Under the pieces are notes generated by a model that searched no databases, was not told the origin of the DNA, and worked only from the letters and a program-made list of their open reading frames with translations. From Planctomycetota bacterium (lineage in GTDB: Bacteria > Planctomycetota > Planctomycetia > Planctomycetales > Planctomycetaceae), in assembly GCA_003388505.1 (NCBI GenBank), contig QQVO01000065.1:1-64000 (forward strand): a stretch of 64,000 nt of DNA, given 5' to 3'. This document shows, piece after piece, positions 1 through 64,000 of this stretch; the first letter of the stretch is position 1, and every line of letters begins with the position of its first letter. The position numbers and the translations under genes are program-made.

Positions 1-91
1 CCGCCTTGTGACGCAGTTACCTTCAGATTCAGGCCGGAGAGTGACTACCTGAAGAGGACTCCCACCTCTCTGACCAGACAACTTCACACAC

Positions 92-191
92 GCACTAGCC
101 GACTCGCTCCGCCGAGTCGGATGTCCAAGACGTGGAGCCTCTTGCACGCGAGATTTTCGCGGGGCGCGAAGACTCCAACCGTCAGTAGCAC
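92..191 (+). repeat. Dispersed repeat family R1, copy a (hairpin-headed)
   Basis: The copy opens with a perfect 8-bp inverted repeat, CCGACTCG at 99-106 and CGAGTCGG at 113-120, with a 6-nt loop. A GATGTCC-type tail follows, ending in CCGTCAGTAGCA. The same order of blocks recurs at 52412-52552 and 62171-62278, with the hairpin alone at 53653-53690, always on the plus strand and always between genes. Here it runs straight into family R2. Open reading frames across it have no recognisable protein content. Confidence 0.75.
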
Positions 192-375
192 AGATTCGTC
201 GGATCAGCACGGATATCGCAGGAATTCCTCAACCGGCGGCAGCGCCGAGACCGCATCGATTCAAGTGCGCATGGCCTCGACCCCCAAGACAGCAGTCAGC
301 GAAAATCGGTCCCATCCGTGGTCATCCGCGTTCCATTCGAATCTCTCGCAGACTCACGCAATCGGGGATCGAGAG
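189..375 (+). repeat. Dispersed repeat family R2, copy 1
   Basis: This is an intergenic stretch with a diverged first half (CACAGATT, then CACGGAT) and a highly conserved second half. Bases 297-344 are identical over 48 nt to 41941-41988. The second copy spans 41821-42018 in the same orientation. No coding function is apparent. The strong local identity implies recent copying or gene conversion, or selection on the second half. Confidence 0.8.
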
Positions 376-551
376 ATGTGCGTAAACGACCGCCCTCAAC
401 GCCCCCCAAACACCCATCCGCATCCTTCCGGGCACACATGTTTCCCAAAGACTTAAAGACTTGCCCCGTTCCTGCAGAAAAAACGCACCCAACCCTTTAC
501 GGAGCGGCAAAATGCCAAAACATCACCCCCCTCAGGGCGCCCTGCGACTGC

Positions 552-580
552 TTGTCACCGTTTCTGTCACCCGTTACGGT
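552..580 (+). promoter_or_regulatory. Possible sigma70-like promoter of the ketosynthase cassette
   Basis: TTGTCA at 552-557 and TACGGT at 575-580 are separated by 17 nt and lie about 60 nt before the chosen start at 643. This is a pattern match only. The rest of 376-642 shows no gene that can be supported. Confidence 0.25.
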
Positions 581-642
581 TTCCCGCCGTGGCTTCGTTG
601 TCCAAAATGGCGCAACACGCTGCCGCTCCAGGGACGTGCGGA

Positions 643-1914
643 ATGCAGGACTCGCTGAACAATCCCGAACGGATCGTCATCACCGGCGTCGGACTCACTG
701 CGCCCAACGGCGACTCCCTCGACGACTTCCGCGCCGCTCTGCTGGACGGCCGGTCCGGCGTCGTCCCGTTCGATACCCGCTACATCGGCGACGTCCTCGC
801 GGGCGTCTGCAACTTCGACGAGTTCCGCTACCAGAAGCGCAAAGAGCGCCGCCGCGGCACACGGGCCGGCTCCGTTTCAATCTACTGCGCCAACGAAGCG
901 GTCCGCGACTCCGGACTCGACTGGGAACAGGTCGACCGCTCCCGCGTCGGCGTCTATGTCGGCACCACCGAGCACGGCAACGTCGAGACCGAAAACGAGA
1001 TCTTCGAGATCTCGAAATTCGATTACGACACCAGCGTCTGGTCGCACCACCACAACCCGCGGACCGTCGCCAACAACCCGGCCGGGGAGGTCACGCTCAA
1101 CCTCAAGATCACCGGACCGCATCTGGCGATCGGCGCGGCCTGCGCCGCCGGCAACGCCGGTTTCATCCAGGCCGTGCAGATGCTGCGGCTGCGGGAAGTC
1201 GACCTGGCGATTGCCGGAGGCGTTTCCGAGAGCATTCACACGTTCGGGATCTTCGCCTCATTCGCCAGCCAGGGGGCCCTCGCCCGGCACGACGATCCCA
1301 CCAAAGCCTGCCGCCCGTTCGACGTCAACCGGAACGGAATCGTCGTCGCGGAAGGGGGAGCGCTCTGCACGCTCGAACGGCTCCCCGACGCACTCGCCCG
1401 CGGAGCGAAGATCTACGGCGAAATCATCGGCTACGCGATGAACTCCGACGCCTCCGACTTCGTCCTCCCGCTGGCCTCGCGGCAGGCGGAGTGCATCCGG
1501 CTGGCGCTCGATCGGGCACAAATCTCTGCGGAAGACGTTGATATTGTCAGCTCCCACGCGACCGCCACGGAGCAGGGGGACATTGAGGAATGCGAGGCGC
1601 TGCGGGAGGTCTTCGGAGACCGGTCCTCACTCGCGATCAACAACACCAAGAGCTTCATCGGTCATGCGATGGGCGCAGCCGGCGCGCTCGAATTGCTGGG
1701 GAATTTGCCTGCCTTTCAGGACCGGCAGGCCCACGCTACAATCAACCTCGACGAGCAGGATGAGCGTTGTGATTTGCCGCAGATCGTGGCGAATTACCCC
1801 CGCCGCCTCGAGCGGGTCGAGACGATACTGAACAACTCCTTCGGGATGCTCGGCATCAATTCCGTCCTGATCGTCCGCAAGATCCCCCCGGAACACGGCG
1901 GAGTGTACGAGTAA
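643..1914 (+). CDS. Beta-ketoacyl-ACP synthase (FabF/KAS II family)
   Basis: A 423-residue condensing enzyme of the thiolase fold. It should catalyse decarboxylative Claisen condensation of malonyl-ACP with an acyl primer in the cytoplasm. The catalytic set is visible: Cys167 in an AAC context, His305 in the SHATAT motif (usually NAHGTST), Lys336 and His341 in TKSFIGHAMGAAG. Length fits the family. The frame is open from 589, but ATG 643 is chosen because homology begins right after it (RIVITGVG). It is followed by an acyl carrier protein and a desaturase-like flavoenzyme, so a dedicated lipid or polyketide-type product is more likely than housekeeping fatty acid synthesis. The product is unknown. 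Confidence 0.88.
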   Translation: MQDSLNNPERIVITGVGLTAPNGDSLDDFRAALLDGRSGVVPFDTRYIGDVLAGVCNFDEFRYQKRKERRRGTRAGSVSIYCANEAVRDSGLDWEQVDRSRVGVYVGTTEHGNVETENEIFEISKFDYDTSVWSHHHNPRTVANNPAGEVTLNLKITGPHLAIGAACAAGNAGFIQAVQMLRLREVDLAIAGGVSESIHTFGIFASFASQGALARHDDPTKACRPFDVNRNGIVVAEGGALCTLERLPDALARGAKIYGEIIGYAMNSDASDFVLPLASRQAECIRLALDRAQISAEDVDIVSSHATATEQGDIEECEALREVFGDRSSLAINNTKSFIGHAMGAAGALELLGNLPAFQDRQAHATINLDEQDERCDLPQIVANYPRRLERVETILNNSFGMLGINSVLIVRKIPPEHGGVYE

Positions 1915-1999
1915 CCGCAGGCCGCCGGTGCGGTCGTCTCGACCGGCGATCGTCTCTGGGTGGATTTTTTGTTTTCAGGCCCTACTATTGCGTCAGTCC

Positions 2000-2104
2000 T
2001 TGTTTTTCGGGTTGAGCGGTTTTCACGGAAGCACGAATTCCGCAGGGTTCCGTGCGGACGAGCAGCCCAGCCAACCCGAAAACAGAGCCCTCACTGGGCC
2101 CTGC
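2000..2104 (+). repeat. Dispersed repeat family R6, copy 1 (in 1915-2310 gap)
   Basis: This block matches, in reverse orientation, the gap at 27631-27745. Shared strings include GGTTGAG, AGCACGAA, CCGTGC and AAAACAG followed by CCCT, in the same order and spacing. It occupies most of the 396-nt gap between the ketosynthase and the carrier protein. The rest of the gap (2105-2310) shows nothing I can name. Confidence 0.65.
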
Positions 2105-2310
2105 GATTTCTGGACCGGTCCCGATGGGCAGGCCGGTTCGTGATGCGTGAAATGAGAGGCTTCGGTTGTCGAATTTCTGCAGCCGGAGATTTTTTTGATT
2201 GAGCTTAACGGAGTGGCGATGCCACCTTCCGGCAAGTCGATCGTGCAGGACCGAAACCGTCCGGCCCGGTTCGGCGATGTCCGAAGATCGAGCGCGTAGG
2301 AGTAGTGTGA

Positions 2311-2577
2311 ATGGCCCCGGCTGATATCCGGCAGACGATTCTGGGAATCCTCGAGCGGATCGCTCCCGACGAAGATCTGTCCGATCTGGACGACTCGGTT
2401 GCGTTCCGAGACCAGATGGAACTCGACAGCATGGACTTCCTCGACATCGTCATGGAGTTGCGCAAGCAGCATCGCGTGCAGATCCCCGAGTCTGACTACG
2501 AACATCTCGTCACGATGGACAGCACGGTGGAGTATCTCACGCCGCTGCTGAAGGACGCGCCGGCGCCGGTTTCGTAA
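2311..2577 (+). CDS. Acyl carrier protein
   Basis: An 88-residue acidic helical protein of carrier-protein length. Ser40, in the LDSM motif, is the expected 4'-phosphopantetheine attachment site. It would tether the growing acyl chain for the adjacent ketosynthase. The gene sits 396 nt after the ketosynthase and about 115 nt before the flavoenzyme, all on the plus strand. It differs from a typical housekeeping AcpP (context DSLD is more usual), which suits a specialised pathway. The start is ATG. Confidence 0.85.
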   Translation: MAPADIRQTILGILERIAPDEDLSDLDDSVAFRDQMELDSMDFLDIVMELRKQHRVQIPESDYEHLVTMDSTVEYLTPLLKDAPAPVS

Positions 2578-2693
2578 GTGGTCGGCGGCGGCTCGACGCG
2601 CGGACATCCGCCGGCTGACGCCGCGCGGCTCGCCCATCCGGCTGACCTGCTGCTCGACATGGGACCAGAACTCATTGCGGCGGATCTTCGTGC

Positions 2694-4109
2694 GTGCGCT
2701 ATCATACCGTGATCATCGGCGCGGGAATGTCGGGGCTGGCGGCCGGTATCCGGCTGGCTTACTACGAGAAACCGGTCTGCATCCTCGAGCGGCACACGAC
2801 CATCGGGGGGCTGAACTCGTTCTACCGGCTGCGCGGCCGGAACTACGACGTCGGCCTGCACGCGGTCACCAATTACGCACCGCCGGGAACGCGGAAAGGC
2901 CCGCTGGCCAAACTGCTCAAGCAACTCCGATTGCGCTGGGACGACTTCGATCTCAGCCCGCAGTGCGGATCGGCCGTGGAGTTCCCCGGACGGCGGCTGC
3001 GGTTCAACAACGACTTTGAACTGCTCAGCGAAGAGGTGTTGCGCGAGTTTCCGGATCAGGCGGACCGGTTTCAGAAGCTCGTGGAATACATCCGGGAGTT
3101 CGACGAACTCGATCTCTCGCAGCAGCCGGTTTCCGCGCGGAGCGTTGTCGGCGGGTTTCTCACCGATCCGGTGCTGGTCGACATGCTGTTCTGCCCGCTG
3201 ATGTTCTACGGCAGCGCGAAGCCGCGGGACATGGATTTCAGCCAGTTCTGCATCATGTTCCAGGCGATCTTCGAGCAGGGCTTCGCCCGACCGCTGGCGG
3301 GCGTCCGCAAGATCCTCAAGTCGCTCACCCGGCACTTCAAGGCGCTCGGCGGGCACCTCAAGCTGCGGCACGGCGTCAGTGAGATCAGAATCGAGGGCGG
3401 CCGTGCCGTCGGCGTGGTGCTCGACGACGGAACCGAAATTGAGGCGGACAACGTCCTCTCTTCGGCCGGCGTCGTCGAGACGCTCAGATTGTGTCCGGAT
3501 GCCGCGCAGCCGGATCTGCCGCCGGCAGGCGAAGTCTCGTTCAACGAGGCGATCTTCATGCTGGATCGTCAGCCGGCCGAACTGGGGCACCGCGAAACGA
3601 TCGTCTTCTACAACGATGCGGAGCGGTTTCACTACGAGCCGCCGGCCGAGCCGTGTGACGTCCGCAGCGGCATCATCTGCTCGCCGAATAACTTTGAATA
3701 TCCCGACGGCGGGCAGTTGGACGAAGGTTGTTTGCGGATCACCTCACTGGCGAATCCGGATTACTGGATGAGTCTGCCCGAGCCGGACTATATCGCCCAG
3801 AAAGAAGCCTGGTGCGAACGCATGGTGGAATCGGCGCTGGGGCATACGCCCGACTTCCGGCCGCATGTGGTCGAGACCGACATCTTTTCGCCTCGCACCA
3901 TCCGCAAATTCACCGGACATATTCGGGGCGCCGTGTACGGAGCGCCGGAGAAGGTTCTGTCGGGAGAGACGCCGGTTGAAAACCTCTATCTCTGCGGGAC
4001 CGACCAGGGATTTCTCGGCATCATCGGCGCGATGCTGTCGGGGATCACGATGGCCAACAATCACCTGTTGCGGCCGGTCGGGGAGGCGACGCATCTCGCC
4101 GGAAGGTGA
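2694..4109 (+). CDS. Phytoene-desaturase-like FAD-dependent oxidoreductase
   Basis: A 471-residue flavoprotein of the CrtI/COG1233 type. The N-terminal dinucleotide-binding motif GAGMSGLAAG lies at about residues 9-18, followed by an acidic residue (LER) that would bind the FAD ribose. The C-terminal flavin motif lies in NLYLCGTDQGFLGIIGAMLSG. Members desaturate, isomerise or saturate polyenes and retinoid- or carotenoid-like chains. The start is GTG 2694, where the Rossmann strand begins. With the ketosynthase and carrier protein upstream it suggests a modified acyl or polyene product. The substrate cannot be told from sequence. Confidence 0.75.
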   Translation: MRYHTVIIGAGMSGLAAGIRLAYYEKPVCILERHTTIGGLNSFYRLRGRNYDVGLHAVTNYAPPGTRKGPLAKLLKQLRLRWDDFDLSPQCGSAVEFPGRRLRFNNDFELLSEEVLREFPDQADRFQKLVEYIREFDELDLSQQPVSARSVVGGFLTDPVLVDMLFCPLMFYGSAKPRDMDFSQFCIMFQAIFEQGFARPLAGVRKILKSLTRHFKALGGHLKLRHGVSEIRIEGGRAVGVVLDDGTEIEADNVLSSAGVVETLRLCPDAAQPDLPPAGEVSFNEAIFMLDRQPAELGHRETIVFYNDAERFHYEPPAEPCDVRSGIICSPNNFEYPDGGQLDEGCLRITSLANPDYWMSLPEPDYIAQKEAWCERMVESALGHTPDFRPHVVETDIFSPRTIRKFTGHIRGAVYGAPEKVLSGETPVENLYLCGTDQGFLGIIGAMLSGITMANNHLLRPVGEATHLAGR

Positions 4110-4163
4110 TTCGTACGCTACGATACTTCAGACAGCCGATACGAACTCCGTGAGGACTGCGCA

Positions 4164-5540
4164 ATGCACACAGACGGGCGGGCAGCGCACACACACACCA
4201 CCGGCCTCCGTCGCCGGGAATTGCTGCAAGTCGGCTATTCCGGCCTGCTGGGGCTGGGGTTGCCCGGGGTGCTGGGAGGCCGGGCGCGCGCCGCGGAAGC
4301 GAATCGCGGTCGGGCTAAATCGGTCGTCATCGTCTTCCTGACGGGCGCGTGCAGCCATCACGACACGTTCGACATGAAGCCGGCCGCGCCGGAGGAGATT
4401 CGCGGCGAGTTTCAGCCGATCGAGACGGCGACACCAGGTCTACAGGTCTGTGAGCATCTTCCGCAACTTGCCGTCCGCTCCGGCAAGTTCGCGCTGATCC
4501 GGACGCTCTCGCACAAAGACAACAACCACTTGATGTCGACGCATCACGTGTTGACCGGGCACTTGCAACCGGGTGGGTTCTTCGACAAGGTGGCCTCGCG
4601 CGACGACTGGCCCTGCTACTCCTCGGCCTGCGAGTTCTTACGTCCACGTGCGGACGGCATCCCGAGCGGTGTGAACCTGCCGACGTTTCTGCAACAGGGG
4701 CCGCTGACCTGGCCGGGACAGCACGCCGGTTTTCTGGGTCCGAAGTATGATCCGTGGCAGATCACCGGCGACCCGAACAGTGCGGACTTCAAGGTGGACG
4801 CCCTCTCGCTCAGTCCCGGAGTCGACGTAACCCGGCTGAAGGACCGGCAGTCGCTGCTGGACGAACTGAATGACCAGCGCAGTCAATTGGCGGAACTCGG
4901 CGCGGGAGCCCGACTGACGGAGGATCAACGACTGGCATTTTCGATCCTCACGTCGAGTCGTCTGGCGAAGGCGTTCGTGCTCGACCGGGAGCCGAACCAA
5001 GTGCGGGACCGGTACGGACGCAATGCCTACGGCCAGTCACTGCTGCTCGCCCGCCGGTTGGTCGAGGTCGGTGTACCGATCGTGCAGGCCAACATCGGCC
5101 CCGTGCAGAACTGGGACAGCCACGGCAATATCTTTCCGACACTCAAGGACCGTCTGCTGCCGCCGCTCGATCAGGGAGTCTCCGCGCTGCTGGACGACCT
5201 CGAAGCAACCGGACTGCTGGATGAGACGCTGGTGATGATGCTGGGAGAGTTCGGCCGCACGCCCAAGATCAACAAGGACGCGGGGCGGGACCACTGGGGG
5301 CCCTGTTTCTTCGCGCTCTTCGCGGGCGCAGGAGTGCAGGGTGGTCAAGTCATTGGACGGTCGGACGAGACGGGGGCCTATCCCGTGACAACCGCGTATT
5401 CTCCGGAAGACATCGGCGCGACCGTCTACACCGCGCTCGGCATCGATCCCGGCGCGGTCGTCCGGGATCGGCTGAATCGCCCCGTGCACCTCAATACGGG
5501 CGAGCCGATCGCTCCGCTCTACTCCGGCGAACCGGCCTGA
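4164..5540 (+). CDS. DUF1501 protein with Tat signal
   Basis: A 458-residue exported protein. The N-terminus carries twin arginines (LRRREL) followed by a hydrophobic stretch and an Ala-rich cleavage region near residue 44, as expected for Tat export of a folded protein. The body shows family landmarks: the LTGACSHHDTFDMKP block, the NWDSHGN block, and GEFGRTPKIN followed by GRDHWGP. These metal-ligand-like residues resemble the alkaline-phosphatase/sulfatase superfamily. DUF1501 genes are abundant in planctomycetes and commonly pair with DUF1549/DUF1553 haem proteins, but here the neighbour is a convergent sulfatase. The enzymatic role is not established. Confidence 0.85.
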   Translation: MHTDGRAAHTHTTGLRRRELLQVGYSGLLGLGLPGVLGGRARAAEANRGRAKSVVIVFLTGACSHHDTFDMKPAAPEEIRGEFQPIETATPGLQVCEHLPQLAVRSGKFALIRTLSHKDNNHLMSTHHVLTGHLQPGGFFDKVASRDDWPCYSSACEFLRPRADGIPSGVNLPTFLQQGPLTWPGQHAGFLGPKYDPWQITGDPNSADFKVDALSLSPGVDVTRLKDRQSLLDELNDQRSQLAELGAGARLTEDQRLAFSILTSSRLAKAFVLDREPNQVRDRYGRNAYGQSLLLARRLVEVGVPIVQANIGPVQNWDSHGNIFPTLKDRLLPPLDQGVSALLDDLEATGLLDETLVMMLGEFGRTPKINKDAGRDHWGPCFFALFAGAGVQGGQVIGRSDETGAYPVTTAYSPEDIGATVYTALGIDPGAVVRDRLNRPVHLNTGEPIAPLYSGEPA

Positions 5541-5563
5541 ATTCTCAGTACGAGTAATTCGGA

Positions 5564-6982
5564 TCAATAGTCCTCTCCGTTGAGGCTCCGAATCACGGAT
5601 CGTTGCCAGGCGTCCAACTCGTCCTGCATTCGGCGGACGCGCTCGGGGTGGTCGTCGGAAATGTCCGATTCCTCCAGGACGTCCTTGTCGAGGTTGTAGA
5701 GTCGGTAATCGGCATCGCCGCTCTCGTTCAGAATGCGGTGCAGTTTCCAGGGACCGTCGATCCAGCAGGCGTGGCCGGGCCGGTCTTCGGGATTGAACTC
5801 CACCTCCATCCGTGCCGCCGGCGTGAGGGCAGGAGGTTCACCGGCCGGGATCTTGCCGTCCTGCTCGTCCTTGAGCTGTTGCATCAGTTTGGCAGCCGGG
5901 GTCGAGATACCTTTCCGGTCGTACACCCAGAAACCCATGGGATGATTTCGCTCAGACATTACGCCGTCGATCAGAGGCACGAGACTCTCTCCGTCGAGGG
6001 TCGGCTGATGCTCGACGGACGCTCCGGCCAGTTCCAGCAGAGTGGGGTAGATGTCTGAGGTAAAGCCCGGGACGTCGCTGACGCGCGGCGCGGTGATGCG
6101 GGCCGGCCATTCGATGATTGTGGGCACGCGGATGCCCCCTTCCCACAGGCTCGCCTTCGCCCCGCGCAAACCGCCGGACGAACCGGGGCTCTTCCCCTGT
6201 GGTCCGTTGTCGCTCGTGTACCACAACAGCGTGTTTTCTGAGACGCCCAGTTGCTGCAATTCGCTGCGGAGCAGGCCCATCGCCCGGTCGATGCCTGTGA
6301 TCTCACCGTAGTAGTTCTGCTCCGCTTTGGTTGCATCGGGATAGAGCGCTCTTAATTCAGGCAGCGCCTCGTGGGGGGTGTGCGGGTTTCCGAACCAGAT
6401 GACCGCCAGAAACGGCTGATCCTTCTCCTGACAACTGCGGATGAATTCGAGCGCCGCCTCGACTGTGACTGCAGAACTCTCTCCCTCGGTCTCGACGACG
6501 GTTCCGCGATGCGAAAACAGCGGGCTGTTTTCATAGAAGTTGGGCGTCGACATCCATTCGTCGAACCCGCTGCCGCCGGGCGAGACCGGGTCTTCGGCGC
6601 GCACCGACCCGAGGTGCCACTTGCCGAAATGTCCGGTTGCGTAGCCGGCGTCCCTGAGCGCTTCGGCGACGGTGACCTCTTCCGGCCTCAAGGTATGTCC
6701 CCAGGAAAAACAGGCGAAGCGATTCGGGTTGCGTCCGGTCATGACGCTGCCGCGGGTCGGTGAACAGACCGGGTGAGCGGCGTAGAAGCGGTCGAGCCGC
6801 AATCCGGCGGCCGCCATTTCATCGAGCACCGGCGTCTGGAGAACAGGATGCCCGTAGTAGCCGACATCACCCCAGCCCTGGTCGTCGGCCATGCAGAGAA
6901 TGAAGTTCGGACGGTCGTCCTCCGCAGACAACACCGTCGTCGAAGCAAGAAGAACGATCGAAACTGGCAGAGAGACACGCAT
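5564..6982 (-). CDS. Exported sulfatase (formylglycine type)
   Basis: A 472-residue arylsulfatase-A-like enzyme that should hydrolyse sulfate esters, probably of marine polysaccharides, outside the cytoplasm. A signal peptide covers residues 1-20 (MRVSLPVS... ending LSA). Metal-site Asp33-Asp34 follow in [10 protein letters not shown]. Cys73 in CSPTR is the residue to be converted to formylglycine, and the GKWHLG block carries the catalytic Lys and His. The frame extends upstream to 7024, but ATG 6982 places the signal peptide at the N-terminus. It converges on the DUF1501 gene with only 23 nt between stops. Confidence 0.9.
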
Positions 6983-7157
6983 GGGGGGCTTTCTGGTCGG
7001 TGATGGCTGGGGACTGTTCTCCAACAGCCGTTGTCACGGACGTGCTGAATCATCCATGAGCTTCGGAAGTGCCGGCGATGATTTCAACCGATGCGGGCTG
7101 TGCGGTAACATCGCACTCGCAACCAACGATGTGGCAGCCAGGACGAGTGAACCTGCA

Positions 7158-8585
7158 ATGACACCACGACATCCTATCGATCAGGCGCTGCTGTTCCTCT
7201 GCCTCGCTGGAGTCGGCGCGTCGTGCGACCGGGTGTCGGCTCAAGTTGTGTTTGAGGACGTGACGGACGCCGCCGGGTTGGAGGGACTCGGCGGGGGAAC
7301 GGCGGCCTGGGCGGACTATGACAACGACGGCTGGGTTGATCTCTACACCGACGGACAACTCTGGAAGAACGAACAGGGAGAACGGTTCGTGCGGGTGGCG
7401 GACGCCGGGGTGGCGGGACAGGGCATCTGGGCCGACTTCGACAATGACGGTTGGCTCGACCTCTTTTCGTGGGTGGGGACCGGGCGGGTTTTTCGCAACA
7501 TTGAGGGAAAAGCGTTCGCTTCCGACGTGCCGCTTCCCGAGCCGCCGATGCCGGTGAGCCTCGGGGCCTGCTGGGGAGACTTCGACGGGGACGGGTTCGT
7601 CGACGTTTACCTGGGGGGCTATGAATCGCCAAGCTACCTGACTGACGCGATTTTCCAGAACCGAGAGGGTGAGTCATTTGAACAGGTGTGGCAGACGGAA
7701 GGGAAGTTGCAGCCGGCGCGCGGCATCACGGCCGCCGATTTCGATGAAGACGGTGACCTGGATGTCTATGTCTCCAACTACCGGCTGGAGCCGAATCTGC
7801 TCTGGCAGAACGACGGGCACGGCGTGTTTACCGACGTTTCGAGCGAATTCGGAACAGCCGGCGACGGAGGCCTCGGCGCGTGGGGTCACACGATTGGATC
7901 GTCCTGGGGCGATCTGGACAACGACGGACATTTCGACCTGTTCGTCGGCAACTTCAGTCATCCGCCGGACTATCAGGACCGGCCGAAGTTCCTTCGGAAC
8001 ATGGGGCCGGAGGGGGGTTTTCACTTCGAGGACAAGACCGGAGAGGCGGGTCTTCACTGGCAGGAATCGTATGCTTCGCCCGCGCTGGCGGACTTCGACA
8101 ACGATGGCCTGCTCGATCTCTTCTTCACGACCGTCTACCCGGGTGACCGGAGCGTTCTCTACCACAACGACGGCGACTGGAAATTTACGAATTCCACGCA
8201 CGGATCGAACGTTGACAAGCCGCAGACCTATCAGGCGGCATGGGCCGATTACGACAATGACGGCTGGCTGGATCTTGTGACGGGCGGACGCCTGCTCCGC
8301 AATCCCGGCGGCGCGCATCACTGGTTGAAAGTCCGCCTGATCGGTGGAGAGGGAGTGAACGAGGCTGCGATTGGAACCGTGGTGCGAATTCCGCTCGAAG
8401 ACCAGGTCCTCACACGGCAGGTCGCAGGCGCGACAGGGCAGGGGAATCAGAACGATCTGACGCTACACTTCGGTCTCGGCGCCCACGAGGGGCCGGTGAC
8501 GCTCAACATTACCTGGCCCGGCGGCGAGTCGCAGACGGTGGAAACAGGAGTCGATGAGTTGGTGACGGTGCGGTATGGAGGGTGA
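7158..8585 (+). CDS. Exported VCBS/FG-GAP repeat protein with ASPIC/UnbV-like C-terminus
   Basis: A 475-residue protein with an N-terminal hydrophobic signal (LLFLCLAGVGAS) and probable cleavage near VSAQ. Repeats of the DxDxDGxxD calcium-binding type (ADYDNDGWVD, ADFDNDGWLD, GDFDGDGFVD, ADFDEDGDLD and more) form a likely beta-propeller. The C-terminal part has an ASPIC/UnbV-like ending (LKVRLIGGEGVNEAAIGTVVRI, then TWPGGESQTV). Such proteins are cell-surface or periplasmic with unknown ligand. ATG 7158 is chosen because the signal peptide starts there, although the frame is open from 6891. It diverges from the sulfatase across a 175-nt gap. Confidence 0.85.
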   Translation: MTPRHPIDQALLFLCLAGVGASCDRVSAQVVFEDVTDAAGLEGLGGGTAAWADYDNDGWVDLYTDGQLWKNEQGERFVRVADAGVAGQGIWADFDNDGWLDLFSWVGTGRVFRNIEGKAFASDVPLPEPPMPVSLGACWGDFDGDGFVDVYLGGYESPSYLTDAIFQNREGESFEQVWQTEGKLQPARGITAADFDEDGDLDVYVSNYRLEPNLLWQNDGHGVFTDVSSEFGTAGDGGLGAWGHTIGSSWGDLDNDGHFDLFVGNFSHPPDYQDRPKFLRNMGPEGGFHFEDKTGEAGLHWQESYASPALADFDNDGLLDLFFTTVYPGDRSVLYHNDGDWKFTNSTHGSNVDKPQTYQAAWADYDNDGWLDLVTGGRLLRNPGGAHHWLKVRLIGGEGVNEAAIGTVVRIPLEDQVLTRQVAGATGQGNQNDLTLHFGLGAHEGPVTLNITWPGGESQTVETGVDELVTVRYGG

Positions 8586-8633
8586 CCACTCCGGTTCGGC
8601 TCGACTCATGGACACTGAACGAAAGTCTGAGGA

Positions 8634-9518
8634 ATGAAACGCGTTTCCCCCGAACCTTTGAATTACGAATTCGATCGCCGTCTCGAGCCGAAGCTGCGGA
8701 TCGAGTCGGGCGAGACGATCCTGGTGGAAGCGGAGGACGCGCTGTCGGGCCAGATTCGGGGGCCGGGCGACCGCCGCGACAAGTCGAAGATGCCGTACAG
8801 CAACCCGGTGGCGGGGCCGATTTTCGTCAATGGTGCGCAGCCGGGCGACTCGCTGGTGGTGACGATTCACGAGATCAGGCCGCGAGACGGGCAGTGCGCC
8901 ACATACACCGGCGCGCCCAAGCAGTTGACGGAGTGGCTGGGGGGCGACGTTCCGCATGGCGCGCACGTCTGCCGGATCGAAGGCGCGACGATCTTCTGGA
9001 ACGACGAGATCACAATTCCCTACGCGCCGATGCTGGGCTGTATCGGCACGGCGCCCGACTGGGGCGTGCCGACAACCGGTCCCCCCGGACCGCATGGGGG
9101 CAACCTGGATCTGGTCGAGGTTCGTCCCGGAAGCAGGGTGCATCTGCCGGTGTCTGTCGAGGGGGGGTATCTGTTCCTGGGGGATGCGCATGCCGCGATG
9201 GGGCACGGAGAACTCTCGGCCACAGGGCTGGAGATGGCTTCGGAGACGAAGATCTCGGTGGAGCTTGTCTCGGGCAAGACGCTGGCCGGCCCGCGGATCG
9301 TCACTGAAGATGAAATCCTCACCGTCGCCGCCGGCGGTGCGATGGAACGCTCGATCGCGGAAGCATATGCACGACTCATACTGTGGATGGAAGAGGACTA
9401 CGGCTGGAATCGCTGGAAGGCGTACGACATTCTCACGCACGTGGGGCGGATTTCGGTCGGGTACTACGCAGGCGGAGCGGTCGCGACGGGAATATCGAAA
9501 CGGTATCTCGGTGAGTAA
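8634..9518 (+). CDS. Acetamidase/formamidase family hydrolase
   Basis: A 294-residue FmdA/AmdA-family protein. Family members hydrolyse formamide, acetamide or related short amides to the acid plus ammonia. Recognisable blocks are the N-terminal GETILVEAEDAL, GPIFVNGAQPGDSLVV, PYAPMLGCIGTAP, GPHGGNLD, FLGDAHAAMGHGE and the C-terminal DYGWNRWKAYDILTHVG. No signal peptide is seen, so it should be cytoplasmic. It opens a same-strand run with a dimethylformamidase-like protein, a DapA-family protein, an MFS carrier and an amidohydrolase, consistent with uptake and breakdown of an amide-bearing compound. Confidence 0.85.
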   Translation: MKRVSPEPLNYEFDRRLEPKLRIESGETILVEAEDALSGQIRGPGDRRDKSKMPYSNPVAGPIFVNGAQPGDSLVVTIHEIRPRDGQCATYTGAPKQLTEWLGGDVPHGAHVCRIEGATIFWNDEITIPYAPMLGCIGTAPDWGVPTTGPPGPHGGNLDLVEVRPGSRVHLPVSVEGGYLFLGDAHAAMGHGELSATGLEMASETKISVELVSGKTLAGPRIVTEDEILTVAAGGAMERSIAEAYARLILWMEEDYGWNRWKAYDILTHVGRISVGYYAGGAVATGISKRYLGE

Positions 9519-9562
9519 GGGCGTGGCGCGAATTGGCGCGCTCCTCCTGCGGGTCGCGGCGA

Positions 9563-9618
9563 GAGCAAATTGCTCTACCATGTGTCCGCGTCGAGCGATG
9601 TTTGGACTGTCGAGGACG
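9563..9618 (+). repeat. Dispersed repeat family R7, copy 1
   Basis: About 55 nt lying between the amidase and the next gene match, in reverse orientation, 60827-60878. Shared strings include TTGCTCTAC, ATGTGTC, GCGTCGAG and CTGTCGAG in the same order. The start of the block is itself palindromic (GAGCAAATTGCTC). Confidence 0.65.
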
Positions 9619-9734
9619 AGAATCCGCGAGACAGATCGCCAACATTGATTCGCAAAGCGCTATGAACGGGATCTGCTCCAGCGTGCGCACATGCGACTCG
9701 CGGAGCGCGTCGCCTACATTGAGGGAGACACGAC

Positions 9735-11282
9735 GTGCTGGTTGGTTATGTGAGCGATGAAAACTACGTCGCCCTGGCGGGGGTTGATGTTGAGTTCGAG
9801 GCGGGTGGCCGCTCGATCGCAGCGCAGTCGCGCTCTACGGGTGCGATTTATGCTGACCTTGAGCCGGGGACGTATCGCGTCACGCTGTCTGCGGCCGGTT
9901 ACACGGGCAAGCATGTGGAAGTGAACGTCGGCGACGACGCTCCGGTTCAGTTCCGATTGCTGTCGGACCGGATGTACGGGTTCATGTGGCCGAAGGTCGT
10001 GCGAGGGGGAGGCTCGGCCGAGTATTGCGTCCATAGCCCTGAAGCGTTTCGCCTTGAACTGTGGCGGTACGGGTGGGAGAAAGAGTTCATCCGCGGCTTT
10101 GGCTGGTGTGATGAACACGGCCCGCGCGCGATGACGCAGATTCTCCCGGACTGCGACTTCACGCAGACCGGGGTGAACTGGAACCGGACCGGATACACGC
10201 TGCGTTACCAGAAGCATGCGATTACCGCTCCGGAGCGGTCGGGGCTGTACATGCTGCACGCGACGACGCGCGGGGGCAGGTTTCTGTCGTTCCCGTGGCT
10301 TGTCGCGCCGGCGAAACCGCGAGCGAGGATGGCGGTGCTGGCATCTTGCATTACGTGGAATGCCTACAACAGCTTCGGCGGGCGGAGCAACTATTACAGC
10401 CAGGACGCTTTGCCGGAGAGGCCGGTCGTCAACTCACGCCAGGACCTGACGCGGTACACGCAGCCGGACACCTGGCCGTTTGAAGTCACCGGCGCACCGC
10501 TTTCTTTCGAACGTCCGGAGCCGGCGAGCCAGATCCCGGCGGGCGCCGTCATCACCGACACCATCGCCGGGCGAACCGAATCGGCGTTTGCGCCGGGACT
10601 CTGGAGACTGGTCGGCTGGCTGGAGCGGGAGGAGTTCGAGTTCGATCTCTACGCTGATACGGACTTGCACTTCGGTCGCCTGCCGCTGGAGTCTTATGAC
10701 GTTCTGGTGCTCGACTGTCATCCGGAATACTGGTCGCCGGAGATGTACCAGCGTGTGAAGCGGTGGGTGCATGACGAGGGGGGCAAGCTGGCCTACCTGG
10801 GTGCGTGTGGAATGTATGCCGAACTGGAGTTCGCGGATGAGTCGACCATCCTCTGCCGCCGTGAAGGCGAGGCGGAGTTGCGGGGAGAGTCGGAGGTAAA
10901 CCTGCTGGGAATCGCGTATACTCACTCCGGTTTTCAGACGGGAGCGCCCTATCGGGTGGTGGACGACTCGCATTGGGCGTTCGCCGGCACAGGGCTCAAA
11001 CAGGGCGACCTGTTCGGTCTGGAGAGCCTGCACGAGCGGTGTCCCGGCGGTGCGTCGGCGCACGAACTCGACAAGATCAGCCCGGACTCACCGGAGGGAC
11101 TTCAGCATCTGGCGAAGGGAACGAATCCGGAAAATGAAGGCGCGGACGCCGCGATTTATGAGACCCATTCGGGAGGCGCCGTGTTCGCTGCCGGGTCAAT
11201 GTGCTGGCCCCTTTCGCTGCCGATCGACGAGGGGATCTCGGCGGTGACGCGGAATGTATTGCAGAGGTTCTTGGAGAAATAG
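9735..11282 (+). CDS. N,N-dimethylformamidase beta-subunit-like protein
   Basis: A 515-residue protein whose C-terminal two thirds resemble the large-subunit C-terminal domain of N,N-dimethylformamidase. Landmarks include AVLASCITWNAYNSFGGRSNYYS, DTIAGRTES, a DTDLHFGRLPLESYDVLVLDCHPEYWSPEMY region and the closing FAAGSMCWPLSLP. The N-terminus carries a carboxypeptidase-like beta domain (GVDVEFEAGG to GTYRVTLSAAGYTG) in place of a signal peptide. GTG 9735 is chosen because GAGGGAG lies just upstream. Its position behind an acetamidase/formamidase suggests attack on an N-substituted amide, but the true substrate is unknown. No separate small subunit is seen. Confidence 0.7.
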   Translation: MLVGYVSDENYVALAGVDVEFEAGGRSIAAQSRSTGAIYADLEPGTYRVTLSAAGYTGKHVEVNVGDDAPVQFRLLSDRMYGFMWPKVVRGGGSAEYCVHSPEAFRLELWRYGWEKEFIRGFGWCDEHGPRAMTQILPDCDFTQTGVNWNRTGYTLRYQKHAITAPERSGLYMLHATTRGGRFLSFPWLVAPAKPRARMAVLASCITWNAYNSFGGRSNYYSQDALPERPVVNSRQDLTRYTQPDTWPFEVTGAPLSFERPEPASQIPAGAVITDTIAGRTESAFAPGLWRLVGWLEREEFEFDLYADTDLHFGRLPLESYDVLVLDCHPEYWSPEMYQRVKRWVHDEGGKLAYLGACGMYAELEFADESTILCRREGEAELRGESEVNLLGIAYTHSGFQTGAPYRVVDDSHWAFAGTGLKQGDLFGLESLHERCPGGASAHELDKISPDSPEGLQHLAKGTNPENEGADAAIYETHSGGAVFAAGSMCWPLSLPIDEGISAVTRNVLQRFLEK

Positions 11283-11300
11283 TTCTGGCAACACTGTCGC

Positions 11301-11358
11301 CCGGCTCAGTGAGCCCGGCCATTCGGCGAACACGCGGCCTCGGTGAGGCCGCCTACAG
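11301..11358 (+). repeat. Paired palindromic intergenic unit
   Basis: Two short hairpins follow each other: GGCTC-AGT-GAGCC near 11303-11315 and GCGGCCTC (11334-11341)-GGT-GAGGCCGC (11345-11352). Both have an NGT loop, so they look like variants of one palindromic unit. They fill the 105-nt gap before the DapA-family gene. There is no T-run, so a factor-independent terminator is not supported. Confidence 0.5.
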
Positions 11359-11387
11359 CAGGAAAACTTCACACGACAAAAGGCACC

Positions 11388-12320
11388 ATGAATACTGACG
11401 CGATTACTTCTGAGACGCTGGGTTCCTCCGTTGTTTCCGTTCCCCCGCTGGCGCGCAATGCGGATTTCTCCCTGAATCGGGACGAGAATGCGAAGATCGT
11501 CGATCACCTGGCAGCCGGGGGGGTGACGACGGTCCTCTACGGAGGAAACGCCGTTCTGTATCACGTAGCGCTGAGCGAATACGCGGAACTGCTGGAGCTG
11601 CTGCAGGAGATTGCCCACGGCGACACGCTCGTCATCCCGTCGGTCGGGCCGGCTTACGGGACCATGCTGGACCAGGCGGACATCCTGCGGGAGTTTTCGT
11701 TCCCGACAGCGATGATTCTGCCGACCCGGGACGTCGTCACCTCTCAGGGCGTGCAGGCGGCGGTGCGGAAGTTCGTCGAGGAATTCGGGCGACCGGCCGT
11801 GCTCTACATCAAACAGGACGGTTACATCGAAGTCGAGGACGTCAAACCGCTGATGAATGACGGGCTGTTGTCATTCATCAAGTATGCGACGGTCCGGGAG
11901 AGTACGGCCGACGACGGCTACTTGCGGCGTCTGGTCGACACGGTCGGCCCCGAGCGGATCATCAGCGGCATCGGCGAGCAGCCGGCGATCGTCCACCTGC
12001 GGGACTTCGGTCTGGCGGGGTTTACATCGGGATGCGTCTGCGTCGCGCCGCGACTCTCGACCGACATGCTCAATGCACTGCAGGAGGGCGACTACGAGAC
12101 GGCCGAGCGAATCCGGACGATCTTTGAGCCGCTCGAAGATCTGCGGAACTCGATCAACCCGATCCGCGTGCTGCACACGGCGGTGGCCCTGGCCGGGATC
12201 GCGAAGACCGGGCCGATCATTCCTCTGCTGAGCGAAGTCGATGCGGCCGACCGGCCGGGGATTGAAGCGGCCGCGAAGGAACTGCTGGCGGCGCAGGAGC
12301 AATCCGCCGGCGTGGCGTGA
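11388..12320 (+). CDS. Dihydrodipicolinate synthase/N-acetylneuraminate lyase family protein (DapA-like)
   Basis: A 310-residue TIM-barrel class I aldolase family protein. Lys165 in SFIKYAT is in the position of the Schiff-base lysine and Tyr140 in VLYIKQD is in that of the proton-relay tyrosine. The usual GGTTGE-type substrate motif is replaced by YGGNAVLY at about residues 51-58, so it is unlikely to be the lysine-pathway DapA. ATG 11388 is preferred over the upstream in-frame start at 11343. It sits in the amide-catabolism-like run and is followed 33 nt later by a transporter. The likely role is a pyruvate-type aldol cleavage or condensation, or a hydrolyase step. Confidence 0.75.
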   Translation: MNTDAITSETLGSSVVSVPPLARNADFSLNRDENAKIVDHLAAGGVTTVLYGGNAVLYHVALSEYAELLELLQEIAHGDTLVIPSVGPAYGTMLDQADILREFSFPTAMILPTRDVVTSQGVQAAVRKFVEEFGRPAVLYIKQDGYIEVEDVKPLMNDGLLSFIKYATVRESTADDGYLRRLVDTVGPERIISGIGEQPAIVHLRDFGLAGFTSGCVCVAPRLSTDMLNALQEGDYETAERIRTIFEPLEDLRNSINPIRVLHTAVALAGIAKTGPIIPLLSEVDAADRPGIEAAAKELLAAQEQSAGVA

Positions 12321-12353
12321 ACTGCCGCTGATTCCCAGGCGAAGGCGTTCCGC

Positions 12354-13742
12354 GTGTCCATCGACGAACGATCCGAGGAAGTCACGAGCGGCGGCCGGCA
12401 GGCGGTCGTTCGCATCGGCGTGATGATTTTCGTCGGTCTGGCGGCCAGCAGCGCGTACTTGACGCGGCACTGTATTGCCGTCGCCAACACGTCGATTCAG
12501 GCGGACCTGTCGCTCAGCGATGAGCAGATGGGGTGGGTTCTCGGCGCATTCTCGGCCGGGTACTTTATCTTCCAGATCCCCGGAGGTTGGCTGGGGAACC
12601 GGATCGGCAGCCGGGCGGCGTTCCCGTTGATCAGCACGCTCTGGTCGCTCTTCACCCTCTGGACGGCTGCATCGATGTCGTACGCATCGATGCTGGCTTC
12701 GCGGGCCGTCTTTGGAGCGGCGCAGGCCGGCCTGGTGCCGCTCTCCGCGAAGGTGATCAACGACTGGTTCCCGGTGAACTGGAGAGGAGTCTGCAGCGGC
12801 GTCGTAGGAGCGTCGATGTCGATCGGCGGAGTCATCACGATGGGTCTGACGGCCGAATTGATGTTGCACTATGACTGGCGCGAGGTCTTTCGCGGCTACT
12901 CCCTTGTGGGAATCGTGTGGGCGATTGCGTTTTACTTATTCTTCCGCACGCTCCCCGAAGAGCATCCCTGGATGCGGGCCGCGCGAGACGATTCTCCTGA
13001 CAGAGACATTGGCAGCGAACGGGGCCCGACGGCGGACGACGTGAAGACCGAAAGCGTTGCGGCGGAGTTGTCGAGCGGGGAAGTGTTCCTGCATATGATT
13101 GGCAGCCTGACGTTCTGGGGGATCAACGTTCAGTCCTTTTTTCGCGCGGCCGGTTACGGACTGCTCGTCACCTGGTTGCCGGCGTTTCTCGAGTACCGAT
13201 TCGGCGTCTCAAACGACGAGGCGGGCAAGTACACGATGTACCCTCTGGCGGGCGTGATTCTCGGTTCACTGAGCGGTGGACTGCTGATCGACGCGATTCT
13301 GAAGCTGACGGGCAACAAGTGGATCAGCCGCAGCGGAGTGGCGTTCGTCTCGCTGGGCGTCTGCGGGGTGCTGATGCTTGCCGCCTCACAAGCCGCGGCA
13401 GCCACGATGTTCGTTGTACTGATGGCGGCGGCCAGTTATTTCTCCGGGCTGGCCAGTCCTCCGGCCTGGGCGGCGACCATGGATGTCGCGGGCCGTTACA
13501 CGTCGGTCGTGGTTGGAGCGATGAACATGGCTGGAACTGTCGGCGCGTTCATGATGCCGATCGTGCTCGGCTACATGATCGGCGACATCAAGGAGACCGG
13601 CGGAGACTGGAACCTTGTGATCTACTTTGTGGCGGCGATTTATCTGCTCGGCTCCGCCTGCTGGCTCGCGGTGAATCCGAATGATGCGCCGCCGGGTGAA
13701 GCAGTTGGTTCACTTGGCACGGAGAACTCACGTCAATCATGA
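12354..13742 (+). CDS. MFS transporter (anion:cation symporter-like)
   Basis: A 462-residue polytopic membrane protein with about 12 hydrophobic segments. MFS motif-A-like sequence (GGWLGNRIGSR) lies after the second helix and a charged central loop covers residues about 205-245. The early TRHCIAVANTSIQADLSLSDEQMGWVLGAFSAGYF block is typical of the ACS subfamily, which imports small organic anions such as hexuronates and phthalates. The start is GTG 12354. It is the only transporter in the 8634-14706 run and probably imports the compound handled by that run. Confidence 0.85.
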   Translation: MSIDERSEEVTSGGRQAVVRIGVMIFVGLAASSAYLTRHCIAVANTSIQADLSLSDEQMGWVLGAFSAGYFIFQIPGGWLGNRIGSRAAFPLISTLWSLFTLWTAASMSYASMLASRAVFGAAQAGLVPLSAKVINDWFPVNWRGVCSGVVGASMSIGGVITMGLTAELMLHYDWREVFRGYSLVGIVWAIAFYLFFRTLPEEHPWMRAARDDSPDRDIGSERGPTADDVKTESVAAELSSGEVFLHMIGSLTFWGINVQSFFRAAGYGLLVTWLPAFLEYRFGVSNDEAGKYTMYPLAGVILGSLSGGLLIDAILKLTGNKWISRSGVAFVSLGVCGVLMLAASQAAAATMFVVLMAAASYFSGLASPPAWAATMDVAGRYTSVVVGAMNMAGTVGAFMMPIVLGYMIGDIKETGGDWNLVIYFVAAIYLLGSACWLAVNPNDAPPGEAVGSLGTENSRQS

Positions 13743-13748
13743 GTCGAG

Positions 13749-13774
13749 CGGCTCAGCGGGAGCATCGCCCTCCC
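13749..13774 (+). repeat. Short repeat family R8, copy 1
   Basis: The 26-nt block matches 36140-36165 with two differences. It contains two mutually exclusive potential hairpins in the other copy, GGCTC/GAGCC and GGGAG/CTCCC. It lies between the transporter and the amidohydrolase. Confidence 0.55.
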
Positions 13775-13809
13775 TTCCCAACTCACCCCAAACTCTCACC
13801 GACTCAAAC

Positions 13810-14706
13810 ATGCTCTTCGACACACACACCAACCTGATGTGGTATCCGGACCATTACTCGGACGAATTCGTCGAATTCGCCTGGGAGGCCAAGCGGGCCA
13901 AGATGAAACTTTCGCCGGACGTTTATTTCGCGGGCAGCGACGTCGCCGAGCAGAACGCGTTCGACTCGCGGCCCGACCAACTCCTTGAAGCGACGCAGGA
14001 CACCGACAAGGTGATCGTGTTCGGGATCAAGGCCCCCTTCTGCGGGATCAACGCCGACCAGGAGTTGATCGCGCAGTTTGTGAAGGAGCATTCGGACAAG
14101 TTTATCGGGTGGTGTTCGGTCGACCCGAATGACGAAGACTGCGTCGATCAGCTTGTGTATTACGTCAACGATCTGGGACTGCGCGGGCTGAAGTGCTCGC
14201 CGATCTACCAGAACTGGGACCCACAGGATCCGAAGCATCTGCCGCTCTTCAAGAAGGCGGAAGAACTTGGCATTCCGGTCAACATCCACCAGGGGACGTC
14301 GTTCGTGCGGCCCGGTCCGCTGAAGTATGCGAACCCGATTCAACTGGAGGACATCGCCGTCGCCTGTCCCGATCTGCGGATCGTGATCGCCCACATGGGG
14401 CATCCCTGGGAGGATGAATGCGTGGTTTTCATCCGCAAGCACCCGAACCTGTATACGAACATTTCCGCGCTGCACTACCGGCCGCTGCGGCATTACCAGG
14501 CGTTCATGACGGCGATCGAATACGGGGTGGAGCACAAGCTGATCTTCGGCTCCGATTTTCCGTCGGCCACCGCGACGCAGGTGATCGCCGGGCAGAAGAA
14601 GGTCAACGCCGTCGTCGAGGGGACGAATTTCCCGAAGGTTCCCGAGGAGATGATCCACAACATCATCTACGAGAACTGGAAGCGGTTTTTGCCGGAGTAT
14701 GCGTGA
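13810..14706 (+). CDS. Amidohydrolase-2 family protein with altered metal site
   Basis: A 298-residue TIM-barrel protein of the family that includes ACMSD-type decarboxylases and lactone hydrolases. The family blocks are visible: GLRGLKCSPIYQNW, NIHQGTSF, IAHMGHPWEDE and IFGSDFPSAT with the catalytic-type Asp. The first metal motif, normally HxH after strand 1, reads DTHTN, so the second histidine is replaced by Asn8. The start is ATG 13810, preceded by the R8 repeat. No signal peptide is present. It ends the amide-catabolism-like run. Either the metal site is altered or the substrate class is new. Confidence 0.75.
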   Translation: MLFDTHTNLMWYPDHYSDEFVEFAWEAKRAKMKLSPDVYFAGSDVAEQNAFDSRPDQLLEATQDTDKVIVFGIKAPFCGINADQELIAQFVKEHSDKFIGWCSVDPNDEDCVDQLVYYVNDLGLRGLKCSPIYQNWDPQDPKHLPLFKKAEELGIPVNIHQGTSFVRPGPLKYANPIQLEDIAVACPDLRIVIAHMGHPWEDECVVFIRKHPNLYTNISALHYRPLRHYQAFMTAIEYGVEHKLIFGSDFPSATATQVIAGQKKVNAVVEGTNFPKVPEEMIHNIIYENWKRFLPEYA

Positions 14707-14798
14707 AACGATCTCCGAGCGTTGTTGTGGCCGCAGGCGGAAGAGGAGTTCGAAAGGTGGTTGGGGTCTTGCGCTGAGTTGCTGCCGGGGATTCAACG

Positions 14799-16193
14799 TC
14801 AATCGGTGGCGCATGAATCGAACGCTGGTAAAGACACGAGGACGGTCGTGCCCTTCCCCAGAGTGCTGTCCACACGGATCGCTCCGTGGTGGCGGCTGAC
14901 GATCGCCTGGCAGATCGCAAGTCCCAGTCCGCTTCCTTCCGTTTCGCGCCGCGCCGGGTCGGCGCGATAGAACCGGTCGAAGATGTACGGCAAATGGTGT
15001 TGGTTGATCCCGCGACCGTTGTCAGTGACGCGAAGTTCAACGGTTCCGTTGTTGCGATCGCCGGCAACCCGCACCGTGCCTCCTTCGTCTGTGTACTTGA
15101 TCGCATTGTCCAACAAGTTGACGAACAGCCGGCGCAGGCGGTCCGGGTCGACCCCAACGCGACAGCTCGGGATGTCGTCGAGTTCGAGCGACAACATTCG
15201 GGCCGCGGCAGCAGGTTCCAGTTGCTCCGCCACGGCGGCCAGCATACCATCGACGTCGGTCGGGCTCAGGGACGTCGAAGTTGTTTCGGCGTCTTCGCGG
15301 CTCAGGAAGAGCAATTGATCGGCGAGGCGGGTGATGCGGTCAATCTCTTCCAGTTGGCTGGCCAGGACGTTTCGATATTCCTGCGGCGATCGGGGTGACC
15401 GGAGTGCCACTTCGGTCTCGCTACGAAGCACGGCGAGGGGGGTTCTGAGTTCGTGGGCTGCGTCAGCCGTGAATCTCCGCATCTCGGTGAACGACGTCTC
15501 CAGGCGTTCGAGCATCGCATTGAAGGCGGCCGCCAGGCGTGCTAACTCGTCTTTCTCGTGCGGAATCAGCACACGTTGGTCGAGTTGCGAGGCCGAGATC
15601 CGCAGCGCCGCCTGCGTCAGGCGATCGACCGGCGCGAGCGCTCGGCGGGACAGCCAGTAACCACCCGCCATCGCGACAACGATCACAATCGGCGCTGCGG
15701 CGACCAGGACGGTGAGCAATCGATTCCGTTCGTGGTAGTAGGGGATCAGTGAATCGGCCGCCTGAACAATCACCGGCCCGTCAAGACTCTCTGCGATGCG
15801 ACTGGACATCCGGTACGGTGAATCTCCACCGTGCAGGACGTCATCGGTCGATTCCTCGGCAGCATCGGCGGCAAGGCGCGGTACAGGGAAAGGCTCGGCG
15901 CCGACGTTCCTTGACGTGAAGAGGATCGCACCGTCAGGTTTCGAGACCTGGATCGAATAGAATTCGTGCTCCCCAAAGTATTTCTCGAGGGCGTGTGCGC
16001 GACTTTCGGAACTCGTCGCGGACCGGACTTCCAGTTCGATTTCCGCCAGTTCTTCTTCGAGCGCCCTGTCAATCTCAGCCAGCCGGCTGCGCGACAGGGA
16101 AAAGAAGACGAATGCACCGAGCACAACAAGACTGATCCCGAGGATGGCCCCGTACCAGAGCGTGAGCTTCCAACCGATCGTCAATCGCGGCAT
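14799..16193 (-). CDS. Sensor histidine kinase (OmpR-partner type)
   Basis: A 464-residue inner-membrane kinase. Two transmembrane helices, near residues 8-32 and 160-182, bracket a periplasmic sensor of about 125 residues. HAMP follows, then the DHp domain with phospho-acceptor His247 in DAAHELRTPLA. The ATP-binding domain has N-box LLDNAIKYT, G1 DNGRGI and G2 GSGLGLAI. Topology resembles heavy-metal-response kinases of the CusS type, but the signal is unknown. ATG 16193 overlaps the last 13 nt of the response-regulator gene, suggesting translational coupling. The frame is open to 16250, but that start would run deep into the regulator. Confidence 0.88.
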   Translation of the reverse strand: MPRLTIGWKLTLWYGAILGISLVVLGAFVFFSLSRSRLAEIDRALEEELAEIELEVRSATSSESRAHALEKYFGEHEFYSIQVSKPDGAILFTSRNVGAEPFPVPRLAADAAEESTDDVLHGGDSPYRMSSRIAESLDGPVIVQAADSLIPYYHERNRLLTVLVAAAPIVIVVAMAGGYWLSRRALAPVDRLTQAALRISASQLDQRVLIPHEKDELARLAAAFNAMLERLETSFTEMRRFTADAAHELRTPLAVLRSETEVALRSPRSPQEYRNVLASQLEEIDRITRLADQLLFLSREDAETTSTSLSPTDVDGMLAAVAEQLEPAAAARMLSLELDDIPSCRVGVDPDRLRRLFVNLLDNAIKYTDEGGTVRVAGDRNNGTVELRVTDNGRGINQHHLPYIFDRFYRADPARRETEGSGLGLAICQAIVSRHHGAIRVDSTLGKGTTVLVSLPAFDSCATD

Positions 16194-16873
16194 GGAGCGT
16201 CTCCCAGGCAGTATCCAACGCCGCGGACTGTGTGGAGCAGTTTCGGCCACCTTCGACGCTCGATCTTCCGTCTGAGATGGTTGATGGAGACGTCCACAAC
16301 CTTCGTCAGAATACCGGTCGTGTCCTGCCAGACTTCACGAACGATCGACTCGCGCGAAACGGGCTCGTTCAATCGCCGCGCGAGATACTCAAGCAGTTCG
16401 AATTCGCGGTTCGTCAGTGTGATTTCCTCGCCACCGCGCGTGACGCGACGTCTGAGAAGGTCGATTTCGAGGTTTCCGGCGGCGAGTCGCGTCACTTCTC
16501 CGCCCGGAATTGCATCGCGACGGAGCAAGGCGCGAAGACGCGCCAAGAGTTCACTGAACGCGAACGGCTTGACGAGATAGTCATCCGCTCCGCCGTCGAG
16601 TCCGGCGACACGATCCGGAACGGAATCGCGCGCCGTGACAACCAGAATGGGCCGCGAAAACCCTTCTCGGCGCAGTTCGCGGAGGACCGAAAGTCCGTCG
16701 CGGTCGGGGAGCATCAAATCGAGGATGACCGCGTCGAGCGTCTTCGACGACGCGAAGCGATATCCATCGGCGCCGTTGTCGGCGGCGACAACGGTGTAAC
16801 CCTCCTCCTGCAGGCCGCGCTGCAGTATTCGCAGCAGCTTCGGTTCATCTTCGATCACGAGGAGTTCGGGCAT
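16181..16873 (-). CDS. OmpR-family response regulator
   Basis: A 230-residue transcription factor. The receiver domain occupies residues 1-120, with phospho-acceptor Asp52 in VILDLMLPDRDG, acidic Asp9/Glu10 and the conserved Lys in YLVKPF. The C-terminal winged helix, residues about 130-228, has the LTNREFELLEYLARR recognition region and the typical ending HTVRGVGYCLG. ATG 16873 starts directly at the receiver strand MPELLVIEDE. It is the first gene of the pair and is co-translated with the kinase. It diverges from the DUF1559 gene at 17093, a possible target or just a neighbour. Confidence 0.9.
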   Translation of the reverse strand: MPELLVIEDEPKLLRILQRGLQEEGYTVVAADNGADGYRFASSKTLDAVILDLMLPDRDGLSVLRELRREGFSRPILVVTARDSVPDRVAGLDGGADDYLVKPFAFSELLARLRALLRRDAIPGGEVTRLAAGNLEIDLLRRRVTRGGEEITLTNREFELLEYLARRLNEPVSRESIVREVWQDTTGILTKVVDVSINHLRRKIERRRWPKLLHTVRGVGYCLGDAPCRD

Positions 16874-17092
16874 GTCGGGCGCAGTCCTTGCGCACAATGT
16901 CGCTGATCGGTGAGTTCTCGTAAACGCTGCCGGACTTCAGGTAAATTCTTTTTTACTTCGATTCGGCAGGCGTTGACCGATCGTCGCGATCGATTACCGT
17001 CGCCCGAGTTGTTGGATCGAATGCTCACTGTAAGCGATGTGCGGCTGCCACGAATTCGGGGCGCCGCTCCTGCAAAACCAAGGACGAATTCC

Positions 17093-18100
17093 ATGACGGT
17101 CGCTGCAGAAACTCGAGTCTTCCGCCGCCGCGCGTTCACATTGATCGAACTGCTGGTTGTGATCGCAATCATCGGAGTGTTGATCGCCTTGTTGCTGCCG
17201 GCTGTCCAGCAGGCGCGGGAGGCGGCGCGACAGACACAGTGCAAGAACAACATGAAGCAGATCGGCCTGGCGCTGCACAACTATCTTGACACATTCACGC
17301 GTTTCCCACCGGTCTCCGTGATTCCGGCCGGCCGAACGTACGAGCCGTGGTCGGCTCAGGCGCGGCTGCTGCCGTATATTGAACAGGCATCGTTGTTCAA
17401 TCAGATTGACTGGTCCGCCAGTCCGGAGTTTACCGGGAGTCCCCTGGTCACACAGGCGCGGATTCCGATCTACCTTTGTCCGAGCGAGCCCCAGGATCGC
17501 CCGCGTCCCACGGCGGTGCTCACCCATTACCCTCTCAATTACTCATTCAACGAGGGGACATGGTTCATCTACGATCCCGTTTCGTTCGCGATCGGAGACG
17601 GCGCATTCGCCGTCAATTCGTCGTTCGACACGGCCGATTTCGTTGACGGGATGAGCAATACGCTCGGAGCCGCGGAGAACAAGGCGTATCAGCCGAATCT
17701 CTGGGACACCAGCACTCCCAGTACGCTGGGAGTCGCACCCCCGAATACGCCGGGTGAGCTGGCGGCGTACTTCGGGGGGACGTTCGATTTGAACGGCCAC
17801 ACGGAGTGGGTTGAGGGGGACGTGCACGAGTGCGGCTTTACCACCACGTTTACTCCGAACATGGTCGTGCCGTACACGACCGGTGGACAGACGTATGACA
17901 TCGACGTGACGTCGATGCGCGACGGGGAGTCGATCACCTTGCCGACGTATGCCGCCGTCACCGCGCGCAGTTATCACGTCGGCACCGTCAACGTGTTGCT
18001 CATGGACGGTTCCGTTCGCGGCGTCGGAAACAGCATCGATTTGAACGTGTGGCGCGCTTTGGGCACGCGCGCCGGCCGGGAGGTGGTCGGTGAGTTTTAA
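17093..18100 (+). CDS. DUF1559 prepilin-type protein
   Basis: A 335-residue protein with a type IV prepilin leader: basic [18 protein letters not shown] at about residues 12-29, to be cut by prepilin peptidase before Phe with Glu at +5. An amphipathic helix follows ([31 protein letters not shown]), then the DUF1559 (SBP_bac_10) beta-rich domain. It ends in the typical [17 protein letters not shown] block. Planctomycetes carry many such proteins and their role is unsettled. AAGGA before ATG 17093 supports this start. The frame is open from 16910 but the leader would then be buried. Confidence 0.9.
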
Positions 18101-18250
18101 CGCCGACAACGACCGCGAAGGAGGGCTTGGTAGCTTGCCGATATCGCGGCTCTGCGCGGCCGGTCCGTCCCGGCGGCGTCGTTTGGCGTTTTCGCCGATG
18201 TTCCTGGGATCCTTTCGCCGTCGGAACTGCTGCAGCCGAATGAATTCGCT

Positions 18251-18364
18251 CTAACGAGGCAGGGTCTCGCACCATCCGAACTGCCAATCGAAAGCGGGAA
18301 CCGGCTTTCATGGGGCGCTGGAACTTGACTCACCTGCAACAACTTCCAGAAAAAAGGTAACCTG
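18251..18364 (+). repeat. Gene-upstream repeat family R5, copy A
   Basis: A 114-nt element in three parts: a GAGGCAGGGTCTCG hairpin-like head, a variable middle, and a conserved tail containing TTGACTCA, GCAACAACTTCCAG and GGTAACCT. Its end lies about 20 nt before the next start codon (18384), same strand. Copy C (39541-39664, minus strand) and copy B (44896-45005) have the same parts in order. The rest of the 18101-18383 gap shows nothing I recognise. Confidence 0.75.
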
Positions 18365-18383
18365 ATCGACGGGAGGCAATTCC

Positions 18384-18812
18384 GTGCGGCACAGTCGAAA
18401 TGGTCGTGCAATCCTGATTGCGATTTGCGGCGTGGCGTTATTGGGCGTCGTAGTCGCGTGTGTTGTGTATCTCGGCGGTCAATCCGCGCCGGAAGATAAT
18501 GAGGGACGAGCGATCGCCGAAAAGTTCTTGATGCAAGTGCGCACGGGCGAAGTCGACGCGGCATGGGAATCGACGACGGCGGATTTCAAATCGGACGAAG
18601 GCCGCGAGTCATTCCGCGCGTTCGTCGCCGCTCGGCCGGTGTTGAGCGAGAAGGCGGAATTCGTCGCCAGTGAAGAGACGATCGTCCACGGACTGACCCG
18701 GTGGAAATATACCTACCGACTGGGGAGCCAGGGTTCCTCAGCAGAGGAGATCTACGTCCTGCTCACGAACGAGCGGGGCGAATGGAAGGTGGATCGTTTC
18801 GCGGCGGAGTGA
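18384..18812 (+). CDS. Small membrane-anchored protein, NTF2-like domain possible
   Basis: A 142-residue protein. One N-terminal transmembrane helix (residues about 9-31, ILIAICGVALLGVVVACVVYLGG) anchors a 110-residue extracytoplasmic domain. The domain pattern (AEKFLMQVRTGEVDAAWESTTADFK early, a Trp-Lys beta strand and an EEIYVLLTNERGEWKVDRF end) resembles NTF2/SnoaL-like accessory domains such as DUF4019 or DUF4864. GTG 18384 is preceded by GGGAGG. Repeat R5 copy A sits immediately upstream. It converges on the pilus-locus TPR gene. The function is unknown. Confidence 0.65.
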   Translation: MRHSRNGRAILIAICGVALLGVVVACVVYLGGQSAPEDNEGRAIAEKFLMQVRTGEVDAAWESTTADFKSDEGRESFRAFVAARPVLSEKAEFVASEETIVHGLTRWKYTYRLGSQGSSAEEIYVLLTNERGEWKVDRFAAE

Positions 18813-18864
18813 AGTACGTCGGCTTTGACCAGACCGTCGTTCTCGCCGGCGCGAAGCAGTCCTG

Positions 18865-19680
18865 TCACTCCTGCGCCCAGTCGAATTCGCCGCCGGTGAG
18901 TTGCACACGGCCGGGTTCCGCGGCGACGTCCGCGGGCTCGGTAGCGGCGGCGGATTGGACGTTCGACTCGGCGGCCGGCTGCCGGGCTGCGATGGCGGCC
19001 TGTTCCCGTTCGAACTCCTGCTTCATCTGGTGAAGTTGCGTCAGGCCGACGGCGGCGGGGCGGAGGTCGGGATCGTAGTCGAGGGCGCGGCTGTAGTGCT
19101 CCATGGCCAGGCTGCCGTTGCCGCGCTGCGAACAGATATACGCCAGGTTGGCGTGGGCTTCCGCCTCGCTGACGACCTGCTTGAAGAGTGAGAGGCACTC
19201 CTTATCGCGGCCGGCGTACCCGGCGACGAGAGCGAGGTTGGCAACGGTTCGCTCGTTTTCGGGCTGCAGGCCGTACGCTCTCTGGATGAGTTTCTCGGCG
19301 GTTTCGAGATCGCCGGCGAGGATATACGCGTAACCGAGATCGTTGAGGATCTCAGGGTCCTCCGGGGCAAGCAGATGGGCCTCTTCGAGCAGGAACAAGC
19401 CTTCCTCCTCGCTGCCCAACTGTGTCATGGCGACGCCGAGGCGATGCGTCGCCAGCACGTCGTCTTCATACGATTCGTAGAGGTCGCGATAGAGTTCGAC
19501 CGCCTCTCGGAGTTTGCCCTCTTTTTCGTAGACCTGGGCGAGCGTGGACTTGGTGTCGTACGCGCGTTGCCGATCGGGATTGAGTCGACCGGCGACCCGC
19601 TGCGTCGCTGCACAGCCGGAGCCGGCTGTGCAGAGAGCGAGCATGAGAACGGACAGCTTCCATCCTGGAAACCGCTTCAT
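18865..19680 (-). CDS. TPR lipoprotein, TadD-like
   Basis: A 271-residue protein. The N-terminus is basic then hydrophobic and ends in GSGC, a probable lipoprotein cleavage site at about residue 22-23, so outer-membrane or periplasmic. Four to five tetratricopeptide repeats cover residues about 40-215 (LAQVYEKEGKLREAVELYRDLY, LGVAMTQLGSEEEGLFLLEEAHLL, LGYAYILAGDLETAEKLIQRAYGL and so on). In Tad pilus loci the TPR lipoprotein TadD helps secretin assembly, and here it is the last gene after the secretin. ATG 19680 fits the signal. The frame extends upstream into the neighbouring gene but those residues lack support. Confidence 0.75.
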   Translation of the reverse strand: MKRFPGWKLSVLMLALCTAGSGCAATQRVAGRLNPDRQRAYDTKSTLAQVYEKEGKLREAVELYRDLYESYEDDVLATHRLGVAMTQLGSEEEGLFLLEEAHLLAPEDPEILNDLGYAYILAGDLETAEKLIQRAYGLQPENERTVANLALVAGYAGRDKECLSLFKQVVSEAEAHANLAYICSQRGNGSLAMEHYSRALDYDPDLRPAAVGLTQLHQMKQEFEREQAAIAARQPAAESNVQSAAATEPADVAAEPGRVQLTGGEFDWAQE

Positions 19681-19756
19681 GGAGAAATCCTTTTTCCAGT
19701 GCGCGGCTACGAAACGGGCAGTGGGCTGCGTCGGGCGGAACCGGCATCGGTTCGGA

Positions 19757-20353
19757 TTAGAAGAAGCCTCCGCCTCCGAAACCGCCGCCAAATCCGCCGC
19801 CGAATCCACCGCCGAATCCGCCGCCTCCGAAGCGGCTGAATCCAACGCCGTAAGCCCGCTCGCCCTCGAACGACTCGAATCCGGGCGTCAACGCCGGCGA
19901 GACGACGACTCGCTGCTCGGCATTCTCGACGCCCATCTCGTTGAGGGCCTGAACGATCAGTTGCCGGCGCTGCATATCAAGTTCTTCGTTGTTGTGGACC
20001 GGGAAGCCGTATTCGGTGTCAGCCCGGGCCGTCATGCTGCTCTGCTCGACGAGGACGGGAAACGGCACCATGTTGACGCGGGCCGCGATCTGTTTGACGT
20101 GATCCATTCCGGCATGATTGAGGTCGACGGTGTTGCCGTTCCACTCGTGTTCGTAGATCACGAAGTCGGAGGCTTCCGCGTTCGCTTCCTGTTGCTGCCA
20201 GACCCGATCGCTGATCGTCCCCAGCGGGGCCGGGTCGTAGGCCCCGGGGTTGTTCTCGACATTGCATTGTGTCTGCCTGCAGTGGCTGCAGCCCGCAGTC
20301 GCTGCTGCCAGGGCCGCGACTGAGATGATCGACTTGAGCTTCAGATTGGCCAT
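19757..20353 (-). CDS. Gly-rich outer-membrane lipoprotein of the pilus locus (CpaD-like position)
   Basis: A 198-residue lipoprotein with signal and lipid-modified Cys22 (ATAGC). The middle, residues about 80-155, has an OmpA/CpaD-like look (VKQIAARVN, PFPVLVEQSS, RRQLIVQALNEMGVENAEQRVVVSP). The final 25 residues are almost only Gly and Phe in GGGF repeats. It lies between the secretin and the TPR gene, where CpaD is found in Tad loci, so a secretin-associated role is inferred from position. Homology to CpaD itself is not certain. The low-complexity tail could be flexible, surface-exposed or self-associating. Confidence 0.6.
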   Translation of the reverse strand: MANLKLKSIISVAALAAATAGCSHCRQTQCNVENNPGAYDPAPLGTISDRVWQQQEANAEASDFVIYEHEWNGNTVDLNHAGMDHVKQIAARVNMVPFPVLVEQSSMTARADTEYGFPVHNNEELDMQRRQLIVQALNEMGVENAEQRVVVSPALTPGFESFEGERAYGVGFSRFGGGGFGGGFGGGFGGGFGGGGFF

Positions 20354-20457
20354 CGATTTTCCCCCCGACGGAAATCGCTCTCACGCAGAGAGCGGAGTTT
20401 GGTGATCGGCCGCCTGCACCGATTCGCTGATTGAACCGGGTGGGTTGACGGGTTGAA

Positions 20458-22038
20458 TCAGTTGCTGAATCCGTGCGTTCCCTGGATGTAATACTGCTGC
20501 GAGGAGTACCCGCCTCTGCCGCCGAACGGGACGCCGCCCCGCATCATCTTCTTGCGATAGGTCGGCCAGACGGTGCTGCGGTGGTACACACCGGGATCGC
20601 CTTCGATTTCGCCGTTCCAGTAGAACTGGTGGTCGTGTGGTTCGGTGACTTCCATGCCGGGCAGGATCATCGGAGCTTCCTCGGGCTCGAGCGGATGCAC
20701 GAGTTCGGGGGAGACGAGGATCAACAGTTCCGTCTCGTCGCGAGTAATCGACCGGTCGGCGAGGAGCACGTTCAGGCCCGGGATATCGCCCAGGTAAGGC
20801 ACCTGAGCACTGTCGCCCCGCTGCTGTTCCTGCAGCAACCCGGCGATCGCCAGCACCTGGCCTTCACGCAAATCCACCGTGGTCGTGACCGTTCGCGTGT
20901 CGAGTCCGAAAATTCCATTGACGGCGGCGTCGGCGTTCAGCGTGCTGAACGTCGGCGCGACATGCAGCCGGATGCGGTCTTTGTCCAGGACGGTCGGCGT
21001 AAAAGCCACTTGCGTGCCGAAGCCTTTGAAGAAGGTCGTTGCCGCTTCAGCGCCGCCGACCCCCACGACTGTGGGGACGGGGAATTCCCCGCCCGCGAGG
21101 AACGTGGCGGGATGACCGCTGAGGACGACGAGGTTGGGCTCGGCGAGGATCTTGGCGTTCCCGTTGGTCATGAGGAAATTGAGCACGAGTTCGAAGGCGC
21201 CGTCGGCGAAGGTGCCGGTCGCCATCAGGTTGCCGCCGCCGGCCAGCACCGAATCGAACATGAACTCCTTGATGTCGAAGTTGAAATCGGCGCCGAGTTC
21301 ACGCACGGCCGACCGCTTGAGTTCGGCGATGCGGACTTTGAGCATCACCTGCTTTTCGCCGGGAATTTCCAGCATGTTGATCACGGTCGCTTCCGGAAGA
21401 AGCGAGGCGTCGGGAAACGGTTCGGAGGCGGGGCCCTGCGCGGCCAGGTTGACCGGTCCGCCGACCCCGAAGTCGACGCTGCCGCCGTTCTGACGGAGAA
21501 CGGACATGATGTGCAGAGCCTCTTCTTCGTCGCGGGCCTGGCCGCGAACGATGAGCTTGTCGGCGATGGGAATCAACTGGATGCGGCTGTCGGGAAACAT
21601 CTCATTGATCATCGCTTCCAGTTCGCCGTACTCCAGACGGCGCTGACTATCGATGGCGTCGTCCTTGGTCACGGTCACCAGCAGGCTCAACAGACGGGCG
21701 TTCTGCTCTTCGCCCAGCCAGAGCGTGACGGTGGTGCTTCCGGTCTGCTTGCCGATGAGTTCGATCTCGCGTGAGCCGAACGCGACAAAATCGACGACGG
21801 CCGGATCGGCGACCGCCGCCCGAAAAATGTCGTCCTTCATGCGGAGGATTTTCGAGCGGCGCAGCGTGACGTCGACTTCGACCTCCGCCGCGACGACCTC
21901 CTCCACGAGGTCATTCACTTTTTCGCCGACCGTCTGGCGTCCGGGTTGTGCGAACGCTGGAGCACAAACGGCCAGCACGCCTACTCCCAACAGCCAGATT
22001 GTCGCGCGCCTTCTCGGTGACATCCTGTTCCGAACCAT
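20458..22038 (-). CDS. cpaC: Tad/type II-like secretin (CpaC/RcpA family)
   Basis: A 526-residue outer-membrane secretin precursor. A signal peptide ends near residue 30 (APAFAQ). The N-terminal pilus-secretin domain (VTLRRSKILRMKDDIFRAAVADPAVVDF) is followed by a BON-like region (LIVRGQARDEEEALHIM). The secretin core shows VMLKVRIAELKRSAVRELG, KILAEPNLVVLSGHPATFLAGGEFPVP and the closing YLGDIPGLNVLLADRSITRDETELLILVSPELV. The last about 75 residues (His/Tyr-rich, Gly-rich end) extend beyond the family core. AAGGTGAACG before ATG 22038 supports the start. It would form the outer-membrane pore for pilus export. Confidence 0.88.
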   Translation of the reverse strand: MVRNRMSPRRRATIWLLGVGVLAVCAPAFAQPGRQTVGEKVNDLVEEVVAAEVEVDVTLRRSKILRMKDDIFRAAVADPAVVDFVAFGSREIELIGKQTGSTTVTLWLGEEQNARLLSLLVTVTKDDAIDSQRRLEYGELEAMINEMFPDSRIQLIPIADKLIVRGQARDEEEALHIMSVLRQNGGSVDFGVGGPVNLAAQGPASEPFPDASLLPEATVINMLEIPGEKQVMLKVRIAELKRSAVRELGADFNFDIKEFMFDSVLAGGGNLMATGTFADGAFELVLNFLMTNGNAKILAEPNLVVLSGHPATFLAGGEFPVPTVVGVGGAEAATTFFKGFGTQVAFTPTVLDKDRIRLHVAPTFSTLNADAAVNGIFGLDTRTVTTTVDLREGQVLAIAGLLQEQQRGDSAQVPYLGDIPGLNVLLADRSITRDETELLILVSPELVHPLEPEEAPMILPGMEVTEPHDHQFYWNGEIEGDPGVYHRSTVWPTYRKKMMRGGVPFGGRGGYSSQQYYIQGTHGFSN

Positions 22039-22488
22039 CGTTCACCTTCCCTGGTGCCATGGTGCGACTTCACGCGGGCGCCCGCCCGATGTGAAATTGT
22101 TCTCCCCCCGGTCGCCTGCGGCGAAGGGCACTCTATCAGTTGCATCGTCAATCGCGGGGTCACGTGTTGAGCCGGAGTGACCGTATTTATCGGGTTCGTC
22201 GGAACGACAATGAGAATCGCGGCATCTTGTGCTCCTTGCGCAACCGTCAACTGCTGAAGGCGGCTCTCACCGACGTCCGCACCGCCAAGCGGAGCCTTAA
22301 CGCGGCTCAAGCAACGGTGAATTCAAGACTTGCGTCGGATCACAGCGGAATCGGCCCACCGTCGCGCGGATTATTCGTAGCGCACATTGCCAGCATGCGT
22401 ACTCCGGCTTTGCCATCAGCGGGACGCACGCAAGGCTGCGTGTGCTACTCCGTGGTGAATCATCCGCCCTCGCGGGTTCCGAGAAGGA
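22039..22488 (-). other. 450-nt gap upstream of the secretin gene
   Basis: No gene, repeat or RNA that I can support. It presumably holds the promoter of the three-gene secretin unit, but I see no convincing -10/-35 pair. Confidence 0.4.
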
Positions 22489-22995
22489 CTATTGGCCCGC
22501 TGTCAGAGGTGAATTTTCGGCGTCCGTCGACTTCTTCAAGACGACGACGCGGCGCAGCCCGTCGGAGGGGCGTCCCTGCGAGGTAGTGAGGACCGGGGTC
22601 AATCGCAGTCGCTCCTTGCCCAACAGTTGAATTTCGAACTCGCGTCTGACGACGGAGTCGTTGTCGACGAGATCGAGAGTCAGATTGGCGATCGGTTCGG
22701 CGCCGGCGACAGGCCGCACTTCGCCGTCGAAGAAGTAGCGACCCACTTGAAGCCCAGTCGATCTGGAGTTGAAGATCACGGTCCCGTCGACTCGAAAGCG
22801 GATCGACATTGCCTCGTTGTACCAGCGACCGTGCAGCGATTCCTGAGGCGTGACGCTGCAGGAGGCCAATGCGGAAAGCGCCGCGACATTGAATGCCAGT
22901 CGCGCCAGACGTTGAGACCGGCCGGGGACTACGCAGCGGGGGCCTCGGGCGGCGCTCCGTGAGCGGGGCGTGTCGGGGATTCGAGATTCGGTCAC
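22489..22995 (-). CDS. Small lipoprotein of unknown function
   Basis: A frame of up to 168 residues from GTG 22995. A hydrophobic segment followed by the classic lipobox LASC at about residues 43-46 marks a lipoprotein. The long Arg-rich stretch before it suggests that the true start lies further in, which I cannot place. The mature part of about 120 residues has a lipocalin-like or META-like feel (HGRWYNEAMSIRFRVDGTVIFNS, then GRYFFDGEV). It lies between TadG-like and secretin genes on the same strand, so a pilus or envelope role is possible. No family was recognised. Confidence 0.55.
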   Translation of the reverse strand: MTESRIPDTPRSRSAARGPRCVVPGRSQRLARLAFNVAALSALASCSVTPQESLHGRWYNEAMSIRFRVDGTVIFNSRSTGLQVGRYFFDGEVRPVAGAEPIANLTLDLVDNDSVVRREFEIQLLGKERLRLTPVLTTSQGRPSDGLRRVVVLKKSTDAENSPLTAGQ

Positions 22996-23034
22996 GATTG
23001 ACTTTCGATATCTGTCAGGACGACGCGGCCGCTG

Positions 23035-24276
23035 TCACGGGCTGCAGACGAATTCGGTGGCACGGATCAATTCGGGTTCACGAGGGAGGGGGTTGTCGCA
23101 TCGATACCAGGCCGTCGCCTTCGCCGAGACGTCGTAAGGCCCCAGGCCGATGCCCAGGTATTGGGAGCAGATGCTCGGCACTTCAATGCAGGCGCGAACC
23201 TGGGCGGCGCATTCGAGCGTCCCGAACCGCTGCTGAAAGCGGGCGATGTCTCCAAACGTTCCACTGCCGTTGGGGACGGGCGGGCCGCCGCCGTCGATGA
23301 AGTCGAACGTCCCGGTCAACATGGTTCCGTCGGAGAGGGTCACTGTGACATCGACGGCCTGATCGAACTCGATGGCGTCGTCCAGTCCGGTGCCGGCCGG
23401 GCCGATGAGGTCGGGGTCGAGTCCAAAGATCGAGGAGGTTCCGGGGGGCAGTCCCGCGCCGGCATAGTCGATAGTGACCGTGCGGAAGGTGATGCCTGAG
23501 GGGGTCGGCGGGAAAAACGTGAGCACTCCCGCGCCGGGACTCGGGCCGGCCGGATCGGAGGCGGTGAACGTGGCGGGGGGGCCGGAAGAAATAAAGGGTC
23601 CGAATCCCGATCCCGCCCGCGTGTCCCAATAGCCCTGTGCGCCGGGGTCGCTGGAGGGGATGGACAGGGTGACCGTGTCGATGGTCAGCACCGTCGCGCC
23701 GATCAGCTCGACGAGATATTTCGTCCGCGAGCAGTCGGGATTCACACAATCGGTGTTATTGCGGACGTCGATCCGCACCACGAGCTTGTCGGGCGCGAGG
23801 TTGCCGTTGAACGTGAAGGGGGGAGGATCGTCGGAGGTGTAGTCGCCTTCGACGTTACGGATCGACCCGAGCAGGACGACGCCGTCGGGACAATCGTGTG
23901 TGCAGCGGATGTTGCCCGGATTTCCGCCGCTTCCGTTTTCGAAGGGGGCGTTGGGAAAATCGAGCGGAACGCCGAGCACGGTGTTGGCCTCGAACGCCTG
24001 CCTGGCGTCTTCCCGCGCGGCGGTTCTTCGAACAGACGTGTTGCTCCCCTCGCACCAGGTCTCAACGGCGGAGAGCGCCGCTGCGTCGAGTGCGTTCTGA
24101 AGTTCGATCCTCGCCAGCCAGAGCGTGGCGTAATCGGTGACGACCACGACGACCAGGCCGAGGACCGGCACGAGGACGATCAGGTAGAGCGTTGAGAAAC
24201 CGGCGCGGACGTCCCGCGTTCCGCGCGATTGGCGGCGTCGGATCGGCCTGCTCATGGTGTTTTCGTCCAAACTCAT
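23035..24276 (-). CDS. TadG-like pilus-assembly protein
   Basis: A 413-residue protein. A basic N-terminus and one helix (about residues 25-50, GFSTLYLIVLVPVLGLVVVVVTDYA) are followed by ARIELQNALDAAALSAVETW. That is the hallmark of the TadE/TadG-like Flp pilus-assembly N-terminal domain. The remainder is an extracytoplasmic Cys-containing domain rich in Gly, Pro and Thr, with no von Willebrand motif seen. ATG 24276 lies 34 nt after the upstream gene's stop, and 24255 is an alternative start. It would be a minor pseudopilin or envelope anchor of the Tad system. Confidence 0.7.
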   Translation of the reverse strand: MSLDENTMSRPIRRRQSRGTRDVRAGFSTLYLIVLVPVLGLVVVVVTDYATLWLARIELQNALDAAALSAVETWCEGSNTSVRRTAAREDARQAFEANTVLGVPLDFPNAPFENGSGGNPGNIRCTHDCPDGVVLLGSIRNVEGDYTSDDPPPFTFNGNLAPDKLVVRIDVRNNTDCVNPDCSRTKYLVELIGATVLTIDTVTLSIPSSDPGAQGYWDTRAGSGFGPFISSGPPATFTASDPAGPSPGAGVLTFFPPTPSGITFRTVTIDYAGAGLPPGTSSIFGLDPDLIGPAGTGLDDAIEFDQAVDVTVTLSDGTMLTGTFDFIDGGGPPVPNGSGTFGDIARFQQRFGTLECAAQVRACIEVPSICSQYLGIGLGPYDVSAKATAWYRCDNPLPREPELIRATEFVCSP

Positions 24277-24310
24277 GTCCTGGATTCTCACCGACCGCCT
24301 TGAAAGACCA

Positions 24311-25339
24311 CTACGGATCACTGTCTGCGGTGCGGATCTCGAACGGCAAGGTGCAACTTCTTGTCACGTCGCAGCCGTCGGTGACGCTCAACGTCACGGT
24401 GTAATTCCGCACGTTGTCGGGTTGGGTGGTCATCGGGTTGTTGTCGGGGTCGGGCGGAATCGTGAAGGTCCCGGTGAACGTCGTGCCGCTGCCGCCGGAA
24501 GGAACGACGCCGCCGGTCGTCGACCAGGCGAACGTCAGTTGGGAATTCGGATCCTCCAGGTCGAATGTTTCGAACCCGGCGGCCTCGGCATCGAAGTTGA
24601 CCGTGATTCCGCCGCCGGCGGGGCTTGTCCCGCGAATGACGACCGCCGGGACTTCCGGTGGACAATCGGTGGGAAGCGTCCTTCCCGTAAAGGCGAAATC
24701 TCCCGGCAGCGTTCCACCGGCGAGAGTGGCTCGGAAGCGGGGCACTGGAGCGGAGTTTTCCGTTTCGATCCGGAAGACGGTCGAATGCTCGAACGTGCAG
24801 CCTGTCACGTCAAAGCCGAACGTGGAGAGACAGTTCGGAACGTTGCCGGTCAACGGCACGCAGACCGTCACCTTGACCCACGCCTGGTCCAGAGTCGTGT
24901 TCGGCGCGGCGGGTGGTTCCCCCGGAGGGAGCGGCGTGCCGGACGCCCCACAGTTGCAGGGCGCGTCGGTGTCGACCTGGAGCGGGTTGCGAACACAGGC
25001 GTTGTGCTCCAGACGGACTTCACACGATTCGGTGAGGCCAGCCGTCTCGAGGTAGTCGTCAATGCGGTCTTTAAGATTGTCAGGAGTCGTCGAAAGGTTG
25101 ATGTTCCCCAGATTTCGCGTCGCGAAGCGGCTGCGCGTGATCTCGGACGCGAGTTTGGCCCCGAACCGGCTGGAATAGGCGACCTGCTTGTCGACCTGGT
25201 AGATGATCGCGAATTCCACGACGGCGAGCACGAAAATGACCAGAAACGGGACAGCGAACATCATCTCCAGCGTCACCACACCGCGACGACGAGAGTTCGA
25301 GCCCGGCTGAGCGGTGGAAGTCTGGAGTTGTACCGGCAT
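24311..25339 (-). CDS. TadE-like pseudopilin with C-terminal PKD-like domain
   Basis: A 342-residue protein. Residues about 20-50 form a TadE signature (RRRGVVTLEMMFAVPFLVIFVLAVVEFAIIYQ), a prepilin-type helix with the +5-like Glu. Residues about 50-205 are a Cys-rich extracytoplasmic region. The C-terminal region has a PKD/Ig-like pattern (VNFDAEAAGFETF, LTFAWSTTGG, then NYTVTLSVTDGCDVTRSC). TadE proteins are usually 150-220 residues, so this is an extended fusion. It is the first gene of the minus-strand half of the pilus locus. The frame runs to a TTG at 25405, and ATG 25339 is preferred. Confidence 0.7.
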   Translation of the reverse strand: MPVQLQTSTAQPGSNSRRRGVVTLEMMFAVPFLVIFVLAVVEFAIIYQVDKQVAYSSRFGAKLASEITRSRFATRNLGNINLSTTPDNLKDRIDDYLETAGLTESCEVRLEHNACVRNPLQVDTDAPCNCGASGTPLPPGEPPAAPNTTLDQAWVKVTVCVPLTGNVPNCLSTFGFDVTGCTFEHSTVFRIETENSAPVPRFRATLAGGTLPGDFAFTGRTLPTDCPPEVPAVVIRGTSPAGGGITVNFDAEAAGFETFDLEDPNSQLTFAWSTTGGVVPSGGSGTTFTGTFTIPPDPDNNPMTTQPDNVRNYTVTLSVTDGCDVTRSCTLPFEIRTADSDP

Positions 25340-25450
25340 GGAGAATTCGTTGGCGGTCGGGACTGGTCTGTTGCTCTGTTGCCCGGTCGAGCGCTCGGCA
25401 GACAATTTGCTGTGCGTGGGTCAGCAGCAACTGTGCCGAATGCCGTCAAA

Positions 25451-25484
25451 CCCGTAAGAGGCGAAACCTGTTGCATCTTACGGG
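25451..25484. promoter_or_regulatory. Inverted repeat centred in the divergent pilus promoter region
   Basis: CCCGTAAGA at 25451-25459 and TCTTACGGG at 25476-25484 form a perfect 9-bp inverted repeat with a 16-nt spacer. It is about 110 nt from the minus-strand start (25339) and 100 nt from the plus-strand start (25584). It may be an operator for both halves of the locus, or a transcript hairpin. No T-run follows. Confidence 0.4.
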
Positions 25485-25583
25485 CAAGCGGGGCGTCGAT
25501 CGCGGACGCTGTCGACGCCGGCTCCTGCACGTTTCTGAACGCAGCGCTAACCGAAGATAGCGCACGGCAGCGCTTGTTTACAG

Positions 25584-27305
25584 ATGACCCAACAACGCAT
25601 GTCCGCCCAACCCGCAGTCCGCCATTCCGATCACGCACCGGCTGACATCGTGCCGCTGCCCACCAGCGAGCGCCGCTGGTTCCTGTGGGCGGTGTGGTTG
25701 TCCTGCGTCGTCTTCCTGGGGACGTCCGCGATCGCCGATCCTGATTTGTGGGGGCACACCCTGTACGGATTGAGGGCGATCGAGCTGGGTGTGCTCGTCG
25801 AACGCGATGATCCCTTCAGCTATACGGCGTCCGGCGCGCGGTGGATCAACCATGAATGGCTGACCGAGTCCATCTACGGATTGCTCTGGACCCGGGCGGG
25901 AAATGTTGGATTGACCCTCTGGCGCAACCTCCAGGTCTGTGCGCTCTTCGCGATTGCGGCGGTTGCGGCCAAGCGGGCGAGGGCGGGCGTTGCGGCGCTC
26001 ACGCTGCTCTGGATTCTGACCGCGGAAGCCCTGGGAAACTACTTCATCTTCGTCCGGCCGCAGATTGCGACCTTTGTGTTCTTCGCCTTGTTTCTGCTCA
26101 TTCTGCGGCATTGGTGGGACAATCCGCGGTCTCGCAGCGTTTGGGCGCTGGCTCCGCTGATGGCGGTCTGGGTCAATCTGCACGGAGGGTTTCTGGCCGG
26201 CTGCGGAATGGTCGGGCTCTATTGCGGCGCTGCCGTGGTCCGGCAGTTCTTGGCCAAACGGGGTGACGCCCGCATCGCGCTTTGCGTTCTGGGACTTGTG
26301 GCGGGGGCCACTCTGGTCAATCCCTACGGTCTCGAACTCCACCGGATGCTGTGGGAGCACCTGGGAACGGAGCAACTTGTGCGAGAATGGCAGCCCTTGT
26401 GGGCGATCCGGCAGAGTCCGGTGTATTACGCTCCCTTTGTGCTGATTCTCGTCTCACTGGCGGGATGGCGGAACTGGAAGGCGATCGATGCACTCGTGAT
26501 CGGAGTCACGATGTGGCAGGCGTGCTTTCACGTCCGGCACATCGCGCTGCTGTCGGTCGCGATTCTCATACTGCTGCCGGGGCCGATCACTCTCGGTCTG
26601 CGGCGGGTCTTTCCGCAACTGCATCAACGCTGGAGTGCTCCGGAGAGGGCGCGGCTGCGCGGCGGTCTGGTCGCGGCGGCCGTAATGCTCCCACTGGTGT
26701 TGCAGGGGCAGACCGTCCTTCGCTTCTGGAGGGAAGGGGTGGCGCCGTGGGAAATCGCCGTCGAGGGGAAAAGCGAGATTCCCGGAATGCCGCTGCGGGC
26801 GGTGTCCGTCATGCGCGAGTCGGGGCTGTCCGGCAACCTGCTGACCGACTACGGGTGGGGGCAGTTCATGTTGTGGCATCTGTACCCCGAAACGCGCGTC
26901 GCCTTCGACGGTCGCTACCGGACGGTGTATCCGGCGAATCTGGAAGCCGAGTTTCTCGAGTTTCAGACCGCCACGGTCGACGCCGATCCCCGGACGCCGA
27001 TCGTCGACTCCTATCCCACGGACCTGGCGATCCTGCCGACTTCGAGCAAATCGGCCGCTTACCTCTCCGCACGCGACGACTGGCAGTCGCTGTACCGCGA
27101 CGATCAGGCGGAGCTGCTTGCCCGAACGGCGTACCTGAAACGCATTGGCTGGGAACCGCCGGCGCAACCGACGGCAGTCGCCTCCGGCCGAATTCCTCAG
27201 TGGTCGGTCTTCCCAGGCGTGACGGCGAATGGCACGCCGATTGCAAAACGGGCAGCGAAGCCAGTGAATGACGCCACCCTGACGAACCGGCTGGCGGAGA
27301 AATAG
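25584..27305 (+). CDS. Polytopic membrane protein, GT-C-like
   Basis: A 573-residue protein with about 10-11 hydrophobic helices over residues 30-400 and a soluble C-terminal part. The first loop holds ADPDLWGHTLYG with acidic and His residues and later DDPFSYTASGARWINHEWLTE, the kind of acidic motif seen in GT-C lipid-linked glycosyltransferases. A second signature is LTDYGWGQFMLWHLYPETRVAFDGRYRTVYP. Planctomycetes have many such proteins of unknown function. It heads the plus-strand half of the pilus locus, so modification of pilin or surface glycans is possible. Confidence 0.6.
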   Translation: MTQQRMSAQPAVRHSDHAPADIVPLPTSERRWFLWAVWLSCVVFLGTSAIADPDLWGHTLYGLRAIELGVLVERDDPFSYTASGARWINHEWLTESIYGLLWTRAGNVGLTLWRNLQVCALFAIAAVAAKRARAGVAALTLLWILTAEALGNYFIFVRPQIATFVFFALFLLILRHWWDNPRSRSVWALAPLMAVWVNLHGGFLAGCGMVGLYCGAAVVRQFLAKRGDARIALCVLGLVAGATLVNPYGLELHRMLWEHLGTEQLVREWQPLWAIRQSPVYYAPFVLILVSLAGWRNWKAIDALVIGVTMWQACFHVRHIALLSVAILILLPGPITLGLRRVFPQLHQRWSAPERARLRGGLVAAAVMLPLVLQGQTVLRFWREGVAPWEIAVEGKSEIPGMPLRAVSVMRESGLSGNLLTDYGWGQFMLWHLYPETRVAFDGRYRTVYPANLEAEFLEFQTATVDADPRTPIVDSYPTDLAILPTSSKSAAYLSARDDWQSLYRDDQAELLARTAYLKRIGWEPPAQPTAVASGRIPQWSVFPGVTANGTPIAKRAAKPVNDATLTNRLAEK

Positions 27306-27331
27306 AACACCGACCAGCGAGAGACCTCAGC

Positions 27332-27538
27332 ATGCCACGATTCGCGATTCTTCGACGTATGCGGTCCGATTCCCCTGCTTCCGCAGAGAAGACCCGTAGC
27401 GGCTCGATCTTTGTCGAGTATATCTTGCTCGTCACTCTGGTCGGCATCGGGGTGATTGTGGGGCTGGCGTGCCTGCGGGTGGCACTTGTCAACGAACTGC
27501 TTGATCTTGCAAACGCCATCAACGCCATCAACTGCTGA
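27332..27538 (+). CDS. Flp/Fap-type pilin
   Basis: A 68-residue protein with the Flp pilin plan: a basic leader of about 23 residues, then SGSIFVEYILLVTLVGIGVIVGLACL with Glu-Tyr at the +5/+6-like position (the Flp EY signature). A short tail ends in Cys. It should be processed by a prepilin peptidase and form or prime the pilus fibre. The gene starts 26 nt after the GT-C-like gene and is followed by a 227-nt gap with repeat R6 copy 2, then TadE. It differs from many Flps in having the Ile-Phe-Val-Glu-Tyr run and a C-terminal Cys. Confidence 0.75.
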   Translation: MPRFAILRRMRSDSPASAEKTRSGSIFVEYILLVTLVGIGVIVGLACLRVALVNELLDLANAINAINC

Positions 27539-27630
27539 AGAAACCGGCTTCGATCCGGAATGGTCCGATCCCCCCGATGTAACCCTGTGGATACGGCCGC
27601 GACGAGCAGCGTTAACGACTGGACTTGCCT

Positions 27631-27745
27631 GAGTCCCCGGTCAGGGCTGTTTTTGGGGGGGGCGCCGAGACTGCAATCTGCACGGACCCCGGCGGGGTTC
27701 GTGCTCCCGTGAGAATCCCTCAACCGCGAAAATCTGAATTGACGG
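27631..27745 (-). repeat. Dispersed repeat family R6, copy 2
   Basis: This is the reverse-orientation partner of 2000-2104. In this copy GCACGGACCCC and GGGGTTCGTGC form an 11-bp hairpin with a 3-nt loop and one mismatch region. It lies between the pilin and the TadE gene. Confidence 0.65.
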
Positions 27746-27765
27746 ACCACTGAGGCGGTCAGATC

Positions 27766-28392
27766 ATGAGCGTACGATCGACTGCGGCGAGAGCGAAAGA
27801 TAACCGGCAGCGTCGGGGAGTCATCACGCTCGAACTGATTCTGGCAATGCCGTTGCTGTTCATTCTGACGCTCGCGGTGTTCGAATTCGCCATGCTTGCG
27901 CTCGTTCAGCAGGCGGCGACGACCGCGACGATCGAGGGGGCGCGCGAAGGAGCAAAGATATTTCCCGGTTTCCCCCCCTTTCCGTTCACTGATCCGGATG
28001 GGGAACCAAGTCCCGACCCGACGGATCTTGATGACTCAGCAGACTACATCGCCGACGTCGTCGACACCTATCTGGGCGTCCACTGTCTCGAAGTGGCGCC
28101 GGCGGGCGGCGCCGGGGACGACCCGAATCGAGCCAATGCACGGGTGGTCATCGAGCGTCGTGTGGGCGCCGGCCCCGTTGAAACCGCTTCGCGGGGAGAC
28201 GACTCGATCGACTGCAACGCGGCGGGGCCGCCGCTCAATCCGGATGAGATTCGGGTCACGGTGTGCTTTGTGCTGGTCGATGCGGCGGATCCGAGTGGAT
28301 GCGGCAACCCCGTCCCGGATTGGCTGGCTCCCTTCGGATTCTCATTTGACGGTTGTCGTTTCGAGTTGAGTTCCCGCGCCAACCTGGAGTAA
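27766..28392 (+). CDS. TadE-like minor pseudopilin
   Basis: A 208-residue protein with the TadE signature at residues about 16-48 (RRGVITLELILAMPLLFILTLAVFEFAMLALVQQAATTATIEGAREGAK). One transmembrane helix and a prepilin-like Glu are present. The extracytoplasmic domain has three to four Cys (HCLE, IDCNA, VCFV, GCGN, GCRF), likely disulfide-bonded. The length is normal for TadE, unlike the TadE-PKD fusion on the other strand. It shares the Cys-rich mature style of that protein. It likely assists Flp pilus biogenesis. Confidence 0.8.
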   Translation: MSVRSTAARAKDNRQRRGVITLELILAMPLLFILTLAVFEFAMLALVQQAATTATIEGAREGAKIFPGFPPFPFTDPDGEPSPDPTDLDDSADYIADVVDTYLGVHCLEVAPAGGAGDDPNRANARVVIERRVGAGPVETASRGDDSIDCNAAGPPLNPDEIRVTVCFVLVDAADPSGCGNPVPDWLAPFGFSFDGCRFELSSRANLE

Positions 28393-28405
28393 TCGCCAGT
28401 TTGGA

Positions 28406-28636
28406 ATGATCGACCCTGTTTTCGGATCGAGCCGTCCCGTGCGCCATATTCTCGATGACTTTGCGGTCTGGTTGGCGTGGTACCTCATCGTCGGCACGGC
28501 GACGCTGACAGCCGTACATGCGACGATGCGAGTGCTGCGCCGCCGACGGTCGGCGGAAGGGCGTTCGCACCAGGATTCGCCAGCCCGGCAGACTGGGATG
28601 AGGAGAGCGGGGCGAATGCGGGCACGAGTCCGTTGA
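28406..28636 (+). CDS. Small predicted membrane protein
   Basis: A 76-residue frame starting 13 nt after the TadE stop. One helix (residues about 19-41, FAVWLAWYLIVGTATLTAVHATM) is followed by an Arg-rich cytoplasmic-looking tail. Tight spacing suggests co-translation with TadE. No family was recognised. The C-terminal half is compositionally similar to shadow frames, so the gene could be shorter or spurious. Confidence 0.4.
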   Translation: MIDPVFGSSRPVRHILDDFAVWLAWYLIVGTATLTAVHATMRVLRRRRSAEGRSHQDSPARQTGMRRAGRMRARVR

Positions 28637-28822
28637 CGATTTCGATAACCTCCGGCCGCTGTTAGTGAGCTGCATTCGGGTGCCCGTTCTACAGATCATA
28701 CCGGTTAGGCGGGCGGGGAACAGTTTTTCGCGCACACTGCCTGCGGGGAGTCGATAAACTGAAGCGGCGCGGCTGGTGTCGGCGGCGTCTCGATGCGGCC
28801 CCGGTTCGCGAGTGAAAGCTCC

Positions 28823-30019
28823 ATGCAGCGTAGAATCATCAGAGTCGGCCTGTCAGGCGTCGTTGCGGCCGCGGGCGTGGTTTCGGCCGCAGCCCAGGAG
28901 GCGGGCGAGAGTTCGTTCGAAGCCGTGCGAGGAATCGAAACCGAAACGACCGGCCCGGATGGCGCGGTCGGTGATGGATCGCCCGTTGTCGGAAGGATTT
29001 CGCTCACCCAGGCTGACCTGAGGCGTCTGGCGGGCATCGAGCGAACAACGCAACGCCTGGATCGAAGCGCGCTCGCCGCGTTTCACCGCGGCTTAATGCC
29101 GCTGCCTGACTTGCTGGACCAGACGGACCTGGCTGACCGAACCGATCTGTGGATTCACCAGATCCGGCGAGACGGCGGAGAGCAGGCGGTTCTTGTGCGG
29201 CAGGTGCGACGCCTGCGCGACGTTGTCTCGCACCTGGAGTCCTTCAACCAGCCGAACTCGTCAGGCTGGCGGGCCGATCTCGCACTGGCGCGTTGGGCGC
29301 TGAGCGACGCCGAATTCCGGGCGGCGGCGGCCGGCGGAGACGAGGTCGCGGCAGCGCGGAGTGGGGGGCGACGCGCGGAGTTCGCCCGCGAAGTCTTCGA
29401 ATTCCGGACCGCTGACGCAGCGATTGGGCTTGCCTCGCCGGAGGCCGTCCTGCGCGCCGCCGCGATCGTGGTCGCCTCCCCGTCAGCCGATTCAAACGCG
29501 AACATGCGCGCTCAGCGGCAGTATTTCAACCTGGCCGACATGAACGTCGAACAGACGGAACGATGGGGTCTCCTCGGCGCGGGCGTCGGTCGGGTGGACC
29601 GCATCGAGCAGGCCCGCGTTCACCGGGACTTCGCTTTGCTGCGGGCCTCCCTCGACAACGGAGAGGCCTCGATTTCTGCAAGATTGCTCGCCCGCACGGA
29701 AGCCCAAGTGCAGTCTGCGTTTGCAGACGAATTGCGATTCTTCGCAACCGGCGCCGCTTCACTGTACGACGTGGCGGAGACCTGGCGGACCTGGAGTGAT
29801 ATGCACCTGTCGGTGGCCGAGGTCGCTGAACTCGCCGATCTCGCCTCCACAGGCGAACGCGAGGAAGCCCTCGACCGCCTGCGCCTTGCGGCTGATTCGA
29901 TCAGTGACTTGCGCGGACGCCATGAAGCTGACGTCTTGTTCGTCGATGTCCTGGAGACGGTCGACGAACTGTCTGCGATGCGGCAGCAGGTCACCCGCAG
30001 CGAGAACTATCTGCAGTGA
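28823..30019 (+). CDS. Exported helical protein of unknown function
   Basis: A 398-residue protein with a signal peptide (residues 1-24, ending AAAQ). The mature part is Ala, Arg, Asp and Glu-rich and predicted mostly helical, with repeated helical hairpins (LTQADLRRLAGIERTTQRLDRSALAAFHRGL, LRDVVSHLESFNQP, EVAELADLASTGEREEALDRLRLAADSISDL). No catalytic motif is visible. It may be a periplasmic or outer-membrane structural protein. It converges on 30096-30686. A small hairpin GAACGC/GCGTTC at 30036-30052 lies between them without a T-run. Confidence 0.65.
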   Translation: MQRRIIRVGLSGVVAAAGVVSAAAQEAGESSFEAVRGIETETTGPDGAVGDGSPVVGRISLTQADLRRLAGIERTTQRLDRSALAAFHRGLMPLPDLLDQTDLADRTDLWIHQIRRDGGEQAVLVRQVRRLRDVVSHLESFNQPNSSGWRADLALARWALSDAEFRAAAAGGDEVAAARSGGRRAEFAREVFEFRTADAAIGLASPEAVLRAAAIVVASPSADSNANMRAQRQYFNLADMNVEQTERWGLLGAGVGRVDRIEQARVHRDFALLRASLDNGEASISARLLARTEAQVQSAFADELRFFATGAASLYDVAETWRTWSDMHLSVAEVAELADLASTGEREEALDRLRLAADSISDLRGRHEADVLFVDVLETVDELSAMRQQVTRSENYLQ

Positions 30020-30095
30020 CGCGCCGCAGCCTGTCGAACGCCTTCAGCGTTCCTGCACGTGCGCAAACCGCTGACTCTATTGTGAACAATCCGGG

Positions 30096-30686
30096 TTACG
30101 GCTGGAGCAGCAGATCTTCGAGCTTCGGCAGGCCCGAGCCGAGTTCGCGGACGGAACCGGGCGGGACGTCGAGGAGCGGGGCGGTGGCGCCGAATTCCTC
30201 ATAGATTGGGCCGAACATGGAAACCGAGTAGGGGTTTCGAGGATCTCCGCCCATGTTCACGATCTGCGACTGATGGGTGTAGACGTTCATGTAGTTGTAC
30301 GGTCGGAAGTAATAGTATCCGCCGTACTGCGGCCGGTAAGGGAAATGCGGGTACAGATCACCTGTGGTGTGCGCGCTTCTCCATGCGCTGCGATTCCGGC
30401 AGCGCTCGCAGCAGCTTGGTTTTTCACATCGACGGCAATACACCATGCCCGAGTAATGGCTGTGTGAACAGCGCCCGCATCCGACGGCCCGGTTGCAATC
30501 CATCGGTTGGTAGATGGTCTCGGTCGACGGGGAGTAATCTGTCGCCGGCGGAAGCTGAACGGGCTCCGAGAAATTCACCGGTTGGACGGCCGTCTCGACG
30601 ATCTCGAATTCGTTCGAATCGACGTCAGCCGCACTTGCGGTTGCCGACACGAGCCCGGCGGCCAGCAACATGGTGAAAATCTTCAT
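30096..30686 (-). CDS. Exported Cys-rich protein with zinc-ribbon-like knot
   Basis: A 196-residue protein. The signal peptide covers residues 1-19 (ATASAAD). Residues about 62-100 hold about nine Cys in CGRC, CRRC and CCERC pairs with several His, a pattern typical of zinc knuckles or dense disulfides. A Tyr/Pro-rich stretch follows (PYRPQYGGYYYFRPYNY), then a MGGDPRNPYSVSMF block seen in planctomycete exported proteins of unknown function. The start is ATG 30686. No enzyme motif is seen. A role in the cell envelope is inferred. Confidence 0.65.
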   Translation of the reverse strand: MKIFTMLLAAGLVSATASAADVDSNEFEIVETAVQPVNFSEPVQLPPATDYSPSTETIYQPMDCNRAVGCGRCSHSHYSGMVYCRRCEKPSCCERCRNRSAWRSAHTTGDLYPHFPYRPQYGGYYYFRPYNYMNVYTHQSQIVNMGGDPRNPYSVSMFGPIYEEFGATAPLLDVPPGSVRELGSGLPKLEDLLLQP

Positions 30687-31001
30687 GACTCGACACTCAC
30701 GATAGAGTTTGCGGGAGAGTGGTTCGGCGGGACCGTTCTCATCTGAGCAGACAAGTGAGACGCACGCTCGAGGCGAAACGCCTCAGCGAATGCCTTCTCT
30801 GGATCATCATCGACCGGCAATCGTCGCCACATCGCACCGAGTCGTTCCGTCGCAACGACCGCGTCAGCCGGAAATTCTTGCCGGCCTTGCCCAGAGTCGG
30901 TGCTTACCCCAAAACGATGCCCGGCGCCGGCGGTCTGATGCGCATACCTGCGGATACACCTCCTGCGAACCGTCTGACGCCGCTCCGCATTACGCGTTGC
31001 T

Positions 31002-31040
31002 GAGCGGGCAGAGGGCCGCGTTGCGGTCCTCTGCCCGCTC
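31002..31040. terminator. Strong GC-rich hairpin in the 30687-31124 gap
   Basis: GAGCGGGCAGAGG (31002-31014) pairs perfectly with CCTCTGCCCGCTC (31028-31040), and inner CCGC/GCGG can extend the stem. There is no T-run on either side, so it is a hairpin of terminator strength rather than a classic terminator. The gap lies between divergently transcribed genes and contains no supportable protein gene. This raises the question of what transcript the hairpin belongs to. Confidence 0.4.
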
Positions 31041-31124
31041 ACGGAGTGTCCGGACGGCATAGGAGTTGCTTCACCAAGTGGGCCACGCCACCTTACGGTC
31101 GATTCAGGTTTTCTGGAACGCGTC

Positions 31125-32759
31125 ATGATTCTTACCGGCAGGATTTTTCACCCTGCGGCAGCCGTTTGTCTGCTCATGCTGGCATGCTGTTCGTCAGGTT
31201 GTCAGCAGGCGCCCGAGCAGGCGCAGGCTGAGTCGAGCACAGACACTGCCAGCGACCGCACCGCCGATGCCGGCGACGATGGAGCAGCCAGCGGTTCGTG
31301 GGAGATCGGTCCGATCTCCCCAGACGAGTTGCCGCTCCGGATTCCCGCGGCGGATCAGGATTCAGCGGCCGATGCCTCTCCGGACGACGTCGACGCGGAT
31401 TCGCGTGCTCCGGGTTTGATTGACACGCTTCGCGCCACGGTGGCCGATTCGCCGATTTTCGAAGAGAGCGGCGTTCAGGAGGAGTTGCTGGAGAACCTGA
31501 CGTTCGGGCAGGACGCGCTGACGCGAATCAAGCGGGAAAATCGCCATGCGATGCGGGAGGCCAATCGACAGCTGCGGGTCGGCGCGGCGGCGCGTTCGCC
31601 GAATATCGTGCTCATCACGATTGAGCGGATCGGGCTGGGGGATCTCAGTTGCTTCCGCGACGAATCCGAGGAGGCCACGCCCCATCTGGACGGACTGGCT
31701 GCGCGTGGGACGCGATTTCCGAACTTCTACGCCGGCAGCGCCGACCCTCAAGCGGCGCGGTGGTGCCTACTGACCGGGCTCAACACCGGCCACGCACCGG
31801 GCGATCGAGAACAATCAGGTCGGTACACGCTGCGGCAGGAACAGCAGACGATCGCAGATGTCCTGTGGACGGCGGGATACTCGACAGGCTTCGTCGGTGT
31901 GTGGAAGGAGCGTTCCCTGCCGATCGATCACGGCTTTGACGAGTGGGCCGGAATCGTCGAGAACGTGAACCCGGTGACCCCCTATCCCGAGCACATCTTC
32001 ATCGACGCTTCGCGGGCAAAACTCGCGGCGAACGCGGACGGCGGCAGGGAGCTGCTGGCGGCCGATTTTCTCGTGGAGGAGGGCATCTCGTTCATTGCGC
32101 GACGAGCGGCGGAACGGCGACAGTTCTTCCTGCACCTGGCGCTTTGTCCCGAGTTGACCGCCGCCTCTGAGGGGCAGGCCGACCCCCGGCTTGTCGTCGC
32201 GGAACTGGACTCGATGATCGGAAGACTCACCGACTGGATCGACAGCTCCCCCCTTGCGTCCCGGACGTGCATCGTCCTGGCGGGCGAATCGGCGCCTCCT
32301 TCGGATGAATTCGACCAATGGGATGCTTCTTCGCGGACGCGGGGGCTGAAGTGCTCTGCGGATGGCCTCTCCGAAGGCAATCTCCGCGTTCCGCTCGTGG
32401 TCGTCTGGCCGGGTCGAGCACCGGCCGGCGGGGAGAGCGACCACGTGTGCGGCGTGTGGGATCTGTTGCCGACGTTTTCCGAACTGGCCGTCGCTCAGCG
32501 TCGCCCCGAGCGCGTCGACGGCGTTTCATTCGCGGCATCTCTAGCGGGCCGCACGCAACGAGAGCACGCGCTGCTGTACTGGGAGACGCGACAAGGCGGA
32601 TTCGGGCAGGCTGTCCGGAAAGGGCGATGGAAGGGGATTCGCGCGCCCGGACACTCGTCGCTGGCGCTCTTCGATCTTCTCGAAGATCCGGCGGAGCAGA
32701 CCGACCTGTCGGAGACGCGGCCGGACGTCGTGGAGCAGTTGGTCGTCCGCCGAAACTAG
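31125..32759 (+). CDS. Sulfatase-fold lipoprotein with lost active site (pseudoenzyme)
   Basis: A 544-residue protein. The N-terminus is hydrophobic and ends in a Cys cluster (about residues 21-26), a probable lipoprotein signal. An acidic linker of about 130 residues leads to a sulfatase fold from about residue 157 (SPNIVLITIERIG). The fold is recognisable throughout (TPHLDGLAARGTRFPNFYAG, LLTGLNTG, HGFDEWAG, RVPLVVVWPG, DLLPTFSELA, LFDLLEDPAEQTDLSE). However, every catalytic element is replaced. The metal Asp-Asp is Glu167-Arg168, the CxPxR Cys is Pro208 with only Arg212 kept, GKWHLG reads GVWKER, and SDNG reads GESA. A binding or structural role is inferred. Confidence 0.8.
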   Translation: MILTGRIFHPAAAVCLLMLACCSSGCQQAPEQAQAESSTDTASDRTADAGDDGAASGSWEIGPISPDELPLRIPAADQDSAADASPDDVDADSRAPGLIDTLRATVADSPIFEESGVQEELLENLTFGQDALTRIKRENRHAMREANRQLRVGAAARSPNIVLITIERIGLGDLSCFRDESEEATPHLDGLAARGTRFPNFYAGSADPQAARWCLLTGLNTGHAPGDREQSGRYTLRQEQQTIADVLWTAGYSTGFVGVWKERSLPIDHGFDEWAGIVENVNPVTPYPEHIFIDASRAKLAANADGGRELLAADFLVEEGISFIARRAAERRQFFLHLALCPELTAASEGQADPRLVVAELDSMIGRLTDWIDSSPLASRTCIVLAGESAPPSDEFDQWDASSRTRGLKCSADGLSEGNLRVPLVVVWPGRAPAGGESDHVCGVWDLLPTFSELAVAQRRPERVDGVSFAASLAGRTQREHALLYWETRQGGFGQAVRKGRWKGIRAPGHSSLALFDLLEDPAEQTDLSETRPDVVEQLVVRRN

Positions 32760-32872
32760 TGCCGTCTCTTCGCCGCGAATCGGACCGGAGCGACCGGCCG
32801 GACCGGAATCCGGGCCTGTGGTTGCGGCGATTGCCGGCAAATCTGAGATTCTTTGGCCCGGCCGCTTAACAC

Positions 32873-32902
32873 TTGTTTTCCGCATCGTCTCTACAGTAGT
32901 GT
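32873..32902 (+). promoter_or_regulatory. Possible promoter of the 32972 gene
   Basis: TTGTTT at 32873-32878 and TAGTGT at 32897-32902 have an 18-nt spacer and lie 70 nt before the start codon. It is a weak consensus match. AGGAG at about 32961 provides a good ribosome site for the gene. Confidence 0.25.
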
Positions 32903-32971
32903 GAGCGACGTTCCGGGTGGATCAGACATTCTGAGCGTCAGACAAGATTCAACCTACGAGAGGAGAAAAAC

Positions 32972-33670
32972 ATGTTGCGGACCAATTGGCTTTCGGCGGT
33001 GATGGTATTGGCGTTGGCGGGCACCGGATTTGCCCAGAACACCGAGGAAATCACGGAGGAAACGAAGCCCGAGAAGCGTGCCCGGGCGACGAGCGTGGAC
33101 TTCACGGCAGAGCTGGGGTTGAATTTCGCTTCGCTCACCGGCCTGGGAGCGCGGATTGAGCAGGCGTATCAGGCGGCCGATCCGGTCGGACTGGCGAGTG
33201 CGGCGCGGGATCTGGCGGTCGCCGAGTCGGTTTCGGGGAAAGAGGCGTCGATCACTTCTGCGGAACTGACGGAACGGGCCGTGGCGCTGGCCAAAATGCG
33301 GTTCGACGAAGCGGAACTCAAGGCGGTGGCCATGCTGGTGGACGATGAAGAGACCGCCGACGAACTCAAGCAGGTCGCCGATGACGCGGCGGCGTTCGCT
33401 GAAGAGCTCGCCAAGGCGGCCGAGAACGACGAGGACGCCCGCGGCATCCTCGGAAGCCTCACGGTCTACAACTACTCGTTCGCCAACGTCGACGTCTACT
33501 ACAACGGCCGCTACCTCGGCTGGGTCGGCGCCAGGGCGAAGTTCACCTTCAGCGTGCACTCTCACGCCAATCACTTCAACCTCTATGCAGAAGACGCCTA
33601 CGGCAACTTCTGGAGGTGGAGCGACAACGGCGACTTCAGCTCCTACTGGTGGGATCTGTACGCTCCGTAA
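32972..33670 (+). CDS. Exported protein of unknown function
   Basis: A 232-residue protein with a clear signal peptide (MLRTNWLSAVMVLALAGTGFAQ). Residues about 45-155 are an Ala/Glu-rich helical region. The last 75 residues switch to aromatic beta-type sequence (LTVYNYSFANVDVYYNGRYLGWVGARAKFTFSV, then ending NFWRWSDNGDFSSYWWDLYAP), which looks like a small binding module. GAGAGGAG just before ATG 32972 is a strong ribosome site and a hairpin terminator follows, so it is probably an independently and well expressed gene. No family was recognised. Confidence 0.7.
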   Translation: MLRTNWLSAVMVLALAGTGFAQNTEEITEETKPEKRARATSVDFTAELGLNFASLTGLGARIEQAYQAADPVGLASAARDLAVAESVSGKEASITSAELTERAVALAKMRFDEAELKAVAMLVDDEETADELKQVADDAAAFAEELAKAAENDEDARGILGSLTVYNYSFANVDVYYNGRYLGWVGARAKFTFSVHSHANHFNLYAEDAYGNFWRWSDNGDFSSYWWDLYAP

Positions 33671-33701
33671 GCCGATTCCGTGCTGAACCAGAATCCTCGA
33701 C

Positions 33702-33735
33702 AAGCCCGGCTTCGATGGGAAGCCGGGCTTTGTTC
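33702..33735 (+). terminator. Rho-independent-type terminator
   Basis: AAGCCCGGCTTC (33702-33713) and GAAGCCGGGCTT (33719-33730) form a perfect 12-bp stem with a 5-nt loop, followed by a T-containing tail. It lies 31 nt after the stop of the 32972-33670 gene. Confidence 0.75.
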
Positions 33736-33756
33736 GCTTTGCTGAGTGCCGCTCTC

Positions 33757-34173
33757 ATGCCGTCCGCGGGCGATCCGATTGCTGAACTCAAGTCGCGACT
33801 GGACGACATGCCGGGGCTTCGGTACACGGCAGGACCAGGATCGGTTGCGGTGGAACCTGGGTCCGGCGATGGATTCCCCGTCTCAGTTTTCGCTGACGAC
33901 CGGGGGTACGTCGTCTCCTTTCACGGATGGCATGAGCATTTTACCGACGCGGAGTCGGCGGTCGATTGCTTCCTGTTCGGCCTGACCGATCGAGCGAGAC
34001 TGAAGGTTTCTTCCCGCTGCGGCGTCGATTACAAATGGACTCTGGAGTACCGGCGGGACGGCCAGTGGGTCGAAGACAGCACGACCGGCCGGCTGTTCTT
34101 CCCTTTCTGGTGCAGGCGCACGACGCGGTACCTGCGGAACCGTGGAACCTGCGCGGGACAGCAGCGCCCGTGA
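33757..34173 (+). CDS. Conserved-looking protein of unknown function
   Basis: A 138-residue cytoplasmic-looking protein. Landmarks are a GYVVSFHGWHEHFTDAESAVDCFLFGL core, then RLKVSSRCGVDYKWTLEYRRDGQWVEDSTTGRLFFPFWCRRTTRYLRNR. I associate this pattern with a small hypothetical family in planctomycetes and other bacteria, without known function. ATG 33757 is chosen because the earlier in-frame ATG at 33715 sits inside the terminator loop. The Uma2 gene begins 16 nt after its stop, so the two may be co-transcribed. Confidence 0.65.
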   Translation: MPSAGDPIAELKSRLDDMPGLRYTAGPGSVAVEPGSGDGFPVSVFADDRGYVVSFHGWHEHFTDAESAVDCFLFGLTDRARLKVSSRCGVDYKWTLEYRRDGQWVEDSTTGRLFFPFWCRRTTRYLRNRGTCAGQQRP

Positions 34174-34189
34174 CGCGGACCCCAACGTC

Positions 34190-34771
34190 ATGCTTCGCCA
34201 ACTCACCGCCGAACAATTCCTCGACGAACGGTTCGAACTGCCCGACGGTGGGCAGTGGGCCGAACTTGTGGAGGGAATTCCGATCCTGCTGCAGCCGCCC
34301 GACCTCGACCACGGGACGACGGTCCTCAACCTCTCCAAAGCGCTGGCGGAGTACATCGAGCGGACCGAGCGGGGCTATGCGTGCTTCGATCTCGGCCTGC
34401 ACCTCACGCAGAGTCCCGACACCCTGCGATTCCCGGCGGCCTGTTACTTCGTCGAAGGCGAGCGATTCGCCGAGTCCGACAAGGCGTACACGAGGACCCG
34501 TCCCGTGCTGGTGATCGAGATGGCCTCCACAGCCGATCGCCGCCGGCAGATGACCGAGCGGGTGGAGGCGTACCTCGCCTGGGGTGTGCCGACGGTGTGG
34601 GTCATCGACCAGGCCGAGCGGTGCCTGCACGTCTGTTCGGCGAGCCGCCAGACGGCCGTCTACACCGAGGACGAGACGCTCGCCGCCGATTCCCCGCTCG
34701 ACGGCCTCAGGCTGACGATTGCCGACCTGTTTGTCGAACCTGCCTGGTGGAACAAGAGGCCTGGTGGATGA
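34190..34771 (+). CDS. Uma2-family (DUF820) PD-(D/E)xK-fold protein
   Basis: A 193-residue protein of the Uma2 restriction-endonuclease-like family. Typical blocks are GGQWAELVEGIPILLQPPDLDHG, the long helix TVLNLSKALAEYIE, LVIEMASTADRR carrying the active-site Glu, and AYLAWGVPTVWVIDQAERCLHV with the following strand. The usual PDV motif before the second strand reads FPAACYF, so the Asp of the PD motif appears lost, which questions nuclease activity. ATG 34190 is preferred over the upstream in-frame GTG region. The biological role of Uma2 proteins, numerous in planctomycetes and cyanobacteria, is unknown. Confidence 0.75.
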   Translation: MLRQLTAEQFLDERFELPDGGQWAELVEGIPILLQPPDLDHGTTVLNLSKALAEYIERTERGYACFDLGLHLTQSPDTLRFPAACYFVEGERFAESDKAYTRTRPVLVIEMASTADRRRQMTERVEAYLAWGVPTVWVIDQAERCLHVCSASRQTAVYTEDETLAADSPLDGLRLTIADLFVEPAWWNKRPGG

Positions 34772-34780
34772 ATCGCCGCT

Positions 34781-36073
34781 CTATGCAAAAAGCTCGCTCA
34801 TGATCCGCCCGTGCGGGATCAGACTCACCGGGCGTCCCGTGCGCGTGTAATACTCCTTGAGCGGATCGATCCCCAGCGAGTGCAGGATCGTGGCGCCCAG
34901 ATCGTCGGGATGAATCTCGACGCCGTCGGCCGGTGCGGTTCCGTCGTCGTTCGTGCCGCCGATGAGCTGGCCCGGCGCGACGCCCGCGCCCGCCATCAGG
35001 CACCAGTTGGCGCGGGGGTAGTGATCCCGTCCCACGTTCTTGTTGATTGCCGGCGTCCGGCCGAACTCGCCCATCACCACCACCAGCGTCCGCTCCAGCA
35101 TCCCTTTTTCTTCCAGCGCGCTCATCATCGCGGTCAGACCGTTATCGAGCGGGCCCAGCAGCCGCTGATGTCCGATGAAGTTGTCGGTATGCGTGTCCCA
35201 CCCCTGGTTGGTGACCGTGACGAACTTCACGCCCGATTCGATCAGCCGGGTTGCGAGCAGGAGGCTCTGCCCCAGTTCGTCGCCGGCGAACAGGTTTCGG
35301 ATGCTTTCCGGTTCGCTCCCGACATCGAACGCCGCCCGCGTCCGCTCGGACGTCACCATGCTGTGCGCCTGCCGGCCGAACGTGTCGAGCGCCTCCAGCA
35401 GCGGGCTTTGCGTTTCGGCGTCGCGAAACCGGCGGTCGAGATCCTGCAGCAGGGCGTCGCGCTGTTGGACTTTTTCGACGGTCACCCCCTCGCTCAGAGT
35501 CAGACCGCGGACGGAAAACGTCGTCCCCGGTTTGGGCACGGCGTTCGTCTGAAACGGTCCGTACGCGTCCCCCATGTAGCCGGCGTTCCACTCGGTTCGC
35601 GGGATGGCGACGTACGGCGGCAGATCAGGGTCGCCCGGCATCTCTTTGCTCACGATCGATCCGTACGATGGATGCTTCAGCGCCGGTCCCGGCCGGTTGC
35701 CGGTGGCGATGTAAGCCTGCCCCTGCGGATGGTCACCCGTCGTGTGGCTGATGCCGCGAATCAGCGTGAAGCGATCGACGATCTGCGCGAGCTGCGGCAA
35801 ATGCTCGCAGACCACGAGCCCGGGGATGCTGGACTGGATGTTCCCGAACGGACCGCGCGTATCGGCCGGGCCTTCCGGTTTCATGTCGAGCGTGTCGAGA
35901 TGCGCCGGTCCACCGGCCAGGTTGACGAACAGGACGGCGTCGGCCCGCCGCTCGCTGACGTCATTGGCGTTTGACAGCCGCAACCAGTCGGCGAGGGTGA
36001 GACCGGCAGCGCCGAGAGCGCCGGCCTGCAAGAGCGTTCGGCGGGTGATTCGACTTTGCTTCTGGTTCGACAT
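34781..36073 (-). CDS. DUF1501 protein with Tat signal
   Basis: A 430-residue exported protein. The Tat signal is at residues about 9-35 (RITRRTLLQAGALGAAGLTLADW). Family landmarks are VLFVNLAGGPAHLDTLDMKP, CEHLPQLAQIVDRFTLIRGISH, GWDTHTDNF, GEFGRTPAIN and GRDHYPRANWCLMAGAGV. It follows, on the same strand, the large DUF1549/DUF1553 haem protein 104 nt upstream. This is the standard planctomycete pairing and suggests a common exported complex. ATG 36073 places the twin arginine near the start, although the frame extends to 36121. It converges on Uma2 with 9 nt between stops. Confidence 0.88.
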   Translation of the reverse strand: MSNQKQSRITRRTLLQAGALGAAGLTLADWLRLSNANDVSERRADAVLFVNLAGGPAHLDTLDMKPEGPADTRGPFGNIQSSIPGLVVCEHLPQLAQIVDRFTLIRGISHTTGDHPQGQAYIATGNRPGPALKHPSYGSIVSKEMPGDPDLPPYVAIPRTEWNAGYMGDAYGPFQTNAVPKPGTTFSVRGLTLSEGVTVEKVQQRDALLQDLDRRFRDAETQSPLLEALDTFGRQAHSMVTSERTRAAFDVGSEPESIRNLFAGDELGQSLLLATRLIESGVKFVTVTNQGWDTHTDNFIGHQRLLGPLDNGLTAMMSALEEKGMLERTLVVVMGEFGRTPAINKNVGRDHYPRANWCLMAGAGVAPGQLIGGTNDDGTAPADGVEIHPDDLGATILHSLGIDPLKEYYTRTGRPVSLIPHGRIMSELFA

Positions 36074-36139
36074 GGGAGTCGTTGCCTGCTTGGTGTTTCG
36101 TAGCGTGTAGGGTGTGTCCAACGCACCGGTCGGACCGCG

Positions 36140-36165
36140 CGGCTCGGCGGGAGCCTCGCCCTCCC
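36140..36165 (+). repeat. Short repeat family R8, copy 2
   Basis: The 26 nt match 13749-13774 with two differences. GGCTC/GAGCC and GGGAG/CTCCC hairpins overlap and are mutually exclusive. It lies between the haem protein and the DUF1501 gene in their shared operon gap. Confidence 0.55.
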
Positions 36166-36177
36166 TTAAGATTTGAA

Positions 36178-39100
36178 TCAGTGATTCGTCAGGAATTCCT
36201 GCGTATTGAGCAGAGCCCAGAGCAGGTCGTGCATTCCGTCCGGTATCGTCTCTGCTTCCTGCACGTGCTTTCGCGATCTTTGCAACTCGGCTTCTTCCGG
36301 CAATCGGCTGACGGTCCGCAGGTAGGCCTGCTTGATGAACTCGTCGATTTGACCGGCGGGATCGGTTGCCGCCTCATCAGAGACGGTCCTCTGCGCTTTC
36401 TCTGTCTCGGCCAGCCAGCCGTCGTTCCGAGTCAGCCAGTTGAGCAGTTCTTCGTCGTTGCGGACGTAGAGCGACTGCAACAGTGTCGGTTGCGATTGCC
36501 GCTCGCAATCGCAGTTCGTATTCCTGAGCGGCTTGCCGAAGATCAGCAGCGGATACTCGAGACTGCTCGCCATCACCGATCGGGGATGATGCGCGATCTT
36601 CCGCTGATTCACGTTGCCGGCCCAATTCGCCATTTGCGCATCGGAGGCCGTGGCCTGCAGAATTGCGTCGATCGTCACCTCGGCCGGCAGCCTGCGAATC
36701 TGAGCGTGCGAGAAGTTTTTCGAGTCGGTGCGATTCGTCTCGTTCGTCCGCCAGCTCAACTGGTAGGTACGGCTGCCCGTGATCGTGCGGTGCAGCCATT
36801 TGAAGTCGTAACCGTTGGCGATGAACTCGCGCGACAGCCAGTCGAGCAGCGGCCCGTTGCTGGGCGGATTGGCGAGATTCATGTCGTCCGGAGGGTCGAC
36901 GATTCCGACGCCGAAGTAGTGCGCCCACACGCGATTGACCATCGCCCGTGCGAAGTACGGATTCTCCTCGCTGAACAGCCAGGCGGCGAGCGGTTCGCGC
37001 GGATCCGCATAGTCGTTCAGATCGAACGTCGCGTCTCCAAGCAGCTTTGCGATCTGCGGGTTTTCGGCAGGCGGCTCGATGTAGATCTCGTTCCACGGAA
37101 TCGGCAGCCCCTCCGCCGCCACCCGCATGTACATCTGCCTCCGCAGCGCCGCCGTGTCGAGCTTCACCGGCACGCCGAGCTTGTGCTTGAGCTGCGTCTG
37201 GTCTTCGCGCGCTTCCGGCGAAACGCCCGCCTTGATCCGCGTAAAGAACTGAGTGAACTGTTCAAAGTCCTGCTTCGACCACTGGTCAAACGGATGCTTG
37301 TGGCATTGCGCACACTCCAGCCGAACCCCGAGAAACACATAGCCGAAGGAGAGGGCCCGGTCGGTCGGTGTCTGGTTGTTGCTCTTGAACCAGTAGTAGT
37401 GCATCGAGTTGTCGTGCGCGGTGAAGTCCTCCGGCTCCTGCCGGCGGAGGTACGTGCTGTGCCGCGCGGCATAATCGGCATACGTTTCGCCCGGCGCTCG
37501 GCTCGTGGCCAGGATCAGCCCGGCCGCAATCTCGTCCCAGCCGACGTTGTCCTCGATCCGGCGTCTGAGCCACGCCGCCCACTGGCCGGCGGCGGGGGAA
37601 TTCATATCAGTCGTCCCGAGATGCTGTGAATTGCATCCCGTCAGATCGGCCAGCTTCATCGTCCACCATTCGATGTAGGCCGGTGTCTCCAGCAGTTCGT
37701 CGATCTTGCGCGACCGTTTGTCAGGCGACTCGTCGGCGAGAAAGCTGCGGACATCCTCCGGAGTCGGCAGCGTCCCGTGGATATCGAGGCTCACACGGCG
37801 CAGGAACTCCTCGTCGGTGCATAGTTCCGATGGGACGATGCCCAGCTTCGAAAGCTTGTCAACGACCAGCTCATCCAACGGCGTCGGCGCCGGGACGTCC
37901 GGGAAGCTCTCGCCTGCCAGATCAGACACAGCCAGCATCACGGGCGTCGCGACGACGCTGTTGTCATAGTAGACGACGATATGCGTATCGCCCGGAGAAC
38001 TGCATTCAATCAGTCCGTTCCGCGTCACCGTCGCCACGTCTTCGTCGTTGGATTCGAATCGTGACAGGCAGGTCACATCCTCTCGCGTTCCGTCCGACCA
38101 GACGGCCACGCACTGCAGTTGCACGGTTTCACTCGGCCGGGCGAACACGACTTCACCCGGCGTGACGTCCACGCGGATCAGCTTGCGGGGACCGTCGACT
38201 GCCCCCTGTGCGCCACGTGCAATCCAGCGGCGCAGCATCTGGTATTCCCAGCCTCCCGCCTCGAATCGCAAGCCCCCGTCGTGATCTTCCTGCAGCGTCG
38301 GCTTCAGCAGGATCAGGCTCTGCTCCGGGTTCTCCAGGTCGACGCGCGGCTCCTCCCCGCCGGCCAGCGCTTCGATGTCGGCCTCGAAGTCGTAGCCGAA
38401 CATCGACAGCCGGAAGCCGCCCTGTCCCTGAAACGAACCGTGACACGTGCGTCCGTTGCAGCCGAGCCGTCCGAGCAGAGGGATCACGTGCCGCTGAAAG
38501 TCCGGGACCGTTTCGTCGTCGGCAATCCGCTCATTCATCGGAGCCAGGACCTCAGTTTCGCCCGGCGCTGCGGGTTCCGGTTCCGTATTGTCCGTTGCGG
38601 CGCCGGCAAGTTCCTCCCCATCCAGGAATCGCTGCCACGCATCCCGTTCTGCACCCGGCGCCGGGTTGACGCGAACCCGTGCAACGTTTGGCAGTGCCGC
38701 GACGACGTCCGATTCGCTGAGATCCGTTTCGTAGAGAAACACCAGCTCCAGCTTGGGCAGGGACGCGAGTGCGGTGAGCGACTCCAGAGAAACGTTCGTT
38801 CCCGACAGGTCGAGCGACTCCAGCGACTCCAGTTTCGACAGGTGGACCAGTCCCGCGCCGGTGATCTCCGTTCCACTCAGATCGAGATCCCGCAACGTTG
38901 CCAGCCGTCCGACTTGTTCCAGCCCCGCATCGCTCACCCGCGTGTCCGAAAGCCGCAGGGCGTCGAGATTCGTCAATCCCACCAGCGACTCCAGGCCGGC
39001 GTCGGTGATTTCGAGCCCTTCCAGCGAGAGCATCGTGAGCGCCTCGAGCCCTGCGATGCTCTTGAGCCCTTCGTCAGTCACGCCGGTGCGGTCGAGATAC

Positions 39101-39468
39101 AGCCGCTCCAGTTTCACGAGTCCTTCCAGCGAAGGCATCGCGGCGTCGGTCAGCCCCGAGTCCGACAGGAAGAACGTGTCGAGATTCGTCAGCCCGGCAA
39201 CGTGTTTGATTCCTTCGTCGGTGACGTTCGGCGTGACGACCGCCAGGTAATCGAGCTGCGCGAAGGCCGCGACGTGAGCCACGTGCTCATCGGTCACGAC
39301 CGGTTTGCTGAAGCGGACGAACCGTACCGTCCCGTCGCGATTCTTCTGAATGTTGGACGCAATCCCCTGGATCGCCTCGATCGCGGCCTGCTGCTCAGGC
39401 GGTGTTTCGGCCCGTCCGGTCGAAACGATCGACAAGGAAAGGAGGGCCAATTGCAGCGTCTTGCACAT
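36178..39468 (-). CDS. LRR-containing DUF1549/DUF1553 c-type haem protein (PSCyt/PSD1)
   Basis: A 1096-residue exported protein. A signal peptide (residues 1-20) is followed by about nine leucine-rich repeats at residues about 50-265 (LTNLDTFFLSDSGLTDAAM style). A cytochrome-like segment has CNGRTCHG near residue 336 (CX4CH, as often seen in this family). A bacterial Ig-like stretch lies near residues 430-520, DUF1549 at about 545-760 with a canonical CXXCH (CAQCH) near residue 717, and DUF1553 to the end. It pairs with the downstream DUF1501 gene. The LRR front is an extra module on a common planctomycete scaffold. Substrate and function are unknown. Repeat R5 copy C lies upstream. Confidence 0.88.
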   Translation of the reverse strand: MCKTLQLALLSLSIVSTGRAETPPEQQAAIEAIQGIASNIQKNRDGTVRFVRFSKPVVTDEHVAHVAAFAQLDYLAVVTPNVTDEGIKHVAGLTNLDTFFLSDSGLTDAAMPSLEGLVKLERLYLDRTGVTDEGLKSIAGLEALTMLSLEGLEITDAGLESLVGLTNLDALRLSDTRVSDAGLEQVGRLATLRDLDLSGTEITGAGLVHLSKLESLESLDLSGTNVSLESLTALASLPKLELVFLYETDLSESDVVAALPNVARVRVNPAPGAERDAWQRFLDGEELAGAATDNTEPEPAAPGETEVLAPMNERIADDETVPDFQRHVIPLLGRLGCNGRTCHGSFQGQGGFRLSMFGYDFEADIEALAGGEEPRVDLENPEQSLILLKPTLQEDHDGGLRFEAGGWEYQMLRRWIARGAQGAVDGPRKLIRVDVTPGEVVFARPSETVQLQCVAVWSDGTREDVTCLSRFESNDEDVATVTRNGLIECSSPGDTHIVVYYDNSVVATPVMLAVSDLAGESFPDVPAPTPLDELVVDKLSKLGIVPSELCTDEEFLRRVSLDIHGTLPTPEDVRSFLADESPDKRSRKIDELLETPAYIEWWTMKLADLTGCNSQHLGTTDMNSPAAGQWAAWLRRRIEDNVGWDEIAAGLILATSRAPGETYADYAARHSTYLRRQEPEDFTAHDNSMHYYWFKSNNQTPTDRALSFGYVFLGVRLECAQCHKHPFDQWSKQDFEQFTQFFTRIKAGVSPEAREDQTQLKHKLGVPVKLDTAALRRQMYMRVAAEGLPIPWNEIYIEPPAENPQIAKLLGDATFDLNDYADPREPLAAWLFSEENPYFARAMVNRVWAHYFGVGIVDPPDDMNLANPPSNGPLLDWLSREFIANGYDFKWLHRTITGSRTYQLSWRTNETNRTDSKNFSHAQIRRLPAEVTIDAILQATASDAQMANWAGNVNQRKIAHHPRSVMASSLEYPLLIFGKPLRNTNCDCERQSQPTLLQSLYVRNDEELLNWLTRNDGWLAETEKAQRTVSDEAATDPAGQIDEFIKQAYLRTVSRLPEEAELQRSRKHVQEAETIPDGMHDLLWALLNTQEFLTNH

Positions 39469-39540
39469 GGATTCAAACCCGTTCGCGTTCTACATTCGCG
39501 CGCATTTCCAGCGACTGCCCTCCGGATTCTTGATTCATTA

Positions 39541-39664
39541 GGTTACTTTCTTCCTGGAAGTTGTTGCACTTGGGTCAAGTTTCTTTCCAGGCGAGCGGCG
39601 AGGCGTAAGCCCGCCGATTCGTCCTCCGGAAGGCTCGCACTGTCCGAGGCCCTGCCTCATTAGA
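39541..39664 (-). repeat. Gene-upstream repeat family R5, copy C
   Basis: Read on the minus strand, the element starts CTAATGAGGCAGGGCCTCGG and ends in TTGACCCAA, GCAACAACTTCCAGG and GTAACC, matching copy A part by part. It ends about 70 nt before the start of the haem protein at 39468 and has the same orientation as that gene. The rest of the 432-nt divergent gap (39665-39900) shows no further feature I can name. Confidence 0.75.
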
Positions 39665-39900
39665 TCAAACTTTACTTGCGCGTTCCAGACCCTGTCGCGT
39701 GCGTGGGGATCGGCGCGGCTTCGGCCGGGGGAATGCGGCGCAGCTTGTTGCAGCCCTTGCATGGCGGTACTCTCAGCGAAGTTTCGGCTCGCTACGGCGA
39801 AGCGACAGTCACGCCATGCGGCCCTGAGGCGCCGGTGCGACCCGATTGGGCGACAGCCCGGATTTCATATTTCGTCCGCGACCGCTGATTGGAGCGTGGC

Positions 39901-40617
39901 ATGAGTCACTCCGAAGACAATTCGACGAAAATCCTCATCATCATCCTGGCCGTGCTGGGCGGCGGAATGTTCGTCTGCTGCGGCGTCGGCGTGGGCGCTT
40001 TTTTCTGGATGCGATCGGCCTTCGAAGACCTGAGTGACTTCGTCGATGACGGAATGGCCGATTTCGACCAGCAGGTCCAGACTGACATCGAAGACAATCC
40101 GGTCATTGTCGAGCACATCGGCCGCATTACGCACTTCGAGAGCGATTTCGACCTCTCCATCGAAGAAGACTACGACGAGGTGTGGGTCTTCGATGTCTCA
40201 GGGGATCGAGGTTCGGGAACGCTCCGCGCCGAGTGCATCACGGTGGACGAATGGACCGAATCGGTGCCGAGAGCCGAACTCACACTCGACAACGGAGAGG
40301 TCTTTCAACTCTTCCCGGACAATCCGCTTCCGGCCGAGAACCAGCGGGACATCGGGGTCCGAGCCGCCCTTGAAGATCATCCGGTCATCCTCGAACACAT
40401 CGGCGAGATCACGCGGCTCGAAAGCGACTACGACTTATGGCTGGAGGAGCCCGGATATGACGTCTGGCCGTTTCACGTCGAGGGGGAGAAAGGCAGCGGC
40501 CTGCTCCGCGCGGAGTGCGTGACCGAAGATCACTTCATCTACGAAGTCCCTAGCGCCGTCCTCAAGCTCGAATCCGGCGAGACCATTCAACTCTTCCCGG
40601 ATAACCCGCTGGAATAA
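39901..40617 (+). CDS. Membrane protein with two tandem Coa1-like domains
   Basis: A 238-residue protein with one N-terminal helix (residues about 10-37). The extracytoplasmic part is an internal duplication. Residues 62-143 and 156-238 align closely, sharing EDxPVIxEHIG, an acidic DxDLxxEE stretch, the GSGxLRAEC block and the ending LFPDNPL. The pattern resembles cytochrome oxidase assembly factor Coa1/Tim21-like domains, which normally occur once per chain. ATG 39901 is chosen after GGAGCG. Its neighbourhood includes respiratory and haem genes some 4 kb away, but it is not in an operon with them. Confidence 0.65.
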   Translation: MSHSEDNSTKILIIILAVLGGGMFVCCGVGVGAFFWMRSAFEDLSDFVDDGMADFDQQVQTDIEDNPVIVEHIGRITHFESDFDLSIEEDYDEVWVFDVSGDRGSGTLRAECITVDEWTESVPRAELTLDNGEVFQLFPDNPLPAENQRDIGVRAALEDHPVILEHIGEITRLESDYDLWLEEPGYDVWPFHVEGEKGSGLLRAECVTEDHFIYEVPSAVLKLESGETIQLFPDNPLE

Positions 40618-40675
40618 TCCGCAAGCGACAGCAAGCACCGCGCGCCCCGGCGGACCGCATAATGCGACCCGAGAC

Positions 40676-41692
40676 ATGAACGACTCAACACGACCCTCCG
40701 CGCGAATCATTCGCAACGGCGTCACGCGCCGCGATCTGTTGAAGCAGGTCGCCCTCGGCACAGCGAGCGCGGGACTGATGCCATCGACTTTGTCATCGCT
40801 TCACGCAGCAACGGACTCCACCACTCCGATCATCGACACCCACATGCACGTCTGGGCCGACGATCCGCAGCGGTATCCATTCGATCATCCCTACATCGAC
40901 GATTTCGCCGGCGCGCCGCACGAAGCGACCGTCGAGATGCTGGTCGACGACATGGACCGGAACGACTGCACCCATGCCGTGCTGGTGCAGGTCATCTACC
41001 ACGGCTGGGACAACAGCTACGTTGCCGATTGCGTCCAGCGCTTTCCCGACCGGATGCAGGCGCACGGACTGATTGACCCCACCGATCCCCAGGTCGCCGA
41101 CAAACTCGCCTACTGGATGGAAGAGCGCGGACTCAGCGGAATGCGGTTCAGTCCGATCTACTATCAGGACGGCCGGCACGGCGGCGACGCCTGGCTCGAC
41201 GCCGACCACACGCACAAACTCTGGCGGCGGGCGGAGACGCTGGGCGCAGTCTTCAACTTCTTCATCGCCGCGCCGCAACTGCCGAAATTGGAGACGATGG
41301 TCAGGGCGCACCCTGACGTGCGTGTCATCGTGGATCATTTCAGCCAGATCGATCTCGGCGCGGACGATCCCGAACCCGACTTCCAGCGACTCCTCAAGAT
41401 GGCCGACTACCCCAATGTCTGGGTCAAGGTCTCGGAGTTGAGTTCCGTGTCGGCCTCCGGCGAGTATCCTTTCCCCGATGCCTATCCGTACGTGAAACGG
41501 GTCTATGAGGCGTTCGGTCCGGATCGGTTGCTGTTCGGCACCGGTTATCCCGGTGCAGCCCGCGCCGCCTACGACCGGCCGACGCTCGCGCAGGAGATCG
41601 CTTTGCTGCACGACCTGATTCCGTTCTTCAGCGACGAAGACCGGCAGAAGATTCTCGGCCGCAACGCCGCCGAATTGTGGGGCTTCGTCTAA
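40676..41692 (+). CDS. Tat-exported amidohydrolase-2 family protein
   Basis: A 338-residue metal-dependent hydrolase. Twin-arginine signal at residues about 17-45 (VTRRDLLKQVALGTASAG). The catalytic fold has an intact HxH (IIDTHMHVW), a GLSGMRFSPIYY block, VIVDHFSQ with the third His, and LLFGTGYPGA where Asp is more usual. The family covers lactonases and decarboxylases such as 4-sulfomuconolactone or gamma-resorcylate enzymes. The substrate is unknown. The export signal is unusual for this fold but common in planctomycetes. Compare with the cytoplasmic 13810-14706 homologue, whose HxH is broken. Confidence 0.8.
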   Translation: MNDSTRPSARIIRNGVTRRDLLKQVALGTASAGLMPSTLSSLHAATDSTTPIIDTHMHVWADDPQRYPFDHPYIDDFAGAPHEATVEMLVDDMDRNDCTHAVLVQVIYHGWDNSYVADCVQRFPDRMQAHGLIDPTDPQVADKLAYWMEERGLSGMRFSPIYYQDGRHGGDAWLDADHTHKLWRRAETLGAVFNFFIAAPQLPKLETMVRAHPDVRVIVDHFSQIDLGADDPEPDFQRLLKMADYPNVWVKVSELSSVSASGEYPFPDAYPYVKRVYEAFGPDRLLFGTGYPGAARAAYDRPTLAQEIALLHDLIPFFSDEDRQKILGRNAAELWGFV

Positions 41693-41733
41693 CCGCGGAG
41701 GCGCACCGCGTCGCAGGACAGGCAGATTGAAGC

Positions 41734-41785
41734 CGACTTGTGTGTCAACGACAGGTTTTCAACCCTGTCAGTTACACACAAGTCG
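41734..41785. other. Long imperfect hairpin after the amidohydrolase gene
   Basis: CGACTTGTGTGT (41734-41745) pairs with ACACACAAGTCG (41774-41785). Inside, AAC/GTT and GACAGG/CCTGTC continue the stem across one mismatch, giving about 21 bp around a 7-nt loop. There is no T-run. It may be a transcript-end stabiliser or a non-autonomous mobile repeat. R2 copy 2 follows 36 nt later. Confidence 0.6.
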
Positions 41786-41820
41786 ACCGGGGCCCGGCCC
41801 CAAGCGATTCTCGAACAGGA

Positions 41821-42018
41821 CACAGATTTTCGCCGATTCGGCGGATCGGCACGGATTTCGCGAGGAATCCCTTCAAGAGGCGGCAGGGTCGAGATCGCAT
41901 CGATTCAGGCGTGAATACTCTGCACTGCACCGAAAGCAATCAGCGAAAATCGGTCCCATCCGTGGTCATCCGCGTTCCATTCGAATCTTTCGAAGAGTCA
42001 CTCAATCGGGGATCGAGA
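41821..42018 (+). repeat. Dispersed repeat family R2, copy 2
   Basis: This copy has the same orientation as copy 1 (189-375). It includes the 48-nt identical core at 41941-41988, a diverged first half, and matching sequence past the core (TCACxCAATCGGGGATCGAGA). It fills the gap between the amidohydrolase and ribF. The rest of the gap shows nothing I recognise. Confidence 0.8.
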
Positions 42019-42126
42019 ATAGTGGGACTTTGAACTGCAGGCCTGACCGGCTCCGCCTCTTCGTTCCCCGCGCCGGGAAAGCGCGCGACACCGGTTGCAG
42101 CCGGTCGCACCACTCCCTATACCCGG

Positions 42127-43101
42127 TTGGCACTTACGCATCGCGTGCGCGGATTGTACCCGTCGATGGACAGGCAGACCGGATTTCAGAATCGCGAGGC
42201 CTATCGCGGGGGGTTGCTGTCGATCGGCAACTTCGACGGCGTGCACCGCGGTCACCAGCGGATCATTTCCACGCTCACCGCCGCGGCGCGAGAGCGCGGC
42301 CGCCCCGCCGTCGTCATGACGTTCGAACCCCATCCGATTCGCGTCCTCGCCCCCGACCGGGCCCCCCCGCAACTCTCGACGCTCGATCGCAAGGCGGAAC
42401 TGCTGGAGCAACTCGGCGTCGATTGCCTGATCGCGATGCCGACCGACCGGGCGCTGCTCGACCTCTCGCCCGAGGAGTTCTTTTCGCAGGTCGTCCGCGG
42501 CGAAATCGACGCCTCCGGCATGGTGGAAGGGGAAAACTTCTGTTTCGGCCGCGATCGAGCGGGCACGGTCGAAACGCTGGACCGTCTCTGCCGGGAGTCC
42601 GGAATTTCGCTGACAGTCGTGAACCATGTTTCGCTGGGGGATTTGACGGTCTCATCAAGCGCCGTTCGCAAAGCAATTTCGGAAGGTCGCGTTGCGGAGG
42701 CCGTCGCGATGCTGGGGCATCCCTATCGGGTGCGCGGCCGCGTGGAACCCGGCGCCGCCCGAGGAGGCGCGATCGGGTTTCCGACTGCGAACCTCAGCGG
42801 CGTCGAAACGCTGCTGCCCGCCGACGGGGTCTATGCAGGCGTCGCGGAGGTCGACGGCGTCCGTTATGCGGCAGCGGTCCACCTCGGCGCTAATCCCACG
42901 TTCGGTGAAACGAAACGCAAGCTCGAAGTGCATTTGATCGACTATTCCGGCGGCCCGCTTTATGATCGGGAGCTTGCGGTCGATCTGATCGACCGCGTGC
43001 GGGGTACGCTCGACTTCGGGGACGCCGCAGCGCTGCAGACACAATTGCGGGCCGATATCGCTCGCGTCGCCGGGATCGTCGGCGAAGGGGAGCCGGAATG
43101 A
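42127..43101 (+). CDS. ribF: Bifunctional riboflavin kinase/FAD synthetase
   Basis: Up to 324 residues from TTG 42127, or 311 from ATG 42166; the latter may be the true start. The N-terminal FMN adenylyltransferase domain carries GNFDGVHRGHQ (the HxGH-like nucleotidyl motif) and VMTFEPHPIRVL. SSSAVRKAISEGRV is the later nucleotide motif. The C-terminal riboflavin kinase domain has GxxxxRGGAIGFPTANL, then GVYAG, GANPTFGE and the closing EVHLIDYSG. It converts riboflavin to FMN and FAD in the cytoplasm. The stop overlaps the next start by 4 nt (ATGA). Confidence 0.9.
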   Translation: MALTHRVRGLYPSMDRQTGFQNREAYRGGLLSIGNFDGVHRGHQRIISTLTAAARERGRPAVVMTFEPHPIRVLAPDRAPPQLSTLDRKAELLEQLGVDCLIAMPTDRALLDLSPEEFFSQVVRGEIDASGMVEGENFCFGRDRAGTVETLDRLCRESGISLTVVNHVSLGDLTVSSSAVRKAISEGRVAEAVAMLGHPYRVRGRVEPGAARGGAIGFPTANLSGVETLLPADGVYAGVAEVDGVRYAAAVHLGANPTFGETKRKLEVHLIDYSGGPLYDRELAVDLIDRVRGTLDFGDAAALQTQLRADIARVAGIVGEGEPE

Positions 43102-44096
43102 GCATCGACTGGCAGCCGATCCGCGAGATCTTCGAACCCGCCCAGCGGTTTGTGATCTCCAGTCACGTCCGGCCCGACGCAGACGCCATCGGTTCCGAAC
43201 TCGGACTGCTCAGCGTACTGGAGTCGCTCGGCAAGCAGGTGAGGATCGTCAATCCATCCGCGACGCCTCGCCATCTCGCGTTCCTCGACCCGCAGGGGAT
43301 CGTGCGCAAGCTGGGCGAGGGAGTCTCGATCGAAGAAGCGCTCCAGGCGGACGTCCACGTCGTCGTCGACACCGGCGCATGGCAACAGTTGCCCGACGTT
43401 CGGAAAGTCCTCGAACAGACGCAGGCCGCGAAAGTCGTGATTGACCATCACGTCAGCGGCGACGACCTGGGAGCGACTGTTTTCAAGGACGTCTCCGCCG
43501 CGGCCACCGGCGTCCTCATTACCGAACTCGCCGAGTTTCTGAACGTCCCGCTCAGCAAGTCGGCGGCGGAGTGGTTGTACTGCGCGATCGCGACCGACAC
43601 CGGTTGGTTCCGATTCCCCAACACCGAAGCCCGCACGATGCACACCGCGGCGCGGCTGATTGACGCTGGTGCGCAGCCCAACATACTATACAGAGAACTG
43701 CACGAGCGATCCTCACCGGCCCGGCTCAAGTTGCACGCGGTCGTGCTGGATCGCGTCCAATTCGACTTTGACGGCCGGTTGGGGCACACCTTCGTCCTGC
43801 TCAAGGACTTCGAGCAGACCGGCGCCCATCCAACCGATACGGAAGACCTCGTCAACGATGCGATGGCCGTCGACGGCGTCGAATGCGCGTTTATTCTCGT
43901 GGAACAACGATCCGGAAACATAAAAGCGAGCCTTCGCAGCCGGGGACTGGTGAATGTCGCCGAGATCGCCGAATCGTTCGGCGGCGGCGGCCACCGTCAG
44001 GCTGCGGGAGCCACGATCCCCCGCCCCTTCGAGAGCGTGCAGACCGCCGTGCTCGAAGCCTTCAAGACTGCGTTGGACGCCGCCCAGTCCCCCTGA
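43098..44096 (+). CDS. DHH/DHHA1 phosphoesterase (NrnA-like)
   Basis: A 332-residue cytoplasmic manganese-type phosphoesterase of the RecJ/NrnA superfamily. Metal residues are visible: His23, Asp27 and Asp29 in SSHVRPDADAIGS, an Asp in VVVDTG, and the DHH motif in VIDHHVSG. The C-terminal DHHA1 domain has the GGGGHRQAAGA substrate motif. NrnA-type enzymes degrade oligoribonucleotides and convert pAp to AMP. The start overlaps ribF by 4 nt, indicating translational coupling. The ribF-nrnA adjacency is frequent in bacteria (often with rbfA and truB, absent here). Confidence 0.88.
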   Translation: MSIDWQPIREIFEPAQRFVISSHVRPDADAIGSELGLLSVLESLGKQVRIVNPSATPRHLAFLDPQGIVRKLGEGVSIEEALQADVHVVVDTGAWQQLPDVRKVLEQTQAAKVVIDHHVSGDDLGATVFKDVSAAATGVLITELAEFLNVPLSKSAAEWLYCAIATDTGWFRFPNTEARTMHTAARLIDAGAQPNILYRELHERSSPARLKLHAVVLDRVQFDFDGRLGHTFVLLKDFEQTGAHPTDTEDLVNDAMAVDGVECAFILVEQRSGNIKASLRSRGLVNVAEIAESFGGGGHRQAAGATIPRPFESVQTAVLEAFKTALDAAQSP

Positions 44097-44311
44097 GCGG
44101 CCCCGGCGTCCTGCCCCACTGCGACCCACCTGAGCCCTTGAACCCGCTCCCCAAAAAAGAACGACGGGAAAGTACCGAAGTCTTAGTGGTCCATCTCGAA
44201 GAACGTCGCCTGGTTTGACATGTGCTGTTTAGCCGCGACCCGCAGGAAAGCGCTCCACGTCTGCAGCGCCCCGCCGCGCAAGAATATGCCGGAGATACGA
44301 GGAGAGAGTCA

Positions 44312-44899
44312 ATGATCGAAAAACCTCATGCTCCCGACGAGCAGGAAATCAGTGAGCTTCCCCGGCGGTCGTTCGTCGCGCGTGGTCTCGCATTCGTCAT
44401 TGGCGGCATCATTACGCTCTGCCCGATTGCCGTGTCGGTCATCTACTTCCTCGACCCGATCCAGCGCAAGAAGAAAGCCGTCGGAATGACGGGCGACGCC
44501 GTCGACCCCGAGGGGTTTGTCCGCGTCGCGCCGAAAGAGGCCCTGGCGGACGACGGGACGCCCCGGTCGTTCAAAGTCATCGCCGACCTGCAGGACTACT
44601 GGAACAAGTTCCCCAATGCGGAGATCGGCTCGGTCTACATGCGGCTGGACGGCAACGGCGAGGTCCAGTGCTTCAACGCCCGCTGCCCCCACCTCGGCTG
44701 CACCGTCAAATACAACAGCAACGACGCCAACTACGCCTGTCCCTGCCACGACAGCGCGTTCAGCCTCGATGGCGAGAGGACCAATGAGATTCCGCCGCGC
44801 GGCATGGATTCGCTGGAGACGCGCGTGGACGAGGACGGCATGATCTGGGTGAAGTACCTCAAGTTCCGCGCCGGGATTGAGGAAAAGAAGCCGGTCTGA
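44312..44899 (+). CDS. Rieske 2Fe-2S protein of a cytochrome bc complex
   Basis: A 195-residue protein. One N-terminal helix (about 21-47, with Tat-like PRRSFVARGL before it) anchors a periplasmic Rieske domain. Cluster ligands are Cys125 and His127 (CPHLGC) plus Cys143 and His146 (CPCHDSAF), and Cys130 and Cys145 can form the stabilising disulfide of high-potential centres. It transfers electrons from quinol to the cytochrome c part of the complex. GAGGAGAGAG before ATG 44312 supports the start. The cytochrome b/c fusion follows 188 nt later, with repeat R5 copy B in between starting at its stop codon. Confidence 0.9.
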   Translation: MIEKPHAPDEQEISELPRRSFVARGLAFVIGGIITLCPIAVSVIYFLDPIQRKKKAVGMTGDAVDPEGFVRVAPKEALADDGTPRSFKVIADLQDYWNKFPNAEIGSVYMRLDGNGEVQCFNARCPHLGCTVKYNSNDANYACPCHDSAFSLDGERTNEIPPRGMDSLETRVDEDGMIWVKYLKFRAGIEEKKPV

Positions 44900-45005
44900 C
44901 GAGGCAGGGCCTCGGACGATGCCCGCTGCCGCTCGAAAACGGAAACCCGCGCCCGCCGGCCGCAGAAACCTGACTCAAACGCAGCAACTTCCGGAACAAT
45001 GCAAC
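44896..45005 (+). repeat. Gene-upstream repeat family R5, copy B
   Basis: This copy begins on the stop codon of the Rieske gene with CTGACGAGGCAGGGCCTCGG (head hairpin GAGGC-AGG-GCCTC) and ends in CTGACTCAA and GCAACTTCCGGAA. It lies about 83 nt before the start of the cytochrome b gene, same strand. It is the most diverged copy in the tail. Confidence 0.7.
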
Positions 45006-45087
45006 CGCAGGACGAAGCCGGCAGCGAAAATCGAGGGAGGAGAGCCCAGGGAGGGGACCACGACGTCGGGGTGCGGAGGAATCACTG

Positions 45088-47004
45088 ATGAACAGCCTGC
45101 TCAACTGGCTTGACGACCGCGTCGGGTATCGCCACCTGATGCGCGAAGCGCTGGACGAACCGATCCCCGGCGGCGCGCGGTGGCGCTATGTGTGGGGCAG
45201 CACGCTGGTCTTCGCCTTCTTTCTGCAGGTCGTCACCGGAGTGATGCTGTGGTTCAGCTACAGTCCCAGCACCCGCACGGCGTGGGAGAGCGTCTACTTC
45301 ATCCAGCACGAGATGACCCTCGGCTGGCTGATTCGCGCCGTGCATCACTTCGCCGCCCAGGCGATGATCGTGCTGCTCGTGCTGCATTTGCTGCAGGTCG
45401 TCGTCGACGGCGCGTACCGCGCCCCGCGCGAAGTCAATTTCTGGCTCGGCCTGGTCCTGATGCAGATCATCATGGGCCTGGGCCTCACCGGCTATCTGCT
45501 GCCGTGGGACCAGAAGGGCTATTACGCCACCCAGGTGGCCACAGAAATCATGGGCGCCACGCCGCTCGTCGGCCCTTACGTGCAGAAACTCGCCCAGGGC
45601 GGGGCGGAATACGGCCACCATACGCTCACCCGGTTCTTCGCACTTCACGCCGGCGTCCTGCCGGCCCTGCTGATCGCGTTTCTCGGCCTGCACATTTACG
45701 TCTTCCGCAGGCATGCGATCCACGTGAAACTGCCGAAGCGCCGGCCGGACGAGACCTTCTGGCCCGACCAGGTCCTCAAAGACTCCGTCGCCTGCCTGAT
45801 CGTCTTTGCGGTCGTGCTCGCGCTGGCGATCTGGAAAGGCGCCGAACTCACCGCTCCCGCGAATCCGGCCGAGCAGTACGAAGCCGCCCGTCCCGAGTGG
45901 TATTACCTCTTCCTCTTCCGTTTCCTGAAGTTCGAGTGGGTCTCGCAACTCGGCGAAGCGACGGGACTCGGCGAAGCCTTCGGAGCCGTGCTGATTCCCG
46001 GCATCCTGATGGGCGTTCTGATCCTGATGCCGCTGATCGGCCGCTGGAAAATCGGTCACCGCTTCAACGTGGCCTACCTGTTCGTCGTCATGATCGGAGC
46101 GATGACGCTGACCGGCGTAGCGCTCTATGAGGACTGGTGGTCCCCCTCCCCGGAGGGCGTCGCCTTTCGCGAGGCGGTCGAGCAAGCGCACATCGACGGC
46201 GACCGCACGGTGGAACTGGCCCAGTCGCCCAGCGGCATCCCGCCGGCCGGGGCGATCGAACTGCTGCAGAACGATCCCTTGACGCAGGGACCGAAGATCT
46301 TTCGCGTCTACTGCGCCGACTGTCACCAGCCGGTCGCGATGGCCGGCGAGTTTCGGGCTCCTCCACAGGCGCCGGAACTCGCGGCTCTCGACCCGCGGGA
46401 AGAAGTCAGCTTCGGCACACGGGAATGGATGCGCTCCATCCTCACCGATTTCCGCGGCCACATGGCGGCGCTCAAGAACATCTCCGCAGAGCACGGCGCG
46501 AAGGCGGAGCGCATCGAGGCGGCCGAGGGCATACTTGACGGCGATATGGCCTACTGGTCGGAAGAGAACGGGCCGATCCTCGCCGACGAGGCGAACAGGG
46601 AGAGTTTCGATGCTCTGATCGAGTTCCTCGTGGCCCAGAGCGGCCGGTTCAAGACCGACGCCGATCTGGTGGCAAAGGGTCGCCAGATCTACCTCGACGG
46701 ACAACTCGCCAACGGTGAAATCGCGGCCTGCGCCGACTGCCACAATCTCCACGTTCTCGACGAGGATGAGCCGCTCGCCGAACCCGATTACGGACCCACG
46801 ATGACGAACTACGGCGGCGCCGACTGGTTGCGGAGCTTCCTCGAAGCGCCGGAAGACCACTATACGAATAACAACGCCATGCCGGCCTTCGGCAATCAAC
46901 TCTCCGAGCGGGAAATGGAGATGCTGGTGCGCTGGATGGCGGGGGACTATTATCAGGCGGGCGGCGACGCAGCGCCCGGTCAAGCGGGATCGGAGGCAGA
47001 GTAG
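45088..47004 (+). CDS. Cytochrome b fused to a dihaem cytochrome c domain
   Basis: A 638-residue membrane protein, the quinol-oxidising core of the bc complex. Residues 1-350 hold eight or so helices. Haem b ligands are His86 or His87 with His100 (helix B) and His187 with His202 (helix D); the 15-residue step is b6-like. The PEWY quinol-site motif is at residues 269-272, so both the b6-like and subunit-IV-like parts are in one chain. The periplasmic C-terminus carries two CXXCH motifs, Cys409-His413 and Cys548-His552. With the Rieske gene upstream it forms a two-gene alternative complex. RBS GGAGGA before ATG 45088. Confidence 0.9.
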   Translation: MNSLLNWLDDRVGYRHLMREALDEPIPGGARWRYVWGSTLVFAFFLQVVTGVMLWFSYSPSTRTAWESVYFIQHEMTLGWLIRAVHHFAAQAMIVLLVLHLLQVVVDGAYRAPREVNFWLGLVLMQIIMGLGLTGYLLPWDQKGYYATQVATEIMGATPLVGPYVQKLAQGGAEYGHHTLTRFFALHAGVLPALLIAFLGLHIYVFRRHAIHVKLPKRRPDETFWPDQVLKDSVACLIVFAVVLALAIWKGAELTAPANPAEQYEAARPEWYYLFLFRFLKFEWVSQLGEATGLGEAFGAVLIPGILMGVLILMPLIGRWKIGHRFNVAYLFVVMIGAMTLTGVALYEDWWSPSPEGVAFREAVEQAHIDGDRTVELAQSPSGIPPAGAIELLQNDPLTQGPKIFRVYCADCHQPVAMAGEFRAPPQAPELAALDPREEVSFGTREWMRSILTDFRGHMAALKNISAEHGAKAERIEAAEGILDGDMAYWSEENGPILADEANRESFDALIEFLVAQSGRFKTDADLVAKGRQIYLDGQLANGEIAACADCHNLHVLDEDEPLAEPDYGPTMTNYGGADWLRSFLEAPEDHYTNNNAMPAFGNQLSEREMEMLVRWMAGDYYQAGGDAAPGQAGSEAE

Positions 47005-47154
47005 CCGCTCGACGCGGCCTGTGCTGATCAAACACGATCTTCGCAGGGTCTGCTCCGCGGACCAGTCCCGCGATGGAACTCCGTAGGGGCGCCGACGGAC
47101 CCGACGCATGCCCCGCCGCCGGCAGCCAGACGACAACCGCTCCTGGAAACGCCC

Positions 47155-47511
47155 ATGGGACTCTTCAGCCGCAAAGACTGGAACATACTCGCCATCATTT
47201 TCGAGCGGTCCGACCTGTTCCAGATCAACGGCCAGCGCGTGAAAGGAGCCGCTGCGGAGAAGGCCCGCGACGGCGCCAAACGGCATCCCCGCAGCCTTTT
47301 CTGGGCGGTCTTCGACCAGAAGGGAGCCTACCTCGAAGGAGGCCCGGGAGCCGGATCGAACAACGTGCCCGCCGATACCGTCAAGCGCCTCGAGCGGGAA
47401 CTCCGCTACAACAGCGCCATCCAGGAGGTGCTCAAGACACTCTCCTCCGGCTCGGAAGACAAGGTCGCCCGCCCCATGCCCGGCGCAGCGCCGTCGAAAC
47501 GGCCCGAGTAG
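47155..47511 (+). CDS. Small cytoplasmic protein of unknown function
   Basis: A 118-residue basic protein, no signal peptide. It begins MGLFSRKDWNILAIIFERSDLFQINGQR and has a Lys/Arg-rich middle with a WAVFDQKGAYLEGGPG block. It lies between the cytochrome b/c gene (150 nt away) and hemQ (143 nt away) on the same strand, so a link to cytochrome or haem assembly is possible. I do not recognise a family. Conservation of the N-terminus should be checked in other planctomycetes. Confidence 0.65.
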   Translation: MGLFSRKDWNILAIIFERSDLFQINGQRVKGAAAEKARDGAKRHPRSLFWAVFDQKGAYLEGGPGAGSNNVPADTVKRLERELRYNSAIQEVLKTLSSGSEDKVARPMPGAAPSKRPE

Positions 47512-47654
47512 AAATCACAGTGGGAAGTCGGAGTGCGGAATGTGGATTACGCGCGACAGCGCAACCTGACTTCTGCCGCTCTGTCCGCTGACTTCTGACC
47601 TCTTCCCTTCTGTTCCCACTACCCCGACGAACTCGAATCAACCAGGAGCCCACC

Positions 47655-48503
47655 GTGAGCGGTCCCCCCGGACATGTGCAGCAGTCGTTGCCCGATCCCA
47701 CCATTCGCATGACCCAGGGCTGGCATTGCCTGCACATTTACTACCGAGTCGACCCGGGCGCACTGGCGGGGCTCGACGCCTCCGCCCGCGGTGAAGGACG
47801 CGAGCAACTCATCGAAATCCTCAACCCGCAGCGCGACGGCGCTCCCGAACGAATGCAGGTCTCCGCCGTCAGCGGACACCGCGCCGACCTGGGCCTGATG
47901 CTGCTCGACGCCGACCCGCTCAAGATCGACGCCGTCCACCAGGCGGTGCGCGGGTCGCGTCTGGGCGCCGCTTTGCAGCCGACGTATTCATTCGTCTCCA
48001 TCACCGAAGTCTCAGAATACGTGCCGAACGAGGAACAGTATGCCGAGCAGCTCCGCGCCGACGGCATGAGCCCGGACGACCCCGCCTACGCCGCCCGCTT
48101 AAAGGCCTACGCCGGCCGCCTCCCAGCGATGAACAAGCAGCGGCTCTACCCCGACTTCCCCGAGAATTTCGAAGTCACCTGCTTCTACCCCATGAACAAG
48201 ATCCGGCATCCGTCGGCTAACTGGTTCACGCTCCCCTTCAGCGCCCGCCGCAAGCTCATGGCCGAACACGCCACGTCCGGCATCAAGTTCGCCGGCCGGG
48301 TCTCGCAGTTGATCACGGCCTCCACCGGCTTCGACGACTGGGAATGGGGCGTCACCCTCTGGGCCGGCGCACCGGAGTACATCAAGGAGATCGTTTACAC
48401 GATGCGCTTCGACGAAGCCTCCGCCCGCTACGCCGAGTTCGGCCCCTTCTACATCAGCTACATCATGCCCGCCCCAGACGCCCTCACTCACCTCCACCTG
48501 TAG
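47655..48503 (+). CDS. hemQ: Coproheme decarboxylase (chlorite-dismutase family)
   Basis: A 282-residue protein of the Cld/HemQ fold. It converts coproheme III to haem b with peroxide in the coproporphyrin-dependent pathway. Landmarks are NWFTLPFSARRKLMAEHATSGIKFAGRV, where His205 is the expected proximal haem ligand, then the STGFDDWEWGVTLWA and YTMRFDEASARYAEFGPFY blocks. The insert with RADGMSPDDPAY is seen in longer family members. GTG 47655 is preceded by AGGAG. It closes the bc-complex neighbourhood, which suggests haem supply for the cytochromes. Confidence 0.9.
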   Translation: MSGPPGHVQQSLPDPTIRMTQGWHCLHIYYRVDPGALAGLDASARGEGREQLIEILNPQRDGAPERMQVSAVSGHRADLGLMLLDADPLKIDAVHQAVRGSRLGAALQPTYSFVSITEVSEYVPNEEQYAEQLRADGMSPDDPAYAARLKAYAGRLPAMNKQRLYPDFPENFEVTCFYPMNKIRHPSANWFTLPFSARRKLMAEHATSGIKFAGRVSQLITASTGFDDWEWGVTLWAGAPEYIKEIVYTMRFDEASARYAEFGPFYISYIMPAPDALTHLHL

Positions 48504-48504
48504 T

Positions 48505-48522
48505 CGAAGTCGTGAGACTTCG
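48505..48522 (+). terminator. Short hairpin immediately after hemQ
   Basis: CGAAGTC (48505-48511), GTGA loop, GACTTCG (48516-48522) starts two bases after the hemQ stop. A 7-bp perfect stem without T-run. It is a weak terminator candidate or mRNA-end hairpin. Confidence 0.35.
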
Positions 48523-48532
48523 GACCTCCCCC

Positions 48533-48559
48533 AAAGCCCACAGGCTGCGTCCCGTGGGC
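48533..48559 (+). repeat. Palindromic repeat family R4, copy 1
   Basis: AAAGCCCACAGG-CTGCGT-CCCGTGGGC matches 53991-54017, where the stem GCCCACGGG/CCCGTGGGC is perfect. It lies between the convergent hemQ and isomerase-like genes. Confidence 0.6.
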
Positions 48560-48568
48560 TGAGCGCAA

Positions 48569-49510
48569 TCACGCCCCCTCCAAACACTCCTCCAGATACC
48601 CCCGCGCCGCATTGATCTCCGCCGTCACCTGCTCCGTCGTCTCCAGAATCGGAATCCCCCGCGGCACCGGATGCATGAAGATCTCCACCCGACCCGAGTA
48701 GCGCGTTTCCTTGAGCGCCGCAAGAATCGGCGTCCAATCGAGCGGCCCGCGATGCGGCAACTGCATCAGTTCCTGCTCCTTCGGCAGCTTCGTCATGCAG
48801 CCCATCCCGTGCTCCCACGCCTGAATGTGCGCCAGCCGGTCCCCCAGATCGTGGATCAGTTTCGCAATCAACGCTTCCTCCTGCGGCAGATGATACGGCG
48901 CCAGCGCAATCCCCAGGTGCGGTGAAGGAATCAGATCCAGCAGCATCAACTGCGACTCGGGCGAGTTGATCAGACTCCCGCTGTGGTTCTCCAGCCCCAG
49001 CGTAACGCCGACCTCCTCGGCATACTCCACGTGCGGTTTCAGCTTGTCCGCGAACTTGTGAACTTCAGACTTGAGTTCATCCCCGGCCAGCCCCTTCGGC
49101 CCCCCACTGTTGCAGATCGCAACGTCGCCTCCCAACTCGGCGACCAGCTTCATCTCCCCCTGCATGCCGAAGATGCCGTACTTGAAGCAGGTGAAGCTCC
49201 CGAGCGAAACGCCATGCTCATCGAGCAGCGCGCGAAACGCCTCGACCCCCATCTCCTCGAACTGCTCCCGCTGGTTCCCATGCGGCTCCGCCCAGATCTC
49301 GATATGCTTCGCCCCACACTTGGGAACCTCCGGCACAATCTCCGCCAGCGGCGCCGTCCCGTACATGCAGGAAGCGACGATGTAGCGGAGTTGAAATCCT
49401 TCAGCGTCATCCGCGCGGAGTTCCGGAACAACGCCTCCCATGACGCCCGCCGACAACCCGGCGGCAACAAGAGAGTTGAAGTCACGGCGAGTCAAGTCGT
49501 ATCGATTCAT
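48569..49510 (-). CDS. Tat-exported sugar phosphate isomerase/epimerase family protein
   Basis: A 313-residue xylose-isomerase-like TIM barrel. The Tat-type N-terminus is LTRRDFNSLVAAGLSAGVMGG. Barrel landmarks are GAKHIEIWAEPHG, AEEVGVTLGLENHSG with the metal-type Glu, HIQAWEHG and a late RVEIFMHPV with an acidic ligand. Family members act on sugars or inositol derivatives, and planctomycetes export many. The substrate is unknown. It faces hemQ convergently and is separated from the downstream-strand DUF58 gene by a 136-nt gap with two R3 palindromes. Confidence 0.8.
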   Translation of the reverse strand: MNRYDLTRRDFNSLVAAGLSAGVMGGVVPELRADDAEGFQLRYIVASCMYGTAPLAEIVPEVPKCGAKHIEIWAEPHGNQREQFEEMGVEAFRALLDEHGVSLGSFTCFKYGIFGMQGEMKLVAELGGDVAICNSGGPKGLAGDELKSEVHKFADKLKPHVEYAEEVGVTLGLENHSGSLINSPESQLMLLDLIPSPHLGIALAPYHLPQEEALIAKLIHDLGDRLAHIQAWEHGMGCMTKLPKEQELMQLPHRGPLDWTPILAALKETRYSGRVEIFMHPVPRGIPILETTEQVTAEINAARGYLEECLEGA

Positions 49511-49532
49511 TGCTGTTCCCTGTTGCCCTCAC

Positions 49533-49563
49533 CTTCGGAGTGCGGCGACCCGTCGCCGCTTTC
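49533..49563 (-). repeat. Palindromic repeat family R3, copy 1
   Basis: The core is GCGGCGAC-CC-GTCGCCGC, an 8-bp perfect stem. Read on the minus strand it gives AAAGCGGCGACGGGTCGCCG followed by CACTCCGAAGG, the same as 55742-55772 except for one base. Confidence 0.65.
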
Positions 49564-49609
49564 GATCCTTCACTTGCGCCGGTTCGCGGCAAGGCTCTGT
49601 CGTCGTCCC

Positions 49610-49635
49610 AAAGCGGCGACGGGTCGCCGCAGTCC
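49610..49635 (+). repeat. Palindromic repeat family R3, copy 2
   Basis: AAAGCGGCGACGGGTCGCCG plus CAGTCC lies 47 nt from copy 1 in opposite orientation. The pair forms a larger inverted structure between two same-strand genes. Confidence 0.65.
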
Positions 49636-49646
49636 AAGAAAACGAC

Positions 49647-50540
49647 TCAAAACCGCGCCTTCCGCTGCGAAAGATACTCCACCAGCGCCTTGTCAAACCG
49701 CATGCTCGTGTCGAGCGGAACGTAGTCCGCACCGGTCGACAGGCACTCCTTCCGGTAGTGTTCGCGAAGTTCGGCCAGCGCTTCGAGATAGTCGCTCTTG
49801 ATCCCCTGCGCGTCGACCAGCAGCGTCTGCTCCGTCTCCGGCTCCTTCAAATCGACCATCCCGGTAAACGGGAAATGGACCTCCGCTTCGTCCAGCACGT
49901 GGAAAATGATCACGTCGTGACCGGCGAATCGCAGCAGGCGCACCGCATCGAGCACCGGTTCCGGGTCGGTGAGCAGGTCGGAGAACAGCATCACCAGGCT
50001 CTTGTGCTTCACCATCGCCGCAAACCGTTTGAGATTCGGCGCGATATCAGTCGGCCCCGTCGGCTTCGCCTTGGCGAGCAGCGCCAGAATGTTGGCCAAC
50101 TGCGTCCGCTTGCTCTTGGCCGGCAGGCTGGCGCGGATCGTCTCGTCGAAGGTCATCAGCCCGATCGGGTCCTGCTGGTGCACCATCAGGTACGCCAGCG
50201 CCGCCGCCAGGCAGATGCAGTACTCGAACTTCGTCAACTCCTGCCGATGCGTGTACGCCATGCTCTCGGAGAGATCCATCAGCAGGTAACCCGTGATGTT
50301 CGTCTCCGCCTGGTACTTCTTGACGTAGTACCGGTCGGTCTTGGCGTAGACCAGCCAGTCGATGTCCTTCGGGTCGTCCCCCTGCGAATACCGGCGATGC
50401 TCCGAGAACTCGACCGAAAATCCATGAAACGGCGACGCATGCAACCCCGAGAGAAACCCCTCCACGATGAACCGCGCGCGCAGATCCAACCGCGAAACAG
50501 TCCGAATCACCTCCGGTTTGAGATACTCTTCCGCCGACAT
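49647..50540 (-). CDS. DUF58 / von Willebrand A-like protein
   Basis: A 297-residue cytoplasmic protein. The DUF58 signature is FSEHRRYSQGDDPKDIDWLVYAKTDRYYVKKY. The vWA MIDAS motif is DLSESM (DxSxS form) followed by the Thr and Asp of later loops (DPIGLMTFDE, ML FSDLLTDP). Such proteins normally pair with a MoxR AAA ATPase and act in assembling or activating envelope enzymes. The closest MoxR-like gene here is 60892-61860, not adjacent, so the operon is split or the partner is elsewhere. The start is ATG 50540. Confidence 0.85.
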   Translation of the reverse strand: MSAEEYLKPEVIRTVSRLDLRARFIVEGFLSGLHASPFHGFSVEFSEHRRYSQGDDPKDIDWLVYAKTDRYYVKKYQAETNITGYLLMDLSESMAYTHRQELTKFEYCICLAAALAYLMVHQQDPIGLMTFDETIRASLPAKSKRTQLANILALLAKAKPTGPTDIAPNLKRFAAMVKHKSLVMLFSDLLTDPEPVLDAVRLLRFAGHDVIIFHVLDEAEVHFPFTGMVDLKEPETEQTLLVDAQGIKSDYLEALAELREHYRKECLSTGADYVPLDTSMRFDKALVEYLSQRKARF

Positions 50541-50806
50541 CGACTCGCCTCACCCCCGCTCGCGGGTTCGCACCACATCCCAATCCACCCCCGAGTGTAC
50601 CACCCCCCCACCCCAACTCACAGAAACACTCATGCGAATCCGTTCCAAGCCCCCAATACCAACCACCTTGGCCGAAACCTCCCTGCCTGCTTTACGTCTT
50701 CGCGGCTTTGTGTGAGCCCCACCCAGCGACCAGTTCAGGTCCCCACCCCCGCCCGCTATGATGACCCGACATTCGATTCCCGATCCCCAACTCCCACAAA
50801 CCGACC

Positions 50807-52276
50807 ATGCGCAGCGTCGTCATCTTCCTCTCCTTGATCAGCTTGAGCCTCCATGCCGTCTCCGCAACCGCAGCCGACGACCGTCCCAACGTCCTGATGA
50901 TCGCCATCGACGATCTGAACGACTGGATCGGCTGCCTCCAAGGCCATCCCCAGGTGCAGACGCCCCACATGGACCGGCTGGCCGCCCGCGGCACACTCTT
51001 CACCAACGCCCATTGCCAGTCGCCGCTCTGTAATCCGTCGCGATCCAGCCTCCTGGTCGGGTTGCGGCCCTCGACGACCGGGATCTACACGCTCGCGCCC
51101 GGCATCCGGGATGTTGCCGCCCTCCGCGACTGCGTCACACTGCCGCAGCACTTCCGCCGGAACGGCTACTTCACCTTCACCTGCGGCAAGATCTTCCACG
51201 ACGGATCGATCAGACCCAAAGACCGGTCTGACGAGTTCGAAGTCTGGGGCCCCGCCCCCGGCATGCCGCGCCCCAAGGAGAAGTTCGTCCACCCGCCCGA
51301 CGATCATCCCCTGATGGACTGGGGCGTCTTCCCCGAAGACGACCGCGATCAGGCTGACTGGAAGATCGCCACCGCCGCCGCTGACCAGTTGGCGAACTTA
51401 CCGGACGACAAACCATTCTTCGTCTGCGCCGGATTCCGCCTGCCGCACGTCCCGCTCTTCGCCTCACAGAAGTGGTTCGACCTCTATCCGGAAGACTCGG
51501 TGCAGCTTCCGCCGTACCTCGCCACCGATCGCGACGACGTCCCCGATTTCTCCTGGTACCTCTACTGGAAACTGCCCGAGCCGCGCCTGTCATGGGTCCG
51601 CGAAGCCGATCAATGGGAGCCGATCGTCCGCGCCTACCTCGCGACGATCAGCTTCGTCGACAGCCAGGTCGGCCGCGTTCTTGATGCACTCAAAGAGACA
51701 GGCAGGGCGGACAACACAATCGTCGTCCTCTGGTCCGATCACGGCTGGCATCTGGGCGAAAAGGACATCACCGGCAAGAACACCCTCTGGGAACGCTCGA
51801 CGCGCGTCCCCTTGATCTTCGCCGGACCGGGCGTGTCGGAAGGGGGCGTCTGCACCCGGCCGGCCGAACTGCTCGACATCTATCCCACCCTCATCGATCT
51901 CTGTTCGCTGCCCGCACGAACCGGCCTCGAAGGCCACAGCCTCACCCCCCAACTGGCCGACGCCGACGCTCCCCGCGAATGGCCCGCCATCACCACCCAC
52001 AACCAGCACAATCACGCGATCCGCAGCGAGAATTTCCGCTACATCCGCCACGCCGACGGTTCGCAAGAACTCTACAACATGATCGACGACCCCAACGAGT
52101 GGACCAACCTCGCCTCCGACCCCGCCCATGCCGACGTCATCAACGAACACGTCCGCTGGCTCCCGCCTATCAGCGCCCCACCCGTCCCCGGCAGCAAGCA
52201 TCGCCTCCTGGTCAAGCAAGACGGCGTCTGGATGTGGGAAGGCGAGCCCATCATGGAAGAAGACCGGCGGGAGTAG
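50807..52276 (+). CDS. Exported sulfatase (iduronate-2-sulfatase-like)
   Basis: A 489-residue enzyme. Signal peptide residues 1-22 (ATAADD). Metal Asp35-Asp36 in MIAIDDLND. Cys75 in CNPSR is the formylglycine precursor. WSDHGWHLGEKDITGKNTLWE and STRVPLIFAGPGV are typical of the iduronate-2-sulfatase/choline-sulfatase side of the family, and the FRYIRHADGSQELYNMIDDPNEWTNLA end is the usual sulfatase C-terminus. It should desulfate a polysaccharide or glycosaminoglycan-like substrate. Isolated gene, no neighbour in operon. Confidence 0.9.
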   Translation: MRSVVIFLSLISLSLHAVSATAADDRPNVLMIAIDDLNDWIGCLQGHPQVQTPHMDRLAARGTLFTNAHCQSPLCNPSRSSLLVGLRPSTTGIYTLAPGIRDVAALRDCVTLPQHFRRNGYFTFTCGKIFHDGSIRPKDRSDEFEVWGPAPGMPRPKEKFVHPPDDHPLMDWGVFPEDDRDQADWKIATAAADQLANLPDDKPFFVCAGFRLPHVPLFASQKWFDLYPEDSVQLPPYLATDRDDVPDFSWYLYWKLPEPRLSWVREADQWEPIVRAYLATISFVDSQVGRVLDALKETGRADNTIVVLWSDHGWHLGEKDITGKNTLWERSTRVPLIFAGPGVSEGGVCTRPAELLDIYPTLIDLCSLPARTGLEGHSLTPQLADADAPREWPAITTHNQHNHAIRSENFRYIRHADGSQELYNMIDDPNEWTNLASDPAHADVINEHVRWLPPISAPPVPGSKHRLLVKQDGVWMWEGEPIMEEDRRE

Positions 52277-52320
52277 ATGGTCGATGGTCCATCGTCGATC
52301 GTCGATGGCCAGTAGTCGAT
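52277..52320 (+). repeat. GTCGATGG-type short tandem/palindromic tract
   Basis: Directly after the sulfatase stop, the motif GTCGAT recurs four times within 44 nt, and CGATGG-T-CCATCG forms a perfect palindrome. It resembles degenerate simple-sequence expansions and has no coding sense. The 52321-52411 stretch after it shows nothing. Confidence 0.55.
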
Positions 52321-52411
52321 CGCGGGTGGCTGGCGTCGAACGAAGTGACCCCCCGGCGAACGCAAATCACGCAGAAATATTCACGAAACTCCCAACGCGG
52401 CCAACGCCCAC

Positions 52412-52552
52412 AACCAATGTAGCCGACTCGCCCCCGCGACCCGACTGGTCCTGCCATTCTGTCTCCGCGAGTCGGATGTCGATGACGAGGAACTTGCTGC
52501 ACGCGAAATCTGTGCACCACGCGAAGATTCTCACTGTGAGTATCACGAAAGG
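52412..52552 (+). repeat. Dispersed repeat family R1, copy b (expanded loop)
   Basis: CAACCAATGTAGCCGACTCG opens the copy and CGAGTCGG closes the hairpin at about 52467-52474, but the loop is expanded by about 30 nt compared with the other copies. The tail with GATGTC, GAACTTG, CACCACGCGAA, TTCTCAC matches copy d (62171-62278). Confidence 0.75.
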
Positions 52553-52775
52553 GACTTGCTGCGATGGCGTGAAGTCAGAAGGTCCAAGCCCTCTTGTCTC
52601 AGTCAGCCCCAATGACTCTTGGTGTACTTTGTGTCTTCGTGGTTTCACCCGAAACGTCTGTTCCCCTACGTCTGCGAACCGGTCGAAATCGTCTCATCTA
52701 CCACCAGTCTTCGTGCTTCCCGTGGTGAATAACCCGGGCAAAACCGGCGTGACCATTGACTGAAAGAAAAGTACC

Positions 52776-53645
52776 TTGCCTGATCAAATCCTCGCCAACT
52801 GGAACGGCCAAGAAATGCCGCTCGATGACGTGCGGGTCTCCGTCCTCGACCGCGCCTTCATGTTCGGCGACGCCGTCTACGAAGTCATCCGCGTCTACTC
52901 CGGCCGCGCGTTTCTCCGCGGTCCGCACATGGACCGGCTTCGCCGCAGCCTCAAGGAAATCCGTATCAACGCCGACGTCGACCGCATCGACGCCCGCATG
53001 GGAGAAACTCTCTCCCGCAGCGGCGTCGCCGAGGGGATGGTCTACATCCAGGTCACACGCGGCGCGGCGCCGCGCCGGCACCAGTTCCCCGATCCCCCCG
53101 TCCCGCCCAACGAACTGATCTACATCGAACCATTAGACGGCGACCCGTACGACCACCTCCGAGAGAACGGCGCCTCTCTCCTCACCGTCCCCGACTTCCG
53201 CTGGGGCCGCTGCGACATCAAATCGGTCAACCTGCTCGCCAACTGCATGGCGGCCCAGCAGGCCAAGGCAGCCGGTTGCCTGGAAGCGCTCCTCATCGCC
53301 GAAGACGGGACCGTCACCGAAGGCTCCCACACCAGCGCCTTCGGCGTAAAGGACGGCAAAGTCATCGCCAGCCCTCTCGACGAACGCATCCTCCCCGGCA
53401 TCACCCGCGCCCTCATGCTCGAACTCTGCCGGCGCGCCGGCGTCGAAGTCGTCCAACACCGCATGCAGCAGTCCGATCTCACCCAGATCGACGAACTCTT
53501 CCTCACCGGCACGACCTCCGAAGTCCTCCCCGTCACCAAGGTCGACGACAAACCGATCGGCACCGGCCGCCCCGGCCCCGTCACCGCCCGCCTCTACGAA
53601 GCCTACCACGCCCACCTCCAGGACTGGCTCAAAGAGAGCGACTGA
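52776..53645 (+). CDS. Class IV aminotransferase, D-amino-acid transaminase-like
   Basis: A 289-residue PLP enzyme. Lys149 in CDIKSVNLL is the Schiff-base lysine and Glu182 in TVTEGSHTS binds the pyridine nitrogen. These positions match D-alanine transaminase numbering (about 145 and 177) better than branched-chain transaminase. The N-terminal SVLDRAFMFGDAVYEVIR is typical. The likely reaction is D-alanine plus 2-oxoglutarate to D-glutamate and pyruvate, but IlvE or 4-amino-4-deoxychorismate lyase activity cannot be excluded. The start is TTG 52776; an upstream ATG is not in frame. Confidence 0.8.
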   Translation: MPDQILANWNGQEMPLDDVRVSVLDRAFMFGDAVYEVIRVYSGRAFLRGPHMDRLRRSLKEIRINADVDRIDARMGETLSRSGVAEGMVYIQVTRGAAPRRHQFPDPPVPPNELIYIEPLDGDPYDHLRENGASLLTVPDFRWGRCDIKSVNLLANCMAAQQAKAAGCLEALLIAEDGTVTEGSHTSAFGVKDGKVIASPLDERILPGITRALMLELCRRAGVEVVQHRMQQSDLTQIDELFLTGTTSEVLPVTKVDDKPIGTGRPGPVTARLYEAYHAHLQDWLKESD

Positions 53646-53652
53646 CGGACGC

Positions 53653-53690
53653 CACCAATGTGGCCGACTCGCTCCGCCGAGTCGGCTGCC
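53653..53690 (+). repeat. Dispersed repeat family R1, copy c (hairpin only)
   Basis: CACCAATGTGGCCGACTCG and CGAGTCGG with the 6-nt loop are preserved, but the tail differs after GGCTGCC. It lies 8 nt after the aminotransferase stop. Confidence 0.7.
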
Positions 53691-53785
53691 CACCCGGCAG
53701 AGTCAGTCCCCAAGACTTCACGAATGCGCGCAGTCCCCCCCTCCCGGCTCGCCCGCCTGCACGACCCAACAAAAAAACCCCACAC

Positions 53786-53814
53786 TTCTCACACCCGACC
53801 CGATCGCCTAAAAT
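53786..53814 (+). promoter_or_regulatory. Promoter candidate of tRNA-Ala
   Basis: TTCTCA (53786-53791), 17 nt, TAAAAT (53809-53814). The -10 box is 19 nt before the mature tRNA start and fits sigma70 well; the -35 is a weaker match. Confidence 0.5.
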
Positions 53815-53832
53815 CTTTCCTCTTCGTGGAGC

Positions 53833-53905
53833 GGGGCCGTAGCTCAGCTGGGAGAGCGCTGCGTTCGCAATGCAGAGGTCGAGGGTTCGAATCCCTTCGG
53901 CTCCA
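53833..53905 (+). tRNA. tRNA-Ala (anticodon CGC)
   Basis: A 73-nt cloverleaf. The acceptor stem GGGGCCG pairs with CGGCTCC with one G-U. The D-arm has AGCTCAGCTGGGAGAGC, the anticodon loop is TTCGCAA with anticodon CGC, and the T-arm has GGTTCGAATCC. The discriminator base is A and CCA is not encoded. A promoter-like -10 lies upstream and a strong terminator follows, so it is transcribed alone. Confidence 0.97.
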
Positions 53906-53917
53906 CTGAATCAATTG

Positions 53918-53944
53918 AAACCCCCGCCAAAGCGGGGGTTTTTC
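53918..53944 (+). terminator. Rho-independent terminator of tRNA-Ala
   Basis: AAACCCCCGC (53918-53927), CAAA loop, GCGGGGGTTT (53932-53941) then TTTC: a 10-bp perfect stem with a T-run, 12 nt after the tRNA. Confidence 0.9.
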
Positions 53945-53990
53945 AATGCGCACGGTTAACGCCGCGCCGATTCGATCGATCTCGTCGACC

Positions 53991-54017
53991 AAAGCCCACG
54001 GGCTGCGACCCGTGGGC
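53991..54017 (+). repeat. Palindromic repeat family R4, copy 2
   Basis: GCCCACGGG-CTGCGA-CCCGTGGGC gives a perfect 9-bp stem, preceded by AAA as in copy 1 at 48533-48559. It lies between tRNA-Ala and a convergent gene end. Confidence 0.6.
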
Positions 54018-54030
54018 CTCGCGCCACACA

Positions 54031-55659
54031 TCAGCCCGACTCTCCCGCGCGCACATACAACGCACTCAACCCAATATCCGTCTTCCGCTCCCCTTCAAAC
54101 GTCACCCGCAATCGGACGCGATCCGGCAGGTCCGCGATCTCCCCCCGGTCCCCCCACACAACCGGCGTCTGAAACCCGGACTCCGTCATCACCGCCGCAT
54201 CATCTCCCGACAAACCGGCCAGCGGTCGCAATTGGTGATCGAGAATCTCGACCATCAGCCGCGCGTCCTCACCCAGTCCGTCCGCGTTCACATAGAACCG
54301 GCGCGGACCGTCCCCGTCGAGTTCCATGCTGCGCGTGATCAGTTCGCTCACAGTCTCCGGCATCTGGTAATTGCCGTTTCCAGTCTTCCTCTCATCAACC
54401 ACCAGTCGCGCAAACCGGTCGCGCGGGAGCATCGCGATCCCGACGCCTCCCCGCGGCGGCGAGCCCTGCCAGTTGCGCGGATCCCAAGCGCCGTAATAGA
54501 TGTAAGTTTGCTCCCCCACGTTCTCGAAACCCTGCCCCTGCAGCAGGCCGCCCTGATCCCATTCCCCGTCCTCGCCGCGCTTCATGAACACATGCTCGTG
54601 CAGCGCTTCGCGGAAACGATACCCGTCGTTGCTCAACACGAGTGCCAGGTCGACCGTCACTCCGCTCCATTCCTTCGCCCCGTGCCACACGCCGGAGAGC
54701 CCCACCAGCACGTTGCCCCGGTTCCAGACGCTGATCGCCTCATGCGTCTGCTCACCCTCCCGGCTGCGCCCGGGCCCGAGGAGCATGTGTTGCGGCGTTC
54801 TCACAAAGCTGATCCCGCTGGCCTGCGACCAGTTCACAAAGTCCCGCGACACAAACGTCCGCACCACGCGCCCGTGGTACGGCCGCGCCGCCACGATCGC
54901 ATTCTGTCCCGAGATATGAAACAGCCCGTCCCAGTAATACAGCCCCCCCACAGGCTCGAAGTGCAGGGCCGGGATGACCAGATGGTCTGGCGGCAGCTCC
55001 GCTTCAACCGGCTCCGCGTCGATCATGAGCTTCCACGACAAGCCGTCCGCACTCGAATACGGCGCCAGCGTTCCCAGCCGCACGTCGTTCTTCGGAAACC
55101 ACACATGCGCCCCCATCTTGTACCGCCGCCGCGGATCGGGATCGTGCGGATCGCGCAGCACCTTCACGTTCACCGTCCCCAGCCGCGGCTCCATCCGCAC
55201 CAGGTTGTTGTCCCGGCTGCCATGCGCTTCGACCAGCCCCAGATTCGGCTTCAACCAATGCACCCCGTCGTCGCTCTCCGCATACGCCACCCGCCAGGGC
55301 GACGATCGCGGCGAATCGGGATCGAGCCGATCGTCTCCCACCGCGACATACCACATCCGGAATCTCTCTCCCTCGCGGATCACCGACCCATAGAACTGCA
55401 CGGCCCACGAATCCGCCGTGCCCGCCTCACCGCGCTGCACGACCGGATTCTCCGGATGCCGTTCGGGCGAGTTCATCTCCAGCCTCAGATTCTGCGTCAG
55501 CGGGATAGAAACGTCGTCGAACGCGAACAGCGTGACGGCCTGGGTTTCGTCGAAGTAGCGGTCTTGCGGCGCATTGTGTTCCGCGAGGCCGCAGGGCGAG
55601 TTGAACCAGGTCACTGCCGCCAGGCAGGCACCGACGAATTGCCGTCTCCAATGCTGCAT
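54031..55659 (-). CDS. Exported beta-propeller glycosidase-like protein
   Basis: A 542-residue protein with a signal peptide (residues 1-26). The fold looks like the five-bladed propeller of GH32/43/62/68/117-like families. WAVQFYGSVIREGERFRMWYVAVGDD, RVAYAESDDGVHWLKPNLGLVE and EPVGGLYYWDGLFHI have the repeated WxxSxDGxxW-style blade pattern, but no confident catalytic acid can be assigned. The last about 90 residues form a beta-sandwich-like C-terminal domain seen in planctomycete members. ATG 55659 is chosen because the signal peptide starts there; the frame is open to 55893. A role in polysaccharide breakdown alongside the divergent sulfatase is inferred. Confidence 0.65.
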   Translation of the reverse strand: MQHWRRQFVGACLAAVTWFNSPCGLAEHNAPQDRYFDETQAVTLFAFDDVSIPLTQNLRLEMNSPERHPENPVVQRGEAGTADSWAVQFYGSVIREGERFRMWYVAVGDDRLDPDSPRSSPWRVAYAESDDGVHWLKPNLGLVEAHGSRDNNLVRMEPRLGTVNVKVLRDPHDPDPRRRYKMGAHVWFPKNDVRLGTLAPYSSADGLSWKLMIDAEPVEAELPPDHLVIPALHFEPVGGLYYWDGLFHISGQNAIVAARPYHGRVVRTFVSRDFVNWSQASGISFVRTPQHMLLGPGRSREGEQTHEAISVWNRGNVLVGLSGVWHGAKEWSGVTVDLALVLSNDGYRFREALHEHVFMKRGEDGEWDQGGLLQGQGFENVGEQTYIYYGAWDPRNWQGSPPRGGVGIAMLPRDRFARLVVDERKTGNGNYQMPETVSELITRSMELDGDGPRRFYVNADGLGEDARLMVEILDHQLRPLAGLSGDDAAVMTESGFQTPVVWGDRGEIADLPDRVRLRVTFEGERKTDIGLSALYVRAGESG

Positions 55660-55741
55660 GAGAGCCTCGTTGATTGTCCTTGGTGTCCTTCGTGCCGTGC
55701 TGGTTGGCCAGCCCTGCGGAAAGGTTGCAGAGTGAGACACG

Positions 55742-55772
55742 AAAGCGGCGACGAGTCGCCGCACTCCGAAGG
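55742..55772 (+). repeat. Palindromic repeat family R3, copy 3
   Basis: GCGGCGAC-GA-GTCGCCGC flanked by AAA and ACTCCGAAGG. It is nearly identical to copy 1 (49533-49563, minus strand) and lies in the divergent gap between the propeller protein and the sulfatase. Confidence 0.65.
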
Positions 55773-55895
55773 TAACAGACTTGCCGCTCTCGCGTCTTGC
55801 AACCAGCCCCCCGTTTACGAAAATACCCGCTTGCGGCTTCGCACCCCACCTCCCCACCGCCCCCCGCCGAACCTCAGAAACCCCCGAGTTCATTG

Positions 55896-57317
55896 ATGAC
55901 GCGCACCATCCACTACCACCTCACATACACCTTCCTCACCATCGCGCTCCCACTCCCATCACGCGCCGCAGAGGAATCCCGCCCCCCCAACTTCGTCGTC
56001 ATCTACGCCGACGACCTCGGCTACGGCGACCTCAGCTGCTTCGGGCATCCCACCATCCGCACGCCGCATCTCGATCGCATGGCGGCGGAGGGGATGCGGT
56101 TTACGCAGTTCTATTCGGCGGCCTGCGTCTGTACGCCCAGCCGTGCCGCGCTGATGACCGGAAGGCTGCCTATCCGCAACGGCATGTGCAGCGAGAAGCG
56201 ACGCGTCCTGTTCCCCGATTCCGGCGGCGGCATCCCGGCCGATGAAATCACGCTCGCCGAACTACTCAAAGAGCAGGGGTACACCACCGGATGCTTCGGC
56301 AAGTGGCATCTCGGCCATCTGCCGCAGTTCCTGCCGACCAAAAACGGATTCGATGCCTACTTCGGCATCCCCTATTCGAACGACATGGATCGACTCAACG
56401 ACGTCGCCCCAAAAGGCCGGGAGGCGTTCTGGAACCCGAAGGTCGAGTACTGGAACGTCCCCCTGATGCGCGACGAGGAGATCATCGAGCGCCCGGCCGA
56501 TCAGACGACGATCACCCGCCGCTACACCGAGGAGGCCGTGAAGTTCATTCAGGCCCACAAGGACCAGCCGTTCTTCGTCTACCTGCCCCATTCCATGGTC
56601 CACATTCCGCTGTTTCGCTCGCCCGAATTCGAGGGCGTCAGCCAGCGCGGCCTGTACGGCGACTGCGTCGAAGAGGTCGATTGGTCGGTGGGACAGGTTC
56701 TGGAGACGCTCCGTGAGGAAGCACTTGCCGAAAACACGCTGGTCTGGTTCAGCAGCGACAACGGGCCCTGGCTCATCTTCGACCTGCACGGCGGCTCGGC
56801 CGGCGTGCTCCGTGACGGAAAAGGCTGCACCTGGGAGGGCGGCATGCGCGAGCCGACCATCGCCTGGTGGCCCGAGACGATCCCCGCCGGCGAGGTCTCA
56901 CTCGAACTCGGCAGCACGATGGACGTCTTTTGCACCTGCGCCGCACTGGCCGGGGCAAAGATTCCCGACGACCGTGTGATCGACGGCGTCGACCTCACAC
57001 CGGTGCTGACAGGCGAGGGCCCATCCCCGCGCGAACACGTGCTCTACTACCGCGGCACGCAACTGATGGCGATCCGCTGGGGGCCGTGGAAAGCCCACTA
57101 CTACACGCAAGACGCCTACGGCGCCGGCGCCCGGCTGCGAATGGGACAGGATCCGCCCCTGTTGTTCCATCTCGGTCACGACCCGGCCGAGAAATACAAC
57201 GTCAACGCCGACCATCCCGACGTGCTGGAAACGATCGACGCCATCGCCGAAGCACACCGGAAAAATCTCGACGCGCCACCCTCGCAGCTCGAAATCCCCC
57301 TGCCCACAGACCCGTAG
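55896..57317 (+). CDS. Exported arylsulfatase-A-like sulfatase
   Basis: A 473-residue formylglycine sulfatase. Signal peptide to about residue 25. Metal Asp39-Asp40 in YADDLGYGDLSCFG, Cys79 in CTPSR for conversion to formylglycine, GKWHLGHLP with catalytic Lys and His, HSMVHIPL with a second His, and SSDNGP with the metal Asp-Asn. All key residues are intact, in contrast to the degenerate homologue at 31125-32759. The N-terminal 33 codons upstream of ATG 55896 are Pro-rich and unlikely to be translated. It is divergent from the propeller glycosidase-like gene. Confidence 0.92.
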   Translation: MTRTIHYHLTYTFLTIALPLPSRAAEESRPPNFVVIYADDLGYGDLSCFGHPTIRTPHLDRMAAEGMRFTQFYSAACVCTPSRAALMTGRLPIRNGMCSEKRRVLFPDSGGGIPADEITLAELLKEQGYTTGCFGKWHLGHLPQFLPTKNGFDAYFGIPYSNDMDRLNDVAPKGREAFWNPKVEYWNVPLMRDEEIIERPADQTTITRRYTEEAVKFIQAHKDQPFFVYLPHSMVHIPLFRSPEFEGVSQRGLYGDCVEEVDWSVGQVLETLREEALAENTLVWFSSDNGPWLIFDLHGGSAGVLRDGKGCTWEGGMREPTIAWWPETIPAGEVSLELGSTMDVFCTCAALAGAKIPDDRVIDGVDLTPVLTGEGPSPREHVLYYRGTQLMAIRWGPWKAHYYTQDAYGAGARLRMGQDPPLLFHLGHDPAEKYNVNADHPDVLETIDAIAEAHRKNLDAPPSQLEIPLPTDP

Positions 57318-57334
57318 GGCCGGCTGTGCCGGCC
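57318..57334 (+). terminator. Short GC hairpin directly after the sulfatase stop
   Basis: GGCCGGC-TGT-GCCGGCC begins on the base after the stop codon. There is a 7-bp stem and no T-run, so it is a weak terminator or a palindromic repeat. Confidence 0.35.
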
Positions 57335-57496
57335 GAAACGATCTAACGATCTTCTCACACTCATCTGAAGCCCTCCACGTCGTCCAGCGTTCGGGCGCTC
57401 GATTCGCCGACCACCACGGCACAAAGAACACCGGGATCCTGTCACAACGAACCGTTCCGACGCGCCATGTGTCCGGTGTCACGAGGAACGGCCCGG

Positions 57497-57611
57497 TTCG
57501 GCCGAATCTCCGTAACTTCCGGCCGAATCTGACGATTCCAGCGGAACAAACGCTCGTCTCCCACCCGGACATCAGATAGAGTGAAGGGTCCGATGCTGTT
57601 CGGTCGAATCT
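57497..57611 (+). promoter_or_regulatory. Three TTCGGCCGAATCT-type boxes upstream of acetolactate synthase
   Basis: The boxes are at 57497-57509 (TTCGGCCGAATCT, whose first ten bases are a perfect palindrome), 57517-57530 (TTCCGGCCGAATCT) and 57599-57611 (TTCGGTCGAATCT). They lie in the 365-nt gap before ATG 57683, within reach of a promoter. The rest of the gap shows no gene. No leader peptide with runs of Leu, Ile or Val codons is evident. Confidence 0.4.
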
Positions 57612-57682
57612 GGCCGGAGCCGGTCCCGTGTGACCGTCGACTTGCATGAAACTCGCGGAAATCCCGCGCCTGCGATTGAGGA

Positions 57683-59506
57683 ATGACTGTGCCGACCGCC
57701 ACAAAACAGAAAACCGGTCAAACGACGACATCCGGTGCGGAGATCCTTGTCGAGTCGCTTATCCGGCAGGGGGTCAAGTGTGTCTTCGCCTACCCCGGCG
57801 GCGCCAGCATGCCGCTGCACCAGGCGCTCCGGCAGCATCGCGAAACCTTGCGCACCGTTCTGCCCCGTCACGAACAAGGGGGCGGGTTCGCCGCCCAGGG
57901 ATTCGCCCGCAGTTCCAACGACGTCGGCGTCTGCATGGCCACCAGCGGACCCGGTGCGACGAATCTCGTCACCGCCATCGCCGACGCCAAACTCGACAGC
58001 GTCCCCCTGGTCGCCGTCACCGGACAGGTGCCGCAACACGTCATCGGCTCAGACGCCTTCCAGGAGACGCCGATCGTCTCGGTCTGCCAGCAGATCACCA
58101 AACATCACTATCTCATCACGGCGGCCGATCCGAACTGCACCGAATCGGTCGCACAGACGCTCCGCAGCATCCCCCGCATCGTCAAAGAGGCGTTCTACAT
58201 CGCCCGGACCGGGCGGCCCGGACCCGTCCTGATCGACTTCCCCAAGAACATCCAGCTCGCGTCCCTGGAGGGGGAGATCGACTACGATCCCCCGTTGTTT
58301 CTGCCTGGATACCGGCCCGAAACACGAACCGTCGCCGACGAGCAGATCCGCCAGGTCACGGCCGCCATCCGCCGGTCGAAGCGGCCGATGCTCTACATCG
58401 GCGGAGGCGTCGTGAATTCCGGCGCCGCCGACCAACTGACCGCCTTCGCGCGCCGCACTAACATTCCGGTGACGTCCACCGTCATGGGGCTCGGCGGATT
58501 CCCCGGCGACGATCCGCAGTCGCTCCACATGCTCGGCATGCACGGGACGGTCTACGCCAACTACGCCGTCAACGAGGCCGATCTGCTGCTCGCCTTCGGC
58601 GTCCGCTTCGACGACCGCGTCACCGGAAAGGTCTCCGAGTTCGCCAAGCACGGCAAGATCGTCCATGTCGATATCGATCCCGCCGAGATGCACAAGGTCA
58701 AGGAGGCCCACATCCCGATCGTGGCCGATGTGAAAGGCTTCCTCGAAAAGCTCAACCCCGCAATCTCCGATGACGACATCCCCGATCTCACCGAGTGGTG
58801 GGACCGCATCAACGGCTGGCGGGCCGAGCATCCGCTCTCCTACGCCGAACGCGGCGATCACATTCTGCCGCAGTTCGCCATCGAAGAACTCTACAAGCTG
58901 ACAGCCAAGCGCGATCCCTACGTCGCCGTGGGCGTGGGGCAACACCAGATGTGGGCCGCCCAGTTCTTCAAGTTCCGCAAGCCGCGGCGCTGGCTCAGCA
59001 GTTCCGGCCTCGGGACGATGGGCTTCGGCCTCCCCGCCGCAATGGGCGTCCAGACGCGCCACCCCGGCGAACTCGTGATCGACATCGACGGCGACGGCTC
59101 GTTCCAGATGAACATCCAGGAACTCGCCACGCTCACCTGCGAAAAGCTTCCCGTCAAGATCCTGCTCCTCAACAACCAGCATCTCGGCATGGTGGTGCAG
59201 TGGGAAGACCGCTTCATGGAAGGCAAACGGGCCCATACCTACCTCGGACCGGTCGACCATCCCGAATGGCTCGGCGAAGGGGACGGATCGTTCTACGAAG
59301 AGACCTATCCCGACTTCGTCAAGATCGCCTCCGGCTACGGCGTCGCCGCCGCGCACGTCCGCCGCAAATCGGACCTGGCCGCAGCGCTGGAGGAGATGAT
59401 CAACCACGACGGCCCCTATCTGCTCGACGTGATCTGCCCTTACCAGGAACACGTCCTCCCCATGATCCCCAGCGGCGCCACCGCGCGGGATATCATCACT
59501 GAGTGA
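57683..59506 (+). CDS. ilvB: Acetolactate synthase, large subunit
   Basis: A 607-residue ThDP enzyme catalysing the first common step of branched-chain amino acid synthesis (2 pyruvate to acetolactate plus CO2, or pyruvate plus 2-oxobutyrate). Catalytic Glu64 in [15 protein letters not shown], the Phe/Gln region [20 protein letters not shown], and the ThDP motif [29 protein letters not shown] are intact. The CRP-type [17 protein letters not shown] near the C-terminus is AHAS-specific. No small regulatory subunit gene (ilvH/ilvN) follows, so the partner is elsewhere or absent. The next gene is a membrane protein 54 nt away. Confidence 0.9.
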
Positions 59507-59560
59507 GACTGACGATTGGCGCGAGGCCGTCCTCACGGTGGATCGCGGAACGGAATTGCG

Positions 59561-60103
59561 ATGGACGCGGCGGAACATCTGGAACAACTGCGGCGGGACG
59601 CACGAACGGAGATTCTTCAGCGGATCGAGCAGCGCGACAAGTTCTCAATCCAACTCACGATCGCCCTCGCAGCCATTGTTGCGTTCTCCTACTCGGAACA
59701 AGGCTCGCCACGGATGCTGTTCGCGGCGCCGATCGCGTCCCTCTATTACACCGTTCTGATTCTGTACAGCTACGCCATTCACGACGTCCTCGCCGAATAC
59801 CTCAGGGACCGGATCGAGCCGGACCTTGCGGCTCAAACCGGCGTCGACCCGTCGTGTGGGTGGGAAACCCACTACTTCGGCAAAACACGCCCCGGCATCC
59901 GAAGGCAATTCTTTCTCTGGGCGCATTGGGCGATTGCCATTGGTACGTCGATCCTCGCAATATACGATCGAATTCAGAAGGATCAGGATCCGGTCGTGGA
60001 CATCTTTCTGATGACGACGATCCTGCTCGCTTCACTCGTTGTTGCGACGCCTCCCTTCTGGAGTCGCAGTCAGGCCGAAAATTCACAACCGCGGTCGCTG
60101 TAG
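59561..60103 (+). CDS. Membrane protein of unknown function
   Basis: A 180-residue protein. Residues 1-28 are an acidic/basic amphipathic helix (LEQLRRDARTEILQRIEQRDK). Four hydrophobic segments follow near residues 30-45, 55-73, 118-135 and 144-162. Between helices 2 and 3 lies a soluble loop with CGWETHYFGKTRPGIRRQ. The architecture is like small four-helix membrane proteins with unknown role. ATG 59561 is chosen over upstream starts that overlap the ilvB end. No family was recognised. Confidence 0.65.
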   Translation: MDAAEHLEQLRRDARTEILQRIEQRDKFSIQLTIALAAIVAFSYSEQGSPRMLFAAPIASLYYTVLILYSYAIHDVLAEYLRDRIEPDLAAQTGVDPSCGWETHYFGKTRPGIRRQFFLWAHWAIAIGTSILAIYDRIQKDQDPVVDIFLMTTILLASLVVATPPFWSRSQAENSQPRSL

Positions 60104-60118
60104 GAGGACGCCGGATTA

Positions 60119-60751
60119 ATGCGTGACTGGCCAGAACAGGTAACCCGGAGGCACCACGCAGCCGTCTTCCTCGATCGAGACGGCACGATCAATGTCGATA
60201 CCCACTTTCCCCACCGGATTGACGAGCTGGCGTTCGAGAACCGTGCGCTGGAGGGACTCGCGCGGCTTGCGCCGCTGCCGCTTCACATCATCGTCGTGTC
60301 GAACCAGGCGGGAATCGCCCGCGGTCTGTTCACCGTCGACGACATGTCCGCCTTCAATCAGGAAATCCTGCGCCAAGTTCAGGAAGTGGAGGGCCGCATT
60401 GATGCCCTCTATTACTGTCCGCATCCCGAACGAAAAGACCTCCCGCACGGTGCCCAGCCTTGCCGTTGTTCCAAACCCAATCCGGGCATGCTGGAAGAGG
60501 CCGCCGCAGATTTCGGTCTCGACTTGAAACAATGCTTCCTGATCGGCGACAAGAACAGCGACATCGCGGCGGCACAGGCCGTCGGAGCAACGCCGGTCTT
60601 GCTCGAGACCGGCAAGGCGGGCGGCGACGAATGCGAACTCGTCCGTCCGCCGTCCGCGCGATTGCCCGACCTGTCGGCCGCCGCCGCATGGGTTCACTCC
60701 CGGTTTGAGACCAATGTACTCGAGTATTCAAAGACAGTGTTTGCGAATTGA
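60119..60751 (+). CDS. gmhB: D,D-heptose 1,7-bisphosphate phosphatase (HAD family)
   Basis: A 210-residue HAD-IIIA phosphatase. Nucleophile and acid are Asp19 and Asp21 in [20 protein letters not shown] carries motif II Ser. The zinc-binding loop YYCPHP...[14 protein letters not shown] is diagnostic of Gmh[12 protein letters not shown] is motif IV. It removes a phosphate in ADP-heptose synthesis for lipopolysaccharide core or glycoprotein. The start is ATG 60119, 15 nt after the previous gene, so the pair may be co-transcribed. The other gmh genes are not in the window. Imidazole-glycerol-phosphate-type HAD is an alternative. Confidence 0.82.
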
Positions 60752-60826
60752 ACTCGCGTTGTGCAAACATCGCGGCTGGAAAGTTCGGCGTATCTCCAAA
60801 AACGAACTGCGTTCAAGAATCTCAGA

Positions 60827-60878
60827 CTCGACAGCCCGCATACCTCTCGACGCAGACACATCGTAGAGCAACTGGCTC
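60827..60878 (-). repeat. Dispersed repeat family R7, copy 2
   Basis: Read on the minus strand it matches 9563-9618 (TTGCTCTACGATGTGTC, GCGTCGAG, CTGTCGAG). It lies just upstream of ATG 60892 and accounts for the apparent N-terminal extension of the next reading frame. Confidence 0.65.
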
Positions 60879-60891
60879 TGGAAAGATCTTG

Positions 60892-61860
60892 ATGGGCGTT
60901 TACAAACACAACACGGTCGAAATCGACGGCGTCCGACTTCACCTCGGGCACGCCGATGCGTCACCCGGCGAATGGATCGGCCAACGCGAGGTGCTCAAGC
61001 AACTGCTCGCCTGCTGGCTGGTCGTCGACGAGAAAGACCTCCCCCTCACGCCGCGACTGGTCGGCACGCCCGGCATCGGCAAGACCACGCTCGGCATCGC
61101 CGCCGCCCGCGCCCGTGAGCAGGAACTCTACATCTATCAGTGCACCGCCGACACGCGCCCCGAAGACCTGCTCGTCACGCCGGTCCTCGCCGAGAGCGGC
61201 AAGATCCAGTACCAGGCCTCTCCCCTCGTCACCGCCATGCTCCGCGGCGGCGTCTGCGTGCTCGACGAGGGCAACCGCATGAACGAGAAGTCGTGGGCCA
61301 GTCTCGCTCCGCTGCTCGATCACAGGCGCTACGTCGAATCGGTCGTCGCCGGCATCACCATTCACGCCCACGCCGATTTCCGTTGCGCCGTCACGATGAA
61401 CGAAGACGACTCCACGTTCGAGATCCCCGATTACATCCTCAGCCGGTTGCAGCCCACCCTGGCGCTGTCCCATCCCAGCCGCGAAGACGAACTGGTGATC
61501 CTGCAGTACCACCTCCCCTTCGCCGACGCCGACATGCTCAACCTCACGGTCGAATTCCTGCAACAGTCCCACGAACTCAAGCTCGATTTCTCCACGCGCG
61601 ACGGCATCAACGTCCTCCGCTACGCCATCAAGCGGATGGCCGCCGACCCCGACCACCCCATCGCCAAAGACGCCGCCTGGCGCGAAGCCCTCGAAAACTG
61701 CCTCGGCCAGGACGCGCTCGACCTGCAGTCGCTCGCCGAGCGCAAGAAGCATTCCCTCGGAGGCTCCGCCGTCCCTATGGGCCTCGGCGACTTCTTCCTC
61801 GACCCGAACAGTCCTCTCCATCCCGACTACGACCCGGACGACGAAGACGACGACGAATAG
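60892..61860 (+). CDS. MoxR-like AAA ATPase
   Basis: A 322-residue ATPase. Walker [10 protein letters not shown] at residues 58-66, Walker [11 protein letters not shown] with Asp125-Glu126, and a sensor-1-type Asn in VTMNEDD. Sensor-2 arginine-type residues follow, then a C-terminal lid and an extreme acidic tail (about 10 Asp/Glu in the last 13). Such ATPases act as chaperones that assemble or activate partner complexes, usually with a vWA protein. The only vWA gene in the window (49647-50540) is 10 kb away. The frame is open from 60748, but that part is repeat R7; GGAAAG precedes ATG 60892. Confidence 0.85.
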
Positions 61861-62027
61861 CGCCTCGATCAACGGCGACGCGCCGCCGGCCCGGCCCGTC
61901 ACTGTGCGTCAACCCGCGCTCCGGTCCGCAGGAAGCAGGTTGCGCCAGGCACAAAGCACCGCCTCTCCCAAAGCAAACATGCCGTCGCAGACGCGCTCAT
62001 GCGACAGCGTCGGGAACAAAGCAAAAA

Positions 62028-62100
62028 AGCGGGCGACGGGACTCGAACCCGCGACATTCAGCTTGGGAAGCTGACACTCTACCAACTGAGTTACGCCCGC
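62028..62100 (-). tRNA. tRNA-Gly (anticodon CCC)
   Basis: On the minus strand the cloverleaf reads GCGGGCG acceptor pairing with CGCCCGC, D-arm AACTCAGTTGGTAGAGT, anticodon loop TTCCCAA (CCC) and T-arm GGTTCGAGTCC. It is 73 nt with discriminator T and no encoded CCA. A T-run follows directly (62023-62028 on the minus strand), a possible terminator tail. The 167-nt stretch before it (61861-62027) shows nothing else. Confidence 0.97.
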
Positions 62101-62170
62101 AACTCGCGCCCCGACAGGGATGAGTTTGCGCGTCGGCTGGGCCGCGAATCGCCCTCCGCGGCCTCCGGCC

Positions 62171-62278
62171 GCAACCAATGTGGCCGACTCGCTCCGTCGA
62201 GTCGGATGTCCGTGACGCGGAACTTGTGCATGCGGAATTTGCGCACCACGCGAAAATTCTCACCGTCAGTAGCAAGAA
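62171..62278 (+). repeat. Dispersed repeat family R1, copy d
   Basis: CAACCAATGTGGCCGACTCG, hairpin to CGAGTCGG, GATGTCC, then GAACTTG, CACCACGCGAAAATTCTCAC and CCGTCAGTAGCA. It shares its head with copies a, b and c, and its tail with copies a and b. The stretch 62279-62456 shows no further feature. Confidence 0.75.
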
Positions 62279-62456
62279 ACCCCGCGAGATTCGCACTCCC
62301 CTCAGGAACCGCTCGGCCTGCCAACTCGAAATCGATGCAGCAATCGACCGTATCGATTCACAGCCGCCGACTGTGCATCTTGCCGTTGCGTCGATTATCC
62401 ACGGCGGGACATGGGCTGACAACCGTGCGCCGCATCCCGATGTTCGCGGCGGGTGC

Positions 62457-62897
62457 TCACGCCGGGCCGCTGTTCCGCAGGGAATTCTGCACTCCCTGTT
62501 CGGGCCGCATTTTCGCGTTCACCCGCCGCGCGAACCGGTCGATCTGGATCACTCGCAGTTTGTGCGTCCCCCGCGCGATCAGTTCCTGCTCATCGTGGGC
62601 GCGGATGCTGAATGACACGACGCTCCCGTCGACGTGGATCACCCGCGCCGTGCAGGTGACCTTGTGACCGATCGGCGTCGCCGCCAGATGTTCCACGTCA
62701 ATCTGCACGCCCACCGTGCTCTCGCCCGGTTCCAACAGCGGCAACATCGCCTCGCGGGCCGAATGTTCGATGAACCAGATCAACCACGGCGTACACAGCA
62801 CGGCCGGCATGCCTTCGCCCGCGAAATCGATCGCGTGTTCCTCCGCCGCCACGAACGACAACTCACCCTCATCGCCCACTCTTGGTTCCCTCAACAT
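62457..62897 (-). CDS. Hot-dog thioesterase, fluoroacetyl-CoA-thioesterase-like
   Basis: A 146-residue hot-dog protein. The catalytic pattern of FlK is visible: Thr in LCTPWLIWFIEHSA, Glu in the same helix (IEHSA), and His in DVEHLAATPIG, the three residues of the FlK triad. Also VGVQIDVEHL and FSIRAHDEQELIARGTHKLRVI (hot-dog strand and end). Members cleave small acyl-CoA thioesters. The substrate here is unknown and fluoroacetyl-CoA is unlikely in general. ATG 62897 is preferred over 62933. The upstream 308-nt gap to the next divergent gene (62898-63205) shows nothing supportable. Confidence 0.78.
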   Translation of the reverse strand: MLREPRVGDEGELSFVAAEEHAIDFAGEGMPAVLCTPWLIWFIEHSAREAMLPLLEPGESTVGVQIDVEHLAATPIGHKVTCTARVIHVDGSVVSFSIRAHDEQELIARGTHKLRVIQIDRFARRVNAKMRPEQGVQNSLRNSGPA

Positions 62898-63205
62898 GAC
62901 AAACAAGACTCCATACCAGACACCTCCCAACACGAGATCTCAACGATCCCGCCGCATCGAATCAACGATGACAGCACCGTCGATCCATTGCCCCCAAACA
63001 ATCGCTGACACAAGCACCGCCTTCAAGCCCGGAATCGCAGATAGCAGGGTCCGCTGTTCGAACCAAACCTGACGTATCGCGACCGACATCCATCAGGTTC
63101 CCCCCCGATTCGCAGTGAACACTCGCACGCGCTCGGCGTTTCATACAATGGAGGTGTCCGCGCACACCAAATGGGCCTGGGGAACAAATCAGGGGGAGAT
63201 CTCGA

Positions 63206-64000
63206 ATGCCGTTTCAGACACGATTCCTGGTCGCTTTCACCGTTGTCGCCACAGTCTTGTTCAGCACCGCCGGTCAGCAGCACGCGCTCGCACAGTTCGG
63301 CGACGACCTGGGGCTTGGAACTGTCAATGACGAACCCTGCGACCCGGTTCCCACCGCCGCCGAAGACGACGCCGAATCCCAGCCGGCCCTCGTCTATATC
63401 GACCCGGCCCAGTTCGTCCCCGAAGCACTGTCCCGTCCGATCGATCTCGACGTCACCGATGTCACGCTGGCCGAGGCCATGCAACGGGTCTCCGAGACGA
63501 CCGGACTCCCGGTACGGATCGACGAGGAGGAATTGCAGAATGAAGGAGTCAACGCCGACGAAGTAGTCAGCGACCGCGCCGAAAACGAACCGGCCTACCT
63601 GCTGCTCGACCGGATGCTGGAAAACGTCGGGGGCGTGGAACTGGCATGGTTCGTCGACCACGGCCTTCTCTACGTCACAACGAAGCTCGTCGCCGACGAC
63701 AAGATGGCAACGGTGACCCACAACGTCCGAGATCTCTTCGAGCGGCACATCTCCGGTGAACAGCTTGAGGAGGTCATCACGGGTATGACCGCCGGGCCGT
63801 GGTCCAAGCTCGATGGCGTGGGAGGCACGCTGGAGTTCTTTCGCGACATACTCGTCGTCCGGCAGTGCCACCGGATGCAGCGCGAAGTCGCCGCGATCCT
63901 GGAAGCGATTCGTCAGCCGGGGTGGGAGCGGCGGAGCGGCGAGCCTGCATCGCATGCAGAACTGGAACAGAAACTCAATGACACTGTCGCCGTTGAGTGG
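63206..64000 (+). CDS. Exported secretin-N-domain-like protein (partial, truncated by window end)
   Basis: An open frame of 265 codons to the window edge without a stop; the end is not in view. A signal peptide covers residues about 1-28 (MPFQTRFLVAFTVVATVLFSTAGQQHALAQ). Residues about 75-145 have a secretin-and-TonB-N-terminus-like module (VTLAEAMQRVSETTGLPVRIDEEEL, then LLLDRMLENVGGVELAWFVDHGLLYVTTK), followed by a second such region (NVRDLFERHISGEQLEEVITGMT, LEFFRDILVVRQCHRMQREVAAILEAIR). GGGGGAG precedes ATG 63206. It may be a full secretin or an accessory periplasmic protein. Confidence 0.7.
   Translation, partial: MPFQTRFLVAFTVVATVLFSTAGQQHALAQFGDDLGLGTVNDEPCDPVPTAAEDDAESQPALVYIDPAQFVPEALSRPIDLDVTDVTLAEAMQRVSETTGLPVRIDEEELQNEGVNADEVVSDRAENEPAYLLLDRMLENVGGVELAWFVDHGLLYVTTKLVADDKMATVTHNVRDLFERHISGEQLEEVITGMTAGPWSKLDGVGGTLEFFRDILVVRQCHRMQREVAAILEAIRQPGWERRSGEPASHAELEQKLNDTVAVEW

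Follow-up and report, generated by a model that had tools for sequence, protein, structure and literature searches.

Planctomycetes are noted for their very large sets of sulfatases (PMC5066984), and in automated annotation any protein with a PF00884 match is counted as one. What, then, is the role of a protein that has the sulfatase fold and has lost the residues of the active site? This question is raised by one gene in the window, by which we mean the whole 64,000-nucleotide stretch analysed (contig QQVO01000065.1 of assembly GCA_003388505.1). The initial annotation described its product as a probably lipid-anchored sulfatase-like protein with a replaced catalytic site, and proposed that it had retained a non-catalytic function, for example in carbohydrate binding or as a scaffold for other sulfatases. 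The gene and the parts of its product are the following.

31125..32759, +, pseudosulfatase gene, one of a family of 36; open frame with an ATG start and no internal stop, 544 aa
31125..31202, +, export signal, residues 1–26, hydrophobic, with Cys21, Cys22 and Cys26 (possible lipobox), from the sequence
31203..31406, +, acidic disordered linker, residues 27–94
31413..31577, +, N-terminal helical domain, residues 97–151, with the motif NRxA....NRQ, the hallmark of the family, from model and profile
31593..32744, +, sulfatase fold, residues 157–540, almost certainly dead as a catalyst, from Pfam, PDB and Foldseek matches
31623..31628, +, Glu167-Arg168 where active enzymes have the metal-binding Asp pair, from the alignment with 21 active sulfatases
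31746..31748, +, Pro208 at the position of the formylglycine Cys, from the alignment
31761..31763, +, Trp213, directly past the old CxPxR motif, family-specific (20/30 members), from the alignment
31866..31868, +, Trp248, present in 30/30 members and usually Lys in active enzymes, from the alignment
31896..31913, +, GVWKER (residues 258–263) in place of GKWHLG, from the alignment
32283..32294, +, GESA (residues 387–390) in place of SDNG, from the alignment

The window protein has a sulfatase fold. It matches the PF00884 (Sulfatase) model with 84.2 bits, against a cut-off of 25, and SGSH_C with 31.7 bits; above cut-off, all of its Pfam matches are to sulfatase models, with none to a known Tad family (TadE, TadF, TadG, TadV, secretin) or to a carbohydrate-binding domain. 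A sequence search of the PDB returned 72 distinct sequences at E ≤0.01, the matches being sulfatases and the best having an E-value of 1.3e-42. An AlphaFold2 model, computed from a 30-row alignment, reached a pLDDT of 83.1 and a pTM of 0.79, and in Foldseek its best match was 7anb (E 4.3e-30), with target-normalised TM-scores of up to 0.73, for 6psm.

The region preceding the fold is organized somewhat differently from what had been proposed. Of the presumed 130-residue acidic linker, about 68 residues (27–94) are indeed acidic and disordered, with 17 Asp/Glu against 3 Lys/Arg and pLDDT values below 50 at residues 25–94, whereas the remainder forms a helical domain at about residues 97–151. 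Its helices are predicted at residues 98–108, 110–115 and 118–146, mostly with pLDDT values above 80; three of its residues, N139, A142 and R148, are conserved in 90–97% of the family, and a profile of this segment, used alone, recovers the pseudosulfatase family. The window protein may plausibly be lipid-anchored, with lipobox-like stretches in its signal (LACC and SSGC, identified by eye). Judged by eye, the signal ends in a lipobox-like Cys in about half of the family members, and the remainder begin with an ordinary signal peptide or with a membrane helix at the N-terminus; as far as such signals can be read, the anchor is not general across the family.

Within the fold, the replacements of the metal pair, the formylglycine Cys, GKWHLG and SDNG are exactly those that had been described. 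Only one of nine residues for catalysis or metal binding is retained in the window protein, the Arg of CxPxR, within the stretch SADPQAARW (residues 205–213). The metal ligands, DD and DN/DH in active enzymes, are absent and read ER and ES; the catalytic Lys of GKW is Val259, the late Lys is an Ala and the His falls into a gap. By this alignment, the protein lacks the nucleophile, the metal ligands and the Lys and His expected of a catalytic S1 sulfatase, and it is near certain to have lost catalysis. The other sulfatases of the window are better preserved, if not quite as completely as claimed: two of the three (5564–7024 and 55797–57317) keep every motif, whereas the third (50807–52276) has DD, CxPxR and SDHG and gives no match to GK[WF].

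The same losses recur in relatives. In 59 related genomes searched at the protein level, eight further homologs with similar losses were found, distinct from active paralogs that keep DD, CxPxR, GKW and SDNG; the seven complete ones share the N-terminal segment, and the eighth is interrupted by a contig end. A profile of this segment alone (A2) found the family in 30 of 170 genomes and 14 of 58 genera of the window's taxonomic family, with one copy each, two of them remnants. In a sample of 294 genomes from across the phylum, matches were almost confined to that taxonomic family; the exceptions were a single match from a sister family and a weak one. With a richer profile, run against 398 genomes of the class, five further species of the sister-family genus concerned (g49) and a member from a third taxonomic family were gained. 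A search with a six-row family alignment gave five loci, all of them MAG records. Altogether, 36 proteins were extracted, one per genome, from three taxonomic families of a single planctomycete class, with one of them (L090) cut off by a contig end.

Two candidates were rejected as members. One, at locus L171 (genome G493), was a weak match to the N-terminal profile, but no family protein is present there. The other, a sulfatase with 221 bits to the family profile, has all nine catalytic residues and no N-terminal domain, and entered our phylogenetic tree as an active control. It lies at L122:11949–13394 (+) in genome G111, which has no member of the pseudosulfatase family; this apparently active enzyme is found near a Tad secretin and a Cys-rich secreted protein, CysYYF, described below, possibly by coincidence.

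The active site is incomplete in all 36 members. Between zero and six of the nine catalytic residues are kept by thirty of them and zero to two by the six added later, while the 21 active controls are essentially complete. The formylglycine position is Cys in none of 30 members and Ser in five; four of these five (L044, L079, L082 and L083) keep S-x-A-x-R and have lost the second metal Asp, the Lys of GKW, the His and the late Lys. The best preserved member, at L078:3699–5480 (−), keeps six of the nine (DD, R, K, D and N), with a Gly at the nucleophile position, and likely represents, to judge from its residues, an intermediate stage in the loss of activity. In a maximum-likelihood tree of the fold region, a single branch separates 30 pseudosulfatases from 25 active sulfatases (support 100/99; present in all 200 bootstrap trees), although several members have long branches, the inner order is uncertain and the active sulfatases are only a sample. 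The active site was lost in an old ancestor of the family.

The genes are nonetheless maintained. Close pairs of pseudosulfatase genes have dN/dS ratios of 0.08–0.27. In genus g49, the ratios are 0.08–0.13 for the whole gene and 0.05–0.11 for the N-terminal domain, against 0.15–0.23 for TadE and 0.06–0.18 for TadG of the same operon, all of these being rough values with some dS near saturation. The pseudosulfatase gene is thus under purifying selection, similar to that on the neighboring Tad genes, and with a loss common to all orthologs it defines a conserved pseudoenzyme family. The central proposal of the initial annotation, a retained non-catalytic function, is well supported by these results: orthologs with an intact site and signs of decay, both of which were sought as evidence against it, amounted to none of 36 and to one small lineage, respectively. 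This lineage consists of three near-identical contigs of genus g72 (L092, L093 and L124, in genomes G131, G142 and G139), where only the first ~115 residues are left, next to CysYYF and 80% identical to L081, with the rest of the gene missing; the three apparently go back to one truncation event.

A gene that has lost every catalytic motif, and of which these remnants are found in g72, could be a pseudogene on its way out. We consider this highly improbable for the window gene, and at the level of the family it is already contradicted, given that the frames are intact across three taxonomic families, that dN/dS equals that of functional neighbors and that new family-specific residues have become conserved, namely W248 (in all 30 members), W274 and the three residues of the helical domain. 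Nor is it at all likely that the active site has been rebuilt for another reaction. Such an altered enzyme could be suspected from the S-x-A-x-R retained in four members and from the metal ligands mostly retained in L078, but the residues lost have not been replaced, across the family, by a new set of invariant acidic, His or nucleophilic ones, and the positions in question are among the most variable. Over the family, the former catalytic positions have a mean entropy of 2.56 bits, against 1.70 bits at other positions conserved in active enzymes (permutation p 0.011). Because these positions vary more, the old pocket does not resemble one conserved ligand site; the variability would argue against a single conserved ligand and be compatible with varied ones. 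The carbohydrate binding initially suggested, if located in the old pocket, has little support.

If not in catalysis, where does the function lie? The surroundings of the gene offer an indication, as it stands in a locus for a Tad (type IVc) pilus.

30096..30686, −, CysYYF, secreted Cys-rich protein bearing the motif YYYFRPYN, divergent neighbor of the pseudosulfatase gene
28793..30019, +, P408, secreted helical protein, no Pfam match
27766..28392, +, TadE-like minor pilin (PF07811, 33.9 bits)
25584..27305, +, 573-aa membrane protein with homologs recurring in family loci, no Pfam match
24311..25405, −, TadE-like minor pilin with a long C-terminal part (PF07811, 24.7 bits)
23035..24321, −, TadG-like protein (PF13400, 43.3 bits)
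22489..22995, −, small protein, 168 aa, with lipoprotein-like homologs, adjoining TadG
20458..22038, −, pilus-type secretin (PF00263, 127.4 bits; PF13629, 49.7 bits)
18865..19845, −, TPR protein beside the secretin, in a TadD-like position (TPR families)

Directly 3' of the pseudosulfatase gene, 32972–33670 (+) encodes a secreted protein of 232 residues with a Trp/Tyr-rich end and no Pfam match. CysYYF, which has no Pfam match either, constitutes a family of its own with an invariant HxxYxP...GxYYFRPYN pattern; it is encoded beside Tad secretins in many genomes of the window's taxonomic family, with or without a pseudosulfatase. P408 is recurrent in Tad loci of that same taxonomic family, where it often adjoins CysYYF.

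This neighborhood recurs. Among 30 family loci, CysYYF was found at 18, TadE, P408 and the small protein at 11 each, the secretin at 8 and TadG at 7, while all six were absent from 20 loci of active sulfatases, a comparison in which the family loci are somewhat favored, since the profiles were seeded from them; three other neighbor families had one match each in the control loci. Tad genes or the Tad-linked Cys-rich protein lie near the gene in about 10 of 16 assessable genera, and core Tad genes in the window and about six genera. The arrangements are varied: in g5, the order on a single strand is TadE, TadV, P408, CysYYF and the gene; in g72, the gene is followed by the secretin and a TPR protein; and in g1, g26, g4 and g74, it is divergent from CysYYF. 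In the sister-family genus g49, TadE, the gene and TadG follow one another on one strand in all six species examined, with gaps of 5–30 bp or short overlaps. The TadE of this operon is confirmed by Pfam (31 bits); its TadG is weak in Pfam (19.9 bits, below the cut-off of 22.3) and scores ~190–270 bits against the TadG profile from other loci. Likewise, a strong CysYYF (at least 75 bits, a threshold chosen where the listed scores leave a gap) is present in 30 of 30 genomes with the family and in 28 of 140 without it (Fisher p 1.4e-17, with phylogeny ignored), and CysYYF usually adjoins a Tad secretin. The idea of a scaffold for other sulfatases was set aside on these grounds: the recurrent neighbors are Tad genes, not sulfatases.

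From this gene context we infer that the pseudosulfatase is a non-catalytic, membrane-anchored component of the Tad pilus system in this class of planctomycetes, a reading to which we give a probability of about 0.55. The fold would then probably have been reused as a part or helper of the pilus instead of as an enzyme. An S1-type sulfatase would have lost its active site and gained the helical N-terminal domain behind a membrane anchor; held by anchor and linker, the fold would sit at the outer membrane or in the periplasm, and Tad partners such as the minor pilins TadE/TadG or the secretin region may be bound there by its surface and by the N-terminal helices; the protein may thereby serve as a scaffold in assembly or in association with the tip. 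For TadEFG-like minor pilins, complexes at the pilus tip have been proposed, which would prime assembly and confer specificity (PMC12075869). In a more specific and distinctly tentative variant, the Tad pilus would have taken over a carbohydrate sulfatase as a structural or tip recognition part, now serving as an assembly or adhesion module comparable to PilY1 of type IVa pili and unknown in other Tad systems. Since all 16 genomes inspected have Tad-type genes, whether or not they carry a pseudosulfatase, and since around the gene no Tad context was detected in six genera (g25, g27, g31, g33, g68 and that of the third taxonomic family), the protein would be at most an accessory of one type of Tad locus.

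These six genera, some of them early branches, together with a gene order that varies among genera, speak for a non-catalytic envelope protein unconnected with pili, serving for instance in regulation or cell-wall upkeep, whose gene would lie in the Tad area because this is a frequent insertion site or because of hitchhiking by inheritance. However, the association is seen again in several genera with differing arrangements and, in a second taxonomic family, as a tight operon, and simple inheritance of one gene order is therefore insufficient to account for it; we regard the absence of any pilus link as rather improbable. Slightly ahead of it, though still unlikely on balance, is the main rival to a Tad component, namely a surface lectin in which the dead fold would bind sulfated glycans and aid attachment to polysaccharides, perhaps in concert with the Tad pilus. 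The fold derives from enzymes that bind such glycans, the closest solved structures are those of sulfatases acting on mucin glycans and carrageenan, the protein is predicted to be exported and membrane-attached, and Tad pili are themselves adhesion pili (PMC10499894). The variability of the former catalytic positions speaks against a lectin, as does the lack of a Pfam carbohydrate-binding domain, and it is the N-terminal domain and a small number of Trp residues that show the strongest family-specific conservation.

A whole conserved family with a PF00884 match is thus very probably not an enzyme, which would mean that sulfatase counts are inflated and that the real role of such proteins is missed. 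If the link to the Tad pilus is functional, the family would moreover represent an unrecognized, lineage-specific component of a widespread adhesion pilus and show how a fold from glycan processing can come to serve attachment.

Among known systems, YejM/LapC/PbgA resembles the window protein in that a sulfatase-like periplasmic domain is held at the membrane. The main role of YejM is regulatory and not the hydrolysis of sulfate. Unlike the window protein, which scores 11.1 bits against the YejM/LapC model NF038282 (NCBIfam; cut-off 825), YejM has several membrane helices, and it has been reported to be a metalloenzyme (PMC7576196). A further comparison is with nine planctomycete or lentisphaeral sequences noted in the SulfAtlas paper, which lack the active-site Arg and were termed possibly inactive (PMC5066984). 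They come from the same phylum and are putative sulfatases missing an active-site residue; compared by description, however, they lack this Arg only, whereas the window protein keeps it and has lost the rest. With the S1 formylglycine sulfatases proper, such as the mucin-glycan enzymes (7ana/7anb and 7an1) or the carrageenan sulfatase PsS1_19B (6psm), the window protein shares the whole fold and the WD, LYW and WK landmarks at 22–27% identity in structural alignments, but not the formylglycine Cys, the metal pair, the catalytic Lys, the His and the DN, and it has the N-terminal helical domain in addition. Lastly, among the open-licence papers searched, we found none that describes a pseudosulfatase family or places a sulfatase fold in a Tad locus. 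The Tad/Flp (type IVc) loci, with TadE, TadG, the RcpA secretin and TadV, house the gene, in g49 between TadE and TadG, although its product, unlike their components, is neither a pilin nor a known Tad part. Set beside these systems, the family stands out as a branch of sulfatase pseudoenzymes that has gained a domain and lies in unexpected genetic surroundings.
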